Shown in pieces: positions 1 to 64,000 of a stretch of DNA of 64,000 bases (position 1 is the stretch's first letter; every line of letters begins with the position of its first letter). The position numbers were made by a program, and so were the translations under genes. The notes under the pieces are model-generated. The model made no database searches. It worked only from the letters and a program-made list of their open reading frames with translations, and had not been told where the DNA came from. The stretch comes from a virus: IMG/VR virus record IMGVR_UViG_3300047409_000266, positions 32,529 to 96,528 of that record. One strand, given 5' to 3'.

Positions 1-168
1 GAGACAGTAGGTGTTCGACATACCATCGTTTGGCCGGTTCTCTTTTCCGAACCGGATCAGCTTGCTCGCTGCCTGGATAACCTCGGCGCATTCCTCCATC
101 AGGATCACAAGCAATTCGCGCTCGTAGTCCGTGAGCGTCACACCGTTGGGCTGGTAGCGTTCAGACAT
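1..168 (-). CDS. MazG-like nucleotide pyrophosphohydrolase, N-terminal part
   Basis: Fifty-six codons are visible from an ATG at 168 and the gene runs off the left edge. The segment LMEECAEVIQAASK, followed by a basic stretch, resembles the metal-binding ExxE helix of MazG/all-alpha NTP pyrophosphohydrolases carried by many phages, which hydrolyse non-canonical or regulatory nucleotides. Only the first half of the fold is present here, so the second ExxD motif cannot be checked. It is the most distal visible gene of the leftward unit starting near 460. Confidence 0.6.
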   Translation of the reverse strand, partial: MSERYQPNGVTLTDYERELLVILMEECAEVIQAASKLIRFGKENRPNDGMSNTYCL

Positions 169-177
169 GCGGGCCTT

Positions 178-399
178 TCAGGCAGCGTGGTCGAGTAGGA
201 TTTGCGTGGCCTTGTTCTCAGCGTCGGCGCGAGACATGACGCGCTGGCCACCATCGCGGCCTGGGTAGCCCCAGGTTACATAGAACTCGCCCTTGCGGCC
301 GACCGGGTAGAAAGCCGCGTAGGCTTCACCAGCTACGGCACGCCACATTTTACGGCCTTTGGCGGTTCCATCCGGCATTACGACTTGCTGAAATTGCAT
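178..399 (-). CDS. small hypothetical protein
   Basis: A 73-residue protein. The ATG at 399 is chosen because AAAGGAG lies seven bases upstream; an in-frame start at 471 has no ribosome site. It is rich in Gly, Arg and aromatic residues (FYVTWGYPGRDGGQ), which suggests a compact beta fold. No family recognised. It is the first gene of the leftward pair transcribed from the divergent promoter region around 480. Confidence 0.6.
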   Translation of the reverse strand: MQFQQVVMPDGTAKGRKMWRAVAGEAYAAFYPVGRKGEFYVTWGYPGRDGGQRVMSRADAENKATQILLDHAA

Positions 400-449
400 G
401 GCGGTTCTCCTTTGGGCCTTTCGAATTAATCCCACCAGTTCAGGCGGGT

Positions 450-509
450 TTGTTCCAACGACTATTGACATACGCCTCGGGTGAGTTTATGTCAATGCCT
501 GTGGAACAA
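450..509. promoter_or_regulatory. dyad-symmetric divergent promoter/operator
   Basis: Two nested inverted repeats share one centre near 480: TTGTTCCA (450-457) with TGGAACAA (502-509), and TTGACATA (465-472) with TATGTCAA (488-495). Because of the symmetry, each strand reads TTGACA, a 17-base spacer, then TATGTC, which fits a pair of mirrored sigma70-type promoters firing towards the gene at 399 (leftward) and the gene at 534 (rightward). The outer repeat could be an operator for a dimeric regulator. The -10 matches are weak, so the promoter reading is an inference. Confidence 0.45.
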
Positions 510-533
510 ATTATTTTGGCATAGGCGCTGGGA

Positions 534-1145
534 ATGATTCGAACTTACATAAACGCCGCTTGCGGGGTTCCAGCCGCAGAACAGACGGCAATATGCCAAG
601 GTAAGGGCATGGATCGGAATGTTGTTTACACGGATAGTCGGACCAGTTTTCCCAAGGAACGGGCGGCGCTAATTAGTTCGCTGCGGGTCAATGGGAAGGG
701 CGACACAGTACTGGTGTCTGATTTGGAAGCGCTGGCAATCAATAAAAAGGACTTGCGCGCGATCAGGGCAGCCTTGAAGGCCAAGGGGGCGACAATCCTT
801 GAGGGCCGGACAAAACGGCGCTCCACGAACGCCGAACAGCTTGCAGACATGATCCAGGACGCCTTGGATCGATGGTCCCACAAGGGGCGACGATGGTCCA
901 ATGAGAAGGTACAGGCCGAGGATGCCAGCAAAGGCGGCAAAGCGTTGGCTGAGACCCGTGCCGGGCGGAAGGTGCCCGATCGCAGGGCGCTCCAAATCTG
1001 GCTGGATGGTCGGCTAACCGCTGATGAGGCCGTGGACCGCATCAACGGTATTCCAGGCTACGAACTGAACTGGACTCGATCGACGGCCTACCGCGATCTT
1101 GGCAGGCGCAAGCTTAAGACTGGCCCGATCTCGGGCAGAAAATAG
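534..1145 (+). CDS. serine-recombinase-like protein, probably catalytically inactive
   Basis: A 203-residue protein whose first ~110 residues follow the resolvase N-terminal plan: a beta strand beginning MIRTYI, an acidic/Ser turn (YTDSRTS), then GDTVLVSDLEAL, and an alpha/beta unit ending in KAKGATI. In active serine recombinases the first strand ends in a catalytic Ser and the later strand carries RLDRL arginines; here those positions read AACG and DLEAL, so the catalytic residues appear lost. The C-terminal ~60 residues look helix-turn-helix (ADEAVDRI, TRSTAYRDL). It is the first gene of the rightward operon and could act as a DNA-binding regulator of the adjacent palindromic region. The ATG at 534 has only a weak GGGA site. 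Confidence 0.5.
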   Translation: MIRTYINAACGVPAAEQTAICQGKGMDRNVVYTDSRTSFPKERAALISSLRVNGKGDTVLVSDLEALAINKKDLRAIRAALKAKGATILEGRTKRRSTNAEQLADMIQDALDRWSHKGRRWSNEKVQAEDASKGGKALAETRAGRKVPDRRALQIWLDGRLTADEAVDRINGIPGYELNWTRSTAYRDLGRRKLKTGPISGRK

Positions 1146-1155
1146 GAGCCGAGCC

Positions 1156-1323
1156 GTGGGTTACGAACACCGCGAAGATTCACAGCAAATGGATTTCCGC
1201 AATGATCCAAAATCATGCGGGCATTGTTGGCGGTGCGGTGAGTTTCGTAGTTTGCGCTGTATCGAGCAGCATGGGTGGCTATGCCGTCCTTGTATAAAAA
1301 TTGACGAAGCCGAAAGCCGATAG
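1156..1323 (+). CDS. small Cys-rich (zinc-ribbon-like) protein
   Basis: Fifty-five residues from GTG 1156, chosen for TAGGAG ten bases upstream. It has four cysteines as CGHCWRC and later LCRPC, consistent with a zinc ribbon. It lies 10 bases after the recombinase-like gene, in the same operon. Function unknown. Confidence 0.55.
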   Translation: MGYEHREDSQQMDFRNDPKSCGHCWRCGEFRSLRCIEQHGWLCRPCIKIDEAESR

Positions 1324-1333
1324 GGGCCGTTCT

Positions 1334-1576
1334 GTGAATGCCAAAACACCTTCATGCGTCATTGCAGATTGGCTCGCGCTCACCCGCGCCGGTCAGTGGA
1401 CCCCAATGGAGGCTGCGCGGGAGGTCGTCGGTAGGTTGAAGTTAGAGGGCTACGCTATCGTTCCGAAGGAGCCGACCGAAGAAATGATTGACGCTGGCGA
1501 AATGGCCGTTGCTGACAATATCATCGAAGACACAGCACTCGAAACATATCGTGCAATGATCGGCACGATTAAATAA
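1334..1576 (+). CDS. conserved-type small phage protein with PTEEMIDAG motif
   Basis: Eighty residues from GTG 1334 with AGGGG upstream. The segment VPKEPTEEMIDAG, followed near the end by YRAMIG, is a combination I recognise from many small phage and prophage proteins of unknown role. The N-terminal half is predicted helical. Co-transcribed with its neighbours. Confidence 0.6.
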   Translation: MNAKTPSCVIADWLALTRAGQWTPMEAAREVVGRLKLEGYAIVPKEPTEEMIDAGEMAVADNIIEDTALETYRAMIGTIK

Positions 1577-1588
1577 AAGGAGCCGCGC

Positions 1589-1702
1589 ATGACTGACACG
1601 ACCTGCCTAGATGAAATCATGCGCGTCTGGGATGACCTCATGGATTTGATTTTACCGTGCCGATGGAAACGATTAGGAAATGGAAGAAGGCCGTGGCAGT
1701 AG
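1589..1702 (+). CDS. 37-residue peptide
   Basis: ATG 1589 follows AAAAGGAGCC with good spacing. Acidic N-terminus (CLDEIMRVWDDLMD) and basic C-terminus. It overlaps the next reading frame. No family recognised; supported mainly by the strong ribosome site. Confidence 0.4.
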   Translation: MTDTTCLDEIMRVWDDLMDLILPCRWKRLGNGRRPWQ

Positions 1703-1893
1703 AGCGTCTATTTGACTTGATGAATTTAATCTCTTGGGCCGAAGCTGAACTAGCGCGGGTAAAGAATCGAACGCCGCTAAGGAACGCTGACGTGAACCGT
1801 GAACCAAAGAGTTGGTATTGCGATCAGTGCCACGTCGAAGTTTACGAACGGCGCTGTCCTCACTGTGGGAAGCTGGAAAAAGACAAGTCCTAG
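1693..1893 (+). CDS. small zinc-ribbon protein
   Basis: Sixty-six residues if translation begins at GTG 1693; an ATG at 1663 would add ten residues but has no ribosome site. The C-terminal half has CDQC and, 11 residues later, CPHC, a rubredoxin-like zinc knuckle; the N-terminal half is helical. Starts inside the previous small gene, suggesting translational coupling. Confidence 0.5.
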   Translation: MAVERLFDLMNLISWAEAELARVKNRTPLRNADVNREPKSWYCDQCHVEVYERRCPHCGKLEKDKS

Positions 1894-1907
1894 AAAGGAG
1901 TCGACCC

Positions 1908-1991
1908 GTGATTGAGTTGACTCTTGTTCTCATCGCGCTGGCGCTCACAGTCTATTGCGGCTGGCATAAAATGTTCGGGATGTGGAAGTAA
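1908..1991 (+). CDS. 27-residue single-pass membrane peptide
   Basis: GTG 1908 behind AAAGGAGTCG. The peptide is almost entirely one hydrophobic segment (LTLVLIALALTVY) followed by a short basic tail. Such peptides are common in phage early operons; function unknown. Confidence 0.45.
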   Translation: MIELTLVLIALALTVYCGWHKMFGMWK

Positions 1992-2002
1992 GAGGACTCA
2001 CT

Positions 2003-2041
2003 ATGCCAAAATCGAAATGTTGTGAAGAAGCCGAGCGATGA
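2003..2041 (+). CDS. 12-residue leader-like peptide
   Basis: ATG 2003 behind AAGAGGACTC encodes MPKSKCCEEAER and its stop overlaps the next start as ATGA. It may serve only to couple translation to the following gene. Confidence 0.3.
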   Translation: MPKSKCCEEAER

Positions 2042-2142
2042 ATTTTACGGGTTGGATACCGCCGGAGTTTTACGTGATCGTCAGTCTCGCGGTATTGGTG
2101 CTGTTCTTCGGTGGCTATTTCGTTTGGTCTATAGTCCATTAA
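2038..2142 (+). CDS. 34-residue membrane peptide
   Basis: Starts by ATGA overlap with the 12-residue frame. A hydrophobic segment (YVIVSLAVLVLFFGGYFVW) spans most of the peptide, so it is probably single-pass in the inner membrane. No family recognised. Confidence 0.45.
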   Translation: MNFTGWIPPEFYVIVSLAVLVLFFGGYFVWSIVH

Positions 2143-2154
2143 AGGAGCCGAGTC

Positions 2155-2295
2155 ATGATCAAATATGAAAATCAGTACGGCGCGGAAATGGCATGGGCTA
2201 ATTTTCACAAGCTGGTGTTTTACGGCACGGCTCGCTGGCCGTCTTACTGCTACTGGATTGTCCCCGGCACGATCACTGATTTAGAACGAATGTGA
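2155..2295 (+). CDS. 46-residue aromatic-rich peptide
   Basis: ATG 2155 behind AAAGGAGCCG. Rich in Tyr and Trp (WPSYCYWIVPG). Lacks a long hydrophobic run, so probably soluble. Unknown function. Confidence 0.45.
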   Translation: MIKYENQYGAEMAWANFHKLVFYGTARWPSYCYWIVPGTITDLERM

Positions 2296-2304
2296 AGGGA
2301 GCCC

Positions 2305-2460
2305 GTGATGGAGAAGGACATGCTGGAATTTTTGACGATCCAGGCCATCATGAATAATTACCGATGGACAACTGCTCCTGAACGACAGGATAAGTTGGAA
2401 CAGCGCGGGCTTCAGTTAGCTGAACTGCTCGCGCTCAGCATCGCCAACCGTGGCAGATAA
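2305..2460 (+). CDS. 51-residue helical peptide
   Basis: GTG 2305 (or the adjacent ATG 2308) behind AAGGGAGCC. Predicted largely helical with a leucine-rich end (LQLAELLALSIA). Unknown function. Confidence 0.45.
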   Translation: MMEKDMLEFLTIQAIMNNYRWTTAPERQDKLEQRGLQLAELLALSIANRGR

Positions 2461-2472
2461 AGGAGGCTTGGC

Positions 2473-2814
2473 GTGAGAATGTTCACGATCATGGTCGCGA
2501 CGTATCGCATGGACAATGAGATTGTGGACGCGCGTACATTTGGCACGCCATATCTATGCGTCTGTATGCCGTGGGACATGATCGCATCACACGAAAGACA
2601 GGCGCACAAAAATCATAGTCAGACACTTGAGAGGCTTAATGAGCGCGGCGGACTTTCCGCGTGTGAGGCGCTGGCGGTTCTTGAGGATCGCGAATATCGG
2701 CGGATGCCGAAGGGTGCAGCCAACCACGAACTGTGTCGCAAGATTGCCGATTGGATAGACGAACAATGCGTTCCTGATCCTGCGAACGCTAATTCATCTC
2801 AGGCCCTTGCCTGA
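2473..2814 (+). CDS. hypothetical protein, 113 residues
   Basis: GTG 2473 follows AAAGGAGG. The N-terminal third reads as beta strands with two cysteines (YLCVCMPWDM), the remainder as helices (LERLNERGGLSACEALAVL). It is one of the longer genes of the early operon. No family recognised. Confidence 0.6.
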   Translation: MRMFTIMVATYRMDNEIVDARTFGTPYLCVCMPWDMIASHERQAHKNHSQTLERLNERGGLSACEALAVLEDREYRRMPKGAANHELCRKIADWIDEQCVPDPANANSSQALA

Positions 2815-2827
2815 CGAAAGGAGCCCG

Positions 2828-2965
2828 ATGCGCAAAAAGCCGAAAACAAAGAAGCGGCGAAAGGAAAAGCGATTGACCTGCTTTTGTACCGCCATCTGTT
2901 TTGGAAATGCAAAGCGCGGGCAAATCTGCAAGATGTATGATCCTAGAATTAAGTTGAACCATTAA
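2828..2965 (+). CDS. 45-residue basic Cys-rich peptide
   Basis: ATG 2828 behind AAAGGAGCC. The first 16 residues are mostly Lys/Arg; then CFC, IC and IC cysteines follow. A small nucleic-acid or zinc-binding peptide is possible. Unknown family. Confidence 0.45.
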   Translation: MRKKPKTKKRRKEKRLTCFCTAICFGNAKRGQICKMYDPRIKLNH

Positions 2966-2975
2966 AGGAGCGAGT

Positions 2976-3113
2976 TTGTGGCGGGGTAGTTCAAGTCTCT
3001 ATAAGAACGGCTCATGCAACGACAAGGTAGCTAGCATACTACGTCGCCAAGATGAGCAGATCGCGGGTATGGAATCCCGCACCCGCAGCCAAATGAAAGG
3101 AGCCGCGTTGTGA
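2976..3113 (+). CDS. 45-residue peptide with TTG start
   Basis: TTG 2976 is supported by AAAGGAG nine bases upstream; no ATG or GTG start fits. The reading frame ends by overlapping the GTG of the next gene. Mostly polar helix (KVASILRRQDEQIAG). Confidence 0.4.
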   Translation: MWRGSSSLYKNGSCNDKVASILRRQDEQIAGMESRTRSQMKGAAL

Positions 3114-3304
3114 CCATCAGATGCGCCGACTGCGGCAAGTTCATTCCGACAACTCAGCTTGTGGACGACAGCGCGCGTTTCTTTTATCAACCCGATAGTG
3201 AATACGGCCATGAGATTTCGGAATGGACCTGTGCCGGTTGTGTTCAAAAAGAAAAACGACAGGCAGAAACCGAAGAACGTAAGCATCAGAATGAATTAGG
3301 ATAG
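3110..3304 (+). CDS. small zinc-ribbon protein
   Basis: Sixty-four residues from GTG 3110 with AAAGGAG upstream. CADCGK near the start and CAGC 35 residues later make a four-cysteine zinc site; a charged helical tail follows. After it, a nine-codon frame (ATG 3314 to 3343, behind AGGAGG) precedes the next gene and may be a coupling peptide. Confidence 0.5.
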   Translation: MTIRCADCGKFIPTTQLVDDSARFFYQPDSEYGHEISEWTCAGCVQKEKRQAETEERKHQNELG

Positions 3305-3353
3305 GAGGCCAAAATGTTTGGTGACGGTGGAACAGAATTCTGAAAGGGACGCT

Positions 3354-3539
3354 GTGACCGAGATTGAACGCTTGCGCCGCGCCCTGCAAAAGATTGCAGA
3401 CTTGCCGGTGGAGAAATTTCCGGGGGCTAAGTTCGATCCGAACTTGCGCGCCAGACGTATTGCTATTGCAGCGCTAGGTGGCGACCCGGAAAGTGCAGAC
3501 CATGAGAAGTTTTATTTGGTAAAAGGGACGCCATCATGA
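3354..3539 (+). CDS. small helical phage protein
   Basis: Sixty-one residues from GTG 3354, chosen because AAAGGGACGC lies directly upstream. The start IERLRRALQKIADLP, with a later RRIAIAALGG, is a pattern I recognise from short phage proteins often called hypothetical. The stop overlaps the next ATG. Confidence 0.5.
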   Translation: MTEIERLRRALQKIADLPVEKFPGAKFDPNLRARRIAIAALGGDPESADHEKFYLVKGTPS

Positions 3540-3628
3540 ACTTGATTAAGCCCGAAGTCTGGTCGCGATGTGACGCTCAGTGTTATGGGCTATCGCGGCT
3601 TACTGGCTGGCGAGCCATTCAGAATTAA
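3536..3628 (+). CDS. 30-residue peptide
   Basis: ATG 3536 overlaps the previous stop and is preceded by AAAAGGGACGCC. Two cysteines, otherwise undistinguished. Confidence 0.35.
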   Translation: MNLIKPEVWSRCDAQCYGLSRLTGWRAIQN

Positions 3629-3637
3629 AGGGACGCT

Positions 3638-3718
3638 GTGACGCCATTTGAGGCAACTTTTGTTATGGTGGTGGGAACAGTTATTTTTCTCATCATTCTA
3701 CACACAGGCAGAAGGTAG
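3638..3718 (+). CDS. 26-residue membrane peptide
   Basis: GTG 3638 behind AAAGGGACGC. One hydrophobic segment (FVMVVGTVIFLIIL) and a basic C-terminus. Unknown role. Confidence 0.4.
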   Translation: MTPFEATFVMVVGTVIFLIILHTGRR

Positions 3719-3727
3719 GAGCGAAAA

Positions 3728-3943
3728 ATGTATGACCTCTTAATGAGCAATGGAATCATGTTTGGTTTTGGCGGCATCGTGGGCTTTCTGATTGGTCAGA
3801 AAGTTACGAAGTGGCCAAGCGAGCAAGCAATGATGGACCGGTTAGTCATTGAAGCTACGCAACGCAGAATGCTCGGCGTCACTCAAAAAGACATTGAGCA
3901 TAATATCGAAACCCGCGTTGAGGCTAATCTGAACAAAATCTGA
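3728..3943 (+). CDS. small membrane-anchored protein
   Basis: Seventy-one residues from ATG 3728 behind TAGGAG. A glycine-rich hydrophobic segment (IMFGFGGIVGFLIG) at residues 10-23 is followed by a charged cytoplasmic helix. Confidence 0.5.
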   Translation: MYDLLMSNGIMFGFGGIVGFLIGQKVTKWPSEQAMMDRLVIEATQRRMLGVTQKDIEHNIETRVEANLNKI

Positions 3944-3954
3944 AAGGGACGCAA

Positions 3955-4125
3955 ATGGCTGCCGCCGTAGCAATCAGGCATATTGCGCAAGGTATCTGCC
4001 GAGTAGTTAGCAGAGGTTGCGTCATGGACGAAAAGCCGAAGCGTCCTGTATGCACGGCGAAGAATTGTCGAATGGTTCGGATCGCGCACATGGCCGTTAA
4101 ATCGGCGCTGGAACAGACCAAGTAA
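3955..4125 (+). CDS. 56-residue basic peptide
   Basis: ATG 3955 behind AAAGGGACGC. Arg/Cys-containing with VCTAKNC in the middle. No family recognised. Confidence 0.4.
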   Translation: MAAAVAIRHIAQGICRVVSRGCVMDEKPKRPVCTAKNCRMVRIAHMAVKSALEQTK

Positions 4126-4138
4126 GGGACCGCGATCC

Positions 4139-4270
4139 GTGAAGCAATTCGGAATATCAGGCGAATGTTTAGACCATGTCGCTGAAATGCGAGAGCGAGA
4201 GAGAGACAAATATCTCCGGTCGTACTCAACTTGGTTTCGGAGACTTTTGCACTGGCTAGGATTGGAGTGA
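4139..4270 (+). CDS. 43-residue peptide
   Basis: GTG 4139 behind TAAGGGACCGCG. Highly charged first half (EMREREERDK-like run of Arg/Glu), then FRRLLHWLG. Unknown. Confidence 0.4.
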   Translation: MKQFGISGECLDHVAEMRERERDKYLRSYSTWFRRLLHWLGLE

Positions 4271-4280
4271 AAGGGACGCC

Positions 4281-4514
4281 ATGACGCGCACAGAGGCAGA
4301 AGCCGAAATGGTTCAGGGGTTCATGGACGGCTATGACGTGGATTGTCCGGTGCCAAGTCTCAATCGCAGCTATAGTTATCGGCACGGGTTTTTGAACGGT
4401 CGCGATGACAAAGTTCTCAAGCGTCCGCGAGACACCGCAGAGCGATTACGCGAGATAGCCGAGGACTGTATCGCACTCGATTGCGGTGAAGTCGTTTTGG
4501 CGCAGATGGCATAG
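4281..4514 (+). CDS. small hypothetical protein
   Basis: Seventy-seven residues from ATG 4281 behind AAAGGGACGCC. Helical acidic start (EAEAEMVQGFMDGYD) then an RHGFLNGRDDK turn, a pattern also seen in small phage proteins with ribosome-modulation-factor-like turns. Its last bases are part of an exact repeat also found at 5559-5579. Confidence 0.5.
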   Translation: MTRTEAEAEMVQGFMDGYDVDCPVPSLNRSYSYRHGFLNGRDDKVLKRPRDTAERLREIAEDCIALDCGEVVLAQMA

Positions 4515-4527
4515 AGCCGAAAGGGAC
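4507..4527 (+). repeat. 21-base exact repeat, copy 1
   Basis: Spans the last codons and stop of one small gene and the AAAGGGAC ribosome site of the next. Identical to 5559-5579, which sits at the same kind of gene junction. Confidence 0.8.
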
Positions 4528-4530
4528 GCC

Positions 4531-4848
4531 GTGCTGATCCCCTGTGATATGGGCTCCGAATGTTACTGGCCAGCGTGCAATCTAGATTGCCGTGGGCGGA
4601 TCATGGAGGCCAAAACGCTTAGCGTGGCTGTGCCAATTGCCGATAAGGTAAACCGCTGCGAAACCTGTGGCGTCGATACCGACTTTATTCACGACCACAA
4701 GTCGGACAACTCCGGTTTAGATGACGGCCCTTACTTACCTGGGTGTAGGCCACGGAAGCGGCCAGTTCGCAGGGACGATCTTGGCGAGGTGCGCAAGCGG
4801 GCGTGGCAAACGCGGCGCACTAAATACGGCAGCAGGGGGCACAGATAG
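4531..4848 (+). CDS. Cys-rich hypothetical protein
   Basis: One hundred and five residues from GTG 4531 behind AAAGGGACGCC. Cysteines appear as C..EC..AC..DC in the first 25 residues and CETC further on; a basic Arg/Lys-rich tail ends it. Probably binds metal. No family recognised. Confidence 0.5.
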   Translation: MLIPCDMGSECYWPACNLDCRGRIMEAKTLSVAVPIADKVNRCETCGVDTDFIHDHKSDNSGLDDGPYLPGCRPRKRPVRRDDLGEVRKRAWQTRRTKYGSRGHR

Positions 4849-4850
4849 CA

Positions 4851-5021
4851 ATGAAAACACTTGGCCAGCTTTCCTATGAACGCGATCTTGAGTTGCGCCC
4901 GCTCTATCACGATGGCGAGCGACGTAAGCCATGGGAGAAACTTAGCGAGATTTGCAGGTGGAGTTGGAATCGACCGATACCTATTCCAGCGCGGGAGGAC
5001 GGCGATGGCGCGCGGGTTTGA
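4851..5021 (+). CDS. 56-residue hypothetical protein
   Basis: ATG 4851 follows the previous stop by two bases, with AGGGGG upstream. Mixed charged sequence with PWEKLSEICRWSWNRP. Its end overlaps the next gene. An alternative frame through the region (from 4861) has no ribosome site. Confidence 0.4.
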   Translation: MKTLGQLSYERDLELRPLYHDGERRKPWEKLSEICRWSWNRPIPIPAREDGDGARV

Positions 5022-5166
5022 TCGTTTTGAGGAAGGCGAGCGACTGATCAATATGCTGCTCAAATCTAGCGAATGTGGCGGCATGGGAATGAACGAGACG
5101 CCATGTGAATATTTGCGGCGACTACTCGATGTACTTAAAAACGCAACAATCATGCTTGAGGAATGA
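5005..5166 (+). CDS. 53-residue hypothetical protein
   Basis: ATG 5005 behind GGGAGGAC. Helical, with GERLINMLLK and EYLRRLLDVLKNA segments. Unknown function. Confidence 0.4.
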   Translation: MARGFDRFEEGERLINMLLKSSECGGMGMNETPCEYLRRLLDVLKNATIMLEE

Positions 5167-5169
5167 GCC

Positions 5170-5364
5170 ATGACTATGAAGGTTGAATGTTATTTCTGCG
5201 GCGACGATTGCTCAACCGCACACGCGACCTGGCATGGCTACCCGTGTCACATCATGTGCATTCCAGCAAAGCCAAAGAAAACCGTGAGTGAAGTTGCTAC
5301 ACCGCAACCAATGCGGACTGGCGGCGTGCCAGTCTTTGCCCGTGTCAATGGCACAGAAATATAA
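5170..5364 (+). CDS. small Cys-rich protein
   Basis: Sixty-four residues from ATG 5170. The start contains CYFCGDDC and later CHIMC, consistent with a zinc knuckle; the C-terminal half is Pro/Val-rich. Confidence 0.5.
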   Translation: MTMKVECYFCGDDCSTAHATWHGYPCHIMCIPAKPKKTVSEVATPQPMRTGGVPVFARVNGTEI

Positions 5365-5374
5365 AGGGACCGCG

Positions 5375-5566
5375 ATGGCACGCAAAAAGAAGAAAGACGG
5401 CAAGCACATTTGCAAATGCGAATGTGGCGGCGAGGTTCGCGGCGTTGAAAGCCTGGGGCGCATGTTTACATGGTGCGAGAAATGCACGCCCATCACTAAG
5501 ATCGCGCCCGATGCAATTGCGTCATGGTATCACGGCGACATCGACGGTGATGGATCGCTGGCATAG
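5375..5566 (+). CDS. small basic zinc-ribbon protein
   Basis: Sixty-three residues from ATG 5375 behind AAAGGGACCGCG. A KKKK basic start, CKCECGG and CEKC cysteine pairs. Its end carries the second copy of the 21-base repeat. Confidence 0.5.
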   Translation: MARKKKKDGKHICKCECGGEVRGVESLGRMFTWCEKCTPITKIAPDAIASWYHGDIDGDGSLA

Positions 5567-5579
5567 AGCCGAAAGGGAC
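5559..5579 (+). repeat. 21-base exact repeat, copy 2
   Basis: Identical to 4507-4527 and in the same position relative to a stop codon and the next ribosome site, so a gene-end/leader cassette has been duplicated or exchanged. Confidence 0.8.
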
Positions 5580-5585
5580 CGCGAC

Positions 5586-6146
5586 GTGTGGCCTACGGAA
5601 TATCGATTGATTAAAACTCTGCGAGAGCGCGCAGACTTAAAGCAACGCAACGTCTGCTATTGGTGTGCCATGCCAATGTTGAATGATGTGACGGCTGAAC
5701 ATTTGATCCCTCGACACGCGGGCGGCAAAACTGTTGCGGGAAACATCGTGGCGGCACATCGCAAATGCAATAGCGGACGGCAACACCAAGACCCATTAAG
5801 ACGACAAGAACAGTTGCAAAATGCGTTGCGAAATTCTTTGCAACGAACGTGCATGGAGGTCGTGGTGCCAGTCAACAAATTTTATAATGATAATTTTACG
5901 GCGGCAGAGTTGGCCGACGCGATTGAACTCGGTTCTGCAATTTCTATACGGCGAGATCAGAAGTGGGTAACGTATCGAATGCGCCCGCTGTTCTCAAAGA
6001 TGGTGGCTAGAGCAATTCGACTTGGTTGTCCTAGCGAATGCTGGCACGCGAAGATAGATGACGGGGCGATGTTAAAATGTAGCTTGAAGGGTGGCCATGG
6101 CGGTCAACATAAAATGGCTGTCATTGCTACGCAGGACGAATTTTGA
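5586..6146 (+). CDS. HNH endonuclease
   Basis: A 186-residue protein from GTG 5586 behind AAAGGGACCGCG. Residues ~22-63 form an HNH (beta-beta-alpha-Me) core: CYWC zinc half, AEHLIPR with the first His, an Asn in AGNIVAAH, and a closing CNSGR. The remaining ~120 residues include a cysteine pair (LGCPSECWHAK...LKCSL) and may give DNA specificity. It may be a free-standing homing-type or packaging-associated nuclease; its place in the early operon fits the former. Confidence 0.75.
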   Translation: MWPTEYRLIKTLRERADLKQRNVCYWCAMPMLNDVTAEHLIPRHAGGKTVAGNIVAAHRKCNSGRQHQDPLRRQEQLQNALRNSLQRTCMEVVVPVNKFYNDNFTAAELADAIELGSAISIRRDQKWVTYRMRPLFSKMVARAIRLGCPSECWHAKIDDGAMLKCSLKGGHGGQHKMAVIATQDEF

Positions 6147-6158
6147 AAGGGACGCAGC

Positions 6159-6338
6159 GTGTGGGGCGAAGTATACTCGACTGGATGGGGAATGCCGCTC
6201 ATGTTTTGCCGGGTTTGCGGTGGGCGCGTAGGTGACGGCGCGTGCCCGCGTCACCCGCAAGCGCCAGAAGGAATGCAAATGCTGATCGACAAATATCTTG
6301 GCTTGCTAGTTGGCAGGCACGTAGAACAGACAACTTAA
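6159..6338 (+). CDS. 59-residue zinc-ribbon peptide
   Basis: GTG 6159 (a second GTG lies two bases on, out of frame) behind AAAGGGACGC. FCRVCGG and a third Cys in GACPRH suggest zinc binding, followed by an amphipathic helix. Confidence 0.45.
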   Translation: MWGEVYSTGWGMPLMFCRVCGGRVGDGACPRHPQAPEGMQMLIDKYLGLLVGRHVEQTT

Positions 6339-6349
6339 AGGCACGAGCC

Positions 6350-6526
6350 ATGAGCATTCGGATTGCTGGAAGCATGACGAGGCTAGCGGAGCGCAATGCG
6401 TTCGAGCGAGTTGCGCGTTGGCATTCTCGAATGTCTAAGCTGGCCAAAAACAGTGAAGAAAAATATTGGCACTTGAACGCAGCCAAGGTGTTCCGATCAT
6501 GGAAGCGCCGTGGGATTCAAACTTAG
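6350..6526 (+). CDS. 58-residue helical basic protein
   Basis: ATG 6350 behind AAAGGCACGAG. Predicted all-helical with many Arg/Lys (FERVARWHSRMSKLA). Unknown. Confidence 0.4.
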   Translation: MSIRIAGSMTRLAERNAFERVARWHSRMSKLAKNSEEKYWHLNAAKVFRSWKRRGIQT

Positions 6527-6536
6527 AGGACCACGC

Positions 6537-6692
6537 TTGGCCTTAGAGCTAAAATATAGTCCGCGCTTTATAAACCGCCTGCAACGATTGGCGCGCGGCG
6601 CGACTTATCCGATTTGGTCAATGACAAGTTTCAAGGCTTCAGTAAGTAAACCGAAGCCGATACGGCAAGACAAACTGAAACGCAGGAAATAG
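6537..6692 (+). CDS. 51-residue basic peptide, TTG start
   Basis: TTG 6537 with AGAGGA upstream is preferred over an ATG at 6510 that overlaps the previous gene and lacks a site. Strongly basic C-terminus (KPIRQDKLKRRK). Confidence 0.4.
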   Translation: MALELKYSPRFINRLQRLARGATYPIWSMTSFKASVSKPKPIRQDKLKRRK

Positions 6693-6702
6693 GGACCGCG
6701 CA

Positions 6703-6825
6703 GTGAACTTGATTGATGTTCTACGAGAAGGCGGCGAACCTGCAATGCAGATGATTAGTGGATTTATTTTTATTTTCGGACTGCTCATTGAGTTGATTTG
6801 GATTGCTGACGAGATTCAAAAATAG
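6703..6825 (+). CDS. 40-residue membrane peptide
   Basis: GTG 6703 behind TAGGGACCGCG. One hydrophobic segment (MISGFIFIFGLLIELIWIA). Last gene of the rightward operon; it ends eight bases before the convergent nuclease gene, with no terminator visible between them. Confidence 0.45.
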   Translation: MNLIDVLREGGEPAMQMISGFIFIFGLLIELIWIADEIQK

Positions 6826-6832
6826 GGGAGAT

Positions 6833-7306
6833 TTATCGCCGCTGTGCCTTCATCCGCCTAAAACTTTCTGGCTGGTCCCAAAGTCCTTGCCAAATACCGC
6901 GCAGATTCTCACGCGCCTCCGCCTCCGCAGCGGCATAAACTCCCTTGGAATATCTGGCGTAATCTATCGCCATTCCAGCGCGGACCATTTGCTCACCCAG
7001 GTCTTTGCCATCGACTGAACACGTCGCAATGATTCGATTATAAATATCGATGGTGCCTGTCAAACATTCAACGCGCTTGTTCAGGATCAAACTCAGAAGA
7101 TACGTCCTGGCGGCCACGCCGCAGCGGTATGGCGTATGATTGGCATCAAGGCATGTCTGATCGAGCTCTGGCGCGTCCACGCCATAGAGCCGGACGCGCT
7201 TACCACCAACAATCAAAGAATCGCCATCCGTGACCTTCACATCGTTGTCGACCAGCGTGAAAGCTGCGACCAGGATGCCAATGGCAAGTGCTGCAATGCG
7301 AATCAT
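6833..7306 (-). CDS. secreted thermonuclease-family (SNase-like) nuclease
   Basis: A 157-residue protein with an N-terminal signal segment (residues ~2-18, IRIAALAIGILVAAF) and the staphylococcal-nuclease fold: DGDSLIVGGKRVRLYGVDAPE at about 27-47, a central strand region with the NRIIATC turn, and a C-terminal GIWQGLWDQPESFRR typical of the YncB/NucH group. Expected to cleave DNA or RNA with calcium, probably in the periplasm or outside the cell. It is the last gene of the leftward early operon and overlaps its upstream neighbour by four bases. Confidence 0.8.
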   Translation of the reverse strand: MIRIAALAIGILVAAFTLVDNDVKVTDGDSLIVGGKRVRLYGVDAPELDQTCLDANHTPYRCGVAARTYLLSLILNKRVECLTGTIDIYNRIIATCSVDGKDLGEQMVRAGMAIDYARYSKGVYAAAEAEARENLRGIWQGLWDQPESFRRMKAQRR

Positions 7307-7539
7307 TTTAACCTCTTAAAGCCAAGATGCTCGGCAAGAGACCTTGAGATCTCGCACTGTGGCATTGGGATAAAATCGACGTTGTCGTTGTTCTTCAAAG
7401 CGGTGCGCATATTTATGATGATATCACGCTGCGCATCAAGGTATCCGCACGAATATGCCAGACTTGCGCGATTTGCCAAAAACACGATAGCCACGAACGC
7501 AACAGCCAAAGTGCAACTTCCAATAATTCTCCAGATCAT
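7303..7539 (-). CDS. small membrane-anchored protein
   Basis: Seventy-eight residues; residues ~5-22 are a hydrophobic anchor (IIGSCTLAVAFVAIVFLA) and the rest is polar with two cysteines. ATGA-type overlaps on both sides place it in the operon with the nuclease. Function unknown. Confidence 0.55.
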   Translation of the reverse strand: MIWRIIGSCTLAVAFVAIVFLANRASLAYSCGYLDAQRDIIINMRTALKNNDNVDFIPMPQCEISRSLAEHLGFKRLK

Positions 7540-7757
7540 TTCCAGCCTCCCTTAAGAATACGGTCGGCACGTCGCAGATTGCCGATGTTGAATTTTGCTC
7601 TGAACATCACTCTACGTTGTCGCGGTGCGGTAAGTCCTGGATGAAACCGTGGAGGTGCGGCATCCCATTCGCCGGCTTCGAGTGCGAACGGTTCAAGTGC
7701 TCGCTTGAGCGCTCTGATGCGGCGGCGCAGGCGGCCGTATTTGGTTGGCTTCCTCAC
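7536..7757 (-). CDS. basic hypothetical protein
   Basis: Seventy-three residues with very high Arg/Lys content (KYGRLRRRIRALKRALEP at the start). Could bind nucleic acid. It overlaps both neighbours by four bases, so translation is coupled. Confidence 0.5.
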   Translation of the reverse strand: MRKPTKYGRLRRRIRALKRALEPFALEAGEWDAAPPRFHPGLTAPRQRRVMFRAKFNIGNLRRADRILKGGWK

Positions 7758-8179
7758 CGGCTGAACCCCCGTGATTGCAGTTTCCGGCCGCTGTTCCAGG
7801 GGTGTTTCCTCCCTGGGATCGATCCTGTGCGTTTTCGAGGCTTCCCAGGTTGTCGGGTAGCGACCGTCTGCCGAGACGCAACCAGTGCCTTCGCCAAGCG
7901 GTCGGCCTTGCGCATTTCGGGAATGTCCTTTTTGGCGGTCTTATCTTTGTGGGCTTTCCGGAATCGCCACGTCACGTTCCACGGCTGGTGAGGGTTGACG
8001 CCTTGCTTGATCGCGTCGTCGTACCGGATCGGGTAATGGTCTCGAGCGAACAAAGAAATCACCATATCTGCGGTCATCTGCTTCGCATGCTCATACGGAA
8101 TCGCAGGTTTGCCGTCTGGACCAGGGATCTGCAATAGCGCGGCGGCAAGCTGCACCTTCATTGGGATATGTCTACTCAT
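7754..8179 (-). CDS. conserved-type phage protein with half-HNH-like motif
   Basis: One hundred and forty-one residues from ATG 8179, which overlaps the HNH gene stop as ATGA; a longer frame to 8266 lies inside that gene. The middle (DHYPIRYDDAIKQG, then HQPWNVTWRFRKAHKDKT and IPEMRKADRLAKA) resembles the D-H...PxN...H..KT arrangement of the second half of some HNH proteins. Pairing with the adjacent HNH-type protein suggests they act together, but this is inference; the first-half cysteines are absent. Confidence 0.5.
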   Translation of the reverse strand: MSRHIPMKVQLAAALLQIPGPDGKPAIPYEHAKQMTADMVISLFARDHYPIRYDDAIKQGVNPHQPWNVTWRFRKAHKDKTAKKDIPEMRKADRLAKALVASRQTVATRQPGKPRKRTGSIPGRKHPWNSGRKLQSRGFSR

Positions 8180-8592
8180 GGCAGTAGATCGCCTATAGCT
8201 CGTTCGGCGCGGCGCCGAGCCTTGAGGTTTTTTGCTTTCTCCTTCGCGTCGTAGCGCAGATGGCACATTTGACAGAGCACGCGAAGATTTGAAATTTTAT
8301 TATCTTCTGGCTTATGATTGAGGTGTGCTGTGGTGAGAACGATCCTGATAATCTTGAGTTTGAGATCGCCAGCACACCATGCGTGTTCGCCAGGGCGCGG
8401 CCAAGTAAGGCGCATGCCATTGGTTCCGGTTGGATGTGCATCATGCCACTTGCCTACCTTGTCACGGCCACCGAGAGCACCGTTTGGCAACCCGCATTCC
8501 TGACAGCGGTTGCCAGCGCGAAAGCGGCGAAGCGCCGAGATCGAGTCCCAGTCTTTCGCGTATCTTGACCGTTCTGATTCTCTGATTGGCAT
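8176..8592 (-). CDS. HNH endonuclease
   Basis: One hundred and thirty-eight residues from ATG 8592 with AAGGAGG seven bases upstream. CQECG near residue 33 and LCQMCH near 108 give the zinc pairs, with TAHLNHKPEDNKISNLR supplying the catalytic His and Asn of the HNH core. Such genes in phage early regions may aid recombination or act as homing nucleases. Coupled to the following small protein. Confidence 0.75.
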   Translation of the reverse strand: MPIRESERSRYAKDWDSISALRRFRAGNRCQECGLPNGALGGRDKVGKWHDAHPTGTNGMRLTWPRPGEHAWCAGDLKLKIIRIVLTTAHLNHKPEDNKISNLRVLCQMCHLRYDAKEKAKNLKARRRAERAIGDLLP

Positions 8593-8921
8593 CACACAAC
8601 CTCCTTCTCTACGGCCTCGGTACCGATCTCGCGTACGGATGGCCCGACGTCTTTCAGTGATCGATCGATATCGGCCAGGACGAAGTCGCGCGGTTCGCTG
8701 GGCGGGAAACCATCGATGAGTATTCTCAGGCGCGTTAGCATTTCTCTCATGCGCTCGATCTTCTCGCCAGCGTTCGACGGATTGAGCCTGTCTTTTATGC
8801 GGTAGACGTGGAATTGCTTTCCTGGGTGTTCTGCTCGGAGTCGATCGCGCTCGCTGAGAGCGCCAGATATGTTTTTGTGCTGCATGAATTTGTAGCCCGA
8901 GACAATGAATCGGTCAGACAT
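8592..8921 (-). CDS. hypothetical protein
   Basis: One hundred and nine residues. Starts SDRFIVSGYKFMQH, then predominantly helical and charged. Stop and next start share bases (TGATG). No family recognised. Confidence 0.55.
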   Translation of the reverse strand: MSDRFIVSGYKFMQHKNISGALSERDRLRAEHPGKQFHVYRIKDRLNPSNAGEKIERMREMLTRLRILIDGFPPSEPRDFVLADIDRSLKDVGPSVREIGTEAVEKEVV

Positions 8922-9441
8922 GACTCCCTCTCTCGTTTGGCTTGGTTGATTCAGTTGCTTCTTTCTTGAGCGCGGCGACGTCGATGCCGGTTAGGATCGA
9001 GCATAGTTCGAGCACGTCGGCCTTGGATTTTTCGAAAGCCTGCTTGCCCATTGCTTTCGTTGACTGCGATTTTGGCTCACGCCGCACGATCGTATCGTCG
9101 TTGACGAAAAATCGGCAGTAGATGTTTTGCGGATCGCGCATCAAACGAGATACCCACCGCATGGCCTCGTCTTTCGTCGCACATTTGATTGGGTGATCGG
9201 TGTAGTTTCCAGTCTCAATGAGCGCATAGTGCCGCAGATCCTCGGGGTCGGTGAACAGATGGCTGATGGTTTCCGGCAGGTTGTCGAAGGCATTTTTGAG
9301 GCATGCAAAATAGAACCGATGAGAAGCCTGCGACCGCGGTTCATCCACGATCATCGTGTGGTATTCACCTACGCAAAACTGCGAATTGCAGAGGTCTCGA
9401 TGCCGAGGATGGGGAACCATGTGCTCCCCATCCCACATCAT
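8914..9441 (-). CDS. conserved-type phage protein of the recombination cluster
   Basis: About 175 residues from ATG 9441 (AGAGG upstream); a GTG at 9462 would add seven. The pattern WDGEHMVP, RSQASHRFYFACLKNAFDNLPE, a GNY-C region and a C-terminal KSQSTKAMGKQAFEKSKADVL half is one I recognise as conserved in phages of Rhizobiales, where it tends to sit beside recombination genes. Biochemical role unknown; position next to Bet suggests DNA metabolism. Confidence 0.6.
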   Translation of the reverse strand: MMWDGEHMVPHPRHRDLCNSQFCVGEYHTMIVDEPRSQASHRFYFACLKNAFDNLPETISHLFTDPEDLRHYALIETGNYTDHPIKCATKDEAMRWVSRLMRDPQNIYCRFFVNDDTIVRREPKSQSTKAMGKQAFEKSKADVLELCSILTGIDVAALKKEATESTKPNERGSHV

Positions 9442-9465
9442 GTTCACCGGCCTCTGGCGCACGGG

Positions 9466-10725
9466 CTATGCCGGGTATGCCGGGACGGCTGATTGTTTTG
9501 CAGTATAGGCCAGCCGCACCTCGGTCCGCTCGGCCTCAGATAGCGCCTGGATCGCCTCGTCATTGTCTTTGGCCCAGCGCAACGCACCCAGTTTGCTTTC
9601 GATCTTTTCCATGCTGGATATCAGGGCATCCTTTTTTGACGCACTGGCGGCCTTCTCTGTGGCTTGCTCTTTCGGCTGCTCTGGCTCCTTGGCGGCTGCG
9701 GGCTTCGCCGGGGTATGTTTTGCGCCTCTGGCCTTCTCAATCTCAGCTTTCAGCGCCAAGGCGTCGTTCTTACTGTGCCCCCAGAATTCTTGGAGTGTGG
9801 CGCGGTTCTGATCTTCAAACAGCTTGATCTGCTCCGGTGTTTTGCCACTGAGCCACGCGATCACAGTGTCGGCAAACTTTCCGAATGGGATTTTCTCCTG
9901 CGCGGTGGTGTCGTGGAAGTAGACCATGAGGCCGGGAGGTCCGAGACGCGCGAGGCGATTCTCAGTCTCGGCCTTTGTCACCATCTCGCTCGGCGTGAGG
10001 TCTTGATATTCGACATCCTCGAGCACGGCGGAGCGATCGGTTTCTTCCTGCACATAGAGACGTGACAGATCCTCGGGCCAGCCTTTCCGCAGAGCGCCCA
10101 TCTCGGAGCATTTGGCGATCTGATTGCGGCCTGACTTGATCCAAGCGTCTTTTTTAGGATCGAGACGAGCGGTGACTTTCGCGCCGGCCTTCAATTTCTT
10201 TCGCTTTTTCGGATTGCCATCCGGCCATGTCTCGCCTGTTTCTACCATGTCGTAATCGTCATCATCGCCAGCACGAATAAGAGGCGCAAACTCGTCCCAG
10301 TAGACCGTGTGCACGATGCGCTGGAATGGATCGTTGGCGGTCGGTCGATGATAGACACCGACAGTGCATGTCTCGATGCCGTGCGGGTTGCTAAGAGGGT
10401 CTTTCAATTCCTCTTTGAAAACCCATACTGGCGGGTGATCGTCAGGACGATAATTGCATGTGCGCGCTGCGATTGACCGGCTACCGTCGATGCCGGTGAC
10501 GAGGACCATGTTTCGTTTCTTCGGATCATTCTTTGAAAAAACAAAAGCGTAGAGTTGTTTGCGAAGCGGCGAGAGGTTCAATTCTCGCGCCACCGCAACC
10601 GCCTCGTCGAATTCGTCGGCGTTGCAATCCTTGAAAGCCGTGCGCCTGACTAGCGAGACCATCTTCGGATCTTGCCACCAGGAAGTTGCTGGCAGTGTGT
10701 TGGTGGGCTTTGTGAGGGCGTTCAT
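9466..10725 (-). CDS. bet: Bet/RecT-family single-strand annealing protein
   Basis: A 419-residue protein. Residues ~1-250 match the phage Bet/RecT plan: VRRTAFKDCNADEFDEAV, LNLSPLRKQLYA, the central VTGIDGSRSIAARTCNY strand, and NQIAKCSEMGALRKGWPEDL. RecT-family proteins form filaments that anneal complementary single strands and promote strand exchange. The C-terminal ~150 residues (Ala/Lys/Glu-rich linker then a helical end) are longer than usual. Neighbours are Gp157 and the conserved protein at 8914. A partner exonuclease is not obvious nearby. Confidence 0.88.
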   Translation of the reverse strand: MNALTKPTNTLPATSWWQDPKMVSLVRRTAFKDCNADEFDEAVAVARELNLSPLRKQLYAFVFSKNDPKKRNMVLVTGIDGSRSIAARTCNYRPDDHPPVWVFKEELKDPLSNPHGIETCTVGVYHRPTANDPFQRIVHTVYWDEFAPLIRAGDDDDYDMVETGETWPDGNPKKRKKLKAGAKVTARLDPKKDAWIKSGRNQIAKCSEMGALRKGWPEDLSRLYVQEETDRSAVLEDVEYQDLTPSEMVTKAETENRLARLGPPGLMVYFHDTTAQEKIPFGKFADTVIAWLSGKTPEQIKLFEDQNRATLQEFWGHSKNDALALKAEIEKARGAKHTPAKPAAAKEPEQPKEQATEKAASASKKDALISSMEKIESKLGALRWAKDNDEAIQALSEAERTEVRLAYTAKQSAVPAYPA

Positions 10726-10736
10726 TGGTGTGCTCC

Positions 10737-11381
10737 TTAGATAAATCTGATGGCGACAGAAAAACTCCCGTTGCCGAGCTCGGCACCTGGGATCGGCGGG
10801 TTTGCCGCGACGATGGCCTGCAACGCCGCGGAGTACGCTGGCGTGCCTTCCTCAAGCTCGCCCTTCTTAACGCGCGATTCGAGGTCATCGATCGCCTTAG
10901 AGCGCGCTCTCAATGCGGTGGTGAGATCGGCGCGACTAAGTGCTGGCTCTGGCACCTTGAAGAAGCTTGCCGGCACCATCGCCTCATCGGTAACGACAAG
11001 CTTGGGCTGGACAAAGCGCCTGCTGATTGTTGCGATGTCTAGTTCAAACTTATCCTGGCCGAGAACTTCAAGTGCGCTGACCAGCATGGTTCGCATGAAA
11101 TCAATGCGGTTCTCCAGCCTGCTCTTGCGGGCCTGCTTGCGTTCGATCGACTTCTTGATGCCAAGCACGCGCGTATCGTCATCATCGATTTGGATAACGA
11201 TCCGCTTCATCAATTCCAGAAGGTTGGTCTCGCCCTCGATGGTGTCCTGTAGGGTCTGCTCGTCCAGTTCCTGATCTTCTTCGGCCAGGATGGTTTTCAG
11301 TTGCTCCTTGAGCGCCGCGGCTGCGGCCGTCTCCTTGGCCAAGTCGCGCCGTGCGTCGGTGTTCTGTTTGGTACGTGCCAT
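10737..11381 (-). CDS. siphovirus Gp157-family protein
   Basis: A 214-residue protein with a long coiled-coil first half containing the IKKSIERKQARKSRLENR helix followed by DFMRTMLVSALEVLG and the strand pair DIATISRR, the hallmark of the Gp157 family. These phage proteins are repeatedly found beside single-strand annealing or replication genes; in Streptococcus a related protein has been linked to phage resistance. It lies upstream of bet in the same operon. Confidence 0.8.
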   Translation of the reverse strand: MARTKQNTDARRDLAKETAAAAALKEQLKTILAEEDQELDEQTLQDTIEGETNLLELMKRIVIQIDDDDTRVLGIKKSIERKQARKSRLENRIDFMRTMLVSALEVLGQDKFELDIATISRRFVQPKLVVTDEAMVPASFFKVPEPALSRADLTTALRARSKAIDDLESRVKKGELEEGTPAYSAALQAIVAANPPIPGAELGNGSFSVAIRFI

Positions 11382-11414
11382 TGTCGTTGCTCCTGTTATC
11401 GTGTTGACGTCAGA

Positions 11415-12653
11415 TTAAAGCGGCGAACCCTGCTTTTCTTCTCCGAGACTGACGAGGCGATCGATCAAGAAGTCCTCGAATTCGCGCGTCTCGTCGAGAA
11501 GCCCGTGTTTGATGTGGAGGAATTCCTCCACCAGCGTTGCGGCAACCCGCTTAGTGCCCTGCATGAAGGCGCGTCGAGCGATGTAGATATTTCCGCCTTC
11601 AACCATACCCATAACGCTGGCCCCAAGCGTATCCGTGAGGATCAGCGGGTATTCGGTGACGTCGAAATGCAGAACCATCTTGCAAAACTTAACGGCCTTC
11701 TCGAGCATTTCCTTTTCAACGCCCTCTAGCGCTGTCGTGTTGGTGGAAAGCTCGACCCGCTTTGCATCCTTGTAGCGGCGGATTGCCGATATGTTGGTGC
11801 GCGCCACGCGGTCCTTCATCAGGTCATCGACCACCTTGAGGAACGTCGGCGACGGCTTGCCTGGACCCCAAATGCCTTCCTCGCGAAAGTTGAGATCGTG
11901 CTCAAAATAGCTGTTCTGGGCGCCGAGCAATTCGCGGAGAAAGTTCTCATCGGTTGTGTCGAGGACATCGGCCGCGATTTGCATCGGTAGCCATGTCGGA
12001 TATTTCGCGGTGCGATCTTCCGTGAGGTCGACAGAGCGCGTCATGTTGTAGGTGAATTTAGAAACCTTTGCCTTGGGGAATCGGTGGACCAAGATGCCGC
12101 GATAGAAGATACCGCTGCTCTCGCCTTCGTGCACCTCGCAGCCTTCCAGTTTTAGAAATGGACCATTCCCCATCAGAATGAACATCGAACGGTTGCGATG
12201 CTGGGTGAGGAATTCAGGCCCTTCTACGAAGATGCGCGTCACGCCGGCAGTCGGCGCCGGTAGGGCACCATAGGCCATATCGTATTCGTAGAACGAACCG
12301 CCCTCATCCTTGTTGTTTTGATAAAGCTCGCGGTGGGCCATCGCCATGTCCCAAGTTTTCCCGAGCTCGTCAGTGAAGCCAAGCGGCTCGCCATCCATGG
12401 TGATGAAGCGAAACACCTTCTCGCGGATTATCTTTTCCACCAAACCAAATGCGTGAACGCGCTCGCCGGATTGGATTGTGATCTTGTGCCCTGGCGTGCG
12501 GGTGATAATCGCCAGCGCGTATTTCAGGCCGGTGCCGAAGATGCCAATCGGGCTATCGCCAACTTTCACATGCGCGCCGAATGTGCGAATCAGCAATGGG
12601 TCGATCTCGCCTGGGTTTTCAAAGATCACGCATGGGAATTTATCGTCGGTCAT
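11415..12653 (-). CDS. GHKL-type ATPase fused to a zincin-like domain
   Basis: Four hundred and twelve residues from ATG 12653 (GGAG upstream; an in-frame extension to 12776 overlaps the next gene). The N-terminus has ENPGEID then PIGIFGTGLKYA at 36-46, resembling the nucleotide-binding glycine box of GHKL (gyrase/Hsp90/histidine kinase) ATPases. The C-terminal ~50 residues have a zincin layout: NIYIARRAF, GTKRVAATLV, then EEFLHIKHG at 376-384 and a REFEDFL helix. The canonical HExxH is changed to EExxH, so metal binding is uncertain. Known as a conserved ATP-binding protein family without assigned function, as far as I recall; an early phage role is likely. Confidence 0.6.
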   Translation of the reverse strand: MTDDKFPCVIFENPGEIDPLLIRTFGAHVKVGDSPIGIFGTGLKYALAIITRTPGHKITIQSGERVHAFGLVEKIIREKVFRFITMDGEPLGFTDELGKTWDMAMAHRELYQNNKDEGGSFYEYDMAYGALPAPTAGVTRIFVEGPEFLTQHRNRSMFILMGNGPFLKLEGCEVHEGESSGIFYRGILVHRFPKAKVSKFTYNMTRSVDLTEDRTAKYPTWLPMQIAADVLDTTDENFLRELLGAQNSYFEHDLNFREEGIWGPGKPSPTFLKVVDDLMKDRVARTNISAIRRYKDAKRVELSTNTTALEGVEKEMLEKAVKFCKMVLHFDVTEYPLILTDTLGASVMGMVEGGNIYIARRAFMQGTKRVAATLVEEFLHIKHGLLDETREFEDFLIDRLVSLGEEKQGSPL

Positions 12654-12853
12654 AGGTTTGCTCCGTGTATGATGGTTACATATTTGAGGACGCACACGAT
12701 GGTGAACAGAAACGAGATAAGTGCTGTGATAACTGGGGACCACGGGAAGTGGAATTCCGAAATTCCAAACAGCCACGCAAGGAAAAGTCCGAAGTTAATT
12801 CCTCCAAGGAGGGCTGAAAAAATTGCGAACACTAGAAGCGTTTCATTTGTCAT
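12650..12853 (-). CDS. small two-helix membrane protein
   Basis: Sixty-seven residues with two hydrophobic segments (residues ~5-28 and 41-60) joined by a short aromatic loop. ATGA overlap with the GHKL gene. Could be an inner-membrane accessory; no family recognised. Confidence 0.55.
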   Translation of the reverse strand: MTNETLLVFAIFSALLGGINFGLFLAWLFGISEFHFPWSPVITALISFLFTIVCVLKYVTIIHGANL

Positions 12854-13229
12854 CGGTCACATCTCCTGGAGCCAAAGCACGCGCGATGTTCACGACACTG
12901 ACGCGATTCGCCGCGCTTGGAATTTTTAGGTACGCCTCGACAAGTTCTAGCCCATGTGGAGCTTTAAGCATCCGTTCGACAAGATCAGGGGCGGCTTCTG
13001 TCGTCTTGTCACTGATGAAAAACCACTCGATAGGCTTCCCTACTGCATCGGCGGCAAGCTTAAGTCTGCCGGCGCTCATGCGATTTTGGCCGCTAACATA
13101 CTTGCCAACCTGTTGGAATCTCACACCCAAAAAAGTGGCAAGCTTTACTTGGCTCATTCCGGTGCGGCGCAATGCAAGGTCAAGCCTAGACGCTACAAGC
13201 TTATCAATTTCATTCTGGGTTCTTGGCAT
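12843..13229 (-). CDS. XRE-family transcriptional regulator
   Basis: A 128-residue protein. Residues ~17-70 form a Cro/CI-type helix-turn-helix (RRTGMSQVKLATFLGV, FQQVGKYVSGQNR, MSAGRLKLAADAV). The C-terminal ~50 residues include LVERMLKAPHGLELVEAYLKI, the tail found in alphaproteobacterial XRE proteins that follow this HTH. It lies in the leftward early operon, not next to the operators at 15057-15162, so it may act as a second regulator. Confidence 0.8.
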   Translation of the reverse strand: MPRTQNEIDKLVASRLDLALRRTGMSQVKLATFLGVRFQQVGKYVSGQNRMSAGRLKLAADAVGKPIEWFFISDKTTEAAPDLVERMLKAPHGLELVEAYLKIPSAANRVSVVNIARALAPGDVTDDK

Positions 13230-13503
13230 TGAGTTTTTCCTTTGCCGGGTATCGTTGCTGCTCGATCTTGGTGATGCGTTGCTGCAGACCAGTCAGAGTC
13301 AGCGTGAAATCTGCGCCTGTGATTGGATTAGGATCATTGCTGAGATCAAGAGTCCCGTCCTGTGCCAAGTTTTGAAAGCGCAGAAAGCTTTGCTCCCACC
13401 CGTTGAATTGTTCGGTGAGAAACAAAAGGCGATCCGAGTCGTCGGCGAGGCTCTCCAAATAATTATCCACCCGAGTGAGATAGCGCGCTGCGCGGTCAGA
13501 CAT
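13210..13503 (-). CDS. hypothetical protein
   Basis: Ninety-seven residues from ATG 13503, which overlaps the end of the upstream gene. Acidic and helical; the last ~30 residues (TGLQQRITKIEQQ) look like a short coiled coil. Overlaps the regulator gene by 20 bases. Unknown function. Confidence 0.5.
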   Translation of the reverse strand: MSDRAARYLTRVDNYLESLADDSDRLLFLTEQFNGWEQSFLRFQNLAQDGTLDLSNDPNPITGADFTLTLTGLQQRITKIEQQRYPAKEKLNAKNPE

Positions 13504-13756
13504 TGGGCACCTGTTCTCGAATTGCTTTGGCAATCATTTCAGCAGCAATATCTTCGCCGCGTTCTTCGGCTACGATCTCAGCGGCTGCTTCCTCAGACAT
13601 AAACTTGAATGTTTGACCGCGATCACGGCGCGTCTTGGCGGCTTTGCCTTTGTGCGCCTCCGCAATTTTGGCACAGCGCTCCTGTTCGGCGGCGACAGCC
13701 GAGGCGATCTCGGCTTGCAAGATGGCCATGTCCACGTCATCAAGCCCTTTGCTCAT
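13496..13756 (-). CDS. small helical phage protein
   Basis: Eighty-six residues from ATG 13756 with AAAGGA upstream. Contains AAEQERCAKIAEAHK, a segment typical of small helical phage early proteins. Predicted nearly all helix. Confidence 0.55.
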   Translation of the reverse strand: MSKGLDDVDMAILQAEIASAVAAEQERCAKIAEAHKGKAAKTRRDRGQTFKFMSEEAAAEIVAEERGEDIAAEMIAKAIREQVPNV

Positions 13757-14010
13757 TTGGCTTCCTTTGCCGCCTGATGCTTGTCGCGGATATGATCGCA
13801 CCGCGCGGCTTCCGAACTGAAACGACGATTGCAATCCGTGCATTTGAAGCGCTTGTCTTTTGGCTTCGATACGCGGCCTATTTGCTCAGCTTGGCATCCA
13901 GCGCACAGTCCCGGAAAGCCTTGGCCTTCTCCGGTTTCAATGTCGCCGATGATCTCGCCGCACTGCTCGCACATAAAACCATCGAGCATCATTTCCGCAA
14001 TTTCACCCAT
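13753..14010 (-). CDS. phage zinc-finger protein (C4 + C2H2)
   Basis: Eighty-five residues from ATG 14010 with AAGGAGG upstream. It begins MGEIAEMMLDGFMCEQCGE, with a matching LCAGC, a C4 zinc finger that I recognise in phage and bacterial small proteins. It ends in a second finger, FKCTDCNRRFSSEAARCDHIRDKH, with C-x2-C and H-x3-H spacing resembling a eukaryotic-style C2H2 finger. Likely a nucleic-acid or protein-binding adaptor. Confidence 0.65.
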   Translation of the reverse strand: MGEIAEMMLDGFMCEQCGEIIGDIETGEGQGFPGLCAGCQAEQIGRVSKPKDKRFKCTDCNRRFSSEAARCDHIRDKHQAAKEAK

Positions 14011-14218
14011 GATCGTCCTCCTTGCTCTGCTTCGCCAATCTTTCCGCAAGCGCCAGCGTTTCGGCGTGCGCACGATTGTAGGCATCCTGCGGATTGATCT
14101 TCACGCCAGCATCGGCGTATCCAAGCATTTCCTGCCGCCATTTCGCGATGGCCACACGGGCCACCGCGATCTTGTCAACCTCACCAGATGACGTGAGAAC
14201 TACGCGGGTATCGGTCAT
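14003..14218 (-). CDS. small helical protein
   Basis: Seventy-one residues from ATG 14218, overlapping the preceding stop as ATGA. Largely helical (AVARVAIAKWRQEML, RAHAETLALAERLA). Unknown. Confidence 0.5.
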   Translation of the reverse strand: MTDTRVVLTSSGEVDKIAVARVAIAKWRQEMLGYADAGVKINPQDAYNRAHAETLALAERLAKQSKEDDHG

Positions 14219-14511
14219 CGCGCGACCTCGACTGGCGATGGCTCTTGCCAAGCTGGATCTTCTGGATCGCCCGAGTCGGCTTCCGGCATCAAATAAATGA
14301 TACCGTCCCACTGTTTGAGCGCTGTGCGGATGGACTCGTCGTCAGGTTGCAGAAATAGCCCCGGCTGCATTTCGTTGAGGCTGTTTTCTACGATAGTTGC
14401 AACGGTGCCAGCGGGCACCACGCATTCTGGGAAGATGTCGTAATCTTCCGAAAATACGACGCGGGCACCGTCAGGAAGTTCGGCAAGCTTGATCCAGGAT
14501 AACTGTGTCAT
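14215..14511 (-). CDS. hypothetical protein
   Basis: Ninety-eight acidic residues, beta-rich in the first half (LPDGARVVFSEDYDIFPECVVPAGTV resembles a small SH3-like barrel), with a helix around IRTALKQWDG. No family recognised. Confidence 0.55.
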   Translation of the reverse strand: MTQLSWIKLAELPDGARVVFSEDYDIFPECVVPAGTVATIVENSLNEMQPGLFLQPDDESIRTALKQWDGIIYLMPEADSGDPEDPAWQEPSPVEVAR

Positions 14512-14687
14512 GGAAGTTTCCTTTCCAACAATTCTTCACAGCGTTTCTGTTGGAAGCCCAGCAGGCATTGTGCGTCGTGCAGTGCGTCGACTGGGTCCAT
14601 CCGTTCAAATTGTTCAAGCATGCCGAGCAGCGCATATCGTGTTGCTGGATTGCGGCGGATCATTTCGAGGTCTGACTTGTAGGACAT
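14508..14687 (-). CDS. 59-residue hypothetical protein
   Basis: ATG 14687 follows TAGGAGG on the minus strand; the stop overlaps the next start. Helical and Leu/Arg/Glu-rich (RNPATRYALLGMLEQFERM). Unknown function, but strong start signal and tight operon packing support it. Confidence 0.55.
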   Translation of the reverse strand: MSYKSDLEMIRRNPATRYALLGMLEQFERMDPVDALHDAQCLLGFQQKRCEELLERKLP

Positions 14688-14696
14688 CTGATCCTC

Positions 14697-15017
14697 CTAC
14701 CGCTGCATGAATTGTGAGACATCGAGGCTCTCAGTGTCCTCGAGATCGGATGGAATGAATTCACCGAGCGCGCGCCTCACGCGATCATCGTCACCATCGT
14801 ACGGATCGCAACATTCAATACGATGCTCTGCGACGAATTCGCGGTCCTCACCGTAGATGCCTTTCGACACATAGCCGCGCCAGATTTGGTAGGCTGAAAG
14901 CTTTGCGAGACGTATGAAGCCGCGGGCGTCAGAAAGTTTGGCGAAGGTGCCGGCGCTTTCGTCGGTGGTGAGGTCGACTACCTCGTATTTGTCATCGTCG
15001 TATGGGATATGGGTCAT
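14697..15017 (-). CDS. first gene of the leftward early operon, hypothetical
   Basis: One hundred and six residues, very acidic. ATG 15017 follows GGGAG. Residues 1-45 look like a small alpha/beta unit (YEVVDLTTDESAGTFAKLSDARGFIRL). Being first behind the operator-controlled promoter, it is expected to be made earliest. No family recognised. Confidence 0.55.
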   Translation of the reverse strand: MTHIPYDDDKYEVVDLTTDESAGTFAKLSDARGFIRLAKLSAYQIWRGYVSKGIYGEDREFVAEHRIECCDPYDGDDDRVRRALGEFIPSDLEDTESLDVSQFMQR

Positions 15018-15053
15018 GCTGATGCTCCCGTTTGGGTTGCGTTTACGGAGCCT

Positions 15054-15081
15054 ATTATGCAGATCGCATTTGATGCGTCAA
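15054..15081 (-). promoter_or_regulatory. leftward early promoter
   Basis: On the minus strand TTGACG (15081-15076), 16 bases, then CATAAT (15059-15054). Two ATGC-N5-GCAT operators overlap it, one at the -10 (15057-15069) and one at the -35 edge (15081-15093). It would drive the operon from 15017 to 6833. Confidence 0.6.
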
Positions 15082-15162
15082 TGCAAATCGCATATCCAAT
15101 GAAAATAGGTATATAAATACCATTTATGCAATATAGATTGACAGTCTCTATGCGTTCTGCAT
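15057..15162. promoter_or_regulatory. three palindromic operators
   Basis: Three 13-base palindromes share the form ATGC-N5-GCAT: 15057-15069 (AGATC centre... read ATGCAGATCGCAT), 15081-15093 (ATGCAAATCGCAT) and 15150-15162 (ATGCGTTCTGCAT). The first two are 24 bases apart and cover the leftward promoter; the third lies between the -35 and -10 of the rightward promoter. This is the arrangement of a lambdoid-style switch bound by a dimeric HTH protein, most likely the product at 15173. Confidence 0.65.
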
Positions 15163-15165
15163 ACT
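15138..15165 (+). promoter_or_regulatory. rightward promoter of the Cro/CI-like gene
   Basis: TTGACA at 15138-15143, a 16-base spacer, and CATACT at 15160-15165. The expected transcription start (~15172) falls at the ATG of the regulator gene (15173), so the message would be leaderless or nearly so; no Shine-Dalgarno is visible. The third operator sits inside the promoter. Confidence 0.6.
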
Positions 15166-15172
15166 AACTGCC

Positions 15173-15382
15173 ATGTCAGAGGCTAACCCAATCCAGCCAG
15201 CAGACATCAAGGCAGCGCGCGAGCGGCTTGGGGAAACCCAAGAAGCGTTTGGGCGTCGGTTTGGTGTAGATCAGAGCACCGTCCATCGGTGGGAAACGGA
15301 TGCTGCCCCTACGCGCGGCCCAGCTCGCATGGCTGTTGAGCACGTCTTGGCAGAGATCAAAGCGCAAGACACGGCCGCCTGA
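15173..15382 (+). CDS. Cro/CI-like HTH regulator
   Basis: A 69-residue single-domain DNA-binding protein: IKAARERLGETQEAFGRRFGV forms helices 1-2 and QSTVHRWET the recognition helix of an XRE-type HTH. The small size matches Cro or a minimal repressor without dimerisation/cleavage domain. It lies directly downstream of the operators, probably binds them, and may be translated from a leaderless transcript. Confidence 0.75.
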   Translation: MSEANPIQPADIKAARERLGETQEAFGRRFGVDQSTVHRWETDAAPTRGPARMAVEHVLAEIKAQDTAA

Positions 15383-15543
15383 TGCCAAAATCCACGCACC
15401 AACCAGAGTGCCCACGCTGTCACGTTGAACACGAAGGCAATAGACGCGGATACTGTAAGCTTTGCAGGGCCTTATACGAGGCGGCGCGACGGGCTAAGCT
15501 TCGGGCTGCGGCGGCATGTGATTATTTAAGTTTTGGCACCTAG
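15382..15543 (+). CDS. small zinc-ribbon protein
   Basis: Fifty-three residues starting by overlap with the regulator stop (TGATG). CPRCH...YCKLCR is a four-ligand zinc ribbon; an Arg/Ala helix follows. Function unknown. Confidence 0.5.
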   Translation: MPKSTHQPECPRCHVEHEGNRRGYCKLCRALYEAARRAKLRAAAACDYLSFGT

Positions 15544-15580
15544 TTTGCGGCAGTTTGAGCGTCTTTTGGGGGAGGCAATC

Positions 15581-15976
15581 GTGACAAAACGCTTCTACGT
15601 GTCTGCAGCGTGGATCTCTGTGCTTTTCATGCTGGCGATCGTGCTCACGTCGAAGCCGGCACTACCGGCAGAACTTAACGGTCGCCCGTACTCGTGCCCG
15701 CGGCGGGCATGGTGCGGATGCTGGCTCGATGACTATCTTGGCACACACAACAAATCCCTTTGGGTTGCGCGTAACTGGTTGCGAATCGGTCGGCCTGTTT
15801 CGCGTCCGGCTCCCGGCGTGGTCGCCGTTTACGCTCGCGGACATGGCGGCCACGTCGGCATTGTTACAGCGGTTCCAAGGCAGGGCGTGATTGTGATGAA
15901 GTCAGGAAACGACGACGGCATGGTGCGCGAGCGCGAGCGCAGTACGGCTGGCGTCATTGGATATCGGAGACTTTGA
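15581..15976 (+). CDS. exported CHAP/TIGR02594-like protein
   Basis: One hundred and thirty-one residues from GTG 15581 with GGGGGAGG upstream. A signal-anchor (ISVLFMLAIVLTS) is followed by a small papain-like domain: WCGCW with the presumed catalytic Cys, a central helix, then PGVVAVYARGHGGHVGIVTAV with the catalytic His strand, and GNDDGMVRERERS. Such domains cut peptidoglycan amide bonds. Early position is unusual for an endolysin; it could be a spanin-less lysin or a cell-wall remodelling enzyme. Confidence 0.6.
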   Translation: MTKRFYVSAAWISVLFMLAIVLTSKPALPAELNGRPYSCPRRAWCGCWLDDYLGTHNKSLWVARNWLRIGRPVSRPAPGVVAVYARGHGGHVGIVTAVPRQGVIVMKSGNDDGMVRERERSTAGVIGYRRL

Positions 15977-15978
15977 AA

Positions 15979-16323
15979 ATGGGCAGTCTTAAAGATTTGT
16001 TTGGCGACACACCTTATCAGCTTTCGCCATTCGTCAAACTGGATCGCACGCCACTATCCTCGATGACGCTGCCAGAAGATATTCCGGTCAGTGTCGCAAA
16101 TCTGTTCGAGGAAATCTCGTTGATGCTCTACAGGCAAGGACACAAACGGTTTTCGTCTGATGCTGTGGCGCACAGGATGCGGTGGTTCCACAACGTCGAG
16201 CGTAATGATTCAAGCTTCAAGATCAATAATAATCACACGAGCGTTCTCGCGCGCTGGTTTCTCGCCAACCATCCCGAGATGGCAGGGTTCTTCGAACTGA
16301 GACAATCACCGAGTAGAAATTAG
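15979..16323 (+). CDS. conserved-type phage protein (RFSSDAVAHRMRW family)
   Basis: One hundred and fourteen residues from ATG 15979. The segment GHKRFSSDAVAHRMRWFHNVE followed by FKINNNHTSVLARWF and a C-terminal GFFELR is a conserved pattern I recognise in many phage and prophage proteins near replication or lysis genes, without known function. The invariant Asn-Asn-Asn and aromatic residues suggest a nucleic-acid-binding wHTH-like fold. Confidence 0.65.
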   Translation: MGSLKDLFGDTPYQLSPFVKLDRTPLSSMTLPEDIPVSVANLFEEISLMLYRQGHKRFSSDAVAHRMRWFHNVERNDSSFKINNNHTSVLARWFLANHPEMAGFFELRQSPSRN

Positions 16324-16332
16324 GAGTGTGTG

Positions 16333-16557
16333 ATGACCGAGAGCTTTGGCGAGACTGCTTTACCGTTTTGGACGCAACACCAGTATGACGAAATGAATAG
16401 CAGATTTGCTCTCGCGATGGTCGAAGCGCCAGAAGGGAAATATCCTGGGCGACAAATGCGGAATGTTCTTGCCGCTGATGGCCCATTCGATACTGTGCCG
16501 AAGCGTTTTGCGGGGTACACTATCATCGCAACCGGATCATCAGCACTGGATTGGTAG
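16333..16557 (+). CDS. hypothetical protein
   Basis: Seventy-four residues from ATG 16333 with TAGGAG upstream. No recognised motifs beyond an aromatic start (LPFWTQHQYDEM) and a beta-like end. Confidence 0.5.
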   Translation: MTESFGETALPFWTQHQYDEMNSRFALAMVEAPEGKYPGRQMRNVLAADGPFDTVPKRFAGYTIIATGSSALDW

Positions 16558-16558
16558 C

Positions 16559-16927
16559 ATGTCATTCGCCGTCAAAGCCGAAACACACGAAGGCAACATC
16601 TTCATGCTGCGCGGAGGCTTTGCAACAGAGTCCGACGCGGAAGATTATCCGGTGACACTCAAGCAGTGGAAACGTGTTTGGGTCGAACCGGTCATTGAGG
16701 CACTGCCGCCAGAGGCTGAAGGATTTCCGCCCTTCCCGTGGGACTGGACCTCAAGCTCCGCGCCAACGGCCAACGGCCAATTTCAAGCCTATCTTGTCGA
16801 TGCAAACGGCAAGAAGATTGCCGCGATCTGGGGTGGCAAGCACAAGGCTGCGATTGCCGATCACATCTTGCGCTGCTGCAATCCTCAAGATGAGAAACAG
16901 CTAAACACCATTATTGGAGCGGGATGA
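16559..16927 (+). CDS. hypothetical protein
   Basis: One hundred and twenty-two residues from ATG 16559. Two beta-rich halves: FAVKAETHEGNIFMLRGGF and GQFQAYLVDANGKKIAAIWGG; the second ends in an HKAAIADHILRCCN helix. Overlaps the next gene by four bases. Confidence 0.5.
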   Translation: MSFAVKAETHEGNIFMLRGGFATESDAEDYPVTLKQWKRVWVEPVIEALPPEAEGFPPFPWDWTSSSAPTANGQFQAYLVDANGKKIAAIWGGKHKAAIADHILRCCNPQDEKQLNTIIGAG

Positions 16928-17280
16928 TGGTCGATCTGCCTAATCTCAAGGACGACGAGAAGGCCACGTTCGAGCGATTGGTGAACACAGCATTACAGCG
17001 TCAGCGATGCCCTATGAACGATAGCGGAACCGGGAAGCGTTTCAAAAACCTCCCGCGGCTTGCGCGCGCCGGCTTCATACGCATTGAGATTTTCGCGCAC
17101 AACTTTCGCCGCGTGACAATCTTAGTAGGGCCACACACCGGGCTCTCCACGTTGAGCCCGCGCGGCAATCAGAAGCCGTGGAAAATCATCGATATTTATG
17201 GTACGACGAACAACGGGAAGCCGGTTGCGGACGCCAGAGGTAGGCAGCAGCCGTGGGCGCCGAAGCTTTCGAGCAGATAA
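16924..17280 (+). CDS. hypothetical protein
   Basis: One hundred and eighteen residues (ATG 16924 or 16927). Starts with a helical acidic segment, then strands such as RRVTILVGPHTG and PWKIIDIYG. No family recognised. Overlaps upstream gene and ends one base before the methyltransferase start. Confidence 0.5.
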   Translation: MMVDLPNLKDDEKATFERLVNTALQRQRCPMNDSGTGKRFKNLPRLARAGFIRIEIFAHNFRRVTILVGPHTGLSTLSPRGNQKPWKIIDIYGTTNNGKPVADARGRQQPWAPKLSSR

Positions 17281-17281
17281 A

Positions 17282-17854
17282 ATGCTTAGCCATTCCAGCC
17301 AAGCGCAACGGCATGTCTTATCTGATCGAAAGGACGATCTTTATGAGACGCCATCTGCGGCGGTTTTTGCCCTGTTGAAGGCCGAGAATCTCCCACACCA
17401 TATTTGGGAACCGGCTTGTGGACCTGGAAGTATTGTCTCCGCTCTGCGCGGGCGTGGCCATACCGTTTGGGCGACTGATCTTGTCGATTACGGGCTTGAG
17501 GATAGCGAAAGCGGCGTAGATTTCTTGATGGAACGACAGTCTCGAATTGACGTCGAGGCAATCGTGACAAACCCTCCGTACAAATTAGGTGGAGAATTTG
17601 TCGAACATGCACTGGCACTGTGCCCGCGCGTCTACATGCTTTTGCGCCTAGCATTTCTCGAAAGCGAGCGCCGGTCAAATATTCTCGACGGTGGCCAGCT
17701 TGCGCGCGTCCATGTGTTCAAAAAAAGACTGCCGATGATGCACAGGCACGGGTGGCTTGGGCCACAGTCCAGCAGCAGCATAGCATTCGCGTGGTATTGC
17801 TGGGATCGCTCTCACACTGGGCCCACAGAGCTTCGACGCATTGGATGGGAATAA
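17282..17854 (+). CDS. SAM-dependent DNA adenine methyltransferase
   Basis: A 190-residue Rossmann-type methyltransferase. IWEPACGPGSI near residue 37 is the SAM-binding motif I, ATDLVDYG follows, and VTNPPYKLGG near 93 is the catalytic (D/N)PPY motif of N6-adenine/N4-cytosine DNA methylases. It lacks a separate target-recognition domain and belongs with short phage enzymes that may protect phage DNA from host restriction. Confidence 0.82.
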   Translation: MLSHSSQAQRHVLSDRKDDLYETPSAAVFALLKAENLPHHIWEPACGPGSIVSALRGRGHTVWATDLVDYGLEDSESGVDFLMERQSRIDVEAIVTNPPYKLGGEFVEHALALCPRVYMLLRLAFLESERRSNILDGGQLARVHVFKKRLPMMHRHGWLGPQSSSSIAFAWYCWDRSHTGPTELRRIGWE

Positions 17855-17856
17855 CT

Positions 17857-18159
17857 GTGCTCACCCCCGCCCAGCGCATCATTTTGAACGCTGTGAATCG
17901 CTTCCGTGACCGTTGCAAGATTGAGTTGACCATCGCCGATTACAGGCTCATCGTGACCCAGATCAGAGTTGGGCGCGCGCCGATCATTGGTTTCAACATG
18001 AACCAGCAAAACACCTACCGCGTGCAGATCAGGCCAAAACTGTTTGTCGACGCAGTCTGGGATTCCGAGATCGGCTGTGTCTGCCACCTGTTTGGGCCGG
18101 CGCCGATCGCGCGTCCTAGAAGCACGGTGCATCAGATATTTCAGCTTAACCCCCGCTAG
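17857..18159 (+). CDS. hypothetical protein
   Basis: One hundred residues from GTG 17857 (GATGGGA upstream); an ATG at 17845 would add four. The protein starts with LTPAQRIILNAVNRFRDR and continues with beta strands. Function unknown; it follows the methyltransferase closely. Confidence 0.5.
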   Translation: MLTPAQRIILNAVNRFRDRCKIELTIADYRLIVTQIRVGRAPIIGFNMNQQNTYRVQIRPKLFVDAVWDSEIGCVCHLFGPAPIARPRSTVHQIFQLNPR

Positions 18160-18171
18160 AGGCCATTACCC

Positions 18172-18732
18172 ATGAGAAAATCCAGAACCGTCTCAAAATC
18201 TACCAGCAAGCCAGCCGCGAAGGTGCCACCGACTGACGCCGAGCTCGAGGCATTGCATTGGAAGCATGTTTCGGTGTTCGAGAAGATCCTCGTAAAGAAG
18301 GATGATCTCAAGCTCGAAATCAAAGCCTTCAAGGAACTGCTCAAAAACGACGGCGATACCATGTCGGCCGTCAAATTGAGCGTGGAACTCAAGACGCCGG
18401 AAGGCCAAGCCATATTCCAGGCCCGCATTGCCGAGCACCATCGCATTGCCGAGTGGAATGGCGTGGGGATTCAGATCGACATGCCGCTTGGGGCTGGCGA
18501 GCCCAAGGATGCGGTTTTTGAGGAAGGCCGCCGTGCTGCCCTCCAGGACTTGCCGGCGCGCGCGCCAGAGCACCACAGGCAGAAAGCGGCCGCGCGGTGG
18601 CTGGACGGATTCCACGCAGGCCGCATGAGCCTCAACACCGAGCGCCTGGGCAACGTCAAGAAGCTTGAACCGCCCAAAAAGGGCGAGGGGCTCAAGCAGC
18701 GGCTGCCCACGTTTCGGGAAGCTGCCGAATAG
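18172..18732 (+). CDS. phage protein with coiled-coil start and RMF-like end
   Basis: A 186-residue protein. The first ~80 residues form a charged coiled coil (KILVKKDDLKLEIKAFKELLKND) like many GapR/DUF2312-type neighbours; residues ~118-152 (EEGRRAALQDLPARAP...ARWLDGFHAG) follow the EGR-A-xxGxxxP..W..G pattern of ribosome-modulation-factor-like modules. It immediately precedes the RuvC-like gene. Role inferred only. Confidence 0.55.
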   Translation: MRKSRTVSKSTSKPAAKVPPTDAELEALHWKHVSVFEKILVKKDDLKLEIKAFKELLKNDGDTMSAVKLSVELKTPEGQAIFQARIAEHHRIAEWNGVGIQIDMPLGAGEPKDAVFEEGRRAALQDLPARAPEHHRQKAAARWLDGFHAGRMSLNTERLGNVKKLEPPKKGEGLKQRLPTFREAAE

Positions 18733-19266
18733 GTGATTATCCTAGCGCTTGATCTCGCGACCGCTACTGGATTTGCTTTCGGCGGGGACGGCGCATGCCC
18801 AGTTTCAGGGACTGTCATCCTCAAGAAGCCGCCCGAGCCACAAGATGTAGCGTTCGGGAACATGCAGGCTTGGTTGACCGAAAAGCTAGAATCGGTGCGG
18901 CCGGTGCTGATCGTCAAAGAGGCCCACCTCCCCCTGCAGGGCTTCCGGGATCGGTTTAATTCGCAAAAGTCAGTTGAGATGGCGCTGGGCCTGAACGGCG
19001 TTGTCAGGGGCATCGCACACCGGTTTGGTGTACCTGTTGAGGACATACACCCCGCCACAGTACGCAAGCATTTTCTCGGTGTCGGCCGCGTCGGCAACCG
19101 CGAGGAAACCAAGGCTGCAGTGGTGAAGCGCTGCCACATGCTCAAACTGATGCCGGCGACGTGCTTTTCGCATGACCGCGCCGATGCCTTGGCTATATTC
19201 TCGTGGGCGGCCGCTACATACGGTAGGCGCGCGCCGCGGGAACTCGTGATGTTCGGAGAGTCCTGA
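18733..19266 (+). CDS. RuvC-like Holliday junction resolvase
   Basis: A 177-residue RNase H-fold nuclease: ALDLATATGFAF at 5-16 supplies the first catalytic Asp, VLIVKEAHLP near 60 the Glu, and SHDRADALAI near 147 the C-terminal His/Asp pair, as in phage RuvC-type resolvases. It would process branched DNA before packaging. The GTG start at 18733 overlaps the neighbour's end region; its stop abuts the palindromic control region. Confidence 0.8.
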   Translation: MIILALDLATATGFAFGGDGACPVSGTVILKKPPEPQDVAFGNMQAWLTEKLESVRPVLIVKEAHLPLQGFRDRFNSQKSVEMALGLNGVVRGIAHRFGVPVEDIHPATVRKHFLGVGRVGNREETKAAVVKRCHMLKLMPATCFSHDRADALAIFSWAAATYGRRAPRELVMFGES

Positions 19267-19443
19267 TCGTTTCGGGGCCGAAACGAATCTCAACATCTAG
19301 TATGTTCTGATATCCACACCACTAGATATAGATGTTCGTTTCGCACCCGAAACGAACTGCGATTCGCTACACCCACTACATCTAGTAGTCGCCCACCGAT
19401 TAGAGACACAAGATATAGATCGATCGTTTCGCTACCGAAACAA
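19267..19443. repeat. three palindromes TCGTTTCG-N4-CGAAACGA
   Basis: Copies at 19267-19286, 19335-19356 (extended by one base pair) and 19424-19443 (one mismatch in the right arm). The arms are constant while the four central bases differ (GGGC, CACC, CTAC), as expected for protein-binding sites rather than chance. Confidence 0.75.
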
Positions 19444-19634
19444 GTAAATATGGCAATTAATACATTGCCTTACTGTTGTTAGAAATTCGTTTGCAGTATC
19501 AGTTGGGATTGACAGGCTTCTGCAAATCAGTTTTACGCGCGCGCGGCCCCGGTGACGAATCGATAGGAACAGGCCACCTCACAAGAAAGTGGCCTTCAGG
19601 GAAGCAAGGGTAAGAAGTAAGGAACGACGTTTCG

Positions 19635-19687
19635 GTATGCTCATTTATTGCGGATTGCCGATACGGATTTTGGTTTTTTGAGCATAC
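19635..19687 (+). promoter_or_regulatory. inverted repeat upstream of the helicase ribosome site
   Basis: GTATGCTCA (19635-19643) pairs with TGAGCATAC (19679-19687), immediately before the GGAGGGGG site of the helicase gene. The hairpin could serve as an operator or modulate translation. Confidence 0.45.
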
Positions 19688-19700
19688 GGAGGGGGAACAG

Positions 19701-21209
19701 ATGGAATTGTGGCCACACCAAACTGAGGCTTTAGAGGCGCTGCGCCAGACGGTAGCGCAAGGGGTGAAGCGAATCGTTTTGCAGGCGCCAACGGGTAGCG
19801 GAAAGACGAGGCTCGCCGCGGCGATCGTTGAGGGAGCGCAGAAGAAGGGCAACAAATTAGCGTTCGTAGTAAGTTCGATCAGCCTCATCGATCAAACCAT
19901 AGAGGCGTTCGGAGAACAGGGAATCACCGGCATGGGGGTGATTCAGGCCGATCACATCATGACGGATTGGGCGCAGCCGGTGCAGATTTGCTCGGTTCAG
20001 ACGCTGCATGCGCGAGAAAAGTTTCCGGATGCTCAGATCGTGGTGTTCGACGAATGCCATGTGCTGCATGAATTTCACAAGAAGTGGCTGACAGATCCAG
20101 CGTGGCAAAGCGTGCCGTTTATCGGATTGAGTGCCACGCCATGGAGCAAGGGATTAGGCAAGTATTTTGAGACGCTCTTGATTGCTGAAACGACGCAGGG
20201 GCTGATCGAGAAGGGATTGCTATCGAAATTCAGGGTGTTCGCCACAGGCCATCCGAATCTCTCAAAGGTGAAGATCGTTGCTGGCGATTACCACGAAGGC
20301 CAGCTTTCTGCGGCGATGCAGGAAGGCACGCTAACGGCCGATATCATCGAGACATGGAAGAAGCGTTGGGGCAAAGGCAAGACGTTCGTTTTCGGTGTCG
20401 ACTGTGCCCATGCGCAAGCCCTGCAGGCGCGGTTTCAGGCCGAGGGTGTGTCTTGTGCCTACCAGGATGCGCGAACGTCCATCCTCGATCGCGCGGCCAT
20501 CAAACGCCAGTTCCACAATGGTGAGGTCGACGTCATCTGCAATGTGGCAACGCTGACGGTGGGGGTGGACTACGATGTGCGCTGCATTGTGCTGGCGCGG
20601 CCGACGCGCTCGGAGATGCTCTTTGTCCAGATTATTGGTCGAGGGCTGCGCACTGCAGAGGGGAAAAACGAGTGCATTATCCTTGATCACAGCGACACAA
20701 CGGCGCGCCTGGGGTTTGTGACTGACATTCACCACGATCATCTTCACGACGGCAAGCCAGTCGAACGCGCTGAGCGCAAGCCATCGTTGCCAAAGCCTTG
20801 CCCCGTGTGCTCATGCCTAGCACCAAAGGTGAACCTGACATGCCCAAACTGCGGATACGTCTACAGGATCATTAGCTCGTATGTTGAGGAAGATGGCGAG
20901 CTCGCGGAGATCACGGCTGGCGAGCGCTTCAAACACGGCAAGAAGCGTCACTACACGATGGCCGAGAAGGAGCGGTTCTATGCGATGCTGCTCGGGTATG
21001 TGGCTGAAAAGTCATATAAAATCGGCTGGGCAGCAATGAAATACAAGGACAAGTTTGCCGTTTTTCCCAATCACATGAACCATGTGAGCGCGATGACGCC
21101 AGACATGGCCATGCGATCTTGGATCAAGCACAAAAATATTCAGTGGGCCAAGAGCAAGAGACGTTTAGCGGATGAGACTGAGAAAACGCTAGGAACGCAC
21201 CCACGATGA
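19701..21209 (+). CDS. SF2 DEAD/DEAH-box helicase
   Basis: A 502-residue helicase. Motifs in order: Q-like start WPHQTEAL, Walker A APTGSGKT (29-36), DECH Walker B (~115), SATP motif III, and a C-terminal RecA domain ending in QIIGRGLRTAEG (motif VI). A four-Cys zinc ribbon (CPVC, CPNC near 360-380) and a C-terminal helical domain follow. Phage SF2 helicases of this type open or remodel branched DNA at replication origins. ATG 19701 follows GGAGGGGG. Confidence 0.88.
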   Translation: MELWPHQTEALEALRQTVAQGVKRIVLQAPTGSGKTRLAAAIVEGAQKKGNKLAFVVSSISLIDQTIEAFGEQGITGMGVIQADHIMTDWAQPVQICSVQTLHAREKFPDAQIVVFDECHVLHEFHKKWLTDPAWQSVPFIGLSATPWSKGLGKYFETLLIAETTQGLIEKGLLSKFRVFATGHPNLSKVKIVAGDYHEGQLSAAMQEGTLTADIIETWKKRWGKGKTFVFGVDCAHAQALQARFQAEGVSCAYQDARTSILDRAAIKRQFHNGEVDVICNVATLTVGVDYDVRCIVLARPTRSEMLFVQIIGRGLRTAEGKNECIILDHSDTTARLGFVTDIHHDHLHDGKPVERAERKPSLPKPCPVCSCLAPKVNLTCPNCGYVYRIISSYVEEDGELAEITAGERFKHGKKRHYTMAEKERFYAMLLGYVAEKSYKIGWAAMKYKDKFAVFPNHMNHVSAMTPDMAMRSWIKHKNIQWAKSKRRLADETEKTLGTHPR

Positions 21210-21502
21210 CCGATGGCCAGCGCGATAGTCTGCTGGTTGGCTTGCGCGCCGCGCGGCGCCGGCTGCGCTATCTGGCTGATGAGATCGATGCGATCGGCCT
21301 CATGCTGTCGGCCAGCGGCCTCACGATGCAGGAGGTGCTGCAATGGATGGATTCCCTCGGCATCACGAACTACGTTGCTGAGCTTGCCTTGCGCGCGGCC
21401 GTCGACGCGGAGGTGGAAGGTGAGGCTACATACGATCCCCACGGCTTTGCGCTTAACGGTCATCAGCACGAACAAATCAACAGCGACGATACCGAGAACT
21501 AG
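21206..21502 (+). CDS. hypothetical protein, coupled to the helicase
   Basis: Ninety-eight residues starting at an ATGA overlap. Helical (LLVGLRAARRRLRYLADEIDAIG) with an acidic His-containing tail. Unknown function; possibly a helicase accessory. Confidence 0.55.
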   Translation: MTDGQRDSLLVGLRAARRRLRYLADEIDAIGLMLSASGLTMQEVLQWMDSLGITNYVAELALRAAVDAEVEGEATYDPHGFALNGHQHEQINSDDTEN

Positions 21503-21537
21503 CTTTTCAGCACGAACCAGTTTAATCATTCCTCCCT

Positions 21538-21717
21538 ATGTCGGAATCGTGCGGAGACGAACCGGTGTACCGGACACTAGATATTCGTGTTGAGGTGCGG
21601 CGGGTTTACGATGACGGCTCTCTGCTCATTCGCATTCCGATGCCATCAGGTGCGTGGTCGTACGTGGTGATTGACCCCAAGAATCCAGCGCACGTCTGCC
21701 TTGGCCTTCATAAGTGA
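21538..21717 (+). CDS. 59-residue hypothetical protein
   Basis: ATG 21538 with CCTCCC-rich upstream and no clear ribosome site. Beta-rich (DIRVEVRRVYDDGSLLIRIPM). Moderate support from coding look. Confidence 0.4.
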   Translation: MSESCGDEPVYRTLDIRVEVRRVYDDGSLLIRIPMPSGAWSYVVIDPKNPAHVCLGLHK

Positions 21718-21805
21718 AAGAATGCGTTAAGGTTTATGGCTTACCGTCAAATCTCTCAGATTTGTCTGGCCTTAAACCTCACCGCGTAAACCTCACAGGT
21801 TGTCG

Positions 21806-22678
21806 ATGCTGGCTACAGCTAGGCGCGGCCGTCCACCTCAAAATGGCGATCGCTACGACTGTGGGAAACTCAAGCCGCGCAAGGCGGCAAAGCCAACAGC
21901 AGAGCCCATGTCAGGGGCGCTATGGCAGCGCATCAGACAGCACGGGCGCAAAGTCACCATGGACCCCAGGCTGGCCACCGAACTAGGCCGCCTCAATTGC
22001 TTCGCAGAACTAACAAATCTCCAGACCGCGGCAGGCTTTCGAGTAGCCGAGATTTACGGGCGTTTCGAGGGTCTACGCAAGTTGCGCCGGGTGCCCAAGG
22101 GCCAATCGATAGATGGTGGGTTCGGGGAGGCTGGGCTAGCTGAAGAACTGATGGCGCCAGCGACATTGAGTGATCTTGAGGAAAGCATACGATCAGCGAG
22201 TGAAGCATTCGACAAGCTGCAAGAGCTCATAGACGATGAGGCCACACTGGTGCACCTCGAACCTCGATCGTTACGCGCAACGCTTGAGCAACTTTGCGTC
22301 GAGGACAAGAGCATAAACCCGACATTGTATGATGCCATTCGTCAGTGCCTAGAGGCTGTAGCCCTCAAGTTTGGGGTCACGAACGAGGACCGCACACAGG
22401 ATACCAACCGCCGCGCCGGCACACCGCTGCACTTCAACACCCATCTCGACAGCCCATCAGACACTAAGCCACAGGCCCCTCGTCCAGCCAATCTCGGCCG
22501 TGAGAGCTTCATCAAAGTGGTTTGCGCACTCAACCAGACGCTCACCGTCCATGACGCCGCGATCGCCTGGGAGACGCAGCAGACGCTAGAGCAGCGCGCG
22601 CGTTTTATCCGTGACAAGGCCAAAATCCGCTCTGGTGCTACCGTTGACGAGCGCGCCGCTGCATTGCGAGTGAGATAA
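21806..22678 (+). CDS. conserved-type phage protein
   Basis: About 290 residues from ATG 21806 (a TTG at 21800 is possible). RRGRPPQNGDRYDCGKLKP at the start, then TNLQTAAGFRVAEIYGRFEGL at ~80-100, a combination I recognise from phages and prophages of Rhizobiales. Helical acidic middle, variable Pro/Asn linker, helical C-terminus. Role unknown. Last gene before a strong terminator. Confidence 0.55.
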   Translation: MLATARRGRPPQNGDRYDCGKLKPRKAAKPTAEPMSGALWQRIRQHGRKVTMDPRLATELGRLNCFAELTNLQTAAGFRVAEIYGRFEGLRKLRRVPKGQSIDGGFGEAGLAEELMAPATLSDLEESIRSASEAFDKLQELIDDEATLVHLEPRSLRATLEQLCVEDKSINPTLYDAIRQCLEAVALKFGVTNEDRTQDTNRRAGTPLHFNTHLDSPSDTKPQAPRPANLGRESFIKVVCALNQTLTVHDAAIAWETQQTLEQRARFIRDKAKIRSGATVDERAAALRVR

Positions 22679-23160
22679 TTTCGGAAATTGTTCACTACGT
22701 TGATAGTTTCGATGGCATCAGCATTGACGAATCACTTGAAATGAATTACGGAAATAATTGCAAGCGTGAAGTCCCACGCTCGCGAATACGCAACCTCCAA
22801 GGTCCCCACCGAGAGACCAGCGCCGTCGATAGTCCCCCGACACCACGGCGTTGGTCTTTTCGTTTCTTGAGATGACGAGCGGTTCGGCTTGGAATTGGGA
22901 GAGTGACCCTGCACAGGCCCAAGCCGTAAAGGGTGACGCGCTAAGAAATACGTGCGGTGGAACCCGATTGCATAATTTGGCTCTGATTTGCATAAATCAC
23001 CCCTGACGGCGAATATCCGACCCACAAGGAAGCCCACCAGTTCGATATTTCATGCTTCTAGGTAGTTCAGCCTGGAGGTAAAATCTCAGATTGCGGCAAT
23101 CGAATACCTATCGCATACGAGATTTTGTTGCTGAGATTTGAGCTTTTCACAGGAGCTACC
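22679..23160. other. 482-base intergenic region
   Basis: No convincing gene. It contains a strong terminator (22815-22860), two GCATAA repeats near 22969 and 22990, and just before the next gene a 9-bp inverted repeat AAATCTCAG (23081-23089)/CTGAGATTT (23131-23139) with a competing GAGATTTT at 23120, which could form alternative hairpins in the leader of the gene at 23161. A tRNA was considered and rejected. Confidence 0.5.
22815..22860 (+). terminator. Rho-independent terminator
   Basis: Arms GACCAGCGCCGT (22815-22826) and ACGGCGTTGGTC (22845-22856) pair over 12 positions with one G-U, loop of 18, followed by TTTTCGTTT. It closes the 15173-22678 rightward unit. Confidence 0.75.
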
Positions 23161-23622
23161 ATGCCATCCGCCGCTGCTAAACGATCCCAAAAGATCACAC
23201 CAAAGCTAACTCCAAAGCCACCGCAGATTATGCTCAAAGCCGATAATATCAGCATCACGGCAACCGCCGATAATGACGGCCACATAAGGGTTATCGCAAA
23301 CTCCTGGGACGACGCGCGTGTGTTGTTAGTTGGTGAGCGCCTCGTGATTTCTCAGGTCGATGGCCAGATCAATTTGGTTCGGCATTATCGATCACCACCG
23401 GGCGATTTGGTACAGGGCTGGGCGGCAGAGAAGTTCACGGAAATCAAGCTGCGCGCTAGTGTTTTGAAGGACGTCGGCAATCGCGTTAGCTACAGCGGCC
23501 GCGGTACTTCCGCTGGAAAGCCCAGTTATTATGAGGAATGGACGGATTCGTTTGCGCCCAAGAATTGGCTCGAGATGTCGTGGGTTCGCGGCAGAATTCA
23601 CATGATCGAGCGATCGCGTTAG
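23161..23622 (+). CDS. hypothetical protein
   Basis: One hundred and fifty-three residues from ATG 23161 with CAGGAG upstream. Basic Lys/Pro-rich start (KRSQKITPKLTPKPP) then beta strands with repeated D/G turns. First gene after the terminator and leader hairpin. No family recognised. Confidence 0.55.
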   Translation: MPSAAAKRSQKITPKLTPKPPQIMLKADNISITATADNDGHIRVIANSWDDARVLLVGERLVISQVDGQINLVRHYRSPPGDLVQGWAAEKFTEIKLRASVLKDVGNRVSYSGRGTSAGKPSYYEEWTDSFAPKNWLEMSWVRGRIHMIERSR

Positions 23623-23658
23623 ACTAACGCCGATTAGCCGCGCGAAAGAGACAACCTG

Positions 23659-23997
23659 ATGCGCCTCTCCATCACCAACGACGGCAAAAACGATCTGCCA
23701 TACATGGTTGTCGACGGCCACGGCTTTCTGCTTGATCTCAGCGCCGTACACGGCACGATGGTTGACAAGACCATCTATGCCGTTGAATGGGGCTTGGGCG
23801 TATTCAGCGGTGAGGCTCGAGAGTTTGGCGTCATCACGCGCCAGGACGGCACCAAGCAGACGTTTTTTGATTTCAATCTGCTCAAACCGTACATCGACGC
23901 ATGGCGCGCCAAGAAGGCCGATCTCGCGGCCGAGCAGGTTGCGTTTGAGGCCAAGGCGCGCGCCGATGCTGAACTGGCGCGGCAGGCAGCGTCGTGA
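23659..23997 (+). CDS. hypothetical protein
   Basis: One hundred and twelve residues; beta-rich first 70 (YMVVDGHGFLLDLSAVHGTMVD, a WG-LG turn, QTFFDFNLLKPYID) followed by an Ala/Glu helix (RADAELARQA). Stop overlaps the next GTG. Confidence 0.55.
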   Translation: MRLSITNDGKNDLPYMVVDGHGFLLDLSAVHGTMVDKTIYAVEWGLGVFSGEAREFGVITRQDGTKQTFFDFNLLKPYIDAWRAKKADLAAEQVAFEAKARADAELARQAAS

Positions 23998-24173
23998 ACA
24001 TCCTTCAGATCATAACTGCGCTTTGGCTTATTCCGCTAGGCGTAGTGGTTCTGATTTTTTCATTTCGAATATTGTATTTGGCGCTTGTTGAAGGAGGCTG
24101 GCCATTCGGCGCGGCGTGTGTTCTGGCGCTGCTGATGGCTATTTTCTACGTGGCCTCCTACGACGAAACTTGA
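23994..24173 (+). CDS. 59-residue two-pass membrane protein
   Basis: GTG 23994 overlaps the previous stop. Two hydrophobic segments (~4-30 and ~40-53) separated by a short Glu-Gly-Gly loop. A holin-like or spanin-like role is possible but not demonstrable. Confidence 0.45.
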   Translation: MNILQIITALWLIPLGVVVLIFSFRILYLALVEGGWPFGAACVLALLMAIFYVASYDET

Positions 24174-24182
24174 TGAGGCAAC

Positions 24183-24392
24183 ATGAGTGCGGCGTCTACG
24201 ATCCGCAAGCTAGATCAAGATAATCGAGAGCAAGCGGTCAAGGTACAGAAGCTTTATTGGACGATGCGGCCAGACCAGCTTGAGATTGCCATGCACCTAC
24301 TCCGCTCATGGCATGCGATGTCATCGATTACAGACTTCAATCACCCAACGACGCGGCGCGCCATCAAGAGGGCGTTAGAACAGCGGCCCTAA
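24183..24392 (+). CDS. small hypothetical protein
   Basis: Sixty-nine residues from ATG 24183 with GAGG upstream. Helical (RKLDQDNREQAVKVQKLYW). Unknown. Confidence 0.5.
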   Translation: MSAASTIRKLDQDNREQAVKVQKLYWTMRPDQLEIAMHLLRSWHAMSSITDFNHPTTRRAIKRALEQRP

Positions 24393-24407
24393 CGCAATGG
24401 ATGACGC

Positions 24408-25406
24408 ATGAGCGCAGGCCATCCACACGTTCGCGGAAACAAACAAACCAAGGCCGAGCTCGACGAAATAACCAAGACTGACGACTTCAAGAGGCTATGG
24501 CAGCGCTGGAAAAGCTTTGACGTTACCCACGATATCCACGATCTCGCTGGCTACAACGTCGACGGCACAATCCGTTACCTCGACAAGGACTTCTTTCACG
24601 CTTTATTCGATCCAGAGGTAGCCAAGAAGCTTGGGATTGGCGCGATCGACACTGGCCTGTCTCCGATGGACACCATCGCGTGCCTCATGCAGCACGAGGG
24701 CATCGAGAAAACAGCCATCGACGCAGACAACAAATTTGACACCTACGATCCGGCGCATGGATTGGCTACCATTGCCGAGCATCAGGAGGTCCGCGCCAAG
24801 GGCGGGACACCGGCCAAATACGAGCGCGGGCTCGCGGCGGCTATCAAGTTTTGCGAGAGCAAAGAGCTCAAGAATCCGCCCAAGGATTTAGCCTGCGCGC
24901 CGATGCTCGATGATCCGGACGAGGAACACGATAAGGCAGCACTCAAAACATTGCAGGACTCTGGTGTCGAGGACGCTTTCAAGGCATCGCGGCATTCCGT
25001 CGACTATTCCAAGTCTGACGGTGAGGATCGCTGCAGCCGCTGCAAATATTGGCTGGCCGATGATCGAACGCAGGAGCTATCACCCTGCCATGAAGTGGAG
25101 GGCCTCGTGCGAACAGATCGTTGGTGCAAGGACTTCGAAAGCGTGCCGGCTGAAAAGATCGCCAAGCAGAACGAGGATCTCAAGACCACGGTATCTACGA
25201 TGGCCGGTCAGATTGAGAAGCTCACCGCCGGTATGTCAGACCTCGAGAAGCGCCTATCTCAGGCGATTGCCAAGGGCCCCAAGAGCCGCAAGCGCAAGAA
25301 AACCGTCACGACGCGCCGCGATGACAAGGGCCAGCTTGTGGCTGATGTGGTCGAGGAAGATGAGCCCGACGCGCCAGAGATCGAGCCGCAAGAGGCACGC
25401 CAGTGA
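24408..25406 (+). CDS. phage protein with HExxE and Cys-motif regions
   Basis: A 332-residue protein. Residues ~50-145 contain a dyad DKDFF..., LMQHEGIEKTAI (HExxE, 96-100) and YDPAHGLATIAEHQEV, a pattern I recognise in head-region proteins of phages of Rhizobiales. A Cys cluster (CSRCKYW...CHEVEG...WCKDFE, ~208-245) and a coiled-coil, basic tail follow. The HExxE could bind metal, but the family's function is unknown to me. It opens the virion module. Confidence 0.5.
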   Translation: MSAGHPHVRGNKQTKAELDEITKTDDFKRLWQRWKSFDVTHDIHDLAGYNVDGTIRYLDKDFFHALFDPEVAKKLGIGAIDTGLSPMDTIACLMQHEGIEKTAIDADNKFDTYDPAHGLATIAEHQEVRAKGGTPAKYERGLAAAIKFCESKELKNPPKDLACAPMLDDPDEEHDKAALKTLQDSGVEDAFKASRHSVDYSKSDGEDRCSRCKYWLADDRTQELSPCHEVEGLVRTDRWCKDFESVPAEKIAKQNEDLKTTVSTMAGQIEKLTAGMSDLEKRLSQAIAKGPKSRKRKKTVTTRRDDKGQLVADVVEEDEPDAPEIEPQEARQ

Positions 25407-25792
25407 GCTTCCAGTACTCGGTCACGGTCAGAAATGCGCGCCTTGACGTCGTTGAGAGCACGATCGGCGCCTCCGCGGTGCTCAAGGTGTTCTCTGGCGC
25501 CGAGCCTGCAAACTGCGCGGCGGCTGATCCTGGTGGGCTTCTTGCCACGCTCAACTTACCCGCAGATTGGATGGCGGCGGCGGCTAGCGGTTCAAAGGCG
25601 AAGCTTGGTACGTGGTCAGCCACGGCGAGCGGGAGTGGTCAGGCCGCGTCCTGGCGCATCTATGAGGCCACGGCCACGACCTGCCACATGCAGGGGAACT
25701 GCACGACTGATCTGATTCCGGATAACTCGAACGTGGTGGTCGGGCAGACGTTTACGGTCGCGACGTTCCAACTTAATGCGGGTAATGCGTAG
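25403..25792 (+). CDS. putative virion structural protein
   Basis: One hundred and twenty-nine residues: a beta-sandwich-like sequence (VTVRNARLDVVESTIG, LKVFSGAEPA, TSATA turns) of the kind found in small phage decoration or tail proteins. Two cysteines in ATTCHMQGNCT. ATGA overlap with the upstream gene. Confidence 0.55.
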   Translation: MSFQYSVTVRNARLDVVESTIGASAVLKVFSGAEPANCAAADPGGLLATLNLPADWMAAAASGSKAKLGTWSATASGSGQAASWRIYEATATTCHMQGNCTTDLIPDNSNVVVGQTFTVATFQLNAGNA

Positions 25793-25794
25793 TC

Positions 25795-26268
25795 ATGTCC
25801 ATCGTATCATCCGTCATCGCACGCAACGATGTGCAGGCCGATGGGCGGCGCTGGATTTATGAAATCCACAAAGATCAGGCTGGAGTAGAGCATTACCGCT
25901 CATACCTAGCGGCGGCTGGATTTGATACGGCGGCAGCGTTAGCGGCTTATGCCACGCAATGCTGGGCCGATATTCAGGCGAGCGAGATATCACAGAACAT
26001 TTCTCAGGTGACGACGCTGGGCTCACTGGCCACAACGACGCTGGTTTACACGACTGCAGCGGCAAACTTTGCGGCGCTTCGGGTGGCATATCAAACAGCC
26101 ACGCAAGATCAGGCGATAATGATCGGGGATTTTCTGAGTTCGTTGACCAACGGACAGTTGCAGACAGCATTTGGGATGACAGCGGGGCAAGTGACAACGC
26201 TTCGCACTAATAAGTTAACGCCAGCGGCAACGCTTGCGGCTTCAATTCGTGCATCGGTGGGGCAGTAA
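25795..26268 (+). CDS. putative virion protein
   Basis: One hundred and fifty-seven residues, Ala/Thr-rich with alternating strand and helix. Begins SIVSSVIARNDVQADGRRWIYEIH, similar to small phage tail proteins of unknown role. Three-base gap to the neighbour above. Confidence 0.5.
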   Translation: MSIVSSVIARNDVQADGRRWIYEIHKDQAGVEHYRSYLAAAGFDTAAALAAYATQCWADIQASEISQNISQVTTLGSLATTTLVYTTAAANFAALRVAYQTATQDQAIMIGDFLSSLTNGQLQTAFGMTAGQVTTLRTNKLTPAATLAASIRASVGQ

Positions 26269-28050
26269 ATGGCCCTCGTCGATAATGCTTGGTACGTCAA
26301 CTACGGCAATGGCTCATCGACCGGATACTACGGTGTTGCACAATGGGCGGCACTTACGACTTACGACTGCGGTACATTAATACGTCAACTTGCTGCTCCT
26401 GCTGTCGGGAGTGAGCGCGTTTTTGTTGCCATCGCTGGCCACGTTGCATCGAGCGCATCGGAGCCAACGTGGGTCATCACGAGAGGCGGCAAGACAACTG
26501 ACACAACTATTACGTGGCAAGAGTGCACAGGCATCGCTGCGCTCAACGGCGATCTCTCTGCAAATACACCGGCGTGGAACAACGCGAGTATCAAAAATTC
26601 AGCGATCACGCTCGGGCAAGTCATTCAGAACGTCGCTGGTACGCTGGTTCTGATCTGCACGGTTGCGGGGACTGCAGGTAACGGCGCGGAGCCATCCTGG
26701 GCGGCATACACAACGGCGGGCGCAACAACCACAGACAACACCGTCACCTGGGTCACTCTCGGCCCATCGTTCTCTGCATGGGCTGCGCCACATGCGAGAC
26801 TGGCGAATGCTCTAACAACAAATTGGGTACAGGCCGGAAATAAAGTATTTGTCGGAGATAATCACGCAGAGACGCAAGCATCTGGGACTACATTGACTGG
26901 CGCAGGGACTCTTGCCTCTCCGGTTCTTATTTATTGTGTAGACCATACCGCTGCGGTTCCACCTGGCAGTGCAAATCTTGCAACTACAGCCTCCATAACC
27001 AATACCACTAGCGTGAATGCTCCCGTGCTATCTGGTATTTATTATATCTACGGGATCATTTTCGATTCTGGTGGTGGGGGCGCAACCACTAATATTATTT
27101 GGCTAACTGGGAGCCAAATTAAATTAGAAAATTGCGCACTTAGAAAAACTGGGACGGTTTCTTCAAATAATGCGATACTCCTACAAGGAAATAAAATTGA
27201 ACTCGTCAATACCACAATGCAGTTTGCAAACACCGGAGACGGTCTTAGGATAGGAGGCGGTACGATTATTTGGCGAAATACCGCATCCGCCATCACGGGC
27301 GCAACTTTGCCGACCTCTTTTTTATCGTATCAGAGCCTTATAACCGGCGGTAGCTTCGTTGTGACTGGAGTGGATTTATCCGCTTTAGGATCAGGTAAAA
27401 CCATCGTACCAGCATTAAGTTTGCCTTACCTAGTGTCATTCATTGATTGCAAGCTAGGTGCCTCCGTGACTACTGGTGCGACACCGACTGTAGCTGGTGC
27501 GACGGCCGATTTTATAGGCACAGATAGTTCCGGCACCAATTATAGACAGGAACGCTATCAATATCAGGGCACCCAGACTGTTGAGACAACCATAGTCCGC
27601 ACCGGTGGGGCGACCGATGGCACAACGCCGATAAGTTGGAAAATCGTTAATACAGCAAATAGCAAATGGGTTCTCCCATTTGAATGCTTGCCTTCCTCAA
27701 TCTGGAACAACACCACTGGCTCAAACGTCATTATCACAATCTACGGAACGACTACGGGCGGCGGCACAATCAACAACGACGATATTTGGTTTGAGGCCGT
27801 GTACTTCGGTGCAAGCGGAAATCCGCAAGGCTCATTCGCCACATCAACCAAAGCAAATAATCTAGCTTCGCCTTCTGCCTATTCCTCTGATGCCTCGGTA
27901 TGGGGCGGCAGCGGTGCCGGTAACGGCTTCAAAATGACTGTGACACTCTCAGCTCCGCAGCCACAGCTTAAGGGGCCGATATACGTTTACATCAAGGCAG
28001 CGAAGGCAAGCGCGACGTATTATATAGATCCCAAAATTGTATTGAGTTAA
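26269..28050 (+). CDS. large beta-rich virion/tail protein
   Basis: A 593-residue protein, strongly Thr/Ser/Gly/Asn-rich with repeated strand-turn pattern throughout, as in phage tail fibre or beta-helix proteins. Near the N-terminus two WxxxTTYxxGTLI-type carbohydrate-binding-like repeats occur (AQWAALTTYDCGTL and WTxGATTTDN turns). Central part reads as a parallel beta-helix (LENCALRKTG, NTTMQFANTGDGLRIGG). Likely a receptor-binding fibre or spike. Confidence 0.6.
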   Translation: MALVDNAWYVNYGNGSSTGYYGVAQWAALTTYDCGTLIRQLAAPAVGSERVFVAIAGHVASSASEPTWVITRGGKTTDTTITWQECTGIAALNGDLSANTPAWNNASIKNSAITLGQVIQNVAGTLVLICTVAGTAGNGAEPSWAAYTTAGATTTDNTVTWVTLGPSFSAWAAPHARLANALTTNWVQAGNKVFVGDNHAETQASGTTLTGAGTLASPVLIYCVDHTAAVPPGSANLATTASITNTTSVNAPVLSGIYYIYGIIFDSGGGGATTNIIWLTGSQIKLENCALRKTGTVSSNNAILLQGNKIELVNTTMQFANTGDGLRIGGGTIIWRNTASAITGATLPTSFLSYQSLITGGSFVVTGVDLSALGSGKTIVPALSLPYLVSFIDCKLGASVTTGATPTVAGATADFIGTDSSGTNYRQERYQYQGTQTVETTIVRTGGATDGTTPISWKIVNTANSKWVLPFECLPSSIWNNTTGSNVIITIYGTTTGGGTINNDDIWFEAVYFGASGNPQGSFATSTKANNLASPSAYSSDASVWGGSGAGNGFKMTVTLSAPQPQLKGPIYVYIKAAKASATYYIDPKIVLS

Positions 28051-28054
28051 CTCC

Positions 28055-29029
28055 ATGGCGCGAACATATATTGTCGCGCCTGGTGTCTACGTTGAAGAAA
28101 CGTCGACAAGGAGCTACATTCTTGCTCCTGGCGTCTACGTCAGCGAGCAATGGCTCGATCCGGCACCCGAGTTTCTCGTCGATCTTGCTATCATTGCGGC
28201 GTGGCAGCCAGCCGATCCACCACCGCAGCAACAACGACGGCTAAATCCTGCACTTCTTGCGCCGGCAGTGGTGGCGGCAAATCCGCCATATTCGATCACG
28301 GCATGGCTCTCTGCGGTCATCCAAGCGTGGCAGCCTTCCGATCCCCTGCCACATCAGATCAGAAAGCTCTCCCCTGGAATACCCGGCCAGAGTGTTGACC
28401 AACCTCCATTCGTAAATGAAGGGCGAAATACTACCGCCACACCGATTGTCCAGGCTTGGCAACCAGTAGACCTGCAACCTACGCTGCCACGGTATCTGGC
28501 GCAGGTTTCTGTCACTTACGTCCCATATACGCCGACATGGCTATCTGGTGTTCTGCAAGCTTGGCAGTCCCCTGAACCACAGCCATTTCTCGGCGGTCAA
28601 CAGCCTCTAGCCGGCCGCGCGCTTCCGCAGCCGCTTGGTCCAATCACGGCGAATGCTGCGATCACGGAAGCCGATGATACGCTCTCGGCGACAGCGACCG
28701 TCTCGCAGCCCGTCGTTACACAGCTTCCTGGTGGCGGTAAGCGGCGTCGGCATGGTGCTGGCGATCAGCCGCTACCGCGCGAGCTCACGCGAGGTGATAC
28801 CAAGCGCGCCAAGATTGCCGGCGATCTCGTTGCCGAGCATCTGGCCGAGGTTGTGTCGATCGCCTCGGCGCGGCTTGTCGAGCAAGATGACGGTGTAAAA
28901 GCTCGAGCCAGCATTTCCAGAAATGCAGGACTCAGAGTAAGAGAGGCCGATGATCGGCTTACGGCTACCGCGACAATAGGATGGCCTGACCCGACCGATG
29001 AGGAAATGGCTCTTATCTTGGCGGCTTAG
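28055..29029 (+). CDS. W-x-x-x-D-P-x-P repeat virion protein (short paralogue)
   Basis: A 324-residue protein. It opens with two copies of YI(V/L)APGVYV-E, then about four repeats of the form (A)WQPxDPxP...RxLxPxxxxxxVxxPP (residues ~45-200), a linker with a GGGKRRR basic patch, and a C-terminal region with ADDRL(T/S)ATAT repeats. The repeat recurs in the 740-residue protein at 55801, whose end has the same GGGK-basic patch. Probably virion-associated; function unknown. Confidence 0.6.
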   Translation: MARTYIVAPGVYVEETSTRSYILAPGVYVSEQWLDPAPEFLVDLAIIAAWQPADPPPQQQRRLNPALLAPAVVAANPPYSITAWLSAVIQAWQPSDPLPHQIRKLSPGIPGQSVDQPPFVNEGRNTTATPIVQAWQPVDLQPTLPRYLAQVSVTYVPYTPTWLSGVLQAWQSPEPQPFLGGQQPLAGRALPQPLGPITANAAITEADDTLSATATVSQPVVTQLPGGGKRRRHGAGDQPLPRELTRGDTKRAKIAGDLVAEHLAEVVSIASARLVEQDDGVKARASISRNAGLRVREADDRLTATATIGWPDPTDEEMALILAA

Positions 29030-29254
29030 ATGGAAAAATCCTGCCGCACATGCCGGTTCAGCGCCCCGGCGAATCCCGATGAGACCAGTGGCGTATGCCG
29101 TCTTTCTCCGCCCGAGATGAGGTGGCTTGAGGACGGAAAGATTCAAAGTCAGTTTCCGCCCGTGAACCTCGACGCGATGGTGTGTGGGAAGCATGAACCG
29201 CATGATCTTCCGCCAGGACCGAAGATTCGCTATTGGTGGTATGGCTGGAAATGA
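29030..29254 (+). CDS. small Cys-rich protein
   Basis: Seventy-four residues with CRTCRF, GVCRLSPPE, and MVCGKHE cysteines in the spacing of high-potential-iron-like or zinc motifs common in phage small proteins. Starts next to the previous stop. Confidence 0.55.
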   Translation: MEKSCRTCRFSAPANPDETSGVCRLSPPEMRWLEDGKIQSQFPPVNLDAMVCGKHEPHDLPPGPKIRYWWYGWK

Positions 29255-29481
29255 GCATCGTGCATGAGGACGAGGCCAAACAGCACATCTGTCCGATCAT
29301 GACAGGCGGCTGGCTCAACGATATGCCGAGATGCCAAGGCATCCGCTGCATGGCGTGGCGCAAGGCCGGTATACATTCGAAGCTCGGGTACTGCGGACTT
29401 TCTGGGGTGCCATCGTATGGCTGGGAAGATCGTCCACCGACTCAGCTTGAGAACTTGCCTCCGCCCGCGAAACGGGTGTAA
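29251..29481 (+). CDS. small Cys-rich protein
   Basis: Seventy-six residues from ATG 29251 (ATGA overlap). Cysteines in HICPIM, CQGIRCMAW and YCGLSG parallel the previous protein, suggesting a metal-binding pair. Confidence 0.5.
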   Translation: MSIVHEDEAKQHICPIMTGGWLNDMPRCQGIRCMAWRKAGIHSKLGYCGLSGVPSYGWEDRPPTQLENLPPPAKRV

Positions 29482-29490
29482 CTGGATTGC

Positions 29491-29802
29491 ATGCGCTTTA
29501 GACCTATCAGAAGCACCATCGGCTGGCTGATCGAGATATTCAGCCTCAACACCACAGTTGATCGCGTTGCTGCCTTAGAAACTGAAAACTATCACCTACG
29601 ACAGAGGATACGTGACATGGCTGGCGAAATTGACGCTCTCAAGAGCAATCTCGGAAAACTGCAGACATCGGTAGCAGCGTTGCAGGTGCGCGTGGCTGGG
29701 CTTTCCTCCATCAACCCGGCCGATGTCACTGCGGCATCCGATGCGGTTGGCGCCGCTGCGGCTACGCTTGATAGCATCGCGCCGGCAACACCTACTCCGT
29801 AA
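29491..29802 (+). CDS. coiled-coil protein
   Basis: One hundred and three residues: heptad-patterned helix at ~22-75 (VAALETENYHLRQRIRDM, LKSNLGKLQTSVAALQ), then Ala/Thr/Pro-rich tail. A small structural or spanin-like role is possible. Confidence 0.55.
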   Translation: MRFRPIRSTIGWLIEIFSLNTTVDRVAALETENYHLRQRIRDMAGEIDALKSNLGKLQTSVAALQVRVAGLSSINPADVTAASDAVGAAAATLDSIAPATPTP

Positions 29803-30027
29803 CAGCGTGTTTGGTGGGTCTCGTAATCCAGGTTCCCATCCCCCAACCTTCCTGGACCGAGGAAGCATACCGCTTATCCGGTGTTTTCGCTCGCCGGGCC
29901 CACCATGTAGTTTGGCGTGCTGTCCGAACATGGGGCTTCCCTCCTGCCGTGGGAAGAAATGCAGGGCAGCACGCCAGTTAGTTTGTGGCGTATCGAGTAG
30001 ACATTCCCTCGAACAATAGGATACGCC
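29803..30027 (+). ncRNA. structured leader/ncRNA candidate with sequestered ribosome site
   Basis: A 225-base gap with several pairings: TGGTGGG (29812-29818)/CCCACCA (29899-29905) closing a first domain, GGCGTGCTG (29914-29922)/CAGCACGCC (29967-29975) closing a second, and GGAAGC (29861-29866) in one loop complementary to GCTTCC (29935-29940) in the other. Finally GGCGTATC (29987-29994)/GATACGCC (30020-30027) traps the ribosome site directly before the ATG at 30028. No gene is seen. Confidence 0.45.
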
Positions 30028-30480
30028 ATGAAATTGCTCGTCGCCGCCTCTGCAATTCTGTTCGCGCTCGCCCAATCTGCCGTTGCGGGTGGTCATCACG
30101 TCATCGTAGCAAAGACGGTCTATCACGCCGCTCATCATGCCCATCACATCGTCAAAGTGGTGAAGGTGGTCAAAGTAGTGCATGTCGCTAAGGTGGCGAC
30201 CGTCGCGCCCAAGGCCGCTACTAGCGCCACGCCAAAGGCGGCATCAGGTGGCGGTGGTGGCGGGGCATGGTGCACGGGTGGTTGTGTTGGCGTTGTGGTG
30301 TTCCAAGGTGTCATTCTGGCAATGATCGTGGGAGACGAGGTGAGGCGCACGATTGATGGCCCAGCCTGCGCTACGAACAAGATGACGCGGCAATCGTATT
30401 TTGGCGTTGTCAGAGACGAGCCGAAGCTTTGGCGGAAACTCTGCAATTATGACCCGAACATTGTTGTCGCCCGCGGCTAA
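30028..30480 (+). CDS. exported low-complexity protein
   Basis: One hundred and fifty residues: signal peptide (KLLVAASAILFALAQSAVA, cleavage after AVA), a His/Val/Lys repeat region (HHAHHIVKVVKVVKV), an Ala-Pro-Thr stretch, six consecutive glycines and a C-terminal domain with Cys and a hydrophobic segment. Reminiscent of secreted rhizobial low-complexity proteins; function unknown. Translation may depend on the hairpin described for the leader. Confidence 0.55.
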   Translation: MKLLVAASAILFALAQSAVAGGHHVIVAKTVYHAAHHAHHIVKVVKVVKVVHVAKVATVAPKAATSATPKAASGGGGGGAWCTGGCVGVVVFQGVILAMIVGDEVRRTIDGPACATNKMTRQSYFGVVRDEPKLWRKLCNYDPNIVVARG

Positions 30481-30502
30481 CCGTTTTATGTGAGACATCA
30501 CC

Positions 30503-31390
30503 ATGGCACGCGAGGACATCCAGGCCACGATAGTCCGCGTTGCCAGAGAGGAAGGAATCGATCCGACATTCGCGTTGGCCGTGGCCGATCGCGAATCGAG
30601 CTTCAATCCAAACGCCCACGCTTCAAAGACAATCCACGGCCTGTTCCAGATGAGCGGCGACCTGCGTGGCAAGTACGGAATCGGCAACAGCACCGATCCG
30701 GAGGTACAGACCCGCGGCTGGACTGCCTTCATGCGTGATCTCAAGGCCAAGATGGGCGAACACCTTGGGCGTGCGCCGACTGATCGGGAAACCTATTTGG
30801 GTCACTTTTGGGGTGGACCGCGCGCCGCGCGCGTCTTATCCGGCCAGCACGCCAACCACGCGCCGGCTGATGTGTTCAGTCCTTACGAGCTCTCGATCAA
30901 TCCGGAGCTGGCACGCGGCAAGAACATGGGCGGGCTCGCCTCGAACATCATGGGCGACATCGACCGCAGACAGGCCAAGTTTGGCGGTACGGGCGGCGCT
31001 GGCAACGATTTCTCTCAATACGGTGAAAATCCTCAAGGGGTAGACTTTGCTCAATTCGGTGAGCCTGAGAACGTGTCTAAGCGCATTGCAGCCAAAGAAG
31101 ATGAGGCACCCCAGACACCGCAACCATGGGCGGGCACAACTGCACCATGGAAGCCACCTACCTGGGCCAAAGCGCCAGCACCGAAAGCACCTACCGCACT
31201 TGCTCAAGCTGGCCAAACGGGCGGAGGCACGTCACGTTCAACACCCTCAAATCCTGCAGAGAATGTGGACATGACCTCCGCCCCGGCCGCCGCTGCGCCG
31301 ACAGGTTGGGGTGAGGAAGTCGATCTGTCGAAGTATCCGGATCGACAGGGCATTCCATCACCTGGGCTGCAAAGCCAGCTTGGAGCGTGA
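30503..31390 (+). CDS. virion-associated lytic transglycosylase
   Basis: A 295-residue protein. Residues ~8-100 form an SLT/lysozyme-like domain: ADRESSFNPNA with the catalytic Glu31, HGLFQM, and AFMRDLKAKM; the substrate would be peptidoglycan. The rest is a Pro/Ala-rich extended region with DFSQYGENPQ/DFAQFGEPEN near-repeats typical of long virion proteins that ride with the DNA-injection apparatus. ATG 30503 has no strong site. Confidence 0.78.
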   Translation: MAREDIQATIVRVAREEGIDPTFALAVADRESSFNPNAHASKTIHGLFQMSGDLRGKYGIGNSTDPEVQTRGWTAFMRDLKAKMGEHLGRAPTDRETYLGHFWGGPRAARVLSGQHANHAPADVFSPYELSINPELARGKNMGGLASNIMGDIDRRQAKFGGTGGAGNDFSQYGENPQGVDFAQFGEPENVSKRIAAKEDEAPQTPQPWAGTTAPWKPPTWAKAPAPKAPTALAQAGQTGGGTSRSTPSNPAENVDMTSAPAAAAPTGWGEEVDLSKYPDRQGIPSPGLQSQLGA

Positions 31391-31391
31391 G

Positions 31392-31706
31392 ATGGCGGAA
31401 ACGATCACCATTCCGCACTTATCGCACGAAGGCAGCGTATGGGAGGAATACCCGGTTAAGGGGAAGCCCGGTTGGTTTAGCTCGGTCGATGGTAATGGCA
31501 AAACCGTAAAGCCACTGATTCGGTGTAATTGTGGGAGCGTAAGCGGCATTGGGCTTCATCATGTCCACGCCGATGGAACGGTCACACAATCATTCTGGCA
31601 CAAGAAGGGGAACAACTATCCCGAGGATCCGGATGGCTGCGACTGGCACGTATGGTTGAAACTGGCCGACTGGACTGGCGAAGATATCCCACCCGACCCA
31701 AAGTGA
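31392..31706 (+). CDS. hypothetical protein
   Basis: One hundred and four residues from ATG 31392. Trp/His-rich, with RCNCGSVSGIGLHHVHADG and CDWHVWLKL; may bind metal. No family recognised. Confidence 0.5.
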   Translation: MAETITIPHLSHEGSVWEEYPVKGKPGWFSSVDGNGKTVKPLIRCNCGSVSGIGLHHVHADGTVTQSFWHKKGNNYPEDPDGCDWHVWLKLADWTGEDIPPDPK

Positions 31707-31712
31707 AACATC

Positions 31713-32003
31713 ATGGCTCGCATCAACTGGCACGGCGTTGCCTTCAACGCGAATCCGATCGAACAACTACCCAACGGCAACTGGCGCATGATCTCCATGG
31801 AGCACGGCGCGCGCGTGGTTCCAGGCACAGAGATCATCGTCAAGCAGTCAGAGATTATCGAGATGGGCGCCGCCGAGATGCCGTCTGATCCATCCGAAAG
31901 CCAAGCAAAACTCGAGGCCGCGATGGCTGAGGAGCGCAAATTGCTTCCGCCTATCCAGGGGCTTCTGGCGGCCGTAAAGCCTCAAAAGCCAGTCACTGGC
32001 TGA
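31713..32003 (+). CDS. hypothetical protein
   Basis: Ninety-six residues; beta-rich start (INWHGVAFNANPIEQLPNGNWRM) and an acidic helical end (KLEAAMAEERKLLP). Unknown function, ATG 31713 after the upstream stop by six bases. Confidence 0.5.
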   Translation: MARINWHGVAFNANPIEQLPNGNWRMISMEHGARVVPGTEIIVKQSEIIEMGAAEMPSDPSESQAKLEAAMAEERKLLPPIQGLLAAVKPQKPVTG

Positions 32004-32099
32004 ATTCCGAGCCTCACAGGAGGCCGCTGGTGCGATTTTTCGATCTCCCATGAACCTGGACATGGGGTAATTCTCATCGTTTTCGATATGGAGGTCATC

Positions 32100-32351
32100 A
32101 TGGCTCACAAGAAAAACCACCCGCCACAGCGTAAGATCCCAGTCAAGCCACATGAGCGCGGTGTGCCGACACGCAAGCCACCAGCGCGGCCGATGCCTGG
32201 ACAGGTGGAATTCTCCCCCGACCAGGAGCAGGCCATGCGTGCCGGCGCTCGTTCGGACGCTGGGGCTGGTGCTGTGCGTGGATCGATCATGCCGCGATCG
32301 ACCGATATAGCCGGCGCCAACGAATCGGAAGATATTCTCGGTAACATTTGA
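32100..32351 (+). CDS. basic Pro-rich small protein
   Basis: Eighty-three residues from ATG 32100 with GGAGG upstream. The first half is Lys/Arg/Pro-rich (HKKNHPPQRKIPVKPHERG), the end acidic. A nearby hairpin GCCTC-ACAG-GAGGC (32011-32024) with a later T run is a weak terminator candidate. Confidence 0.5.
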   Translation: MAHKKNHPPQRKIPVKPHERGVPTRKPPARPMPGQVEFSPDQEQAMRAGARSDAGAGAVRGSIMPRSTDIAGANESEDILGNI

Positions 32352-32362
32352 GGATTGGTGTC

Positions 32363-32629
32363 ATGGGCGACGTCATCCCGCTTCCCGGCGTTGAGCGCCG
32401 CGATCTCACTGGGCCCGTGCTCCGCAGTGATGAAATCCTGCAACAGGCCATCGAGGAAGGTGTCGAGGATGTGGTCGTTGTTGGCCGCGCTCGAGACGGC
32501 AGCATATTTGTGTCAGGTGCAACAAATGATGCCGATCGCGTCGTCGGTATCCTGATGGGCGGAGTTCAGTGGATGTCGCAGAACCAGTTTCAGCAGGGCA
32601 TCTACGAGGAACCGAAGGAGCCAGCATGA
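32363..32629 (+). CDS. small conserved-type phage protein
   Basis: Eighty-eight residues from ATG 32363. Contains VEDVVVVGRARDGSIFVSGATNDADRVVG, a pattern I recognise as a small phage domain (often near terminase) with alternating strands. Followed by coupled small genes leading into terminase. Confidence 0.5.
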   Translation: MGDVIPLPGVERRDLTGPVLRSDEILQQAIEEGVEDVVVVGRARDGSIFVSGATNDADRVVGILMGGVQWMSQNQFQQGIYEEPKEPA

Positions 32630-32820
32630 CGCAGCAAAAGCCACCATTCTCGTCGAGCACGCCGCTGCAAGTTCTCACCTTTATCGGCTTTCTTATGCTG
32701 ATTGCCGCTGTGTTCTATCTGGTCGGGCCTACGGCGCCGTTACCGGTCGCTTGCCTCGATAATGAGGTGCCATTGCTTGCGAAGAACGGGTACGTATGCG
32801 TGCTCGTGAGAGTACCCTAA
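32626..32820 (+). CDS. small membrane protein
   Basis: Sixty-four residues from ATG 32626 (ATGA overlap). One hydrophobic segment (VLTFIGFLMLIAAVFYLVG) and a short Cys-containing tail. Confidence 0.5.
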   Translation: MTQQKPPFSSSTPLQVLTFIGFLMLIAAVFYLVGPTAPLPVACLDNEVPLLAKNGYVCVLVRVP

Positions 32821-33035
32821 TGCCGTGGTCTCCAAACGATGGTCCTTCGCGCCACACTAAGAAGGCCAGCACCCCGAAGAAGAAAAAGCAGTGGAGTGCG
32901 GTTGCAAATAGCATCCTGGCGCGCACCGGAAACGAAGGACGTGCTGTGCGCGGTGCTAACGCCGCAGTAGCGCACGCGACCTACAGTGCGCACGCCGAGA
33001 AGCGCATGCGGCATGCGAGACGGAAAGAACGATGA
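32820..33035 (+). CDS. small basic phage protein (MPW..RHTKKA family)
   Basis: Seventy-one residues from ATG 32820 (TAATG overlap). Starts MPWSPNDGPSRHTKKA, then KKQWSAVANSILARTG and RAVRGANAAV, which I recognise from small phage proteins that often precede terminase genes. Probably DNA-binding. Confidence 0.6.
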   Translation: MPWSPNDGPSRHTKKASTPKKKKQWSAVANSILARTGNEGRAVRGANAAVAHATYSAHAEKRMRHARRKER

Positions 33036-33559
33036 ACGCTGAAACCGAAAGTCGCGCTGCTCTCGATGGCGCTATGGCAGTGCTACCGAAGAAGGGCCGC
33101 CCTACCGACTACTCTAAAGAGTTTGTCCAGACATTTCTGGAGCTTATAGTGTCTGGCGAAACGCTGCTTTCTGTATCTCGGCGCGACGACATGCCGTCAC
33201 ACTGGTCGATATACAACTGGCTCAGGGAGCATCATGAGTTTCGCGAGGGGTACGAATTGGCCTGCAATTGGCGCACGTTCAGTACCGCTGACAGTCTGCG
33301 AGAACTCATCAAGACTACCGACGACGATAGCGTAAAATATAAGTGCATCACCTTTATCCTGGAAAAGGAGATGCCAGAGAAGTACGGGGAAAACCCAGAC
33401 GTCCGATGGAAGCCATCACCGGAGGTTTTAGCCAACGGTGACGATGCTAAGCTTGTGAACGAATCACCGCCGCAGATCATTCATCAAGACCCATTGCAAG
33501 CGCAGTTAGAAGCGTTCGAGAAAGCCGGGCGAGAATACAAAAATGGCAAGGGGTCTTAA
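33032..33559 (+). CDS. terS: terminase small subunit
   Basis: A 175-residue protein just before TerL, overlapping it by 17 bases. An HTH at ~45-75 (ETLLSVSRRDDMPSHWSIYNWL) resembles the DNA-recognition domain of phage small terminases, followed by a helix (ALRELIKTTDDDS-like acidic) and a C-terminal tail. It would recognise the packaging site and regulate TerL. Confidence 0.72.
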   Translation: MNAETESRAALDGAMAVLPKKGRPTDYSKEFVQTFLELIVSGETLLSVSRRDDMPSHWSIYNWLREHHEFREGYELACNWRTFSTADSLRELIKTTDDDSVKYKCITFILEKEMPEKYGENPDVRWKPSPEVLANGDDAKLVNESPPQIIHQDPLQAQLEAFEKAGREYKNGKGS

Positions 33560-35372
33560 AGCTAGGCGCTACGAGACAACGGAAGCCAACAAGCGGCTCG
33601 GCCAGTTCATCCTCAACGATCTCCACACCCTAGACTATCCGGAAACGCTGGATTGGTACGAGAAAGAGGTTCCAAAGCTGGACTTGGATGGCCGTGCACT
33701 ACTAGGCGCGAATGACAGATACTTTTTGCTTACCGCTCTGTGTAATCGCGTTGATGCGCTACATCCGTGGCTGTTTGATCGCTGCCGCGAGGTTGAGGCC
33801 GATCCAGATGGACACATGGATCTGTGGTTTAGGTTTGGGTATAAATCGACAATCATTACCTTCGCTGGAGTTATTCAGGAGGTGATGTGTAATCCTGAGA
33901 TCAAGGTTTCCGTCTTTTCGGTGGTGAAGGCGATCGCGGAAGCCTTCCTCAACCAAATCAAAGAGGAATTTGAGAGCAACGAACATCTCAAGCAGGTCTA
34001 TCGGGACGTGCTTTATCGCAACCCGAGAACGAGAGGGGTGGACGGGAAGCCGGCAAAATGGGGTCTCACGCGCGGTATCACGGTCAAACGCCGAAGCAAC
34101 CCGAAGGAGGCGACGATTGAGGCACATGGTCTGATCGACGGCCAGCCGACATCACGCCACTATGATCTACACGTCTACGACGACATCGTAACGCAGGACT
34201 ACATCACCGAGCAGGCAATCAAGAAAACTACAGAGCGATGGGAAATGGCCGATAACCTCGGCTCGCATCTTGCCGTACGCAAGTGGTGTGCCGGTACGAG
34301 ATATTCATTTGCTGATACATACGGGATTATTCTCGAGCGCAAATCGCTCAAGCCTCGCATTTACCCAGCCACAGATGACGGTACGCTCACTGGAGCCCCT
34401 GTGTTTCTTTCGCCAGAGCGTTGGAAGCAGATCAAGAACGATCAGCGCTCGGTCGTCTCTGCACAAATGCTGCTCAATCCAATTGCCGGTAACGAGGCGA
34501 CATTTAACGCATTGTGGCTCTCGACATACGATGTGATCCCGGCGGTGATGAACGTCTACATCCTGGTCGACCCATCGAAGGGCACCGGTCAGCGATCGGA
34601 TCGTACCGCGGTTGCCGTCATAGGTATCGATCAGGGCGGCAACAAGTATCTGCTCGACGGCGCGCGCCACCGTATGAAGCTGTCCGAGCGCTGGGCTCTC
34701 GTGAAGCAGTTCAAGGAGCGGTGGGAGACGTTCCCAGGCGTCCAGATGGTCAGAGTTGGGTGGGAACGCTACGGCAAGGACGTGGAGCTCGAGGTCATCG
34801 AGGATATGCAGCTTCGCGAGAACAACGTCTTTGAGATCGAGGAATTAAACACCCCGCGCCAGGGCGGCCATTCCAAGGATGATCGCATTGGGCGCCTAGA
34901 GCCTGACATCCGAGAGGGCCGATTTTATCTACCGGTCATCGCCTACCATCCTGAATTTGGGGATAACCGTGCTGGTAGCATGTGCTACTGGAGCGTATGG
35001 AACGAGCGATCCGAAAAGGCAGCGGCAGAACAGGGGCTTACGCATAACTATCATATCGGGCAGATCGTCTACCGCCGCCACAAGGGTATGACGAAACGCC
35101 AGAAGAACTGCGAGATCACGGCGCAGTCCTACCGCATTGTTCAGGCGTTACGCCGCAAAGACGAGAATGGGGATGCGTACGATCTGACGCGGGCCTTCAT
35201 CGACGAGATGATTCGCCACCCCTTCGCCCCGCATGACGATTTGATTGACGCTGTGTCGCGCATCTATGATATCGATCCGATGCCGCCTGCAGTTTACGAA
35301 ACTCAGAGCGTCGAACCTCTGGACATGGACCCAGAGGTTCCGGACACGGCAATAGAGGACGAAGCGGCGTGA
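33543..35372 (+). CDS. terL: terminase large subunit
   Basis: A 609-residue packaging motor. Walker A-like LWFRFGYKST near 94-103 and VYDDIVT near 219 (Walker B) give the ATPase; NVYILVDPSKGTGQRSDRTA near 338 carries the first nuclease Asp and a C-terminal HDDLIDAVSRI the last metal ligand of the RNase H-type nuclease. Length matches large phage terminases. Directs dsDNA into the prohead through the portal at 40818. Confidence 0.88.
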   Translation: MARGLKARRYETTEANKRLGQFILNDLHTLDYPETLDWYEKEVPKLDLDGRALLGANDRYFLLTALCNRVDALHPWLFDRCREVEADPDGHMDLWFRFGYKSTIITFAGVIQEVMCNPEIKVSVFSVVKAIAEAFLNQIKEEFESNEHLKQVYRDVLYRNPRTRGVDGKPAKWGLTRGITVKRRSNPKEATIEAHGLIDGQPTSRHYDLHVYDDIVTQDYITEQAIKKTTERWEMADNLGSHLAVRKWCAGTRYSFADTYGIILERKSLKPRIYPATDDGTLTGAPVFLSPERWKQIKNDQRSVVSAQMLLNPIAGNEATFNALWLSTYDVIPAVMNVYILVDPSKGTGQRSDRTAVAVIGIDQGGNKYLLDGARHRMKLSERWALVKQFKERWETFPGVQMVRVGWERYGKDVELEVIEDMQLRENNVFEIEELNTPRQGGHSKDDRIGRLEPDIREGRFYLPVIAYHPEFGDNRAGSMCYWSVWNERSEKAAAEQGLTHNYHIGQIVYRRHKGMTKRQKNCEITAQSYRIVQALRRKDENGDAYDLTRAFIDEMIRHPFAPHDDLIDAVSRIYDIDPMPPAVYETQSVEPLDMDPEVPDTAIEDEAA

Positions 35373-35542
35373 CGATCGACGATATGCCAACAACCTGGGA
35401 ACGATGGTTTGCGTGGTATCCAATTAGGGTCGCTGGTCGATTGATATGGTGGCAATATGTCTGGCGTTCGTGGAGTCGCCCATATCTTAAGGGAAGCCTT
35501 TTCACTTGCGATGTCATTTATCGGCTCGAGACGCATGACTGA
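35369..35542 (+). CDS. 57-residue Trp-rich peptide
   Basis: GTG 35369 overlaps the TerL stop. Nine Trp/Tyr residues in its first 45 (TWERWFAWYP, IWWQYVWRSW). Membrane-interacting character likely; unknown function. Confidence 0.4.
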   Translation: MTIDDMPTTWERWFAWYPIRVAGRLIWWQYVWRSWSRPYLKGSLFTCDVIYRLETHD

Positions 35543-36155
35543 CGCGACCAAAACCGTCGAATACCCCACCGCTGATGCCGTGGCTGTGGCGGTCGTGACG
35601 GCCTGTAAGCACACCAACGAATCACCGGAGGCTGTTGTGCAGGGTTCCTGGGGCTCACGTGCGCGTCACTATGCAGCCCAGGCGCTAGTCAAGGTCTACC
35701 AGAATACCCCTGCGCCATCGATCGCGCGCATGGTTGGGGCCGGCAGTTCCGCCAATTCGTTTATGATTTCGTCGATGCGGGTTATCAGTTACCGCAAATG
35801 GTTCAAGGCCGACATCTTCAACGATGTGCTCCGCGCGGTCAGCCGTGTTACCGGCCGCGAGGTCAAATACCGGTGCAGGATCGGGGAAGGCTACAAGGGC
35901 GAAAACCACGTCACCATTGATACGCCAGCCGATCAGGAGGCGCAGGACATTCAAGATGCTGTGGCGGTTGTGGCCGCAGAGATCGCCGCTAGCCCGCCCA
36001 GTCCGCGCGAATCATTCCGCCTGCTTGAGGAAATTGTGACTAGAAAGCCGGTCGTGCCGTTTGCTCGTTGCAAAGACTTCACGGCGGAGGTAATGGGAGA
36101 TCCGCGCCCTGGGCGATCGGCCTTGGATCAGCGTGAGGCAAGCCGCAATGAGTGA
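35535..36155 (+). CDS. hypothetical protein
   Basis: Two hundred and six residues from ATG 35535. Contains GSWGSRARHYAAQALVKVY and a basic ISYRKWFKADIFNDVLRAVSRV segment resembling DnaA-like or HTH helices seen in alphaproteobacterial phage proteins. Its stop overlaps the next start. Function unknown. Confidence 0.5.
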   Translation: MTDATKTVEYPTADAVAVAVVTACKHTNESPEAVVQGSWGSRARHYAAQALVKVYQNTPAPSIARMVGAGSSANSFMISSMRVISYRKWFKADIFNDVLRAVSRVTGREVKYRCRIGEGYKGENHVTIDTPADQEAQDIQDAVAVVAAEIAASPPSPRESFRLLEEIVTRKPVVPFARCKDFTAEVMGDPRPGRSALDQREASRNE

Positions 36156-36372
36156 TCTTTCTCGCCGCGCTGTTATGACCGGTGCTAGTGCTGTGGTCGC
36201 AGCCGTGGCGCTGCCGACGATGATAATCGATCCGGCATGGCAGACATTCGTGGATGCTAGTAAGTTTTATCAGTGCCCGACTTTTGTATATTCGGCCGGA
36301 CCATGGAGCGCTATCAGGTTTGTGAACGGCAACGCGCAGAAACTCGGAGGATGGGAGCATGACCCCAGTTAA
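36148..36372 (+). CDS. small exported protein with Tat-type signal
   Basis: Seventy-four residues from ATG 36148. N-terminus SRRAVMTGASAVVAAVALP is a twin-arginine-like signal with a hydrophobic core; the rest is a short aromatic domain. Unknown role. Confidence 0.5.
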   Translation: MSDLSRRAVMTGASAVVAAVALPTMIIDPAWQTFVDASKFYQCPTFVYSAGPWSAIRFVNGNAQKLGGWEHDPS

Positions 36373-36595
36373 ATCCTCGAACATCAAAGCCGTAGGATAT
36401 TCGCCCGACAGCAAGACACTCACCGTCCAGTTCCATAGCGGCGCAGTCCACGCCTACGAGGGTGTTGATCCGGTCCACCACGAAAACATGCTCAAATGTG
36501 CCGACAACGGCGAGAGTGTAGGATCATACTTCCATCGCCAGATCAGGATGGGCGGTTACAAGGCGAGCAAGGTGGAGACTGAGACCGATGAATAG
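36359..36595 (+). CDS. KTSC-domain protein
   Basis: Seventy-eight residues matching the KTSC plan: VKSSNIKAVGYSPDSKTLTVQFHSG, AYEGVDP and SYFHRQIR. KTSC modules are found in phage and bacterial proteins, some near lysyl-tRNA synthetase-like genes; molecular function is unclear. Confidence 0.7.
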   Translation: MTPVKSSNIKAVGYSPDSKTLTVQFHSGAVHAYEGVDPVHHENMLKCADNGESVGSYFHRQIRMGGYKASKVETETDE

Positions 36596-36842
36596 GCGAT
36601 CGCTTCTAGCGTGGCTCGGACTTGCGCCAGTCGCGGCCGTGGTGGCAAAGCCGATGGCTGCAGAAACCATGTCAGCCGTAGTCCCAATTCCATGTTTGCC
36701 GGTCGGCACCATCATGGTAGTACCAAACCGCAAGTTCATCGTTTTTGATGGCGAGCGTTACGTCGATTTGGATAGCTTAGAAGGTGAAGCTGTCTGCAAC
36801 AAACTGATTACGGTCAAAAACCATGACGTCGATCAAGGTTGA
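36588..36842 (+). CDS. small exported protein with Tat-type signal
   Basis: Eighty-four residues from ATG 36588. NRRSLLAWLGLAPVAAVVAKP again resembles a twin-arginine signal; the mature part has strands and a Cys. The second such protein within 500 bases. Confidence 0.5.
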   Translation: MNRRSLLAWLGLAPVAAVVAKPMAAETMSAVVPIPCLPVGTIMVVPNRKFIVFDGERYVDLDSLEGEAVCNKLITVKNHDVDQG

Positions 36843-37122
36843 GCGCCAACAGGTCGAGCCCACCTACGACAAGCGCAAGATCACCGAATACGTCAACAAC
36901 ATCTACGCCAACAAGGGAGACTGGATTACCTGCGAGTGGGGGCACAAGATCGCCCGTTTTCAGGAGGACGTACAGCGCGGTACGCTATTCAATCCCGCCG
37001 CAATTGCGGAATGGACACAGCCGGAACCGATGGTCGGCGATGTCCCACCCAAGTGTGCTCAGTGCGGCTGCAACTTCTACATGGGTATGACGTTTCATTT
37101 TCGCGATGGGTGGAGAGTTTAA
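36823..37122 (+). CDS. small phage protein with Cys pair
   Basis: Ninety-nine residues overlapping its neighbours. Basic start (TYDKRKITEYVNNIYANKG), a CEWGHK and a CAQCGC cysteine pattern that may bind zinc. Unknown. Confidence 0.5.
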   Translation: MTSIKVERQQVEPTYDKRKITEYVNNIYANKGDWITCEWGHKIARFQEDVQRGTLFNPAAIAEWTQPEPMVGDVPPKCAQCGCNFYMGMTFHFRDGWRV

Positions 37123-37637
37123 TGGGCCGGAAGCGGACCACGCCAGAGCCAACGCAAGCGCGGGTGAAGGAACTTTTCAATTACGACCAAGAGACAGGCT
37201 TGTTCACATGGCGCGTAAGTAGAAGCAACCGCGCTTCAGTAGGGGCGATTGCTGGCTATAAATGTGATCGCGGATATATCTGGATTGGTGTTGATCGCGT
37301 TGTCTATCTTGCACATCGTCTGGCGTGGCTTTGGATGGAAGGTGAGATGCCGGTTGAGATTGACCATGAGGATACGATCAAGAGCAACAATCGATGGGAC
37401 AATTTACGCAAGGCGACGCGCGGGCAGAACAATGTTAACGCTGATGCTCACAAAAATAGTATGACTGGCGTTAAGGGCGTCACCTTCATCCATGAAAATA
37501 AAGATCGCCCGTATCACGCTTATGCCTATCGTGATGGCGTGAGATATAGCTTTGGATACCATGCAACGCTTGAAGCAGCGCATGCGGCCCGCTTTGCTGG
37601 AGCAAAAACAGTGCATGGTGAATTTGCGAGGGCATGA
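37122..37637 (+). CDS. HNH endonuclease with AP2 domain, free-standing
   Basis: One hundred and seventy-one residues from ATG 37122. An HNH core (AHRLAWLWMEG, IDHEDTIKSNNRWDNLRKAT with the catalytic His and Asn) is followed by an AP2-like DNA-binding domain (GVKGVTFIHENKDR, YSFGYHATLEAAHAA). This is a typical phage homing endonuclease arrangement; here it lies between terminase and portal with no intron around it. Confidence 0.82.
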   Translation: MGRKRTTPEPTQARVKELFNYDQETGLFTWRVSRSNRASVGAIAGYKCDRGYIWIGVDRVVYLAHRLAWLWMEGEMPVEIDHEDTIKSNNRWDNLRKATRGQNNVNADAHKNSMTGVKGVTFIHENKDRPYHAYAYRDGVRYSFGYHATLEAAHAARFAGAKTVHGEFARA

Positions 37638-37639
37638 CA

Positions 37640-37951
37640 ATGACAGCACCGGTTTATCGTCCGCCGACTAAAGTTTCGACGAAAGTTATGCCGTATTTGG
37701 CGCTGGTGAGTCAGGCTGACCCGTCGTTCGAACATCGGAAACATCGAGAGACAGAATATGAGATGGCCTCTGGCAAGGCGTTTCTAGCAGACCCATACGT
37801 GCGTGGACTCTACAACCGCCGCTCCAACATTTACCCAGTCGGGCAGCCGCAGGGCGATCTTGATCCCGTAATCCAGGCAAACCTCAAGCCGACTGTTGGC
37901 GTTGCCGTGCCAGGGCTTTTTAAGGCAGTGCCGACTGGGAGTTGGGATTGA
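37640..37951 (+). CDS. conserved-type phage protein upstream of portal
   Basis: About 103 residues from ATG 37640 (ATG 37634 possible). Contains RKHRETEYEMASGKAFLADP and YPVGQPQGDLDPV. Probably structural or head-tail related by position; no family recognised. Confidence 0.5.
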   Translation: MTAPVYRPPTKVSTKVMPYLALVSQADPSFEHRKHRETEYEMASGKAFLADPYVRGLYNRRSNIYPVGQPQGDLDPVIQANLKPTVGVAVPGLFKAVPTGSWD

Positions 37952-38133
37952 TGGCCAATCTCATCGTCATTCTTGACCCGACTGGCAAGACAATGATGCC
38001 GTCGCTCGACAAGATGCCGCCCGGCACGCGCTATGCTCAGATCCATATTGAAGATTTGCCGATCGACAAGATCGAGCAGAAGAAGCTCGCTGAGGAAGTC
38101 GCTGGCATCATGTTTGCCGGCCTAACGGCGTAG
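37951..38133 (+). CDS. 60-residue phage protein
   Basis: ATG 37951. Starts with a strand (ANLIVILDPTGK) then helical, Ile/Glu/Lys-rich. Followed by a terminator. Unknown. Confidence 0.45.
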   Translation: MANLIVILDPTGKTMMPSLDKMPPGTRYAQIHIEDLPIDKIEQKKLAEEVAGIMFAGLTA

Positions 38134-38162
38134 AACCGAACACACCACCGTAATTCAACCCG

Positions 38163-38184
38163 CCCGCCATGTGGCGGGTTTTTT
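38163..38184 (+). terminator. Rho-independent terminator
   Basis: CCCGCC (38163-38168), loop ATGT, GGCGGG (38173-38178), then six T (38179-38184). A classical stem and T run ending the terminase-side block. Confidence 0.85.
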
Positions 38185-38201
38185 ATTGGAAGGACACGCT
38201 A

Positions 38202-38819
38202 ATGGCTAAGACCACACTGAGAGCCCCAAATTTCTCACACATGCTTCCAAATACGGGGGATGGAACGGACGGCGGGGATAACTGGACGGCCGTTATCAAT
38301 GCTCTCAATACGATGATGACGGACCTCTATACCGGGGCAGTCACCGTTGGTGGATCGTCTACTGTCGCAAGAGGCCCAGAGCTTGTGCTGAGCAGCGATG
38401 TCACGCAGATCGGTTCGAGCGCGACAAACACCACGCAGACGCTAAAGAGCTACACGCTCGCCGCGAGCACCCTTGCCACCAACGGCAATAGAATCCAGGT
38501 CGTTGCCTGGGGTACGTTTGCCGGAAACGCTGCCCCAAAGACCATGCAGCTCAACTGGGGCGGCATGAACATCAACAATGGCGCTGTCACGCAAAGCGGT
38601 TCATCGTGGCAGATGACGGCCAATGTTTATCGAACGGCTGCGAATGCACAGACCGCGATATTCACAGGTGTTTCCGGTGGTGTGAATACCGCCACGAAGG
38701 CTACAACCGACACCTCCGTAGATACAGGAACCATCGGCATTTCCGTCCAAGGTCTCGATGCTTCCGCTGCGCAAAGCAACATCTTGACCAACGGTCTCGT
38801 CGTGTCGTTCTTCTCCTAA
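38202..38819 (+). CDS. putative virion protein
   Basis: Two hundred and five residues from ATG 38202 with AAGGACAC upstream. Thr/Ser/Gly-rich strands with a start DNWTAVINALNTMMTDLY-like helix and NGNRIQVVAWGTF, QLNWGGM strands typical of a phage tail or capsid-decoration protein. No family recognised with confidence. Confidence 0.5.
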   Translation: MAKTTLRAPNFSHMLPNTGDGTDGGDNWTAVINALNTMMTDLYTGAVTVGGSSTVARGPELVLSSDVTQIGSSATNTTQTLKSYTLAASTLATNGNRIQVVAWGTFAGNAAPKTMQLNWGGMNINNGAVTQSGSSWQMTANVYRTAANAQTAIFTGVSGGVNTATKATTDTSVDTGTIGISVQGLDASAAQSNILTNGLVVSFFS

Positions 38820-38858
38820 GTCATTGACCATTAACTATCTACAGGGTACGAGGGCGGC

Positions 38859-40235
38859 ATGTGGTTTATGCCGTCTTATGGCCGCCCAGAGAGACTTCGC
38901 GACTTGCTCGACGCTCCGGGAGGTTGGCCATCTCAGGTCAATGTCCTCGTCAATAAAGACGACCCCGCCAGGGGAGAATACGAGAAGTACCTGCGATTCC
39001 CGGACAGACCGTGGATACTCGTTTCAATTCCCGCAGGCTCTCGCTGTGCTGACGCCCACCGCTTCATTACCAGTGAGTTTCCTGGCCAGCCATTCTACGG
39101 CCTTCTCTGCGACGACCATTGGCCGGTAACGCCCGGCTGGTGGAAGGCGATGGAGGAAGCGGCCGGTGATTGCTTCATTGTTGTGCCTAACGGAGAGCCA
39201 AACTTTCCGCTGTTCAGAAATGCCGGTGCTTTTGGTGGTGGTCTCGTCCGCGCGATGGGATCTCTCGTCCCGTGTGCAGTAAAGCACAATTTCGAGGACA
39301 ATCTTTGGGATACGGTCGCCAAGGATTTTGGCATCCTCAAGCCTCTGCCTGACGTCTTTGTTGAGCATAAACACTGGAGACACGGCACAGCCAAGAGAGA
39401 TATGACCTACGAACGCGGCTCCGCCGACTTTGAAAGTGACCGCGCAATCTTCCAGGAATGGATGGTAAGCAACGAGCGCGCGGAGATGAGCAAGCGCGTA
39501 GGCAAGTTTCTCGGCGTAACAGTTAGCACCATCGATCCGAAGAAGGTTAAGCTCTACATCGTGGTTCCGATTGGCGATGAGCATGTAGACGTCGGATATC
39601 ATAAATCGCTCAATAACACGATGGTAGAGCTCGCCCATCGTGGGTTCGATTGCCACATCATCGAAACGACTGGCGGTAGCAACGTAGGCAAGGCTCGCGA
39701 AAAGCTTTTGTGGGATGCTTGGCGTAAAAACCCAACCCACATCATGTTTATTGACGCAGACATGGGCTGGGAGACAGATCAGATTGTGCGTCTGATTACC
39801 GCAGATCACGAGTTCTCTTGCGTCGTCGGCGTTCGTAAGGCTGACGAAACCAAACTGTGCTGTAACTTCTTTCAAGACCCGCAGGAGTTTCACCCACATA
39901 CCAAGTTCCTCAAGATCAAGGACGTTGGCTTTGCCTTTGTGCTTCTCAAGGCATCCGTCATTGAAAAGATGTGCAAGGCATATCCGGCGCTGCGGTACAA
40001 CGCGGGCGACAATGAGGAATACGCACTGTTCATCGAAATGATTGACAAGCGCGAAGGAAAATACGGAGAGCGATTGTCCGAGGATTTCTCATTCTGCCGC
40101 CGTTGGCTCGGCATCGGCGGTGAGATTTGGTGTGATCCGGAAGCCGCTATCATCCACGCCGGCCGCAAGGAATACACCGGCAAGGTCTCCGATGTGTTCG
40201 AGATCAAGAAGCCAGCGGTAAAAGCGGTCGCTTAG
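38859..40235 (+). CDS. tandem glycosyltransferase (two GT-A-like domains)
   Basis: A 458-residue protein with two glycosyltransferase halves. The first (~1-190) begins MPSYGRPERLRDLLDA and has VNVLVNKDD and a GLLCDDHWPVTPGW (DDH) cluster; the second (~225-440) has LYIVVPIGDEHVDVGYHKSL and MFIDADMGWE, an Asp-x-Asp-type metal motif. Both halves read as nucleotide-sugar transferases. Location next to portal suggests modification of virion proteins. Starts at ATG 38859 with AGGGCGG upstream. Confidence 0.75.
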   Translation: MWFMPSYGRPERLRDLLDAPGGWPSQVNVLVNKDDPARGEYEKYLRFPDRPWILVSIPAGSRCADAHRFITSEFPGQPFYGLLCDDHWPVTPGWWKAMEEAAGDCFIVVPNGEPNFPLFRNAGAFGGGLVRAMGSLVPCAVKHNFEDNLWDTVAKDFGILKPLPDVFVEHKHWRHGTAKRDMTYERGSADFESDRAIFQEWMVSNERAEMSKRVGKFLGVTVSTIDPKKVKLYIVVPIGDEHVDVGYHKSLNNTMVELAHRGFDCHIIETTGGSNVGKAREKLLWDAWRKNPTHIMFIDADMGWETDQIVRLITADHEFSCVVGVRKADETKLCCNFFQDPQEFHPHTKFLKIKDVGFAFVLLKASVIEKMCKAYPALRYNAGDNEEYALFIEMIDKREGKYGERLSEDFSFCRRWLGIGGEIWCDPEAAIIHAGRKEYTGKVSDVFEIKKPAVKAVA

Positions 40236-40245
40236 GACATCTCAC

Positions 40246-40368
40246 ATGGCTAGCGTTGTTATGCCGTCGATCATATCGGCGGTCGCATACTATTTCAGGT
40301 GCTCGGTAAGCTATCGAGCGATGGCGATTAGCCTATCGCAGTGGCGAGATCAGAAGCCCAAAGGATAA
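40246..40368 (+). CDS. 40-residue peptide
   Basis: ATG 40246, three bases short of the next gene. Hydrophobic start (SVVMPSIISAVAYYF). No Shine-Dalgarno; supported only by location. Confidence 0.3.
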   Translation: MASVVMPSIISAVAYYFRCSVSYRAMAISLSQWRDQKPKG

Positions 40369-40371
40369 TCA

Positions 40372-40818
40372 ATGCCTCACGATCCTATCGACATCGGCCA
40401 AAAGATCCTGCTCAAGGATACCGCCGGTGGCAATGATCGCGTTGTACTGGAGAAGTACGAGGCGCCGGCAACGCCTGACAGTGGATACGCGCACGATCCA
40501 TATCGTGAGAAGGATCGCGAGGTTGCGGCCACAATGATGAAATGGCTCAACAAGCATTATCCTGGCCACCTGTGGGGCTGCATTGCCGATCTCGCGCAGG
40601 GCATTGTTAAATTCAATATCCCCATATTAATGGGGGTGAATCACTGGTGGGTCGTAAACCTTAAGACGCACGATGTCATCGAAGGCATGCATCTTGGCGC
40701 TGGCGAGATCCTCGAACGCTATAGGCTGGAGCGCGGGCGTTTCAACCTCGATAGCTTTCTCGACGCGCGCGAGAAGCACTCGGCTCTGGTCGTCCCGAAC
40801 CGTAAGGTTCCAAACTAA
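40372..40818 (+). CDS. conserved-type phage protein upstream of portal
   Basis: One hundred and forty-eight residues. The first half is basic/acidic mixed, then WLNKHYPGHLWGCIADLAQGIVKF and a region with MGVNHWWVVNLKTHDVIEG, ending in HSALVVPNR. It overlaps the portal start (ATG 40818) by one base. Possibly head-assembly related. Confidence 0.5.
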   Translation: MPHDPIDIGQKILLKDTAGGNDRVVLEKYEAPATPDSGYAHDPYREKDREVAATMMKWLNKHYPGHLWGCIADLAQGIVKFNIPILMGVNHWWVVNLKTHDVIEGMHLGAGEILERYRLERGRFNLDSFLDAREKHSALVVPNRKVPN

Positions 40819-43358
40819 TGCTGACCGCTAAGCCGCACGGCGAAGATGGTACGGACGGAAACCGGGCACTTCCTGTTACGATCAACTCTGACGGTACCCC
40901 TCCTGGCGAGGACGGATTGACGCGCGGACTGGGCGAGCTTGAAAATAATGCACAGGAACAGGCCGCTGGTTCAAACGGTATCGAGGACGATGACGAGGAA
41001 TCAATCGACTTTCTGCACCTCATTCGCGAGGCGGAGTCTCAGGCGCTGCTATATGTTGCCCAAGTAAACAGGCGGGCATGGTCGCAATCGCTGCGCGCCT
41101 ACCACAACGAGCATTATGTTGGGTCGAAATACACCAGACCAGATTGGCGAGGCCGCTCAAAGCTATTTGTACCAAAGACGCGCGCGGCAGTTCGGAAGGA
41201 CTTAGCGGCGGTTGCTGCATCGCTGTTCAATAGCGTTGACGCTATTAACTGCACGGCTGGAAATGAAGGCGACCAACGTAACCGCGCATCTGCCGCGATT
41301 ATGCAGGAACTCGTCAACTACCGCACTGATCGCGCATCCGGCAAAGCAGCCTTTCCGTGGTTCCAAGTGGCCATGGGGTCTCGTCAGGATTCATTGTTGA
41401 CTGGCATCTGCGCCACAAAGCAGTGTTGGCGGCAGGAGTTTCGCAAGTCTCATACGGAGAACGTAGACAAGGAGCATGAAGAAACTGGCGAAGTGAGGTC
41501 GATGAAACGCGACGTCTACAAACTAGACGTCGATCGGCCGGATATGCTTCTGATCCCGCCTGAGAATATAGTGATCGATGCGGCCGCGGATTGGACAGAT
41601 CCAGCCCAAACCTCAGCATTTCTCATCATCAAATGGCCGATGCAGCTTGAGGAAATAAAGTCAAAACAGAATTCACCGGTCAACCCATGGAATCCGGTTT
41701 CCGAGGAAGTGCTCAAGAATTCGGTTGAGAGTGGCAAATTCGATATGGCGGCGATTCGCCGCGCTCGTGAAATGGGTCTTGATCGCCTCGACGAGACACA
41801 GACTGGAACACACTTCCAGATTATCTGGGTCTATGAGACATTTATGCGTGTCGATGGAGAAGATTACTGCTTCTATTCGGTTGGGGACAAAGCATATCTG
41901 ACAGATCCTTCGTTTGTACGCGATGTTTATCCAGAGCAATTTGGGGAGCGGCCTATCTCGATCGGTTACGGCTCGCTCGAGTCCCACCGCATTTATCCGA
42001 TGTCACCAGTTGAAAGCTGGCAACCGCTGCAGCTTGAGGTGAACGATCTTCGCAATTTGATGCTCGACGCCACCAAGCAGAATGTGATGCCGATCACTAA
42101 AGTGCGACGTGGGCGGCAAATCGATCTCGATCAGGTCAAGCGCCGGTCATCCGGTTCATCGATCATGGTCAACGACAAGGACGATGTGACTTGGGAAAAC
42201 CCGCCGCAGATGGGCACTGCCGGCGTTGAGATGACCCGCGAGCTTAACATCGAAATGGATGATGCCGCAGGCCAGCAGAACTATGGCACTGTCGCGGACC
42301 ACAATTCTCTCGGACGTACGCTCGGAGGTCTCAAGCTTGCCGCAGGCGCCGCCAATGCCGTACAGGAATACGACATTCGTGTATGGATTGAAACATGGGC
42401 GGTCAGAGCACTCTCCCAGATTGTGCGGCTTGAGCAGTATTACGAGAACGACACCATTGTGCTCGGGCTTGTCGGGCAGAAGGCCAAACTGTTCGAGAAG
42501 TACGGCATCAACCAGATTGACGATCAACTGCTTGAGCAGGACGTCACAGTTCGTGTCTCGGCCGGCCTCGGCTCTGGTGATCCGCAACAGCGCCTTGCAA
42601 AATTCCAGTCAGCAGCCTCGATTATAGGTCCGATCGCTCTCCAGTCGCCTCAGTTTCAAAAGGGCGAAATGGAGATCGATATAGAGGCGATGTGGACTGA
42701 GGTGTGGGGCGCGGCTGGCTACAAAGATGGCGGCGCACGATTTATCAAGATGAACCAAGGCCCTCGCCAAGATCCTATGGGCGATCTCAAGCAACAAGAG
42801 ATTATGGCCAAAATTCAAAAGGACAAGCTCACCGGTCAGGCTGCTTTCCTCACTGGAATTGCGAATATCGGTAAGGTGGCGCTCGGTAAGAGAGAACTGG
42901 AGGCCAACGTAGTTGACCAATTTATGGGCCGACAGCTAGACGCGCATACGCTCGGATTTGAGCATGGACATCGCCATAACGATCAGCATCTCTCTGCGGT
43001 GGATCATGGACATCGACATGGTTTGGCGATAGCTGACCATCGCCGGAATCTCGCCAACGACGCGCACGCTCAAGCCATGGCTAAGGCAGAGGCGCAGAAT
43101 CCGGATGGTGGGGGCGCTGAGACGGGCAATGCTGGACGCTCCTCCGCTGCGCCTAGTGCTGCTCCACAGGAACAGCCCTCCGCGTCCTCACCGCCCACAG
43201 CGCAGCCGGAACAGCAACCAACTCAGGCACTTATGCAGCTTATCCAGACTGGTAAGCTGGAATTTACCCGCGATCCTAAGACTGGGCGAATCTCAGGTAT
43301 CCGCATGCCGCAGCAGACTGGCGGAGGCCAATATCCAGCACTGGCAGGTCCGCGATGA
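40818..43358 (+). CDS. phage portal protein
   Basis: An 846-residue portal. RAWSQSLRAYHNEHYVGSKY near 75-95, RSKLFVPKTRAAVRKDLAAV and PENIVIDAAADWTDPA are the conserved portal segments, followed by a long alpha/beta wing and clip region. A His-rich tail (HGHRHNDQHLSAVDHGHRHG, ~715-735) and a Pro/Gln-rich end extend it beyond average length. It forms the dodecameric channel used by TerL. Confidence 0.82.
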   Translation: MLTAKPHGEDGTDGNRALPVTINSDGTPPGEDGLTRGLGELENNAQEQAAGSNGIEDDDEESIDFLHLIREAESQALLYVAQVNRRAWSQSLRAYHNEHYVGSKYTRPDWRGRSKLFVPKTRAAVRKDLAAVAASLFNSVDAINCTAGNEGDQRNRASAAIMQELVNYRTDRASGKAAFPWFQVAMGSRQDSLLTGICATKQCWRQEFRKSHTENVDKEHEETGEVRSMKRDVYKLDVDRPDMLLIPPENIVIDAAADWTDPAQTSAFLIIKWPMQLEEIKSKQNSPVNPWNPVSEEVLKNSVESGKFDMAAIRRAREMGLDRLDETQTGTHFQIIWVYETFMRVDGEDYCFYSVGDKAYLTDPSFVRDVYPEQFGERPISIGYGSLESHRIYPMSPVESWQPLQLEVNDLRNLMLDATKQNVMPITKVRRGRQIDLDQVKRRSSGSSIMVNDKDDVTWENPPQMGTAGVEMTRELNIEMDDAAGQQNYGTVADHNSLGRTLGGLKLAAGAANAVQEYDIRVWIETWAVRALSQIVRLEQYYENDTIVLGLVGQKAKLFEKYGINQIDDQLLEQDVTVRVSAGLGSGDPQQRLAKFQSAASIIGPIALQSPQFQKGEMEIDIEAMWTEVWGAAGYKDGGARFIKMNQGPRQDPMGDLKQQEIMAKIQKDKLTGQAAFLTGIANIGKVALGKRELEANVVDQFMGRQLDAHTLGFEHGHRHNDQHLSAVDHGHRHGLAIADHRRNLANDAHAQAMAKAEAQNPDGGGAETGNAGRSSAAPSAAPQEQPSASSPPTAQPEQQPTQALMQLIQTGKLEFTRDPKTGRISGIRMPQQTGGGQYPALAGPR

Positions 43359-44890
43359 CCGAGGCGCGAGAGGAAACCAGAGACCTAACGATAGGTCAGG
43401 CTCTTGATCTTGGTGTGCAGTTTGCACTCGCTGGAAACCACGAAAGCGCGGTTGGTCTCTTTAGTGGCGTGCTGATGCACGAACCTGAGAACTTCGAAGC
43501 GATCGAGCGTCTGGGCTCATCATTTTTCGAGCTCAAGCGCTATCACGAAGCGCTCTACTGGTTCTGGCGCGGCCGCAAGATCGACCGCAAGCATCCTCTG
43601 GCGCTGACGAATTACGGGCTTTGCGTATCCCAGCTTGGACACTGGGAGGAAGGTGTTGTTGATCTCGAGCGCGCGGCGTTTCAGGCCGAACGCAAGAAAG
43701 ACATATCGATCGAAGCAAAGTCTTTGGTTTACAACAATCTCGGAAATACCTACGAGAAACTGCGCCGATATAAGGATGCGCTAGTTGCCCTCGATAAAAG
43801 CATCAGTATCAACCCGAGCGATCACTTTCCGCATTACAACCGCGGCATTGTGCTTCTGCGCCTCAACAGGCATCGAGAAGGCATCGATGCACTCAATCGT
43901 TCGCTCTCGATAAAGTCGAACGATCCTGACGCCATCTACAATCGTGGCATGGGTCGCCTTCTGCTCGGATACCTCAAGGGGGGATTTGAGGACTACGAAG
44001 CTCGCATGCTTACCTCAGAGAACAAGGTCATTAACCTTGGACTGCCGGCCGACAAGAAGCTCAAGAACATCGATCAGACTGTAGGCGCGCGCATCTTGGT
44101 TCACTGCGAGCAGGGCATCGGCGATGACATTCAATTTTTGCGGTTCTTGCCAGAGTTGCTGAAATGGACCGGGAAAGTGGTGGTTATCTGCCACAGCGCA
44201 ACGCGGCCGTTCTTCGAAGCAGTTCCTGGTGTTCGCGTTATGCCGACTGGTGCCAACCTCAAGGACGAATACGACTACTGGGTTCCATTAATGTCGCTGC
44301 CGCTAATCTTCGGTATCGATCACGAGAGCAAGATACCTGCACCCTGGCCGCCGCCGATCATGGCGGATCGGGTTGAGCAATGGCGGCGCACGATGGATTT
44401 GCCGTCGAGCACCATCAATGTCGGCGTGTGCTGGGCTGGGAACTTTCTCCATAAAAATGACGCGCATCGTTCGATCGCGCTAGAGGTTTTTGCCAAACTA
44501 TTCACGGCGCCCGGCTGCACATTCGTAAGTCTCCAGCAGATGCGGCCGGGAGAGACTGAGACTTTCGCCAAGCTCAAAGAAAAACATACAAATCTACGTG
44601 CCTACTGGTTTGATGATCTGCGCGATACAGCGGCAGCGATGTTCAACCTTGATCGTGTTATCTCGGTCGATACCGCGGTTGGACATCTTGCGGCTACGCT
44701 CGGCGTGCAGACTTCAATCCTTATCCCGGCCTTCGCGACAGATTGGCGCTGGCAATTAGAGCGGACTGATAGTCCTTGGTATCCGCGCGCAACACTATAC
44801 CGCCAGCAAACAATCGGCGATTGGGAAAATGTTATTACGCGCCTGCGCAACGAGCTCACAATATCTGCTGGTCAAAAGCGCGCAGCCTGA
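43355..44890 (+). CDS. TPR-glycosyltransferase, copy 1
   Basis: A 511-residue protein. Residues ~10-230 are tetratricopeptide repeats (VLMHEPENFEAIERLGSSFF, YNNLGNTYEKLRRYKDALVALDKSI, YNRGIVLLRLNRHREGIDALNRSL); residues ~245-490 are a heptosyltransferase/GT9-like domain with HCEQGIGDDIQFLRF and VISVDTAVGHLAATLG. Such fusions transfer sugars onto proteins or lipids. Overlaps portal by four bases and belongs to the same unit. The second copy lies at 52750. Confidence 0.8.
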   Translation: MTEAREETRDLTIGQALDLGVQFALAGNHESAVGLFSGVLMHEPENFEAIERLGSSFFELKRYHEALYWFWRGRKIDRKHPLALTNYGLCVSQLGHWEEGVVDLERAAFQAERKKDISIEAKSLVYNNLGNTYEKLRRYKDALVALDKSISINPSDHFPHYNRGIVLLRLNRHREGIDALNRSLSIKSNDPDAIYNRGMGRLLLGYLKGGFEDYEARMLTSENKVINLGLPADKKLKNIDQTVGARILVHCEQGIGDDIQFLRFLPELLKWTGKVVVICHSATRPFFEAVPGVRVMPTGANLKDEYDYWVPLMSLPLIFGIDHESKIPAPWPPPIMADRVEQWRRTMDLPSSTINVGVCWAGNFLHKNDAHRSIALEVFAKLFTAPGCTFVSLQQMRPGETETFAKLKEKHTNLRAYWFDDLRDTAAAMFNLDRVISVDTAVGHLAATLGVQTSILIPAFATDWRWQLERTDSPWYPRATLYRQQTIGDWENVITRLRNELTISAGQKRAA

Positions 44891-44913
44891 AATCAAATAG
44901 CTAGGACTCCGTT

Positions 44914-45105
44914 ATGCCTGGACCCAAAATGCTGGTGTGGGAAGGCAATGAAGAATGGCGCATGGATGCTGTAGATCAGCGCCGTTTCGGCGGCCCGACA
45001 TTTGCGCCTGTCCCACCAGTACCGCCAGGAAATGCCGAATTGCGTGCCGATCTGAGCATTGAATTGCGTGCTGATGGCGACCCAGAATTGAGAGCCGGTA
45101 TATGA
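44914..45105 (+). CDS. 63-residue hypothetical protein
   Basis: ATG 44914 behind AGGAC. The end has ELRAD-like repeats (AELRADLSIELRADGDPELRAG). Stop overlaps the tailspike start as ATGA. Unknown function, perhaps an adapter. Confidence 0.4.
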   Translation: MPGPKMLVWEGNEEWRMDAVDQRRFGGPTFAPVPPVPPGNAELRADLSIELRADGDPELRAGI

Positions 45106-47801
45106 CGAGCAAAACTACCGGCAATGAGAGCACGCGCTTTAATCTGGATGATACCGAGTGGTATCGCGGCGAGCTTGGCGATGCCACGAACAATTTCAAA
45201 GTTCGCGCCAGTCAGATAGTCAATGTCCCTAAGATCATCACAGGCGGCTCATCGCTGCGCTCTGATGCCAATCGCTGGGGCCAGTACGACATAAACGCCG
45301 CTGAATTCGGCGACATCAACAACAACGCCCGCTCCGTCATTCAGGCCGCGGTCGACTATGGCAAGGCGCAAGGCATTCGACGCCTGCGCATCCCGCGCTC
45401 AGATGCCAACGGCGGGACATGGTTCTTAGATGGGCCAGTGTTCATCGACGATCCGGCCAATCTACGCGCTGGTATTTCGCTGGCCAATCAGAAGCTTGGC
45501 GTCACGGCGGTGCCATCTGTCTTTGACCTCGGCATGGAAGTGATCTGCGATTTCGGCTGCACGTTCTATCCAACGGGAAGCTGGCAGACTGCGCCGATGT
45601 TCTGGATCGGCACCTCGACCGAGAACCGCTTCAGTGGTGCAACGATTATCGGGCCACGCAGCGGTCTTGCGACCGATGTTCGATCGCTAGACCCACGCTG
45701 CACCGGGATTGCAATTGCATCCGGCAATGGCGGCGCTGCCGACACTGTGATCGAGGACTGCTTTATCCGCGACGTCTATTCTGGCGTCACCATGGGGCAG
45801 AACGGCGAAAGCGCGCTGGCCGAAGATAATCGCTTTGTCAATTGCGAGTTTGCAGGCGCCTATGCCATCCGCATTATCAATAGTCAGTCTTTCGCGAACC
45901 TGGTGCAGGGCGGCAACCACACCGGAAAGCTCTATTGCTTCTACAATCAAGGCCAAGATCTCACGATGCTCGACGGCGAGGCTGGGCCCGCCGACCAACA
46001 GAGCGTTCAAATAACCGTCACGGGAGCATCGTCGCTCAATCTATTCACCGACACGCTTCCAGGCGGGGCTAGCTTCACCAACTACACGTTCACGATGAAC
46101 GTCACGCCAAACTCGCTCTATGCGGCGTTGTTGGACGGCACCTACTACTACAATGCAATGGTGATGTTACTGCCGAGCTTCGGCTATGTCCCGTGCGTCC
46201 AGACCGGTTATACGGCCGGCTCCATCACCTACAAGTTCGATCTCGGGTGGCTGTGGTTCCATTTTGGTGAAGAAGTCGCCGCGACAGCAACCGCCATCGC
46301 CACAGAACTTGCAGCCGTCACGACGATCTACGCCGGTCAGCGCGCAACCGTGTGCGCGGGCAAGATAGCTATGGACAACGTCCACATCGAGACCACCCTC
46401 AACTGTGCGCTTTACGAGGGACAGGGCAACGGCGATCGCGCGGTGTTCGAGAATCTGGACATCGTCAATTGGCACCCCGGCGTCACCGACAACGATACGC
46501 CAACCAAAAACATCAATATGCACACTGCTTGGGTCAAGCAGAACAATGGCGACATCATCTTCAAGAACAGCAACCTCATCACGCACCCATCGGATTCGAC
46601 GACCGCGGGCGTGATTATCCAAGGCTACAACGCACCGAACGATCAATCGTTTAATCGCTTTATCGTTCAAAACTGCGTCGGGTTCTCGCGTGCCAACCTG
46701 CGCTACGTCGGCGACGCCACGCCAAATGTAGGTGCGACCTCGCGCGCGCGTGGTCCTGGCTTTGAGAATTCGCTCACGACACAGGCAAACCCAGCGACGA
46801 AAGCATTTGGCTTTGGCGAGATTGATTTCCCGGTGTGGGGCCCTTGCACCGGTGATATGGGCGATCCGTCACTTGCCCGCTTTGCTGGAAATAGGCTCAC
46901 AAAATACTACGGCACGCGCCCGGTTCCTGCCGAGCATGCGCGTCTCACGTCCGCAGACATCACGGCGCTCTCATCTTTAAGCGGCACGCTTCAACAACTG
47001 TGCGGTGGGAGCCTCAATAGCATCGCGCAAATCGGTGGGCAGGGCGCGACCCATGTGATCGACATCGGTGGATCAGGCTTCTCTTGGTACGCCGATCTTA
47101 ATATCAACTGGTCGTATAAGGGCCAGTCGCAGATCGTCAACGTCACGTCGGGCTCCGATCTCATCAAAAATAAGCTCTACAACGGCCTCGAGATCATTCT
47201 CGATAACGGCGGTGGCCCGGTTTCGTACATCATCACCGGCTGCTATCTCGACGACGGATACATTACAGTCTATCGTGCGAGCACGACAAACTCCGTGCTT
47301 GCCGGCGCCAGTGGGACGACATTTACGGGCGCCACTATAAAGCAACGTCGGCCTGTGCTCTCATTCCCGGCACAGACCCGCACCGCGCGCGTCGCGGCAC
47401 AATACGATGTCACCGGCAGCACCACGCCCGCCAATGTTACTGGCCTAGCACTCTATGGCTTTACGGGTGTGGCCTACAAAATCCATGCTGTTTTGTTCAC
47501 GTCCTCCAACACGTCAGGCGGTATCCAGATTCAAATCTCCGGGACCGCGGGCGCGAGCAGCGCACAGACTGAGGGCGTTGTTGTTTCAGGCGGATCAGTC
47601 GTTGGGCAGACACGGGCGACAGCACTTGGCACTCCGTTAGCCGCAATAACCAACGTCAGCACCGCGACTGTCCATATCGACGGCGAAATCACCGTTAGTG
47701 CCACGGGCACGATCACCATTCAGTTTGCGCAGAATGTCTCGAACGGTGCGGCATCGAGCGTGCTCGTGGGCTCCTACGTCGAACTAACCGAAATCCCATA
47801 A
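45102..47801 (+). CDS. beta-helix tailspike/tail fibre
   Basis: An 899-residue protein with a Ser/Asp-rich N-terminal binding segment (SSLRSDANRWGQYDINAAEFGD), a pectate-lyase-like superhelix start (SVIQAAVDYGKAQGIRRLRIP) and long repeats of strand-turn units through ~700 residues, finishing with a domain of Thr/Ser-rich strands. Matches the plan of podoviral/siphoviral tailspikes that bind and often cut host polysaccharide. Catalytic residues cannot be pinpointed from sequence. Confidence 0.72.
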   Translation: MTSKTTGNESTRFNLDDTEWYRGELGDATNNFKVRASQIVNVPKIITGGSSLRSDANRWGQYDINAAEFGDINNNARSVIQAAVDYGKAQGIRRLRIPRSDANGGTWFLDGPVFIDDPANLRAGISLANQKLGVTAVPSVFDLGMEVICDFGCTFYPTGSWQTAPMFWIGTSTENRFSGATIIGPRSGLATDVRSLDPRCTGIAIASGNGGAADTVIEDCFIRDVYSGVTMGQNGESALAEDNRFVNCEFAGAYAIRIINSQSFANLVQGGNHTGKLYCFYNQGQDLTMLDGEAGPADQQSVQITVTGASSLNLFTDTLPGGASFTNYTFTMNVTPNSLYAALLDGTYYYNAMVMLLPSFGYVPCVQTGYTAGSITYKFDLGWLWFHFGEEVAATATAIATELAAVTTIYAGQRATVCAGKIAMDNVHIETTLNCALYEGQGNGDRAVFENLDIVNWHPGVTDNDTPTKNINMHTAWVKQNNGDIIFKNSNLITHPSDSTTAGVIIQGYNAPNDQSFNRFIVQNCVGFSRANLRYVGDATPNVGATSRARGPGFENSLTTQANPATKAFGFGEIDFPVWGPCTGDMGDPSLARFAGNRLTKYYGTRPVPAEHARLTSADITALSSLSGTLQQLCGGSLNSIAQIGGQGATHVIDIGGSGFSWYADLNINWSYKGQSQIVNVTSGSDLIKNKLYNGLEIILDNGGGPVSYIITGCYLDDGYITVYRASTTNSVLAGASGTTFTGATIKQRRPVLSFPAQTRTARVAAQYDVTGSTTPANVTGLALYGFTGVAYKIHAVLFTSSNTSGGIQIQISGTAGASSAQTEGVVVSGGSVVGQTRATALGTPLAAITNVSTATVHIDGEITVSATGTITIQFAQNVSNGAASSVLVGSYVELTEIP

Positions 47802-47812
47802 CAGGCCATGTC

Positions 47813-47989
47813 ATGAAGATCGTCATTGCATCGCTCATCTGGGCGATGGCGCCGTTTTATGTGCAAATCCGGCGATCAAAGACCGCATCCCTGTCTGTTG
47901 GTGCCCCGGACAACGCGCTGCTCGCGGAGGACGGCATCACGCCGCTGGTCGCTGAGGACGGCGTAACCGTTCTCATACAGGAAAGCTGA
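47813..47989 (+). CDS. 58-residue membrane-associated peptide
   Basis: ATG 47813. A hydrophobic start (IVIASLIWAMAPFYV) then a repeated LLAEDGITPLVAEDG element, a motif I recognise in short rhizobial phage proteins. Unknown function. Confidence 0.4.
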   Translation: MKIVIASLIWAMAPFYVQIRRSKTASLSVGAPDNALLAEDGITPLVAEDGVTVLIQES

Positions 47990-47992
47990 TCC

Positions 47993-48448
47993 ATGGGCCT
48001 CAAGCTTTCCGCGTTCACGCCATCTCTCGCCAATCTCGCTGCTGGTAATAAGCTCATCGGCGTTGTCGGCGCAAACGATTTCGGCTTTACCGCCGAGCAG
48101 GTTGCGTACTTCATGCGCAACCCGATCGTCGTCGACAAGGGCAACCAAAGCGCCGGCACGCAGACCTTCGACGTTTCGCAGGGCCCAAAACACAAGTTGC
48201 AACTCAGCGGCAATCTCACGATTGCCTTCAGCAACTGGCCAGCATCCGGAACCTACGGCGAAATTGAAATCCGCCTCATCAACGCCGGTACGCACATCAC
48301 TTGGCCGACGATCAATTGGGCGCTCGGCAATGGCGGGTTTTCGACGACATTCACCGATATGGGCGTCACGTTCCTCAATGCCGGATCGAACTTCGCGCTG
48401 ATCTGGTCCGACGATGGAGGCGCAACGCTCTACGGCAGCGCGATATGA
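47993..48448 (+). CDS. putative virion protein
   Basis: One hundred and fifty-one residues: a start like tail adaptor proteins (LSAFTPSLANLAAGNKLIGV) then a strand-rich receptor-binding-like domain (KLQLSGNLTIAFSNWPASGTYGE). Likely a fibre or its chaperone. Confidence 0.5.
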   Translation: MGLKLSAFTPSLANLAAGNKLIGVVGANDFGFTAEQVAYFMRNPIVVDKGNQSAGTQTFDVSQGPKHKLQLSGNLTIAFSNWPASGTYGEIEIRLINAGTHITWPTINWALGNGGFSTTFTDMGVTFLNAGSNFALIWSDDGGATLYGSAI

Positions 48449-49941
48449 ACAAGAAGTTTTTTCTCAAGCGTAGAGCGACCAACACTGTCCAGCCACCGTC
48501 GTTCGCGACCGCCTTCGGCTTCACCACTCAAGCGTTTTTTGACCATTTCGACTCGATCAGCACGATCGATGTCAACTCAACGGTTGCCCCTGGATTCAAG
48601 TGGTATGTCAATCCGCAACACAAAGGTCCGACGGTTTCTGTTTCTAATTCTATATTGACGCTTGGAAGCGCGACCAGGTCGTCTTTATGGTCAGCGGTCA
48701 ACATTGCAAATGCGTTTGGTGGTGGGAACGGTATTTTCAATCATGGGGCGGTCGGTCAATTATTTTCCGGACTTGACGGTTTTTACATCGAATACAAAGC
48801 CAAATTCAATCCGGCCTTAACGACCGGAAATTCGCAGATCAATCTATGGTCTACGGACTATTTGAATTGGCAATGCAACGCCGTTCCGAACCCACTAGGT
48901 AATTCGAATACGGTTTCCTGGGCGGAAATCGATACTGAAGAAAACGGATTTGGACAGACGCTTCATGGGTTCATTGATCCTGGGTTCAACGACAATATCA
49001 CGAATAGAAGCGTAAATTATACTTCTCCTGGCGGGCCGATCGACTTTTCGCAGTTCCATACATGGGGCTGCTTGATGGCGCCTGGTTCTAAAAATGGCGG
49101 AACTGGACTGTTGCAATTTTTTATTGATCGCGTGCAGAACGGCGCTGATATCACCTGGGCGCCAGGATCACAGACGGGTCTGATAGAGCTCGCGCATCAA
49201 TTTCTCATCATAGAGACGGAGACCAACCAAACGATGCAGATCGATTATGTCGGCCTGTGGAATTCCGGCGCTGGCTGGGACGGGCCGACGACTAATCTGA
49301 CGCATCGCTGGCCGATGAACGATGCGCGCGTCAGCGGCACAACCATCACCGATGTCGTCGGTAGTTTGAATGGCACGGCTGGGTCTGGGATCAGCAGCAC
49401 AATAGGCGCGTTGTGCGATCAAGCCAGACTTGGCGACGGGACGGCGAATAGCCTCATTTCTCTGCCTAGCGGCCCGATCGCTTCATTGACCTCCGCATGG
49501 TCAATCGCCGGTTATGTCAAGCCGAGCAGCATGACCGCATCTGGCGGTGGCAACGCGACGATCTGGAACCTAGACGACGGCACGACGCAAATCCGCCTCG
49601 TCATCGATCACACCGCAACATCGGGCGCTCTCTGCGCGACAAAAAATGGTCCCACGTCGCTGTTCGCGACAGCGGCGGCAGTGTTCTCGCTCAATACCTA
49701 TGACCACTTCATCGTGACCTACAACGGTGCGGGGACATACACGGTCTACCACAGAGGTTTGCCGGTCTCGCTCGGCGGCACTGCCCAGGTGTCGGCACCA
49801 AGCACCGGCAACTGCATCATGGCGCAAAATTCCTCCGGCTTAAATGCGGTTCAGGGTGCTGGTGAGCAATTCGTAACATTCACAAAGGCGCTGACGGCCG
49901 CCGAAGCACTGCAACTTCACAATTCCTACGAACAGAACTGA
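48445..49941 (+). CDS. GH16-like glucanase plus LamG virion protein
   Basis: A 498-residue protein from ATG 48445. Residues ~30-300 form a concanavalin-like jelly roll containing AEIDTEENGFGQTLHGFI at 160-178, which carries the E-x-D-x-x-E catalytic pattern of family-16 glycoside hydrolases (Glu161, Asp163, Glu166). Residues ~310-498 form a second LamG-type lectin domain (HRWPMNDARVSG, NATIWNLDDGTTQIRLVID). It is probably a depolymerase that cleaves a host beta-glucan or other polysaccharide. Substrate unknown. Confidence 0.65.
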   Translation: MNKKFFLKRRATNTVQPPSFATAFGFTTQAFFDHFDSISTIDVNSTVAPGFKWYVNPQHKGPTVSVSNSILTLGSATRSSLWSAVNIANAFGGGNGIFNHGAVGQLFSGLDGFYIEYKAKFNPALTTGNSQINLWSTDYLNWQCNAVPNPLGNSNTVSWAEIDTEENGFGQTLHGFIDPGFNDNITNRSVNYTSPGGPIDFSQFHTWGCLMAPGSKNGGTGLLQFFIDRVQNGADITWAPGSQTGLIELAHQFLIIETETNQTMQIDYVGLWNSGAGWDGPTTNLTHRWPMNDARVSGTTITDVVGSLNGTAGSGISSTIGALCDQARLGDGTANSLISLPSGPIASLTSAWSIAGYVKPSSMTASGGGNATIWNLDDGTTQIRLVIDHTATSGALCATKNGPTSLFATAAAVFSLNTYDHFIVTYNGAGTYTVYHRGLPVSLGGTAQVSAPSTGNCIMAQNSSGLNAVQGAGEQFVTFTKALTAAEALQLHNSYEQN

Positions 49942-49943
49942 CC

Positions 49944-50201
49944 ATGCCAAAATATGAAGTGACTGACAGCCTCGGCAACGTGCACGCCAAGGAGTGCGCC
50001 ACACCATTGAGCCATTGCGTGGTGGCGCGCATGCCCGGCATCGACCCGGTCGCCAATTGGTGCGGCTCGCTCAAGAACGCCAAGCACGTCATCGCCTCGA
50101 TCGCCAAGGCGGGCGGGAACACGGAAGTGCACGGCGTCGTCGCGTTGCCGGAACCGGAGCTGCAGCAGGCACCGCAAGACGATAGCGCCGGGGCGATTTA
50201 A
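49944..50201 (+). CDS. small hypothetical protein
   Basis: Eighty-five residues; polar helical sequence with Cys-His-Cys near ECATPLSHC and a Gln-rich end. Coupled to its neighbours by short gaps. Confidence 0.45.
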   Translation: MPKYEVTDSLGNVHAKECATPLSHCVVARMPGIDPVANWCGSLKNAKHVIASIAKAGGNTEVHGVVALPEPELQQAPQDDSAGAI

Positions 50202-50206
50202 CCCAC

Positions 50207-51049
50207 ATGGCCATCATTCCCGTTGTCGTCGGTTTCCAGCATATCCCGGTCGGCGGCACATGGGTGGCCCCTGGCACTGGCTATTCCAACGAAGCGAGCC
50301 AGTTTTTTAACCGCATCACCGATCCCGGCACGACGAGGAAGAGCCTTTACGCTGCAATGATCGACGGCCTTGTTGCCGATGGTGTGTGGTCTCTGCTCGA
50401 TGCACTTTACATCTTCGCCGCCGATATTTCCGCTAACGGCTTGGCCAATCTCAAATCGTCATCGTTTGGGTTGACTTCGAACGGTGCGATGACGTTCACA
50501 GCGAACGTAGGATACCAGTCGAACAATGTCGGCACATCCAATTTAGATACCGGTTTCGTGCCATCGACGGCGGGCGGACAGTTTGCGCTCAACAGTGCGA
50601 GTCTTGGTGTTTATTCGCTGACCGCCAGCACCACGAGTGGTGCGACAAATGACGCGATTGGTTGCGTAGATACAGGTGCAGCACACCGTTCGTTCTTTAA
50701 TCCCAACAATGGTGGCAACACATTCGAGGGAATTAACCAGGATAGCGGCCAGGGCATCGGGTCAAATACACAGCATCAAGGCATGTGGGTGCTGACGAGA
50801 ACGACTTCCGCCCTGACGACCTGTTACAAAAACGGCACCTCAATCGGAACAGATCCTCTCAATACCGCGTCATCGGCATTGCCGAACCGGTCGATCATGA
50901 TCTTTGCGCGCAATAACACCACGCCAGATCCTTACGCCGATCAAATGTCTGCGGGCTTTATCGGCGGCGGCCTCAACGCGACACAGGCGAGCAATCTCTC
51001 GTCGCGCATTAACACCTACATGACTTCGCTTGGCATCAACGTCTATTAA
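50207..51049 (+). CDS. duplicated tail protein, copy 1
   Basis: A 280-residue Thr/Ser/Gly-rich protein with helical IDGLVADGVWSLLDALYI near 45-65 and then a beta domain starting SSSFGLTSNGAMTFTAN. Clear paralogue of the 272-residue protein at 54968, which has GGLVADGIWSLLDALWI and SSSFSLTANGAMTFTAN at the same positions. Probably tail fibre or fibre-adaptor copies from duplication. Confidence 0.6.
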   Translation: MAIIPVVVGFQHIPVGGTWVAPGTGYSNEASQFFNRITDPGTTRKSLYAAMIDGLVADGVWSLLDALYIFAADISANGLANLKSSSFGLTSNGAMTFTANVGYQSNNVGTSNLDTGFVPSTAGGQFALNSASLGVYSLTASTTSGATNDAIGCVDTGAAHRSFFNPNNGGNTFEGINQDSGQGIGSNTQHQGMWVLTRTTSALTTCYKNGTSIGTDPLNTASSALPNRSIMIFARNNTTPDPYADQMSAGFIGGGLNATQASNLSSRINTYMTSLGINVY

Positions 51050-51126
51050 TTCTCTCGGCTAGTCGGTTGAGAGATGGCCTAACCGCCCGCTGGCCTGGGC
51101 ATTTTGTGTCATAATGGAGATTATCA

Positions 51127-51618
51127 ATGGCACGCGAGTTCTCTATCTCGGCCGGCGGCATCACAGTCGCCGGTGCTACCACCTTAGTCGCGGTAAATCC
51201 GGCAGCGGCTGCGAACTTCAATATTGAATTTCTGCGCTACTGGATTGGTCAATCCGCCAACGCTACTTCGGCACAACAGCGCGTTGAACTGGCCAAGAAG
51301 GCATCGGTGTTTCCGACGTTGACAGCGGCAACCCCGGTCAAGCTGAAGGCAGCCGACCCCAACGCTTCTGTTATCACTGGCGGTACTGCTGGAGCCATCG
51401 GAACTGCAGGCACGAACGCATCGGCCGAAGGCGCCGGCACGCAGACTGTTGAGTGGGATGATGCCTTCAACGTACTCAACGGCTGGCTGCATGTTCCGAC
51501 CCCTCCGGAAACCAAAATCTATCCGGCTGGCCTCGGGAATTCTCTGGAGCTTTATTTCCCGGTCGCACCGAGTACACTAACCAATTGGGCCTTCGGGTTA
51601 ATCTTTAGGGAAGTCTAA
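51127..51618 (+). CDS. putative virion protein
   Basis: One hundred and sixty-three residues; starts EFSISAGGITVAGATTLVAVN and continues with Ala/Thr strands, a helix (QQRVELAKKASVF) and a C-terminal LYFPVAPSTLTNWAF. Likely a small fibre or decoration protein. Confidence 0.5.
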   Translation: MAREFSISAGGITVAGATTLVAVNPAAAANFNIEFLRYWIGQSANATSAQQRVELAKKASVFPTLTAATPVKLKAADPNASVITGGTAGAIGTAGTNASAEGAGTQTVEWDDAFNVLNGWLHVPTPPETKIYPAGLGNSLELYFPVAPSTLTNWAFGLIFREV

Positions 51619-51637
51619 TCGACCTAAAGCACAGAAT

Positions 51638-51673
51638 GGCGGGTACTGGCCAACTTGTGGATCAGTGCCCGCC
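51638..51673 (+). terminator. hairpin, terminator candidate
   Basis: GGCGGGTACTG (51638-51648) and CAGTGCCCGCC (51663-51673) pair over 11 positions with one G-U; followed by GTTATGTTTTCG rather than a clean T run, so function is uncertain. A second weaker hairpin lies at about 51090-51110. Confidence 0.45.
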
Positions 51674-51713
51674 GTTATGTTTTCGTTAACTATGGTGGAG
51701 TTAGGGCATCACC

Positions 51714-52142
51714 ATGTTTGGCATTCAAACCATCCCAACCTTGTTGCCGCAGAGCATTCGTAACCGGCTGAAATATCTGTTCAAGCACGAGAGCTTGCGA
51801 GAAAAGCTTCCGTCGCATCTTACCGGTCGACCACACTACAACCCAGCACAATGCGGGTTCATGGCTCCGGATGAAGATTTTGTCCCGCAGAGTGAACCTG
51901 GAACGGTGTGCCCGCCAGCGTTGGTAATCCGCGACAAAGAAAATGCACTGTGGACTCTTGGTTTTGACCAGGGTTCGCATTGGACTACTGGCGAATTTGA
52001 ATTTGACGTTGTGCGTAACATGCGCAAGACTGGCGCGCGCGCCTGCCGCATCGAGAAGTTATCGAATGGGTACGTCCGCATTTTTGGTTCCTGCGATGGC
52101 TCTCGGCAATGGAGGACGTGGAACGGGCGAGAGTTTGTTTGA
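51714..52142 (+). CDS. hypothetical protein
   Basis: One hundred and forty-two residues; starts with an amphipathic segment (IRNRLKYLFKHESLREKL), then strands with aromatic residues and two cysteines. Unknown; just ahead of the methyltransferase it overlaps. Confidence 0.5.
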   Translation: MFGIQTIPTLLPQSIRNRLKYLFKHESLREKLPSHLTGRPHYNPAQCGFMAPDEDFVPQSEPGTVCPPALVIRDKENALWTLGFDQGSHWTTGEFEFDVVRNMRKTGARACRIEKLSNGYVRIFGSCDGSRQWRTWNGREFV

Positions 52143-52762
52143 GCGCTGCACCCGACCTTGTCGGAATTTATACCGATAAGCGAGCGTTCTTGGAGCTGTT
52201 TGAAGAATACTGCGCACCGCGTCTTAATCATCGCGCCGAGACATTCCGCACCGTGTTCAAACTCTTGAACGGACATCCGGCCAGAATCTTTGAGACTGGC
52301 TGCCTGCGCGTACCCGGAAATTGGGAGGGCGATGGGCAATCGACCTTCATGTTCGATCGCTATGTCGAGTCCTACGGCGGCAAGCTTATGTCCATCGACA
52401 TCTCGCCGGAAGCCGTCAAAGCCGCGCAAGAGGTGACATGGAACGCCGAGGTTAATTGCGGCGATAGCGTTGCTTTCCTTAATGCACATTGCCACCGCTA
52501 CTCCGACCCGATCCAGCTTCTCTACCTCGATAGCTGGGATCTCGACGCCAATAACCCGCTGATCGCGGCGCACCACCACATGAACGAGCTTTGTGCGGCT
52601 ATGCCGGCGCTCGACTTCGGATCGATCGTCTTTGTGGATGACACCTGGCGGCACGCCAATGGGAAACCTTTCGGTAAGGGCATGTTGATAGCCGACTTTA
52701 TGGACAAGATTGGTGCCGAACAGATTGCTGAGGGAGAAAACCAATTCGCATGGCGAATGTAG
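52109..52762 (+). CDS. SAM-dependent methyltransferase
   Basis: About 217 residues (ATG 52109; a TTG at 52139 inside the upstream overlap is an alternative). IFETGCLRVPGNWEGDGQST and KLMSIDISPEAVKAAQ form the class I SAM site, followed by ALDFGSIVFVDDTW. Member of the family that methylates small molecules, sugars or proteins; position between glycosyltransferase genes suggests sugar or protein modification of virions. Confidence 0.68.
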   Translation: MEDVERARVCLSAAPDLVGIYTDKRAFLELFEEYCAPRLNHRAETFRTVFKLLNGHPARIFETGCLRVPGNWEGDGQSTFMFDRYVESYGGKLMSIDISPEAVKAAQEVTWNAEVNCGDSVAFLNAHCHRYSDPIQLLYLDSWDLDANNPLIAAHHHMNELCAAMPALDFGSIVFVDDTWRHANGKPFGKGMLIADFMDKIGAEQIAEGENQFAWRM

Positions 52763-54207
52763 TGGGCCAACATCCAGAAAAACCCATGGAAATAAATGTT
52801 GCCGTCGCGCTCAAATACAGCGGCGGCCTTATGCGCGCTGGTCAATATGAGGAAGCCGAGCAGCTACTGCGAGCAGCAGTAATGGCGGAGCCAAACGATT
52901 CCAATACGATCCACGCTCTGGCGATGGCTCTGCTCGAGCAAGAAACGCGCGAAAAAAGTGAGGAAGCAGTAGCCCTATTGCAGCATGTTGGGGCGATGCT
53001 CCGTGATGAAATGATTGCGCTCTCCTGCAACATGGGTAAGGCATTGGGTGAGCTTGGGCGCACGAAAGAGGCAATCGCAAGCTTCCAGGGCGTACTGAGG
53101 TCATATCCGAACCATACTGGGGCCCGCTACGGGCGTGGCCTCATGCGCATGCAAGAAGCACATTTCAAAGAGGCTGTTGAAGATTTCGATCAGGTGATTG
53201 CGTCCGAACCGGACAATGGCAAGGCCCTGTTCGCACGGGGCTTTGCTAATCTGGTCCTTGGCAATTATCGGCCCGGTTTCCGCGACTACGAATTCCGCCG
53301 GCACGATCTTATCGACCAGATCGACAAGCCAGAGTGGAAGAGCGATGCCCGTTTATTGCTCGGCAAGACGATCCTAGTGCACGGCGAGCAGGGCCAAGGT
53401 GATAACATCCAGTTCCTGCGCTACATTACTTGGTTCCACAACATCGGGGCTAGGGTTCTTCTTGTCCTCGACCCAAGCATGGCGTCTCTCGCCTCCGATC
53501 TTGGCGTGACGGTCTTGACCACAGATCGCTCGACATGGCCACACTTCGATTGCTGGATCAGAATGATGAGCTTGGCCTATGCCTTCGCCACGACCATGGA
53601 AACCGTGCCGCCGCCATTGCCACTCGGCATCACCGAGAAAGAGACCAACGAATTCTGGGGAACGGTGCCGCTAACGGATGACGTGCGGTATCATCGCGAA
53701 ATGTATGGGCGTAATTCCAACGCGCGGCGCACGCCCAAGGCCATGAAGATCGGCTTGTGCTGGTCTGGTTCTCCGCACAGCCGATATGATTCCTACCGCT
53801 CGATACCGCTCAAATACCTGGAGCCGCTGATCCGGGACAGCAACGCGCGGTTCTACAGTCTGCAGCTTGGATTGCGCGACAGTGACAAGGAGACGTTCTC
53901 GAAGCTCCCGATTACCGATCTATCGCCCAAGCTCAAAAGCTTCCGCGATACAGCGCTCGCGATGGCGGGTCTTGATTTGGTAATTACCGTCGATACGTCT
54001 GTCGCGCATTTGGCTGGCACCGTTGGGGTTCCGACCTGGGTGATGCTCAACTGTTTCCGCACATATTGGGTTTGGATACAAGGGCTTGATTATTCCCCAT
54101 GGTATCCGAGCACAAGAGTCTTTCAGCAAAAAACGAACGGCGATTGGCCGGAACTCATTGGACGTGTGCAGCGCGAACTTCTCGAATTGGCAAAAGTCGC
54201 CGCCTAA
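52750..54207 (+). CDS. TPR-glycosyltransferase, copy 2
   Basis: A 485-residue paralogue of the 43355 product. TPR-like repeats at ~15-170 (RAGQYEEAEQLLRAAVMAEPND, ELGRTKEAIASFQGVLR, AHFKEAVEDFDQVIASEPD) and a GT9-like domain containing VHGEQGQGDNIQFLRY and LVITVDTSVAHLAGTVG. Likely adds sugar to a virion protein; two non-identical copies imply different acceptors. Confidence 0.78.
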   Translation: MANVVGQHPEKPMEINVAVALKYSGGLMRAGQYEEAEQLLRAAVMAEPNDSNTIHALAMALLEQETREKSEEAVALLQHVGAMLRDEMIALSCNMGKALGELGRTKEAIASFQGVLRSYPNHTGARYGRGLMRMQEAHFKEAVEDFDQVIASEPDNGKALFARGFANLVLGNYRPGFRDYEFRRHDLIDQIDKPEWKSDARLLLGKTILVHGEQGQGDNIQFLRYITWFHNIGARVLLVLDPSMASLASDLGVTVLTTDRSTWPHFDCWIRMMSLAYAFATTMETVPPPLPLGITEKETNEFWGTVPLTDDVRYHREMYGRNSNARRTPKAMKIGLCWSGSPHSRYDSYRSIPLKYLEPLIRDSNARFYSLQLGLRDSDKETFSKLPITDLSPKLKSFRDTALAMAGLDLVITVDTSVAHLAGTVGVPTWVMLNCFRTYWVWIQGLDYSPWYPSTRVFQQKTNGDWPELIGRVQRELLELAKVAA

Positions 54208-54225
54208 ACAATCCAGGTTCATCGC

Positions 54226-54897
54226 ATGGGTACGACATATGTGCAGCGAAACGGGCAGCCCCGTTTGCTGGTCAGTAATTTTAGCCCGATCGGCGCACGG
54301 TCAAAGAATATCGGATCGAGTACGAACTTAAACGTCCCCGCGCTGAATTCCATAAAGGGCAACAGTTTGATCGTTGCGCTGTTGTGCTCTGCGTTTGGAC
54401 CGCCTAGCGTCATTCCTAATCCTACAAACTTCACAAGCCGGGATAGTGGCAACGACGCCGCTTTCGCTTGGCGCGTAAGCGATGAACCTCTTGTTGCCGC
54501 CGGTGCCGCAAGCGATCCAGTGTCGGTAGCGATCAGCACTGATCCATGGTCAGGGTTTTTGATCGAGGTAGAGGGCAATGGAAGCGTGCCTAGTTATGTT
54601 AACGCTGGCACGGAGGCAGAAGGTACTAGCACATCCGCCACTGCGGCTCTACCTGGATCGCGTGTCATCGGTAATTTGCTTGTCGCGACCGTGCAGGTTA
54701 CTGGCGGAAATGTTACCTTCGCCAGCGCTGGAGGTGGTTGGACTCTTGAAGATCAAATCACACTCGCCAGTGGCAGTTCGTCCTGTTTTGCATGGCGCTA
54801 TGTGGACAGTTCGGAAGCCGCGCCAACGATCACCGTTGATCTGACAACATGGGGCTGCCGAGTTTACCAATTCTCCAATGTAATTCCGCATCCTTAG
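54226..54897 (+). CDS. putative tail protein
   Basis: Two hundred and twenty-three residues, strand- and Gly/Ser-rich, with helix KGNSLIVALLCSAFG and a beta domain ending SVPSYVNAG...EDQITLASGSSSC. Probably a tail fibre tip or adaptor domain. Start ATG 54226 sits right after the glycosyltransferase stop. Confidence 0.5.
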   Translation: MGTTYVQRNGQPRLLVSNFSPIGARSKNIGSSTNLNVPALNSIKGNSLIVALLCSAFGPPSVIPNPTNFTSRDSGNDAAFAWRVSDEPLVAAGAASDPVSVAISTDPWSGFLIEVEGNGSVPSYVNAGTEAEGTSTSATAALPGSRVIGNLLVATVQVTGGNVTFASAGGGWTLEDQITLASGSSSCFAWRYVDSSEAAPTITVDLTTWGCRVYQFSNVIPHP

Positions 54898-54967
54898 CAT
54901 TAAACCCCCAGTCATGGCCGCCGATTGACACTGTGGCCCGTCGTGGTCGAGCATCTCGGTGTAGCAC

Positions 54968-55786
54968 ATGCTTTTTCCTGTTATTGGTCGCAATGCGTAC
55001 GCACCACAGTATGCACCACAAGCGCTTGCTTTTTTTGCGCGACTGGCGACCCAACCGAGTGACGCACGAAAGAAAGCCTACGCTGATTTGATCGGTGGTC
55101 TCGTCGCTGACGGCATCTGGTCCCTGCTAGATGCACTCTGGATACTGGCGGCAGCGGACTCGGCCACGGCGCTCAAGAACCTCGTTAGTTCGTCGTTCTC
55201 ATTGACCGCAAACGGCGCGATGACGTTCACGGCCAACGCCGGCTATCAGTCGGACAACGTCGCGACCTCGTTCCTTGCGACCGGCTACACACCATCGACG
55301 GCGGGCGGACAGCTCACGCAAAACAGTGGCTCGTTCGGTGCCTATTCGCTCACAACGGATAGCTCGGCCGGTTTTTTCGCCCCGATCGGCTGCATCGACG
55401 CCACCAACGGACTATTCATCTTCCCGCAATTTAGTGCGGGGAGCCTGGGCGGTCGCGTCAATGCAAATGCGGGCGGGACGAACTCCCCAAATCCCATCCC
55501 GAATAGTCAGATGAAGGGGTTCTATACGTTTTCCCGAACGAGTTCGGGGGTCGTGAACGTATACAAGAACGGCTCGACGCTCGGTTCAATCGCGCAGACC
55601 TCATCAGGTCTCCCAACCGTGGCGATGACGCTGTTCTCGCGCAACAACAACGGAACACAAGATGATCCATGGCCAGATCAGTGCTCGGCGTTCTATATCG
55701 GTGGCGGATTAAACGCGGCGCAAGTGCTCCAACTCTCCACCCGCATCAACACTTACATGACAGTACTCGGCATCAACGTCTACTAA
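54968..55786 (+). CDS. duplicated tail protein, copy 2
   Basis: A 272-residue paralogue of the 50207 product, sharing LVADG(V/I)WSLLDALx(I), SSSFxLTxNGAMTFTANxGYQS and PSTAGGQ, with different endings. Starts ATG 54968. May form part of a second fibre. Confidence 0.6.
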   Translation: MLFPVIGRNAYAPQYAPQALAFFARLATQPSDARKKAYADLIGGLVADGIWSLLDALWILAAADSATALKNLVSSSFSLTANGAMTFTANAGYQSDNVATSFLATGYTPSTAGGQLTQNSGSFGAYSLTTDSSAGFFAPIGCIDATNGLFIFPQFSAGSLGGRVNANAGGTNSPNPIPNSQMKGFYTFSRTSSGVVNVYKNGSTLGSIAQTSSGLPTVAMTLFSRNNNGTQDDPWPDQCSAFYIGGGLNAAQVLQLSTRINTYMTVLGINVY

Positions 55787-55800
55787 TTGAAAGATGATCG

Positions 55801-58023
55801 ATGGCTGACAACCCACCTTTTAGTCAGATGGGGCGTCTCGCCGTTATTGCGGCGGTTGTTGCCGCTTCATGGCAAGTTGACCCATATGTTTTCATTGGTG
55901 GTCAGCAGCCGTATGCGCCTCGTGTTCTTCCTATTGTTACCACTCCGACTGGATTTACGCAGGCTGGCACATCACCTATCATTTTTGAAGTTGAATACGC
56001 GCTAGACCCACTACCAACACTTAACACAAAACTTTCACCATCAATAACGGCTTCCGTTGTAAACGAACCACCGTATAGTAATTTTAGCAGAACCGCATTT
56101 GGAATGGCGATCGCGGCGTCGATCGCGCAACCCGATCCATGGGTTTATGGCTTCTTCGGAGCGCAGCAGCCGTATGCGCCGCGCAGGCTTACACCGTCTC
56201 TTATCGATATTGCGGTCAACAACGCCCCGGTTACAAACGCTGGGCGCTCTGCCGCGTCGGCAACCATCCTTGCACTGTGTCAGCCGCCTGACCCGCAACC
56301 GTTTGTCGGAGGCAGGCAACCGACAGAACCGCGGCGCGCCAATCCCGCCAACCTCGGCGTGCAGGTTAGCAATCCGCCGCTCGGGCATCCTGGCCGCGAT
56401 TGGAACCCAGCGGGACAGTTCAGCGCTTGTCTGGCCCAGCCTGATCCGTGGACCTACGCTGGAGTCGGCGGCAAACAGCCGTATGGTCCGAGGGTTCTAC
56501 CGGCAGTACTTCTTGCCGTCAGTGTCGACCAGCCACCGCTGCTGGTGCGAGATTTTACGGTCTACAGCGAGGATGATCCGCTCCCTCAACGCGGCACACA
56601 CCTACCGGCGTCCATTACCGCAACGCGCGTTGATCAGCCGCCGCCGCTGGCGCTTCGTGTGCAGCCGCCTTGGCCGGATGAATACTATCCGGTCATTGTC
56701 TCGGTCGCGCCGACGCCGACCGTTGTGGCGGCTCCAGGCGTGCCGCAGGCGGTCGCGGAGATTAAGAGCTATTACGAAGTTCCCGATGGGCTTCCGATCC
56801 TGCCGACAAAGCTTGCCGCCGCCACAGTACCTCGCGTCGACCAGCCGCCTGGATTTGAAAATGATTTCCTTGTCGTCGACGTGTTCGATGGCCTGCCGGT
56901 GCTGCCCAAGAAGGGTGCTGCGGCGCTACCGCAGCCGGTCGTTAGCGCGCGCACGGCTTATACCCGGCCTTGGATAGAGAGTGTTGTTCGGTCTTGGCAA
57001 CAGCCTGACCCGTTACCGACGCTGCCGCGCTACGCTGCCGCGCTTATTCCGCCGCCGATCGTATCGACGATAAATCCATATACCAACACTACGCTGCCTG
57101 TAATTCTTGCATCTTGGCAACCGCCAGATCCTGCGCCGACTATTCAGCGCAAATTGTCGCCAGCAATAATCGCAGTTCCAGCCAATCAATCAGGTTGGCG
57201 CCCAACCCAGCTTATTGCGGTAACGCGAACGTGGCAGTCGCCAGATCCACTGCCGACACTTCCGGGAAAACTAAACCCGGCGCTGCTCGCCGTTGCCGTC
57301 AATAACCCACCGTTGATTACTCGCGATTTCATCGTCTACACGACAGATGATCCACTACCACAACTAAGTTCCAAGCTATCGCCGAATACGCCGGGACTAT
57401 CTGTCGATCAACCGCCATTCATCGCAATGCGAATGGTTGGTTCATGGGCAAAACCATGGACGCTGATTCAGACTTTACCGAGCGCGTTCTTCCCCGGTGT
57501 AGCGGTCGACAACCCGCCATTTACGCATCGTGCACGCACGCAGCTTGGCATCAGCCTTGCGGCCTGGGCTGCTCAACCTAATCCGTGGACCTATACGTTT
57601 GCAGGCGGCCTACAGCCGTTCGCAGGAATAAAACAAACACCTCCTAGTGGACCACTCCCCCCACCAGTCCCAGACGTCATACCGTCTCAGGGCGGTGGCA
57701 AAAAGAAGTTACACACCCCGTATATACCGTCTCCGCCGTATGACGTTAAACCCAACAAACCTTTCAAGCCAGTTTGGGATCGCGGCGGCACAAAAGATGA
57801 ACCGAAGGCAGCGCCAGCCGCGGCACCTATCCCGCCGCCTCCGCCAGAACTGTTCTCCGGTAGCAAGACCGCAAGTCTCGATGTTTCAAAACTTCCGTCC
57901 TTGGATCAATTCGGAATGCCAAATATGCAGCAATACGGCCAGCAGATCCACGATGCCGAGGACTTGAGCGACATTATGCGGTTGCTCGAGGAACTAACCG
58001 CTATCGATCCAAACAAGTCCTAA
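55801..58023 (+). CDS. W-x-x-x-D-P-x-P repeat virion protein (long paralogue)
   Basis: A 740-residue protein made almost entirely of repeats of roughly 45-60 residues built on (W/Y)QxPDP(L/W)P...(R/K)xLxPAxxxVxxPP, for example near 1-30, 100-130, 200-230, 250-290, 400-440 and 460-500. It ends with a GGGKKK basic patch and a Pro-rich region, then a helical C-terminus (EDLSDIMRLLEELTAI). Pro and aromatic repeats suggest an extended, possibly flexible fibre or tail component. Related to the 28055 product; family not recognised. Confidence 0.6.
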   Translation: MADNPPFSQMGRLAVIAAVVAASWQVDPYVFIGGQQPYAPRVLPIVTTPTGFTQAGTSPIIFEVEYALDPLPTLNTKLSPSITASVVNEPPYSNFSRTAFGMAIAASIAQPDPWVYGFFGAQQPYAPRRLTPSLIDIAVNNAPVTNAGRSAASATILALCQPPDPQPFVGGRQPTEPRRANPANLGVQVSNPPLGHPGRDWNPAGQFSACLAQPDPWTYAGVGGKQPYGPRVLPAVLLAVSVDQPPLLVRDFTVYSEDDPLPQRGTHLPASITATRVDQPPPLALRVQPPWPDEYYPVIVSVAPTPTVVAAPGVPQAVAEIKSYYEVPDGLPILPTKLAAATVPRVDQPPGFENDFLVVDVFDGLPVLPKKGAAALPQPVVSARTAYTRPWIESVVRSWQQPDPLPTLPRYAAALIPPPIVSTINPYTNTTLPVILASWQPPDPAPTIQRKLSPAIIAVPANQSGWRPTQLIAVTRTWQSPDPLPTLPGKLNPALLAVAVNNPPLITRDFIVYTTDDPLPQLSSKLSPNTPGLSVDQPPFIAMRMVGSWAKPWTLIQTLPSAFFPGVAVDNPPFTHRARTQLGISLAAWAAQPNPWTYTFAGGLQPFAGIKQTPPSGPLPPPVPDVIPSQGGGKKKLHTPYIPSPPYDVKPNKPFKPVWDRGGTKDEPKAAPAAAPIPPPPPELFSGSKTASLDVSKLPSLDQFGMPNMQQYGQQIHDAEDLSDIMRLLEELTAIDPNKS

Positions 58024-58041
58024 GCACCAGAGATCATCGAA

Positions 58042-58449
58042 ATGCCTCAAGATCCTATTCTGCGTCTTGCACAAAAGCGCATCATAAAGGCAAGCATAGA
58101 TCTTGAGGTGCAGCTTTCGACTATGCAAGGCAGTGCTCCAGCAATCGAAATGCTACGCCGCGCGCGCGATGAAGCCGCTGATTCATTGACAAAGATGGTG
58201 TTTCTAAATCTCGATGACCCAGGTGATCTGATAAAAATGAGGGTCATGCAAAATGAGGTTAAGCGATACGATGAATTGGTCGGGTGGATGAGCACAATCA
58301 TTGCTGAAGGCAAGATGCTCGATGTAGAGATGCAGGAAAGTGAGCGCGATGAGATGCTCGACATCCTGACGGAGACTGCCGAAGGCCAGCAAGAGGCGAT
58401 CGATAGCGGCCTCGTCGACGACCAATCAAAACAGCATTTCGACGCTTAA
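58042..58449 (+). CDS. helical phage protein
   Basis: One hundred and thirty-five residues, strongly helical (QKRIIKASIDLEVQLSTM, IEMLRRARDEAADSLTKM). May be a head-tail or scaffold-assisting protein by position; no family recognised. Confidence 0.5.
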   Translation: MPQDPILRLAQKRIIKASIDLEVQLSTMQGSAPAIEMLRRARDEAADSLTKMVFLNLDDPGDLIKMRVMQNEVKRYDELVGWMSTIIAEGKMLDVEMQESERDEMLDILTETAEGQQEAIDSGLVDDQSKQHFDA

Positions 58450-58474
58450 CCCACCATAGAAGGAGCAAAGACAA

Positions 58475-59776
58475 ATGGCAGAACTTTCCAAAACTGAGCA
58501 GGATGCTGAGAGCAAGGCACGGCAGGAAGCCAAGATAGACTCAGCCACGGAGAAAACGGCGGCTGACGTACTCGACGATGGCGAGCGCGGTAGCGAGGCT
58601 ATCGATACGCGCCAGGAGGCAAAGACAGACAAGCCAGCGGCAGAGCAAAAGCCGTCACCGACAGCGAAAAGCGTAAAGGACAAGACGCGCGACGATATTG
58701 TCTCGCGTTTCAAGGCCGATCGGATTACCGAGAAAGAGGAAGCCGCGGATGACATTACGGAATTTGCCCGCAGCGGCATGCCGCCTGAATTTGATGAGAC
58801 AAACACGCCGGTCGTTGAGCAGGCCGAGACCGAGCAAGAAACAGCCGCCGAGCAAGTTGAAGCGTCCACCCAGCCTCAGAAGATCAAGGTCAAGGTTCGT
58901 GGCAAGGAAATGGAGCTAACGCAAGATGAATTGATCGCGAACGCCCAGAAGGCGCTTGCTGGCGAAAGCTACCTCGAGGAAGGCAAGACCAAGCTCAAAG
59001 AGATCGAGGACCATCTAGCCAAATTAAGGAATCCGGCCGCGCGCGTGGGCCAGGACGACATACACCCTGCCGTTCAAAATCAGACGCAAACTACCGAACA
59101 GACAGCCGACACAAAGGATCAACACCCCGATCCGATGGATAAGCTGATCGAAACTATACAGTTCGGCGATCCAGCGGAAGCCAAGACGCAGTTGCGAGAC
59201 ACCATTGCAGCTACGTCGAAGCAAGTTGTGACTACGGAGCTCGAAAACCAGCGCTTTCAAGACGAAGGTGCTCGGACAAACAAGGTGCTCCAAGACTTCA
59301 GAGACAAGCATGCCGATCTCGCTGCGGATTCGAAGGCGGTTGCCGTCATCGAAACCACAGTCCTCGAACTACAAAAGGAGGATTTGCGAGCAATTGGCTT
59401 CGATCCCGACAAGATCCAGACCCCTAGCGGCGTTGTAACCGCTGGCGACATCGCCACGGCACATCGCTACTATCGGTCCAAAGGAGCCCGCCTCAGAAGT
59501 CCTACCGAAATGCTGGAAACAGCACGGGACGAATATCTGAAGTGGAAGGGGATCGATAAGACTGATGCCACGGTCGAAACGACAGACAAAGCGAAACCGC
59601 GCGTTGAAGTAACAGTAGACCGCACCGCTCGTCGTACGGCCGTACCTCAACAGCCAAGCCGAACCGTATCACCCAAGGTCAATCAACAGCAGCCCGCGGC
59701 AGCGCGGGATCGCTCGTCGATCGTCCAACAGGAGATCGCGCGACGTAACTCCCCGCGTGGAAAAGTCGCCGTCTAA
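58475..59776 (+). CDS. scaffold-like protein
   Basis: A 433-residue acidic, Gln/Glu/Ala-rich protein directly upstream of the capsid gene. It starts with a coiled coil (SKTEQDAESKARQEAKIDSA), has a KVKVRGKEMELTQDELIANAQ segment (the RGKE-xELTQDEL motif seen in capsid-adjacent proteins) near 135-155, and a C-terminal basic/Gln tail. Position, acidity and helix content fit a scaffold for prohead assembly. Confidence 0.65.
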   Translation: MAELSKTEQDAESKARQEAKIDSATEKTAADVLDDGERGSEAIDTRQEAKTDKPAAEQKPSPTAKSVKDKTRDDIVSRFKADRITEKEEAADDITEFARSGMPPEFDETNTPVVEQAETEQETAAEQVEASTQPQKIKVKVRGKEMELTQDELIANAQKALAGESYLEEGKTKLKEIEDHLAKLRNPAARVGQDDIHPAVQNQTQTTEQTADTKDQHPDPMDKLIETIQFGDPAEAKTQLRDTIAATSKQVVTTELENQRFQDEGARTNKVLQDFRDKHADLAADSKAVAVIETTVLELQKEDLRAIGFDPDKIQTPSGVVTAGDIATAHRYYRSKGARLRSPTEMLETARDEYLKWKGIDKTDATVETTDKAKPRVEVTVDRTARRTAVPQQPSRTVSPKVNQQQPAAARDRSSIVQQEIARRNSPRGKVAV

Positions 59777-59813
59777 CGAGAAGGAGAGGCTTAGTTCCGA
59801 AAGGAGTTCTGCA

Positions 59814-62800
59814 GTGGCAGGACAACTGTGGTCAATTCCTGCTGAAGGTGGGTACATGTACTCGGACGAATTGTCCGATGTGCTCCGCCAGCAGGTGCAG
59901 CCGCTGACAAAAATGCGTCAGCTCTGCGATGCCGAGGATGGGACAAAGAAAGGTCTCAACCGCGGTGATAAATATAACTGGGACGTCTACAGCAATGTTG
60001 GCACCCAAGGTCGACGATTGGATGAATCGGCACCAATCCCAGAAACGGGATTTACGATCATTCAACACCAGCTTACGGTTAGTGATAGCCGCACTCAGAT
60101 TTACGTTTGAGTGAAACACTGGGTTAATTCGGGGAAACTCTCTCTGAGACAATCCCGAGCCAAGCCGTCGACGTAGTGAGAAATCACCAGGGCGACGGAA
60201 GGTGTAACGACTAGGCGGTGAGGAAACAATAATCCGCCCACGAACACCCAGGACATTACTGCCAGTGGTCTAAAAACGCCTTTCGCTTCCGACGGAGGTA
60301 AATGGAAGCGTCTCTGTAAATCCAACTCAACACGTTAGTTTTCTTGCCGCCGGACAATCGCCACAGCTTATTTTCTTGATGGGCTTTGGTGAGCATCATG
60401 CCGGTATGAGAGAAGATCGCCGCGCGCAAGCCGTCGATCAACATTTCGGTCCCAGAGAAGCAGAACGACTTCGCTTTAACACTGCCATCACCATCGAGAA
60501 GCCCGCGCATGTAATGTCGTTCTAGGTGCTTTGGCACCTTGGAGTATTGCAGCGTGTGGCTCTTTCTAGGTGTGACGCCATGTTTGATGATGTCGCGTAC
60601 TAGCTTCTGGCTTCCGAAATAGATGAACTTGTAGGGGCCCCGATTGGGGTACTTCGGGTCTATCTCTCTCTGAAAAATGCGAGCGTTTGATCCCATCGCC
60701 GACCGGATATCCCGGAGGATATGGACGTCCCTCGCTTGGAGCATGAGAACAACAGAGCGGCCAGCAGACGGTATGGTTCCGTCGGCCGCAAGGAACCCTA
60801 GAATATAAGCCTTCTGTTCGGTATCGATCTTCTCGAAGAAGCTTTCATCGAGAGTGTATCGCCGTCGCACGCGGCTTCTATAAATCTCGGATTCGTGGCG
60901 ACGAGTTCTGATGGTCTGCTCGGTGCAATCGAATTTTGCAGCGAGTTCACTATCCGAATAGCGCTCTGTGAGTTGGAGCAAGGCATTCCCTGACGGGATA
61001 TCGTAACTGTACGGCCGCTCCTTCTGGATAAGGCCGTATTCCAGTCCCCAAAGCCGAATGCTTGAACGGTTGCAGCCAATCACGGCGGCAGCATCAGAGA
61101 TTGAGTGCGTTGCTAACAATGAACGGAGATCGTTCTTTGTTGGTCGTTTATACGGTTTTCCTGTCATTACTGAACCGTAAACCATTGTTGTATAATGTCA
61201 AGAGATAGTCTGAGCAGCCGCGCGAGCGGTTGATGCCGTGGATAAAGAGCTGCGGCGGTAACATCCTGTTATGAAGCTGGCAATTCGGTTTTCTAAAGGG
61301 AGCCGAAGTAAAATCGCGTGAAACGGGGAAACTCTCCACAAGCGGAGACAATCCCGTAGGAAGCCGCAGCGGGCATTTTGATGCTGCGGAACCTCTAGAG
61401 ACTAGGCTGTGAGTCCCAACAATAATCAGCCCACGAGCGCGCGACGCGAAAGCGAAAAGATAGTCCCATCAGCACGGTGACGTGTTGAAAGCCACGGATA
61501 AAGAGCCGCGGCGAAGAAGAAATGTCCCTACACCGGCAAGCTTGTTGCGTTGGCGAAGCATCAAGTCGCCGCGATCATCGACAAGACGCTAAAGGACGAC
61601 GCACGCAAGTACTTTGACATTGAAGCATTCCTTCAATTCAAAAATACAGCCTTGCGCGCCGCACCTTCTGGCGGAACCTCTGCTACCGCGATCACGCTCG
61701 ACACTGGTGGAACCTCTACCGTGACGAACAACCTCGCGCTTGGCACTGGTCACATCAAGGCCATCGTCGATGCGATGAAAGAAAGGAACATCCCACCGTT
61801 TACGGCGGATGACTACGTTGGTGTTTCTCATCCTTCGACATGGCGAAATCTCAAGAACAGTCTCGAAACAATACATCAGTACACAGAGACTGGTCTCGCT
61901 TGTGATGGGCGCCTCGCCGCGTGAGCGGTGAGTGATAATCTCGCTAATTGCTGGAACCCGCTTAGAGCCGAACGGCCACAGCGTAGCTCGTAAGGGCAAG
62001 CGCGAAGGGTGAAAATCGTTCGGATTGCGCAATCAGCAGCCGAGCCGCTAGATCAGCGGAAGGTTCAACGACCAGGGCGGAAGCCCGTAGGGGATAAGCA
62101 TCCCCGAAACGCGAGATGGCTCGAAAGAGTCAGTGATATGGTCTACTCTGCGATTCGAAAGACGCAGCAGGAGAAAGAGAAATGCCGAGAGGATTAGATC
62201 GGCCGACGTGCAGTATTGAAGGCTGCGACCGTCCACACTTTGGGCACGGCATGTGTAGTCTACATTATCAGCGTTGGCGATCTACAGGCATCACGACCCA
62301 TGAGATTGATCGGAAAGCAAAGTTATCCGTTCGAGAAATTATGGTCGAGATGTTGCTCGATGGCATTAGAGAGTTGGATGATGGGTGCTGGATTTGCACG
62401 ACTGCCTATCCCGGTAAGAAGGGATATCATAGACTGCAAGTCCGGCGCGGCAACGTGGTTCATCGCGAGATGGCGCACCGCGTTAGTTTCGAGCATTTCA
62501 AAGGGCATCTTGGCCCACGTATGCTCGTATGTCATTCATGCGACTATCCTCCGTGTTGTAATCCTGCACACCTGTTCCAAGGTACGCACGCTCACAACAC
62601 TCAGGATATGGTGAGAAAGCAGAGAGGTTTGGTTGGCGAACTAAATATGAATGCGTTGCTTACCGAAGCCAAAGTGCTTTCCATATATCAGGACGAAGAT
62701 TTTGGACTGACTAGAGTGGCAATTGCCAAAAAACACGGCGTCAATCCAGAAACTATTTCTCACGTCCTGAGCGGTCGCAACTGGAAACATCTCTTTCTGC

Positions 62801-63173
62801 GGCACAGGCACAGCGACCCTGTGTGAATTAGTGGCACATCTTCAACGGCGAAATCGGAAGATATGAGTCCTGTCGTTTTGTCGAGCAGACCTTCATCCCG
62901 AAGGGCGGCGCGGCGGATGCGACAGCAGCCGGAACATACGATCCATGGGGTGGCATTGCTGACCCATGGAACAACGGATTGTCGTCATGGGCTTTCATAC
63001 TTGGCGGTGATACGGTCACAGAAGCAATCTGCGTCCCAGAGGAAATTAGAGCTAAGATTCCAGGCGATTTCGGCCGCTCTCGCGGCATTGCTTGGTATTA
63101 TCTCGGAGGTTTTGGTCTGGTGCACACTGACAGCCTGAATGCTAGGGTTGTCATGTGGGACAGCGCAGCGTAA
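59814..63173 (+). CDS. N4-gp56 family major capsid protein, split by three group I introns
   Basis: Four exons join to a 333-residue capsid protein: 59814-60079, 61269-61289, 61525-61900 and 62835-63173 (1002 bases in total, in frame). GTG 59814 follows AAAGGAG. Segments match the N4-gp56 fold: AGQLWSIPAEGGYMY at the start, IPETGFTIIQHQLTV, YEAGNSVPYTGKLVALAKH across two junctions, KERNIPPFTADDYVGVSHPSTW, and the end RSRGIAWYYLGGFGLVHTD. Each intron is preceded by U and ends in G. Three junctions agree with family spacing from memory; exon 4 could also start three bases earlier, adding a Trp. Confidence 0.85.
60080..61268 (+). other. group I intron 1 in the capsid gene
   Basis: 1189 bases. 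Elements visible: 5' site U after CGGU with IGS GCCG (P1, four pairs); P4 CGGG/CCCG near 60130-60157; P5 CTC/GAG; P6 CCGTCG/CGACGG near 60166-60199; P7 GACTA (near 60209) and TAGTC (near 61206) flanking the endonuclease gene; an extra helix GGCGG/CCGCC after the 5' P7 strand; a P9-type hairpin near 61215-61255. The 3' end is the G at 61268. The core carries an antisense endonuclease gene. Confidence 0.85.
60256..61185 (-). CDS. LAGLIDADG homing endonuclease, antisense to intron 1
   Basis: A 309-residue double-motif LAGLIDADG protein (ATG 61185 or the in-frame ATG 61167). Motifs are ILGFLAADGT (128-137) and RGLLDGDGS (228-236), separated by ~90 residues as in single-chain homing enzymes. The N-terminal ~100 residues contain two HTH-like segments (SISDAAAVIGCNRSSIRLWG, YSDSELAAKFDCTEQTIR). 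It would cut an intronless capsid allele to spread the intron. It is read opposite to the capsid transcript, so it needs its own promoter; none is certain. Confidence 0.85.
   Translation of the reverse strand: MVYGSVMTGKPYKRPTKNDLRSLLATHSISDAAAVIGCNRSSIRLWGLEYGLIQKERPYSYDIPSGNALLQLTERYSDSELAAKFDCTEQTIRTRRHESEIYRSRVRRRYTLDESFFEKIDTEQKAYILGFLAADGTIPSAGRSVVLMLQARDVHILRDIRSAMGSNARIFQREIDPKYPNRGPYKFIYFGSQKLVRDIIKHGVTPRKSHTLQYSKVPKHLERHYMRGLLDGDGSVKAKSFCFSGTEMLIDGLRAAIFSHTGMMLTKAHQENKLWRLSGGKKTNVLSWIYRDASIYLRRKRKAFLDHWQ
61269..61289 (+). other. 21-base micro-exon of the capsid gene
   Basis: Codes for YEAGNS plus split Val codons at both ends (GT|T). It lies between introns 1 and 2. The residues restore the family segment between LTV and PYTGKL with the expected spacing of three residues before GNSV. 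Confidence 0.8.
61290..61524 (+). other. group I intron 2 in the capsid gene (ORF-less)
   Basis: 235 bases. P1 pairs exon TTCGGU with GCCGAA (61302-61307); P10 pairs exon 3 TCCCT with AGGGA (61297-61301), five base pairs. P4 ACGGG/CCCGT, P5 CTCC/GGAG, P6 CCGCAGC/GCTGCGG, P7 GACTA/TAGTC, extra helix GGCTG/CAGCC. The last two covary with intron 1 (GGCGG/CCGCC). It contains no open reading frame and ends with G at 61524. Confidence 0.88.
61901..62834 (+). other. group I intron 3 in the capsid gene
   Basis: 934 bases. P1 pairs exon CGCU with GGCG (four pairs); conserved strings AATTGCTGG and AATCAGCAGCC give P4 GCTG/CAGC and the P/Q elements; P6 CCGC/GCGG; P7 GACCA (near 62076) and TGGTC (near 62143), a compensatory change from GACTA/TAGTC; P9 CTGCG/CGCAG. 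The HNH gene begins just after P9 and ends eight bases before the 3' G at 62834. A 3' end at 62831 is the alternative. Confidence 0.82.
62182..62826 (+). CDS. HNH homing endonuclease in intron 3
   Basis: A 214-residue protein with CSIEGCDRPHFGHGMC at the start (zinc), an HNH core HREMAHRVSFEHF, VCHSCDYPPCCNPAHLFQGTHAHNTQDM, and a C-terminal HTH (VAIAKKHGVNPETISHVLSG). ATG 62182 follows AGGAGA. Members of this phage HNH_3-type group cut target alleles to spread introns. Sense orientation means it is probably translated from intron-containing transcript. Confidence 0.88.
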   Translation: MPRGLDRPTCSIEGCDRPHFGHGMCSLHYQRWRSTGITTHEIDRKAKLSVREIMVEMLLDGIRELDDGCWICTTAYPGKKGYHRLQVRRGNVVHREMAHRVSFEHFKGHLGPRMLVCHSCDYPPCCNPAHLFQGTHAHNTQDMVRKQRGLVGELNMNALLTEAKVLSIYQDEDFGLTRVAIAKKHGVNPETISHVLSGRNWKHLFLRHRHSDPV

Positions 63174-63186
63174 GGAGAAAAACACA

Positions 63187-63954
63187 ATGGCTTACAACGC
63201 TCCTTACTTCGAAACCTATCAGTGGGCCGAAGATGCTACTTTCGGCAGCACTGCCATCACGCACAACATCATGGGGCCGAGAGGCCGCGTTGGTTTTGTC
63301 CGTGACATCAGTGTCGATGTGACGACCGCTCTGGTTGGCACAACGACAGTACCGGAAATCAGGGTTGGCTTTTCTTCGGGCGACTTCACCTATGGTCGCT
63401 ATCGTTTGGGAAGCACTATCAGTCTTGGCTATGCTGTTGGCATACACCGTGCCAGCATCGAAGCATGGTCTGGCAACCCACCGCGAACGCTAAACGATTT
63501 TGCGAGCCACGTCGTTCTTGACGGCGGCCCATTGACATCGCAAGGCATCGCGGGCGGCTCGTACGGCACAGTTGTGCCTGCAGGCCGCATTCCGACTGGA
63601 CCGCTCCAGATCACAAACGTGATCTTGGGCACGACAGCAAACTCCAACCGCGTTTTCGTCAATGGCCTTACGCCCGGTCCGGGAGGTATCTCGGTCGGTC
63701 AGAAGGTCTTGGTGGCTGGCGTTGCTGGTGTGAACTCGACTGAGAATGCGGTCCTGACAGTCGCGGCAATCGATACCACAAACTATCAGTGGGTCGAACT
63801 GACGACACAGACGTTCTCCGGTGCCTACACCGGCGGTGGCTGGTTGATGCCTCTTGTGGTCGTTACGAGCACGATTGGCGTCGGCGGCTCTCCTGCTGGC
63901 GGTGGTATCATCCGTGTCCATATCCAATGGATCGGAACTGATTCCGGCGGTTAA
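63187..63954 (+). CDS. putative virion protein downstream of capsid
   Basis: A 255-residue protein from ATG 63187 (AAGGAG upstream). Starts AYNAPYFETYQWAEDATFGS; strands and Gly/Thr-rich repeats follow (VRDISVDVTTALVG, SVGQKVLVAGVAGVNSTE). Capsid-following position suggests a decoration, head completion or tail protein; no family recognised. Confidence 0.6.
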   Translation: MAYNAPYFETYQWAEDATFGSTAITHNIMGPRGRVGFVRDISVDVTTALVGTTTVPEIRVGFSSGDFTYGRYRLGSTISLGYAVGIHRASIEAWSGNPPRTLNDFASHVVLDGGPLTSQGIAGGSYGTVVPAGRIPTGPLQITNVILGTTANSNRVFVNGLTPGPGGISVGQKVLVAGVAGVNSTENAVLTVAAIDTTNYQWVELTTQTFSGAYTGGGWLMPLVVVTSTIGVGGSPAGGGIIRVHIQWIGTDSGG

Positions 63955-63984
63955 TCCGGCGGACTAGAATACAAGTTGTGGGGG

Positions 63985-64000
63985 GGGCGGACGGCCGCCC
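63985..64000 (+). terminator. hairpin at window end, terminator candidate
   Basis: GGGCGG (63985-63990), loop ACGG, CCGCCC (63995-64000), preceded by a run of guanines. The window ends with the second arm, so a T run cannot be checked. It would close the capsid unit. Confidence 0.5.

Follow-up and report, generated by a model that had tools for sequence, protein, structure and literature searches.

Three sugar transferases and a methyltransferase encoded in the head module of virus record IMGVR_UViG_3300047409_000266 suggest that this phage may attach methylated sugars to its own virions. The suggestion comes from the occurrence of enzymes of these kinds elsewhere, where they adjoin capsid or flagellum genes. 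The window, as the whole stretch of DNA analysed is called here, is 64,000 nt long and corresponds to positions 32,529–96,528 of the record; numbers prefixed by W are window positions. The genes that enter the argument are these:

38859–40235, + strand: 458-aa protein with two GT-A domains (PHROGs and PDB matches, AF2 models of each half)
40372–40818, + strand: 148-aa ORF matching no family; shares 1 base with the beginning of the portal gene; outside the claimed enzyme set
40818–43358, + strand: SU10-type portal protein (PF23899 SU10_portal, 94.2 bits, 9e-27; phrog_1216)
43355–44890, + strand: TPR-GT9 no. 1, 511 aa; shares 4 bases with the end of the portal gene
45102–47801, + strand: 899 aa; a possible acceptor, judged spike- or fibre-like from its appearance alone
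48301–49941, + strand: ORF with a LamG/ConA-like C-terminal domain (domain match)
50207–51049, + strand: 280-aa protein with a look-alike at 54968–55786; partial match to two phage families without known function (PHROGs)
51127–51618, + strand: 163-aa protein, acceptor candidate; a 45% homologue adjoins TPR-GT9 in loci L182/L184
51714–52142, + strand: 142-aa protein; a partial homologue (40% over 67 aa) lies three genes upstream of TPR-GT9 in L182
52109–52762, + strand: class I methyltransferase, Methyltransf_24-like; overlaps both flanking genes
52750–54207, + strand: TPR-GT9 no. 2, 485 aa; nearest relative found 42% identical (L182–L184)
26269–28050, + strand (beyond 38859–54207): 593-aa structural-looking protein, acceptor candidate; a 42% homologue lies two genes ahead of TPR-GT9 in L182–L184

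An earlier note on this DNA had the enzyme genes interleaved with portal and tail genes. The portal is borne out by its family match; the tail genes are not borne out by homology. Among the ORFs other than enzymes that separate portal from scaffold, none compared with PHROGs (W45102, W48301, W50207, W51714 and W55801) matches a named tail family, nor do W51127 and W54968, compared with Pfam only. W45102 matches no phage family in Pfam or PHROGs. Recognisable tail and adaptor genes fall within the record's initial 32.5 kb, and the genes from portal to scaffold look, by appearance, tail-like or decoration-like. Besides the overlap of portal and first TPR-GT9 gene, W51714, the methyltransferase gene and the second TPR-GT9 gene overlap one another, and these overlaps were together counted in favour of virion modification.

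The double GT-A protein has no Pfam match. Its two halves are matched separately in PHROGs, residues 80–190 by a family named glycosyltransferase (5.6e-11) and residues 228–439 by phrog_1574 (8e-23). The N-terminal GT-A domain spans approximately residues 1–218 and carries a D85 D86 pair, H170 and H172; in the C-terminal one (approximately residues 222–458) a DxD, an ED and a late His are conserved. At the metal motifs D86 is invariant and D85 at least 90% conserved in 24 N-half sequences, and D78 and D80, the DxD-type pair of the C-half, are invariant in 35 sequences. In a joint alignment of the double protein with relatives of both halves most N-half relatives landed on the C-half, so the halves were modelled apart, giving AF2 models with pLDDT 89.6 (N-half) and 91.4 (C-half). 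When these were compared with the PDB (VIA Z scores), the N-half model was nearest polypeptide GalNAc-transferases (ppGalNAc-transferase; Z 15.6, 205 aa, 3.2 A) and the C-half model nearest STIV A197 (PDB 2c0n; Z 18.9, 162 aa, 2.1 A, 14% identity), followed by LH3, Mnn9, Mimivirus R699 and COLGALT1. Both halves are thus predicted GT-A fold glycosyltransferases, as the earlier note had it, and are two different domains, assigned by fold match and not to a named CAZy family; hhalign, a weak test here, found no relation between them. The type of acceptor cannot be read from GT-A fold similarity.

Relatives of the halves occur apart as well as in other combinations. In locus L102 the two types are encoded by neighbouring separate genes, one for an N-half homologue (55%) and the other for a C-half homologue. 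Of 64 N-half relatives, seven carry a fused Methyltransf_24, which is above the Pfam cut-off in every case. In Streptomyces and Arthrobacter phages, in the stretches read, an N-half relative accompanies another glycosyltransferase and a nucleotidyltransferase apart from annotated structural genes, which was counted against virion modification. Of the 36 places at which Hyphomicrobiales have C-half homologues, 14 have Flagellin_N within 10 kb, representing 12 of the 30 genomes, and three (2 genomes) have Phage_capsid within the same distance; the other 19, near neither, count against virion modification. One further homologue adjoins Phage_capsid_4. Among the 25 commonest families of the 46 direct neighbours of C-half relatives (26 cluster representatives) there are four ssDNA-binding proteins and few head or tail matches; a control of 91 proteins from more distant genes gave, again among the 25 commonest families, mostly replication families and two major-head matches. 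The location of the C-half family is not uniform, some relatives being beside DNA-replication genes, and these mixed neighbours also count against virion modification. In two loci (L065 and L080) a TPR-GT9 gene and a C-half relative are together surrounded by DNA genes. None of the relatives found has both TPR-GT9 and a double GT-A protein, a further point against.

Each of the two TPR-GT9 proteins has N-terminal TPRs above the Pfam cut-off and a C-terminal GT9-like domain, the architecture of FlmG-type protein glycosyltransferases. The TPR part of the earlier description of two fusions is confirmed; for the GT9 part the Glyco_transf_9 scores, 17.6 and 18.5 bits, are below the cut-off of 22, which is cleared by the relative in L218 (23.8 bits), and the conserved catalytic-type positions speak for the assignment. 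G30, D31, D228 and H233 are invariant in 19 sequences and make up the GT9 signature GD ... D-x4-H, with the positions read from the alignment. At the second motif WaaC aligns weakly with the glycosyltransferase domain (E 0.12), which had been excised for the search because the full-length protein retrieved TPR proteins from the PDB in a profile search. IMG/VR scans with either protein as a single query gave no relative; alignment queries of the glycosyltransferase domains did recover relatives there. The 42%-identical TPR-GT9 of L182–L184 keeps company with homologues of the structural-looking proteins of the window. Across 40 phage loci, one protein family is common to the surroundings of TPR-GT9 in 30 (hhalign, a weak test, related it to none of ten window proteins), a sialyltransferase-like gene is a neighbour in 20, and in 12 a T4-type major head gene is at most two genes away; these 12 head genes are 84–99% identical to each other and so represent one phage group.

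The methyltransferase call of the earlier note holds: W52109–52762 scores 23.6 bits against Methyltransf_24 (PF13578), a little short of the cut-off of 26.3, over positions 7–105 of 105 and is 41.5% identical to a protein of phage S-EIVl. Its family adjoins TPR-GT9 in L191 and is one gene off in L240, and in L218 TPR-GT9 is fused to an FkbM methyltransferase, so that pairing of glycosyltransferase with methyltransferase recurs.

The set is probably a late-gene one for cytoplasmic O-glycosylation of virion proteins. The TPR arms of both TPR-GT9 proteins would bind newly made virion protein, and their GT9-like domains would use a host nucleotide-sugar to start the glycan on it. One or two more sugars may then come from the double GT-A protein, lengthening the glycan, and the class I methyltransferase would cap it by O-methylation. 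In this scheme we infer the acceptor, the donor sugars, the order of steps, the target of methylation and the benefit to the phage. For the earlier proposal of sugars, possibly methylated, on virion proteins, the capsid-side neighbourhoods, the glycosyltransferase–methyltransferase fusions and the flagellin-side homologues favour modification of a surface protein, and methylation is plausible; the tail location it implied is a matter of appearance only, and the purpose it proposed, evading or binding host surfaces, is speculative.

Alteration of host surface glycans (O-chain or capsule), blocking adsorption of other phages, is an unlikely alternative purpose of the four enzymes. Glycosyltransferases of pelagimyophages are so interpreted by their authors (PMC7029224), and relatives of the methyltransferase in S-EIVl and P-TIM68 are off annotated structural genes or within sugar-biosynthesis clusters. 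However, the record has no GtrA-type flippase in a search whose positive controls matched, none of the four enzymes has a membrane segment (the highest 19-residue Kyte-Doolittle mean is 1.51), and their genes belong to the head module, where that of the first TPR-GT9 overlaps the portal gene. That same overlap counts against glycosylation of a host filament protein, flagellin or pilin, with change of a phage receptor, as does the presence of the same GT-A near a phage capsid gene, and not near flagellin, in the two genomes noted above. Such a role, for which the flagellin neighbours in 12 of 30 genomes and the modification of flagellin by the TPR-GT-B enzyme FlmG (PMC7591256) can be cited, is improbable.

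Less likely still, and very improbable, is glycosylation of modified DNA bases. Phages are known to encode glycosyltransferases acting on DNA (cited in PMC12619734), and C-half relatives adjoin ssDNA-binding and SbcD genes, but the record, which is possibly incomplete, has no PF00303 thymidylate-synthase/hydroxymethylase match (controls match in 9 of 14 genomes). A Tet_JBP search counts neither way, as none of its controls gave a match.

Virion glycosylation is itself already known from mycobacteriophages; what is new is the fused GT-A pair and the FlmG-like TPR enzymes, neither TPR-GT9 in phage head modules nor such a pair being described in the literature titles and abstracts surveyed (subscription papers were mostly outside reach). 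It is known to have been demonstrated in few tailed phages (PMC12363180). In Che8, Corndog and Myrna phage-encoded glycosyltransferases modify capsid and tail proteins (Freeman 2023, as reported in PMC12363180). Phage-encoded glycosyltransferases are common to those phages and the window. However, the stretch of Che8 that was read has three separate glycosyltransferase genes, away from the head genes there, and hhalign of profiles against single sequences, a weak test, found no significant match between the window enzymes and Che8 gp108–110. Caulobacter FlmG, whose TPR part bound flagellins in an assay, resembles TPR-GT9 in architecture, with N-terminal TPRs and a C-terminal transferase (GT-B-type in FlmG); its cytoplasmic action on a surface-filament protein is akin to that proposed here, but it is a bacterial enzyme and its acceptor is flagellin (PMC7591256). 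Glycosylation of the major capsid protein has been proposed for STIV A197 (PMC10551542); it is viral and the closest GT-A fold to the C-half, though single-domain, from an archaeal virus and only distantly similar in sequence.

Similar gene arrangements occur in other phages. Pas33/Pas34 of phiAsp2 and their relatives have an N-half-type GT-A with a methyltransferase near a head gene, Pas34 being one of the seven fusions and four genes downstream of a putative head protein; there the N-half type is fused to the methyltransferase and not to a second GT-A, and no TPR-GT9 is in the stretch read. In MW202512 (locus L005) TPR-GT9 and a methyltransferase follow the major capsid gene after two small genes, but that TPR-GT9 is 27.6% identical, the methyltransferase is annotated FkbM rather than Methyltransf_24, and no double GT-A is annotated. 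It is a tentative and rather doubtful extension that tailed phages captured a flagellin-type cytoplasmic O-glycosylation kit, comprising a TPR-guided initiator, a fused GT-A extender and a methyl cap, so that the virion glycan would resemble the host flagellar glycan and one stock of enzymes would serve bacterial filaments and phage capsids. If virion glycosylation is indeed the function, it reaches an SU10-like phage through enzymes of other families, the occurrence of phrog_1574 (filed as of unknown function) near capsids and flagellins is explained, and there are defined acceptor candidates with which to test protein choice by TPR-guided glycosyltransferases.

The true start of W48301 is probably downstream of its first TTG, and a tRNA-Arg call within the portal gene is probably false. 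The portal protein, as a single query, found no relative in an IMG/VR scan, nor did the portal match in 397 Hyphomicrobiales genomes or seven related records (a search run without a positive control). The OMP beta-barrel gene of the record has 31–36% relatives in three Rhizobiales genomes, and our guess is that the host belongs to the Rhizobiales.

The virus record totals 96,528 bases, of which bases 32529-96528 form the window, and belongs to a tailed phage whose portal is of the SU10 type. In the remaining part of the record, an SU10-type adaptor gene and tail genes are present (L002), and a single 4832-codon open frame, whose final third contains an LPD38 domain, runs from L002:9965 to L003:4460.

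Structural genes and the enzyme genes interleaved with them (window coordinates)
33543-35372: terminase (phrog_38)
38859-40235: double GT-A protein, 458 aa
40818-43358: SU10-type portal (PF23899, 9e-27)
43355-44890: TPR-GT9 no. 1
52109-52762: methyltransferase, by sequence
52750-54207: TPR-GT9 no. 2
58475: scaffold-like gene, by appearance
within 59757-63138: major head gene, apparently split (read by eye)

TPR-GT9 no. 1 starts 4 bases ahead of the portal gene end, the methyltransferase start lies within the gene at 51714, and that of TPR-GT9 no. 2 within the methyltransferase gene, overlaps which point to expression of the enzymes together with late genes.

The double GT-A protein is a single open frame with no match in Pfam, and its N-half and C-half match different phage families. 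Each half was modelled alone, with its IMG/VR relatives. The predicted N-half model (pLDDT 89.6) has its best Z-scores with polypeptide GalNAc-transferases (15.6 over 205 residues, 3.2 A), and AvpGT and PcManGT take the top Foldseek ranks. The top match of the predicted C-half model (pLDDT 91.4) is STIV A197 (Z 18.9, 162 residues, 2.1 A), with further Z-scores for LH3 (17.3), Mnn9 (15.9), Mimivirus R699 (15.2) and COLGALT1 (15.0). These matches to GT-A enzymes bear out the earlier note's double GT-A protein and, with metal-type and late His positions kept in both halves in alignments of relatives, make both halves look catalytically intact. The acceptor type cannot be read from the GT-A fold of either.

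Such a GT-A/GT-A fusion was seen in no other protein among 73 C-half and 64 N-half relatives, since none of the 73 C-half relatives for which a frame was called (of 80 loci) is longer than 337 residues, and the long N-half relatives (7 of 64, 554-629 residues) carry Methyltransf_24 following the GT-A domain. The latter (L106, L119, L131, L151, L169, L172, L181) include phiAsp2 Pas34; as the family phrog_2675 also matches the N-half, its label of DNA methyltransferase is probably wrong. A 426-codon protein of L018 has a C-half-type domain at its start. On a 41.8-kb IMG/VR contig (L102), homologues of the N-half (55%) and C-half (22%) are adjacent, separate genes upstream of terminase and portal genes, both identified by eye.

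In both TPR-GT9 proteins the TPR repeats score above the Pfam cut-off and the GT9-like domain under it; with GT9 signature positions invariant across 19 aligned sequences, the two fusions proposed earlier stand, as does the methyltransferase, by its family and homologue matches. The two copies, about 31% identical, may serve two different acceptors.

For GT9-domain relatives the best 80 of 551 IMG/VR stretches were used, and neighbours were scanned at 40 TPR-GT9 loci, covering 112 of the 135 neighbour proteins listed. One neighbour family is common to 30 of the 40 loci, a sialyltransferase-like gene (tied to phrog_30607/phrog_4603 by cluster size and sequence) is near TPR-GT9 in 20, and a T4-type major head gene is at most two genes away in 12. 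These 12 head proteins are mutually 84-99% identical and therefore, judged by sequence, represent one lineage, not 12 events. The recurrent order in one T4-like phage group (L185-L249) is sialyltransferase-like gene, shared structural-looking protein, then TPR-GT9 on the opposite strand, next to which is a homing endonuclease or the major head gene. MW202512, a separate example, has capsid, two small genes, TPR-GT9, endonuclease and FkbM methyltransferase in that order; in BUCT-ZZ01, a TPR-GT9 that itself has a weak Methyltransf_11 match under cut-off is beside fibre-type genes. TPR-GT9 and an FkbM domain are fused in one protein in L218, and in L191 and L240 TPR-GT9 is paired with the methyltransferase family of the window. 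In three contigs with equal match scores, probably a single phage type (L182-L184), TPR-GT9 (42%) is flanked by homologues of the window proteins W26269 (42%, one small gene between) and W51127 (45%), with a partial W51714 homologue upstream; from this joint travel, the three are candidate acceptors.

Phage relatives of the C-half, in 26 clusters, have mixed neighbours: four ssDNA-binding proteins, plus one or two matches each to the portal, tail tube, tail and virion structural families. The virion structural protein L002:4500 (phrog_3287) has homologues in 16 fetched C-half loci; in the six with positions given, these begin about 65 bases past the GT match. The C-half relative lies inside head/tail gene runs in MW202691 and MW202476, and amid replication genes in Cr30.

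Among 397 bacterial genomes of one order, defined by a Bradyrhizobium genome, 30 hold relatives of the double GT-A protein at 36 places, every one matching the C-half. A Flagellin_N match is within 10 kb at 14 places in 12 genomes (a raw count); by our own reading of scores it is over cut-off in 10 of the 12, and in G008 and G122 all matches are sub-cut-off and at least partly FlgL-like by eye. FlaF and FlbT adjoin one place. An HK97-type capsid gene is within 10 kb at 3 places in 2 genomes, and 19 are near neither, one of these adjoining a Phage_capsid_4 protein. The same GT-A family thus occupies both flagellar neighbourhoods and prophage head modules. Two prophage-like Hyphomicrobiales stretches, L354 (G320:C5) and L355 (G087:C13), have the GT-A gene, in two copies in G320, near an HK97-type capsid gene. 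Bacteria commonly hold relatives of TPR-GT9, at no more than 40% identity among 80 kept.

FlmG, a TPR plus GT-B protein whose architecture the TPR-GT9 proteins resemble, is required for flagellin modification, and its TPR part was assayed for interaction with flagellin (PMC7591256); glycosylation of the STIV major coat protein has been proposed for A197 (PMC10551542), to which the predicted GT-A fold of the C-half is closest. By analogy with these two, the TPR-GT9 proteins would start a glycan, the double GT-A protein would extend it and the methyltransferase would cap it. Comparable genes of pelagimyophages have been interpreted as host-surface modifiers (PMC7029224), a role that is unlikely here, as the record lacks a GtrA match and the enzymes lack a membrane segment. 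A host flagellin is an unlikely though conceivable acceptor. Glycosylation of DNA is more improbable still, no PF00303 hydroxymethylase having been matched in the record. Phage-encoded virion glycosylation is itself a known idea, because mycobacteriophage virions carry glycosylation made by phage enzymes (PMC12363180) and glycosyltransferase plus methyltransferase in Rhodococcus phages was already read as a hint of it (PMC13313380). In the titles and abstracts listed by the literature searches, no description was found of the fused GT-A pair, of a FlmG-like TPR-GT9 pair beside an SU10-type portal, or of one GT-A family placed close to flagellin genes as well as capsid genes.

Group I introns seem to split the major head gene at 59757-63138, where three RF00028 matches, all below gathering score, lie at 60043-61232 (E 1.8e-5), 61258-61487 (2.6e-7) and 61887-62167 (1.7e-9); a LAGLIDADG-type gene (60256-61185, minus strand) and an HNH gene (62182-62826) are within this region. 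Two proline-rich repeat proteins (28055-29029 and 55801-58023) have stretches weakly similar to a 1073-residue L182 protein. The phage also carries an outer-membrane beta-barrel gene (L003:9119-9940, OMP_b-brl 2e-9), of which 3 Rhizobiales genomes hold 31-36% relatives.
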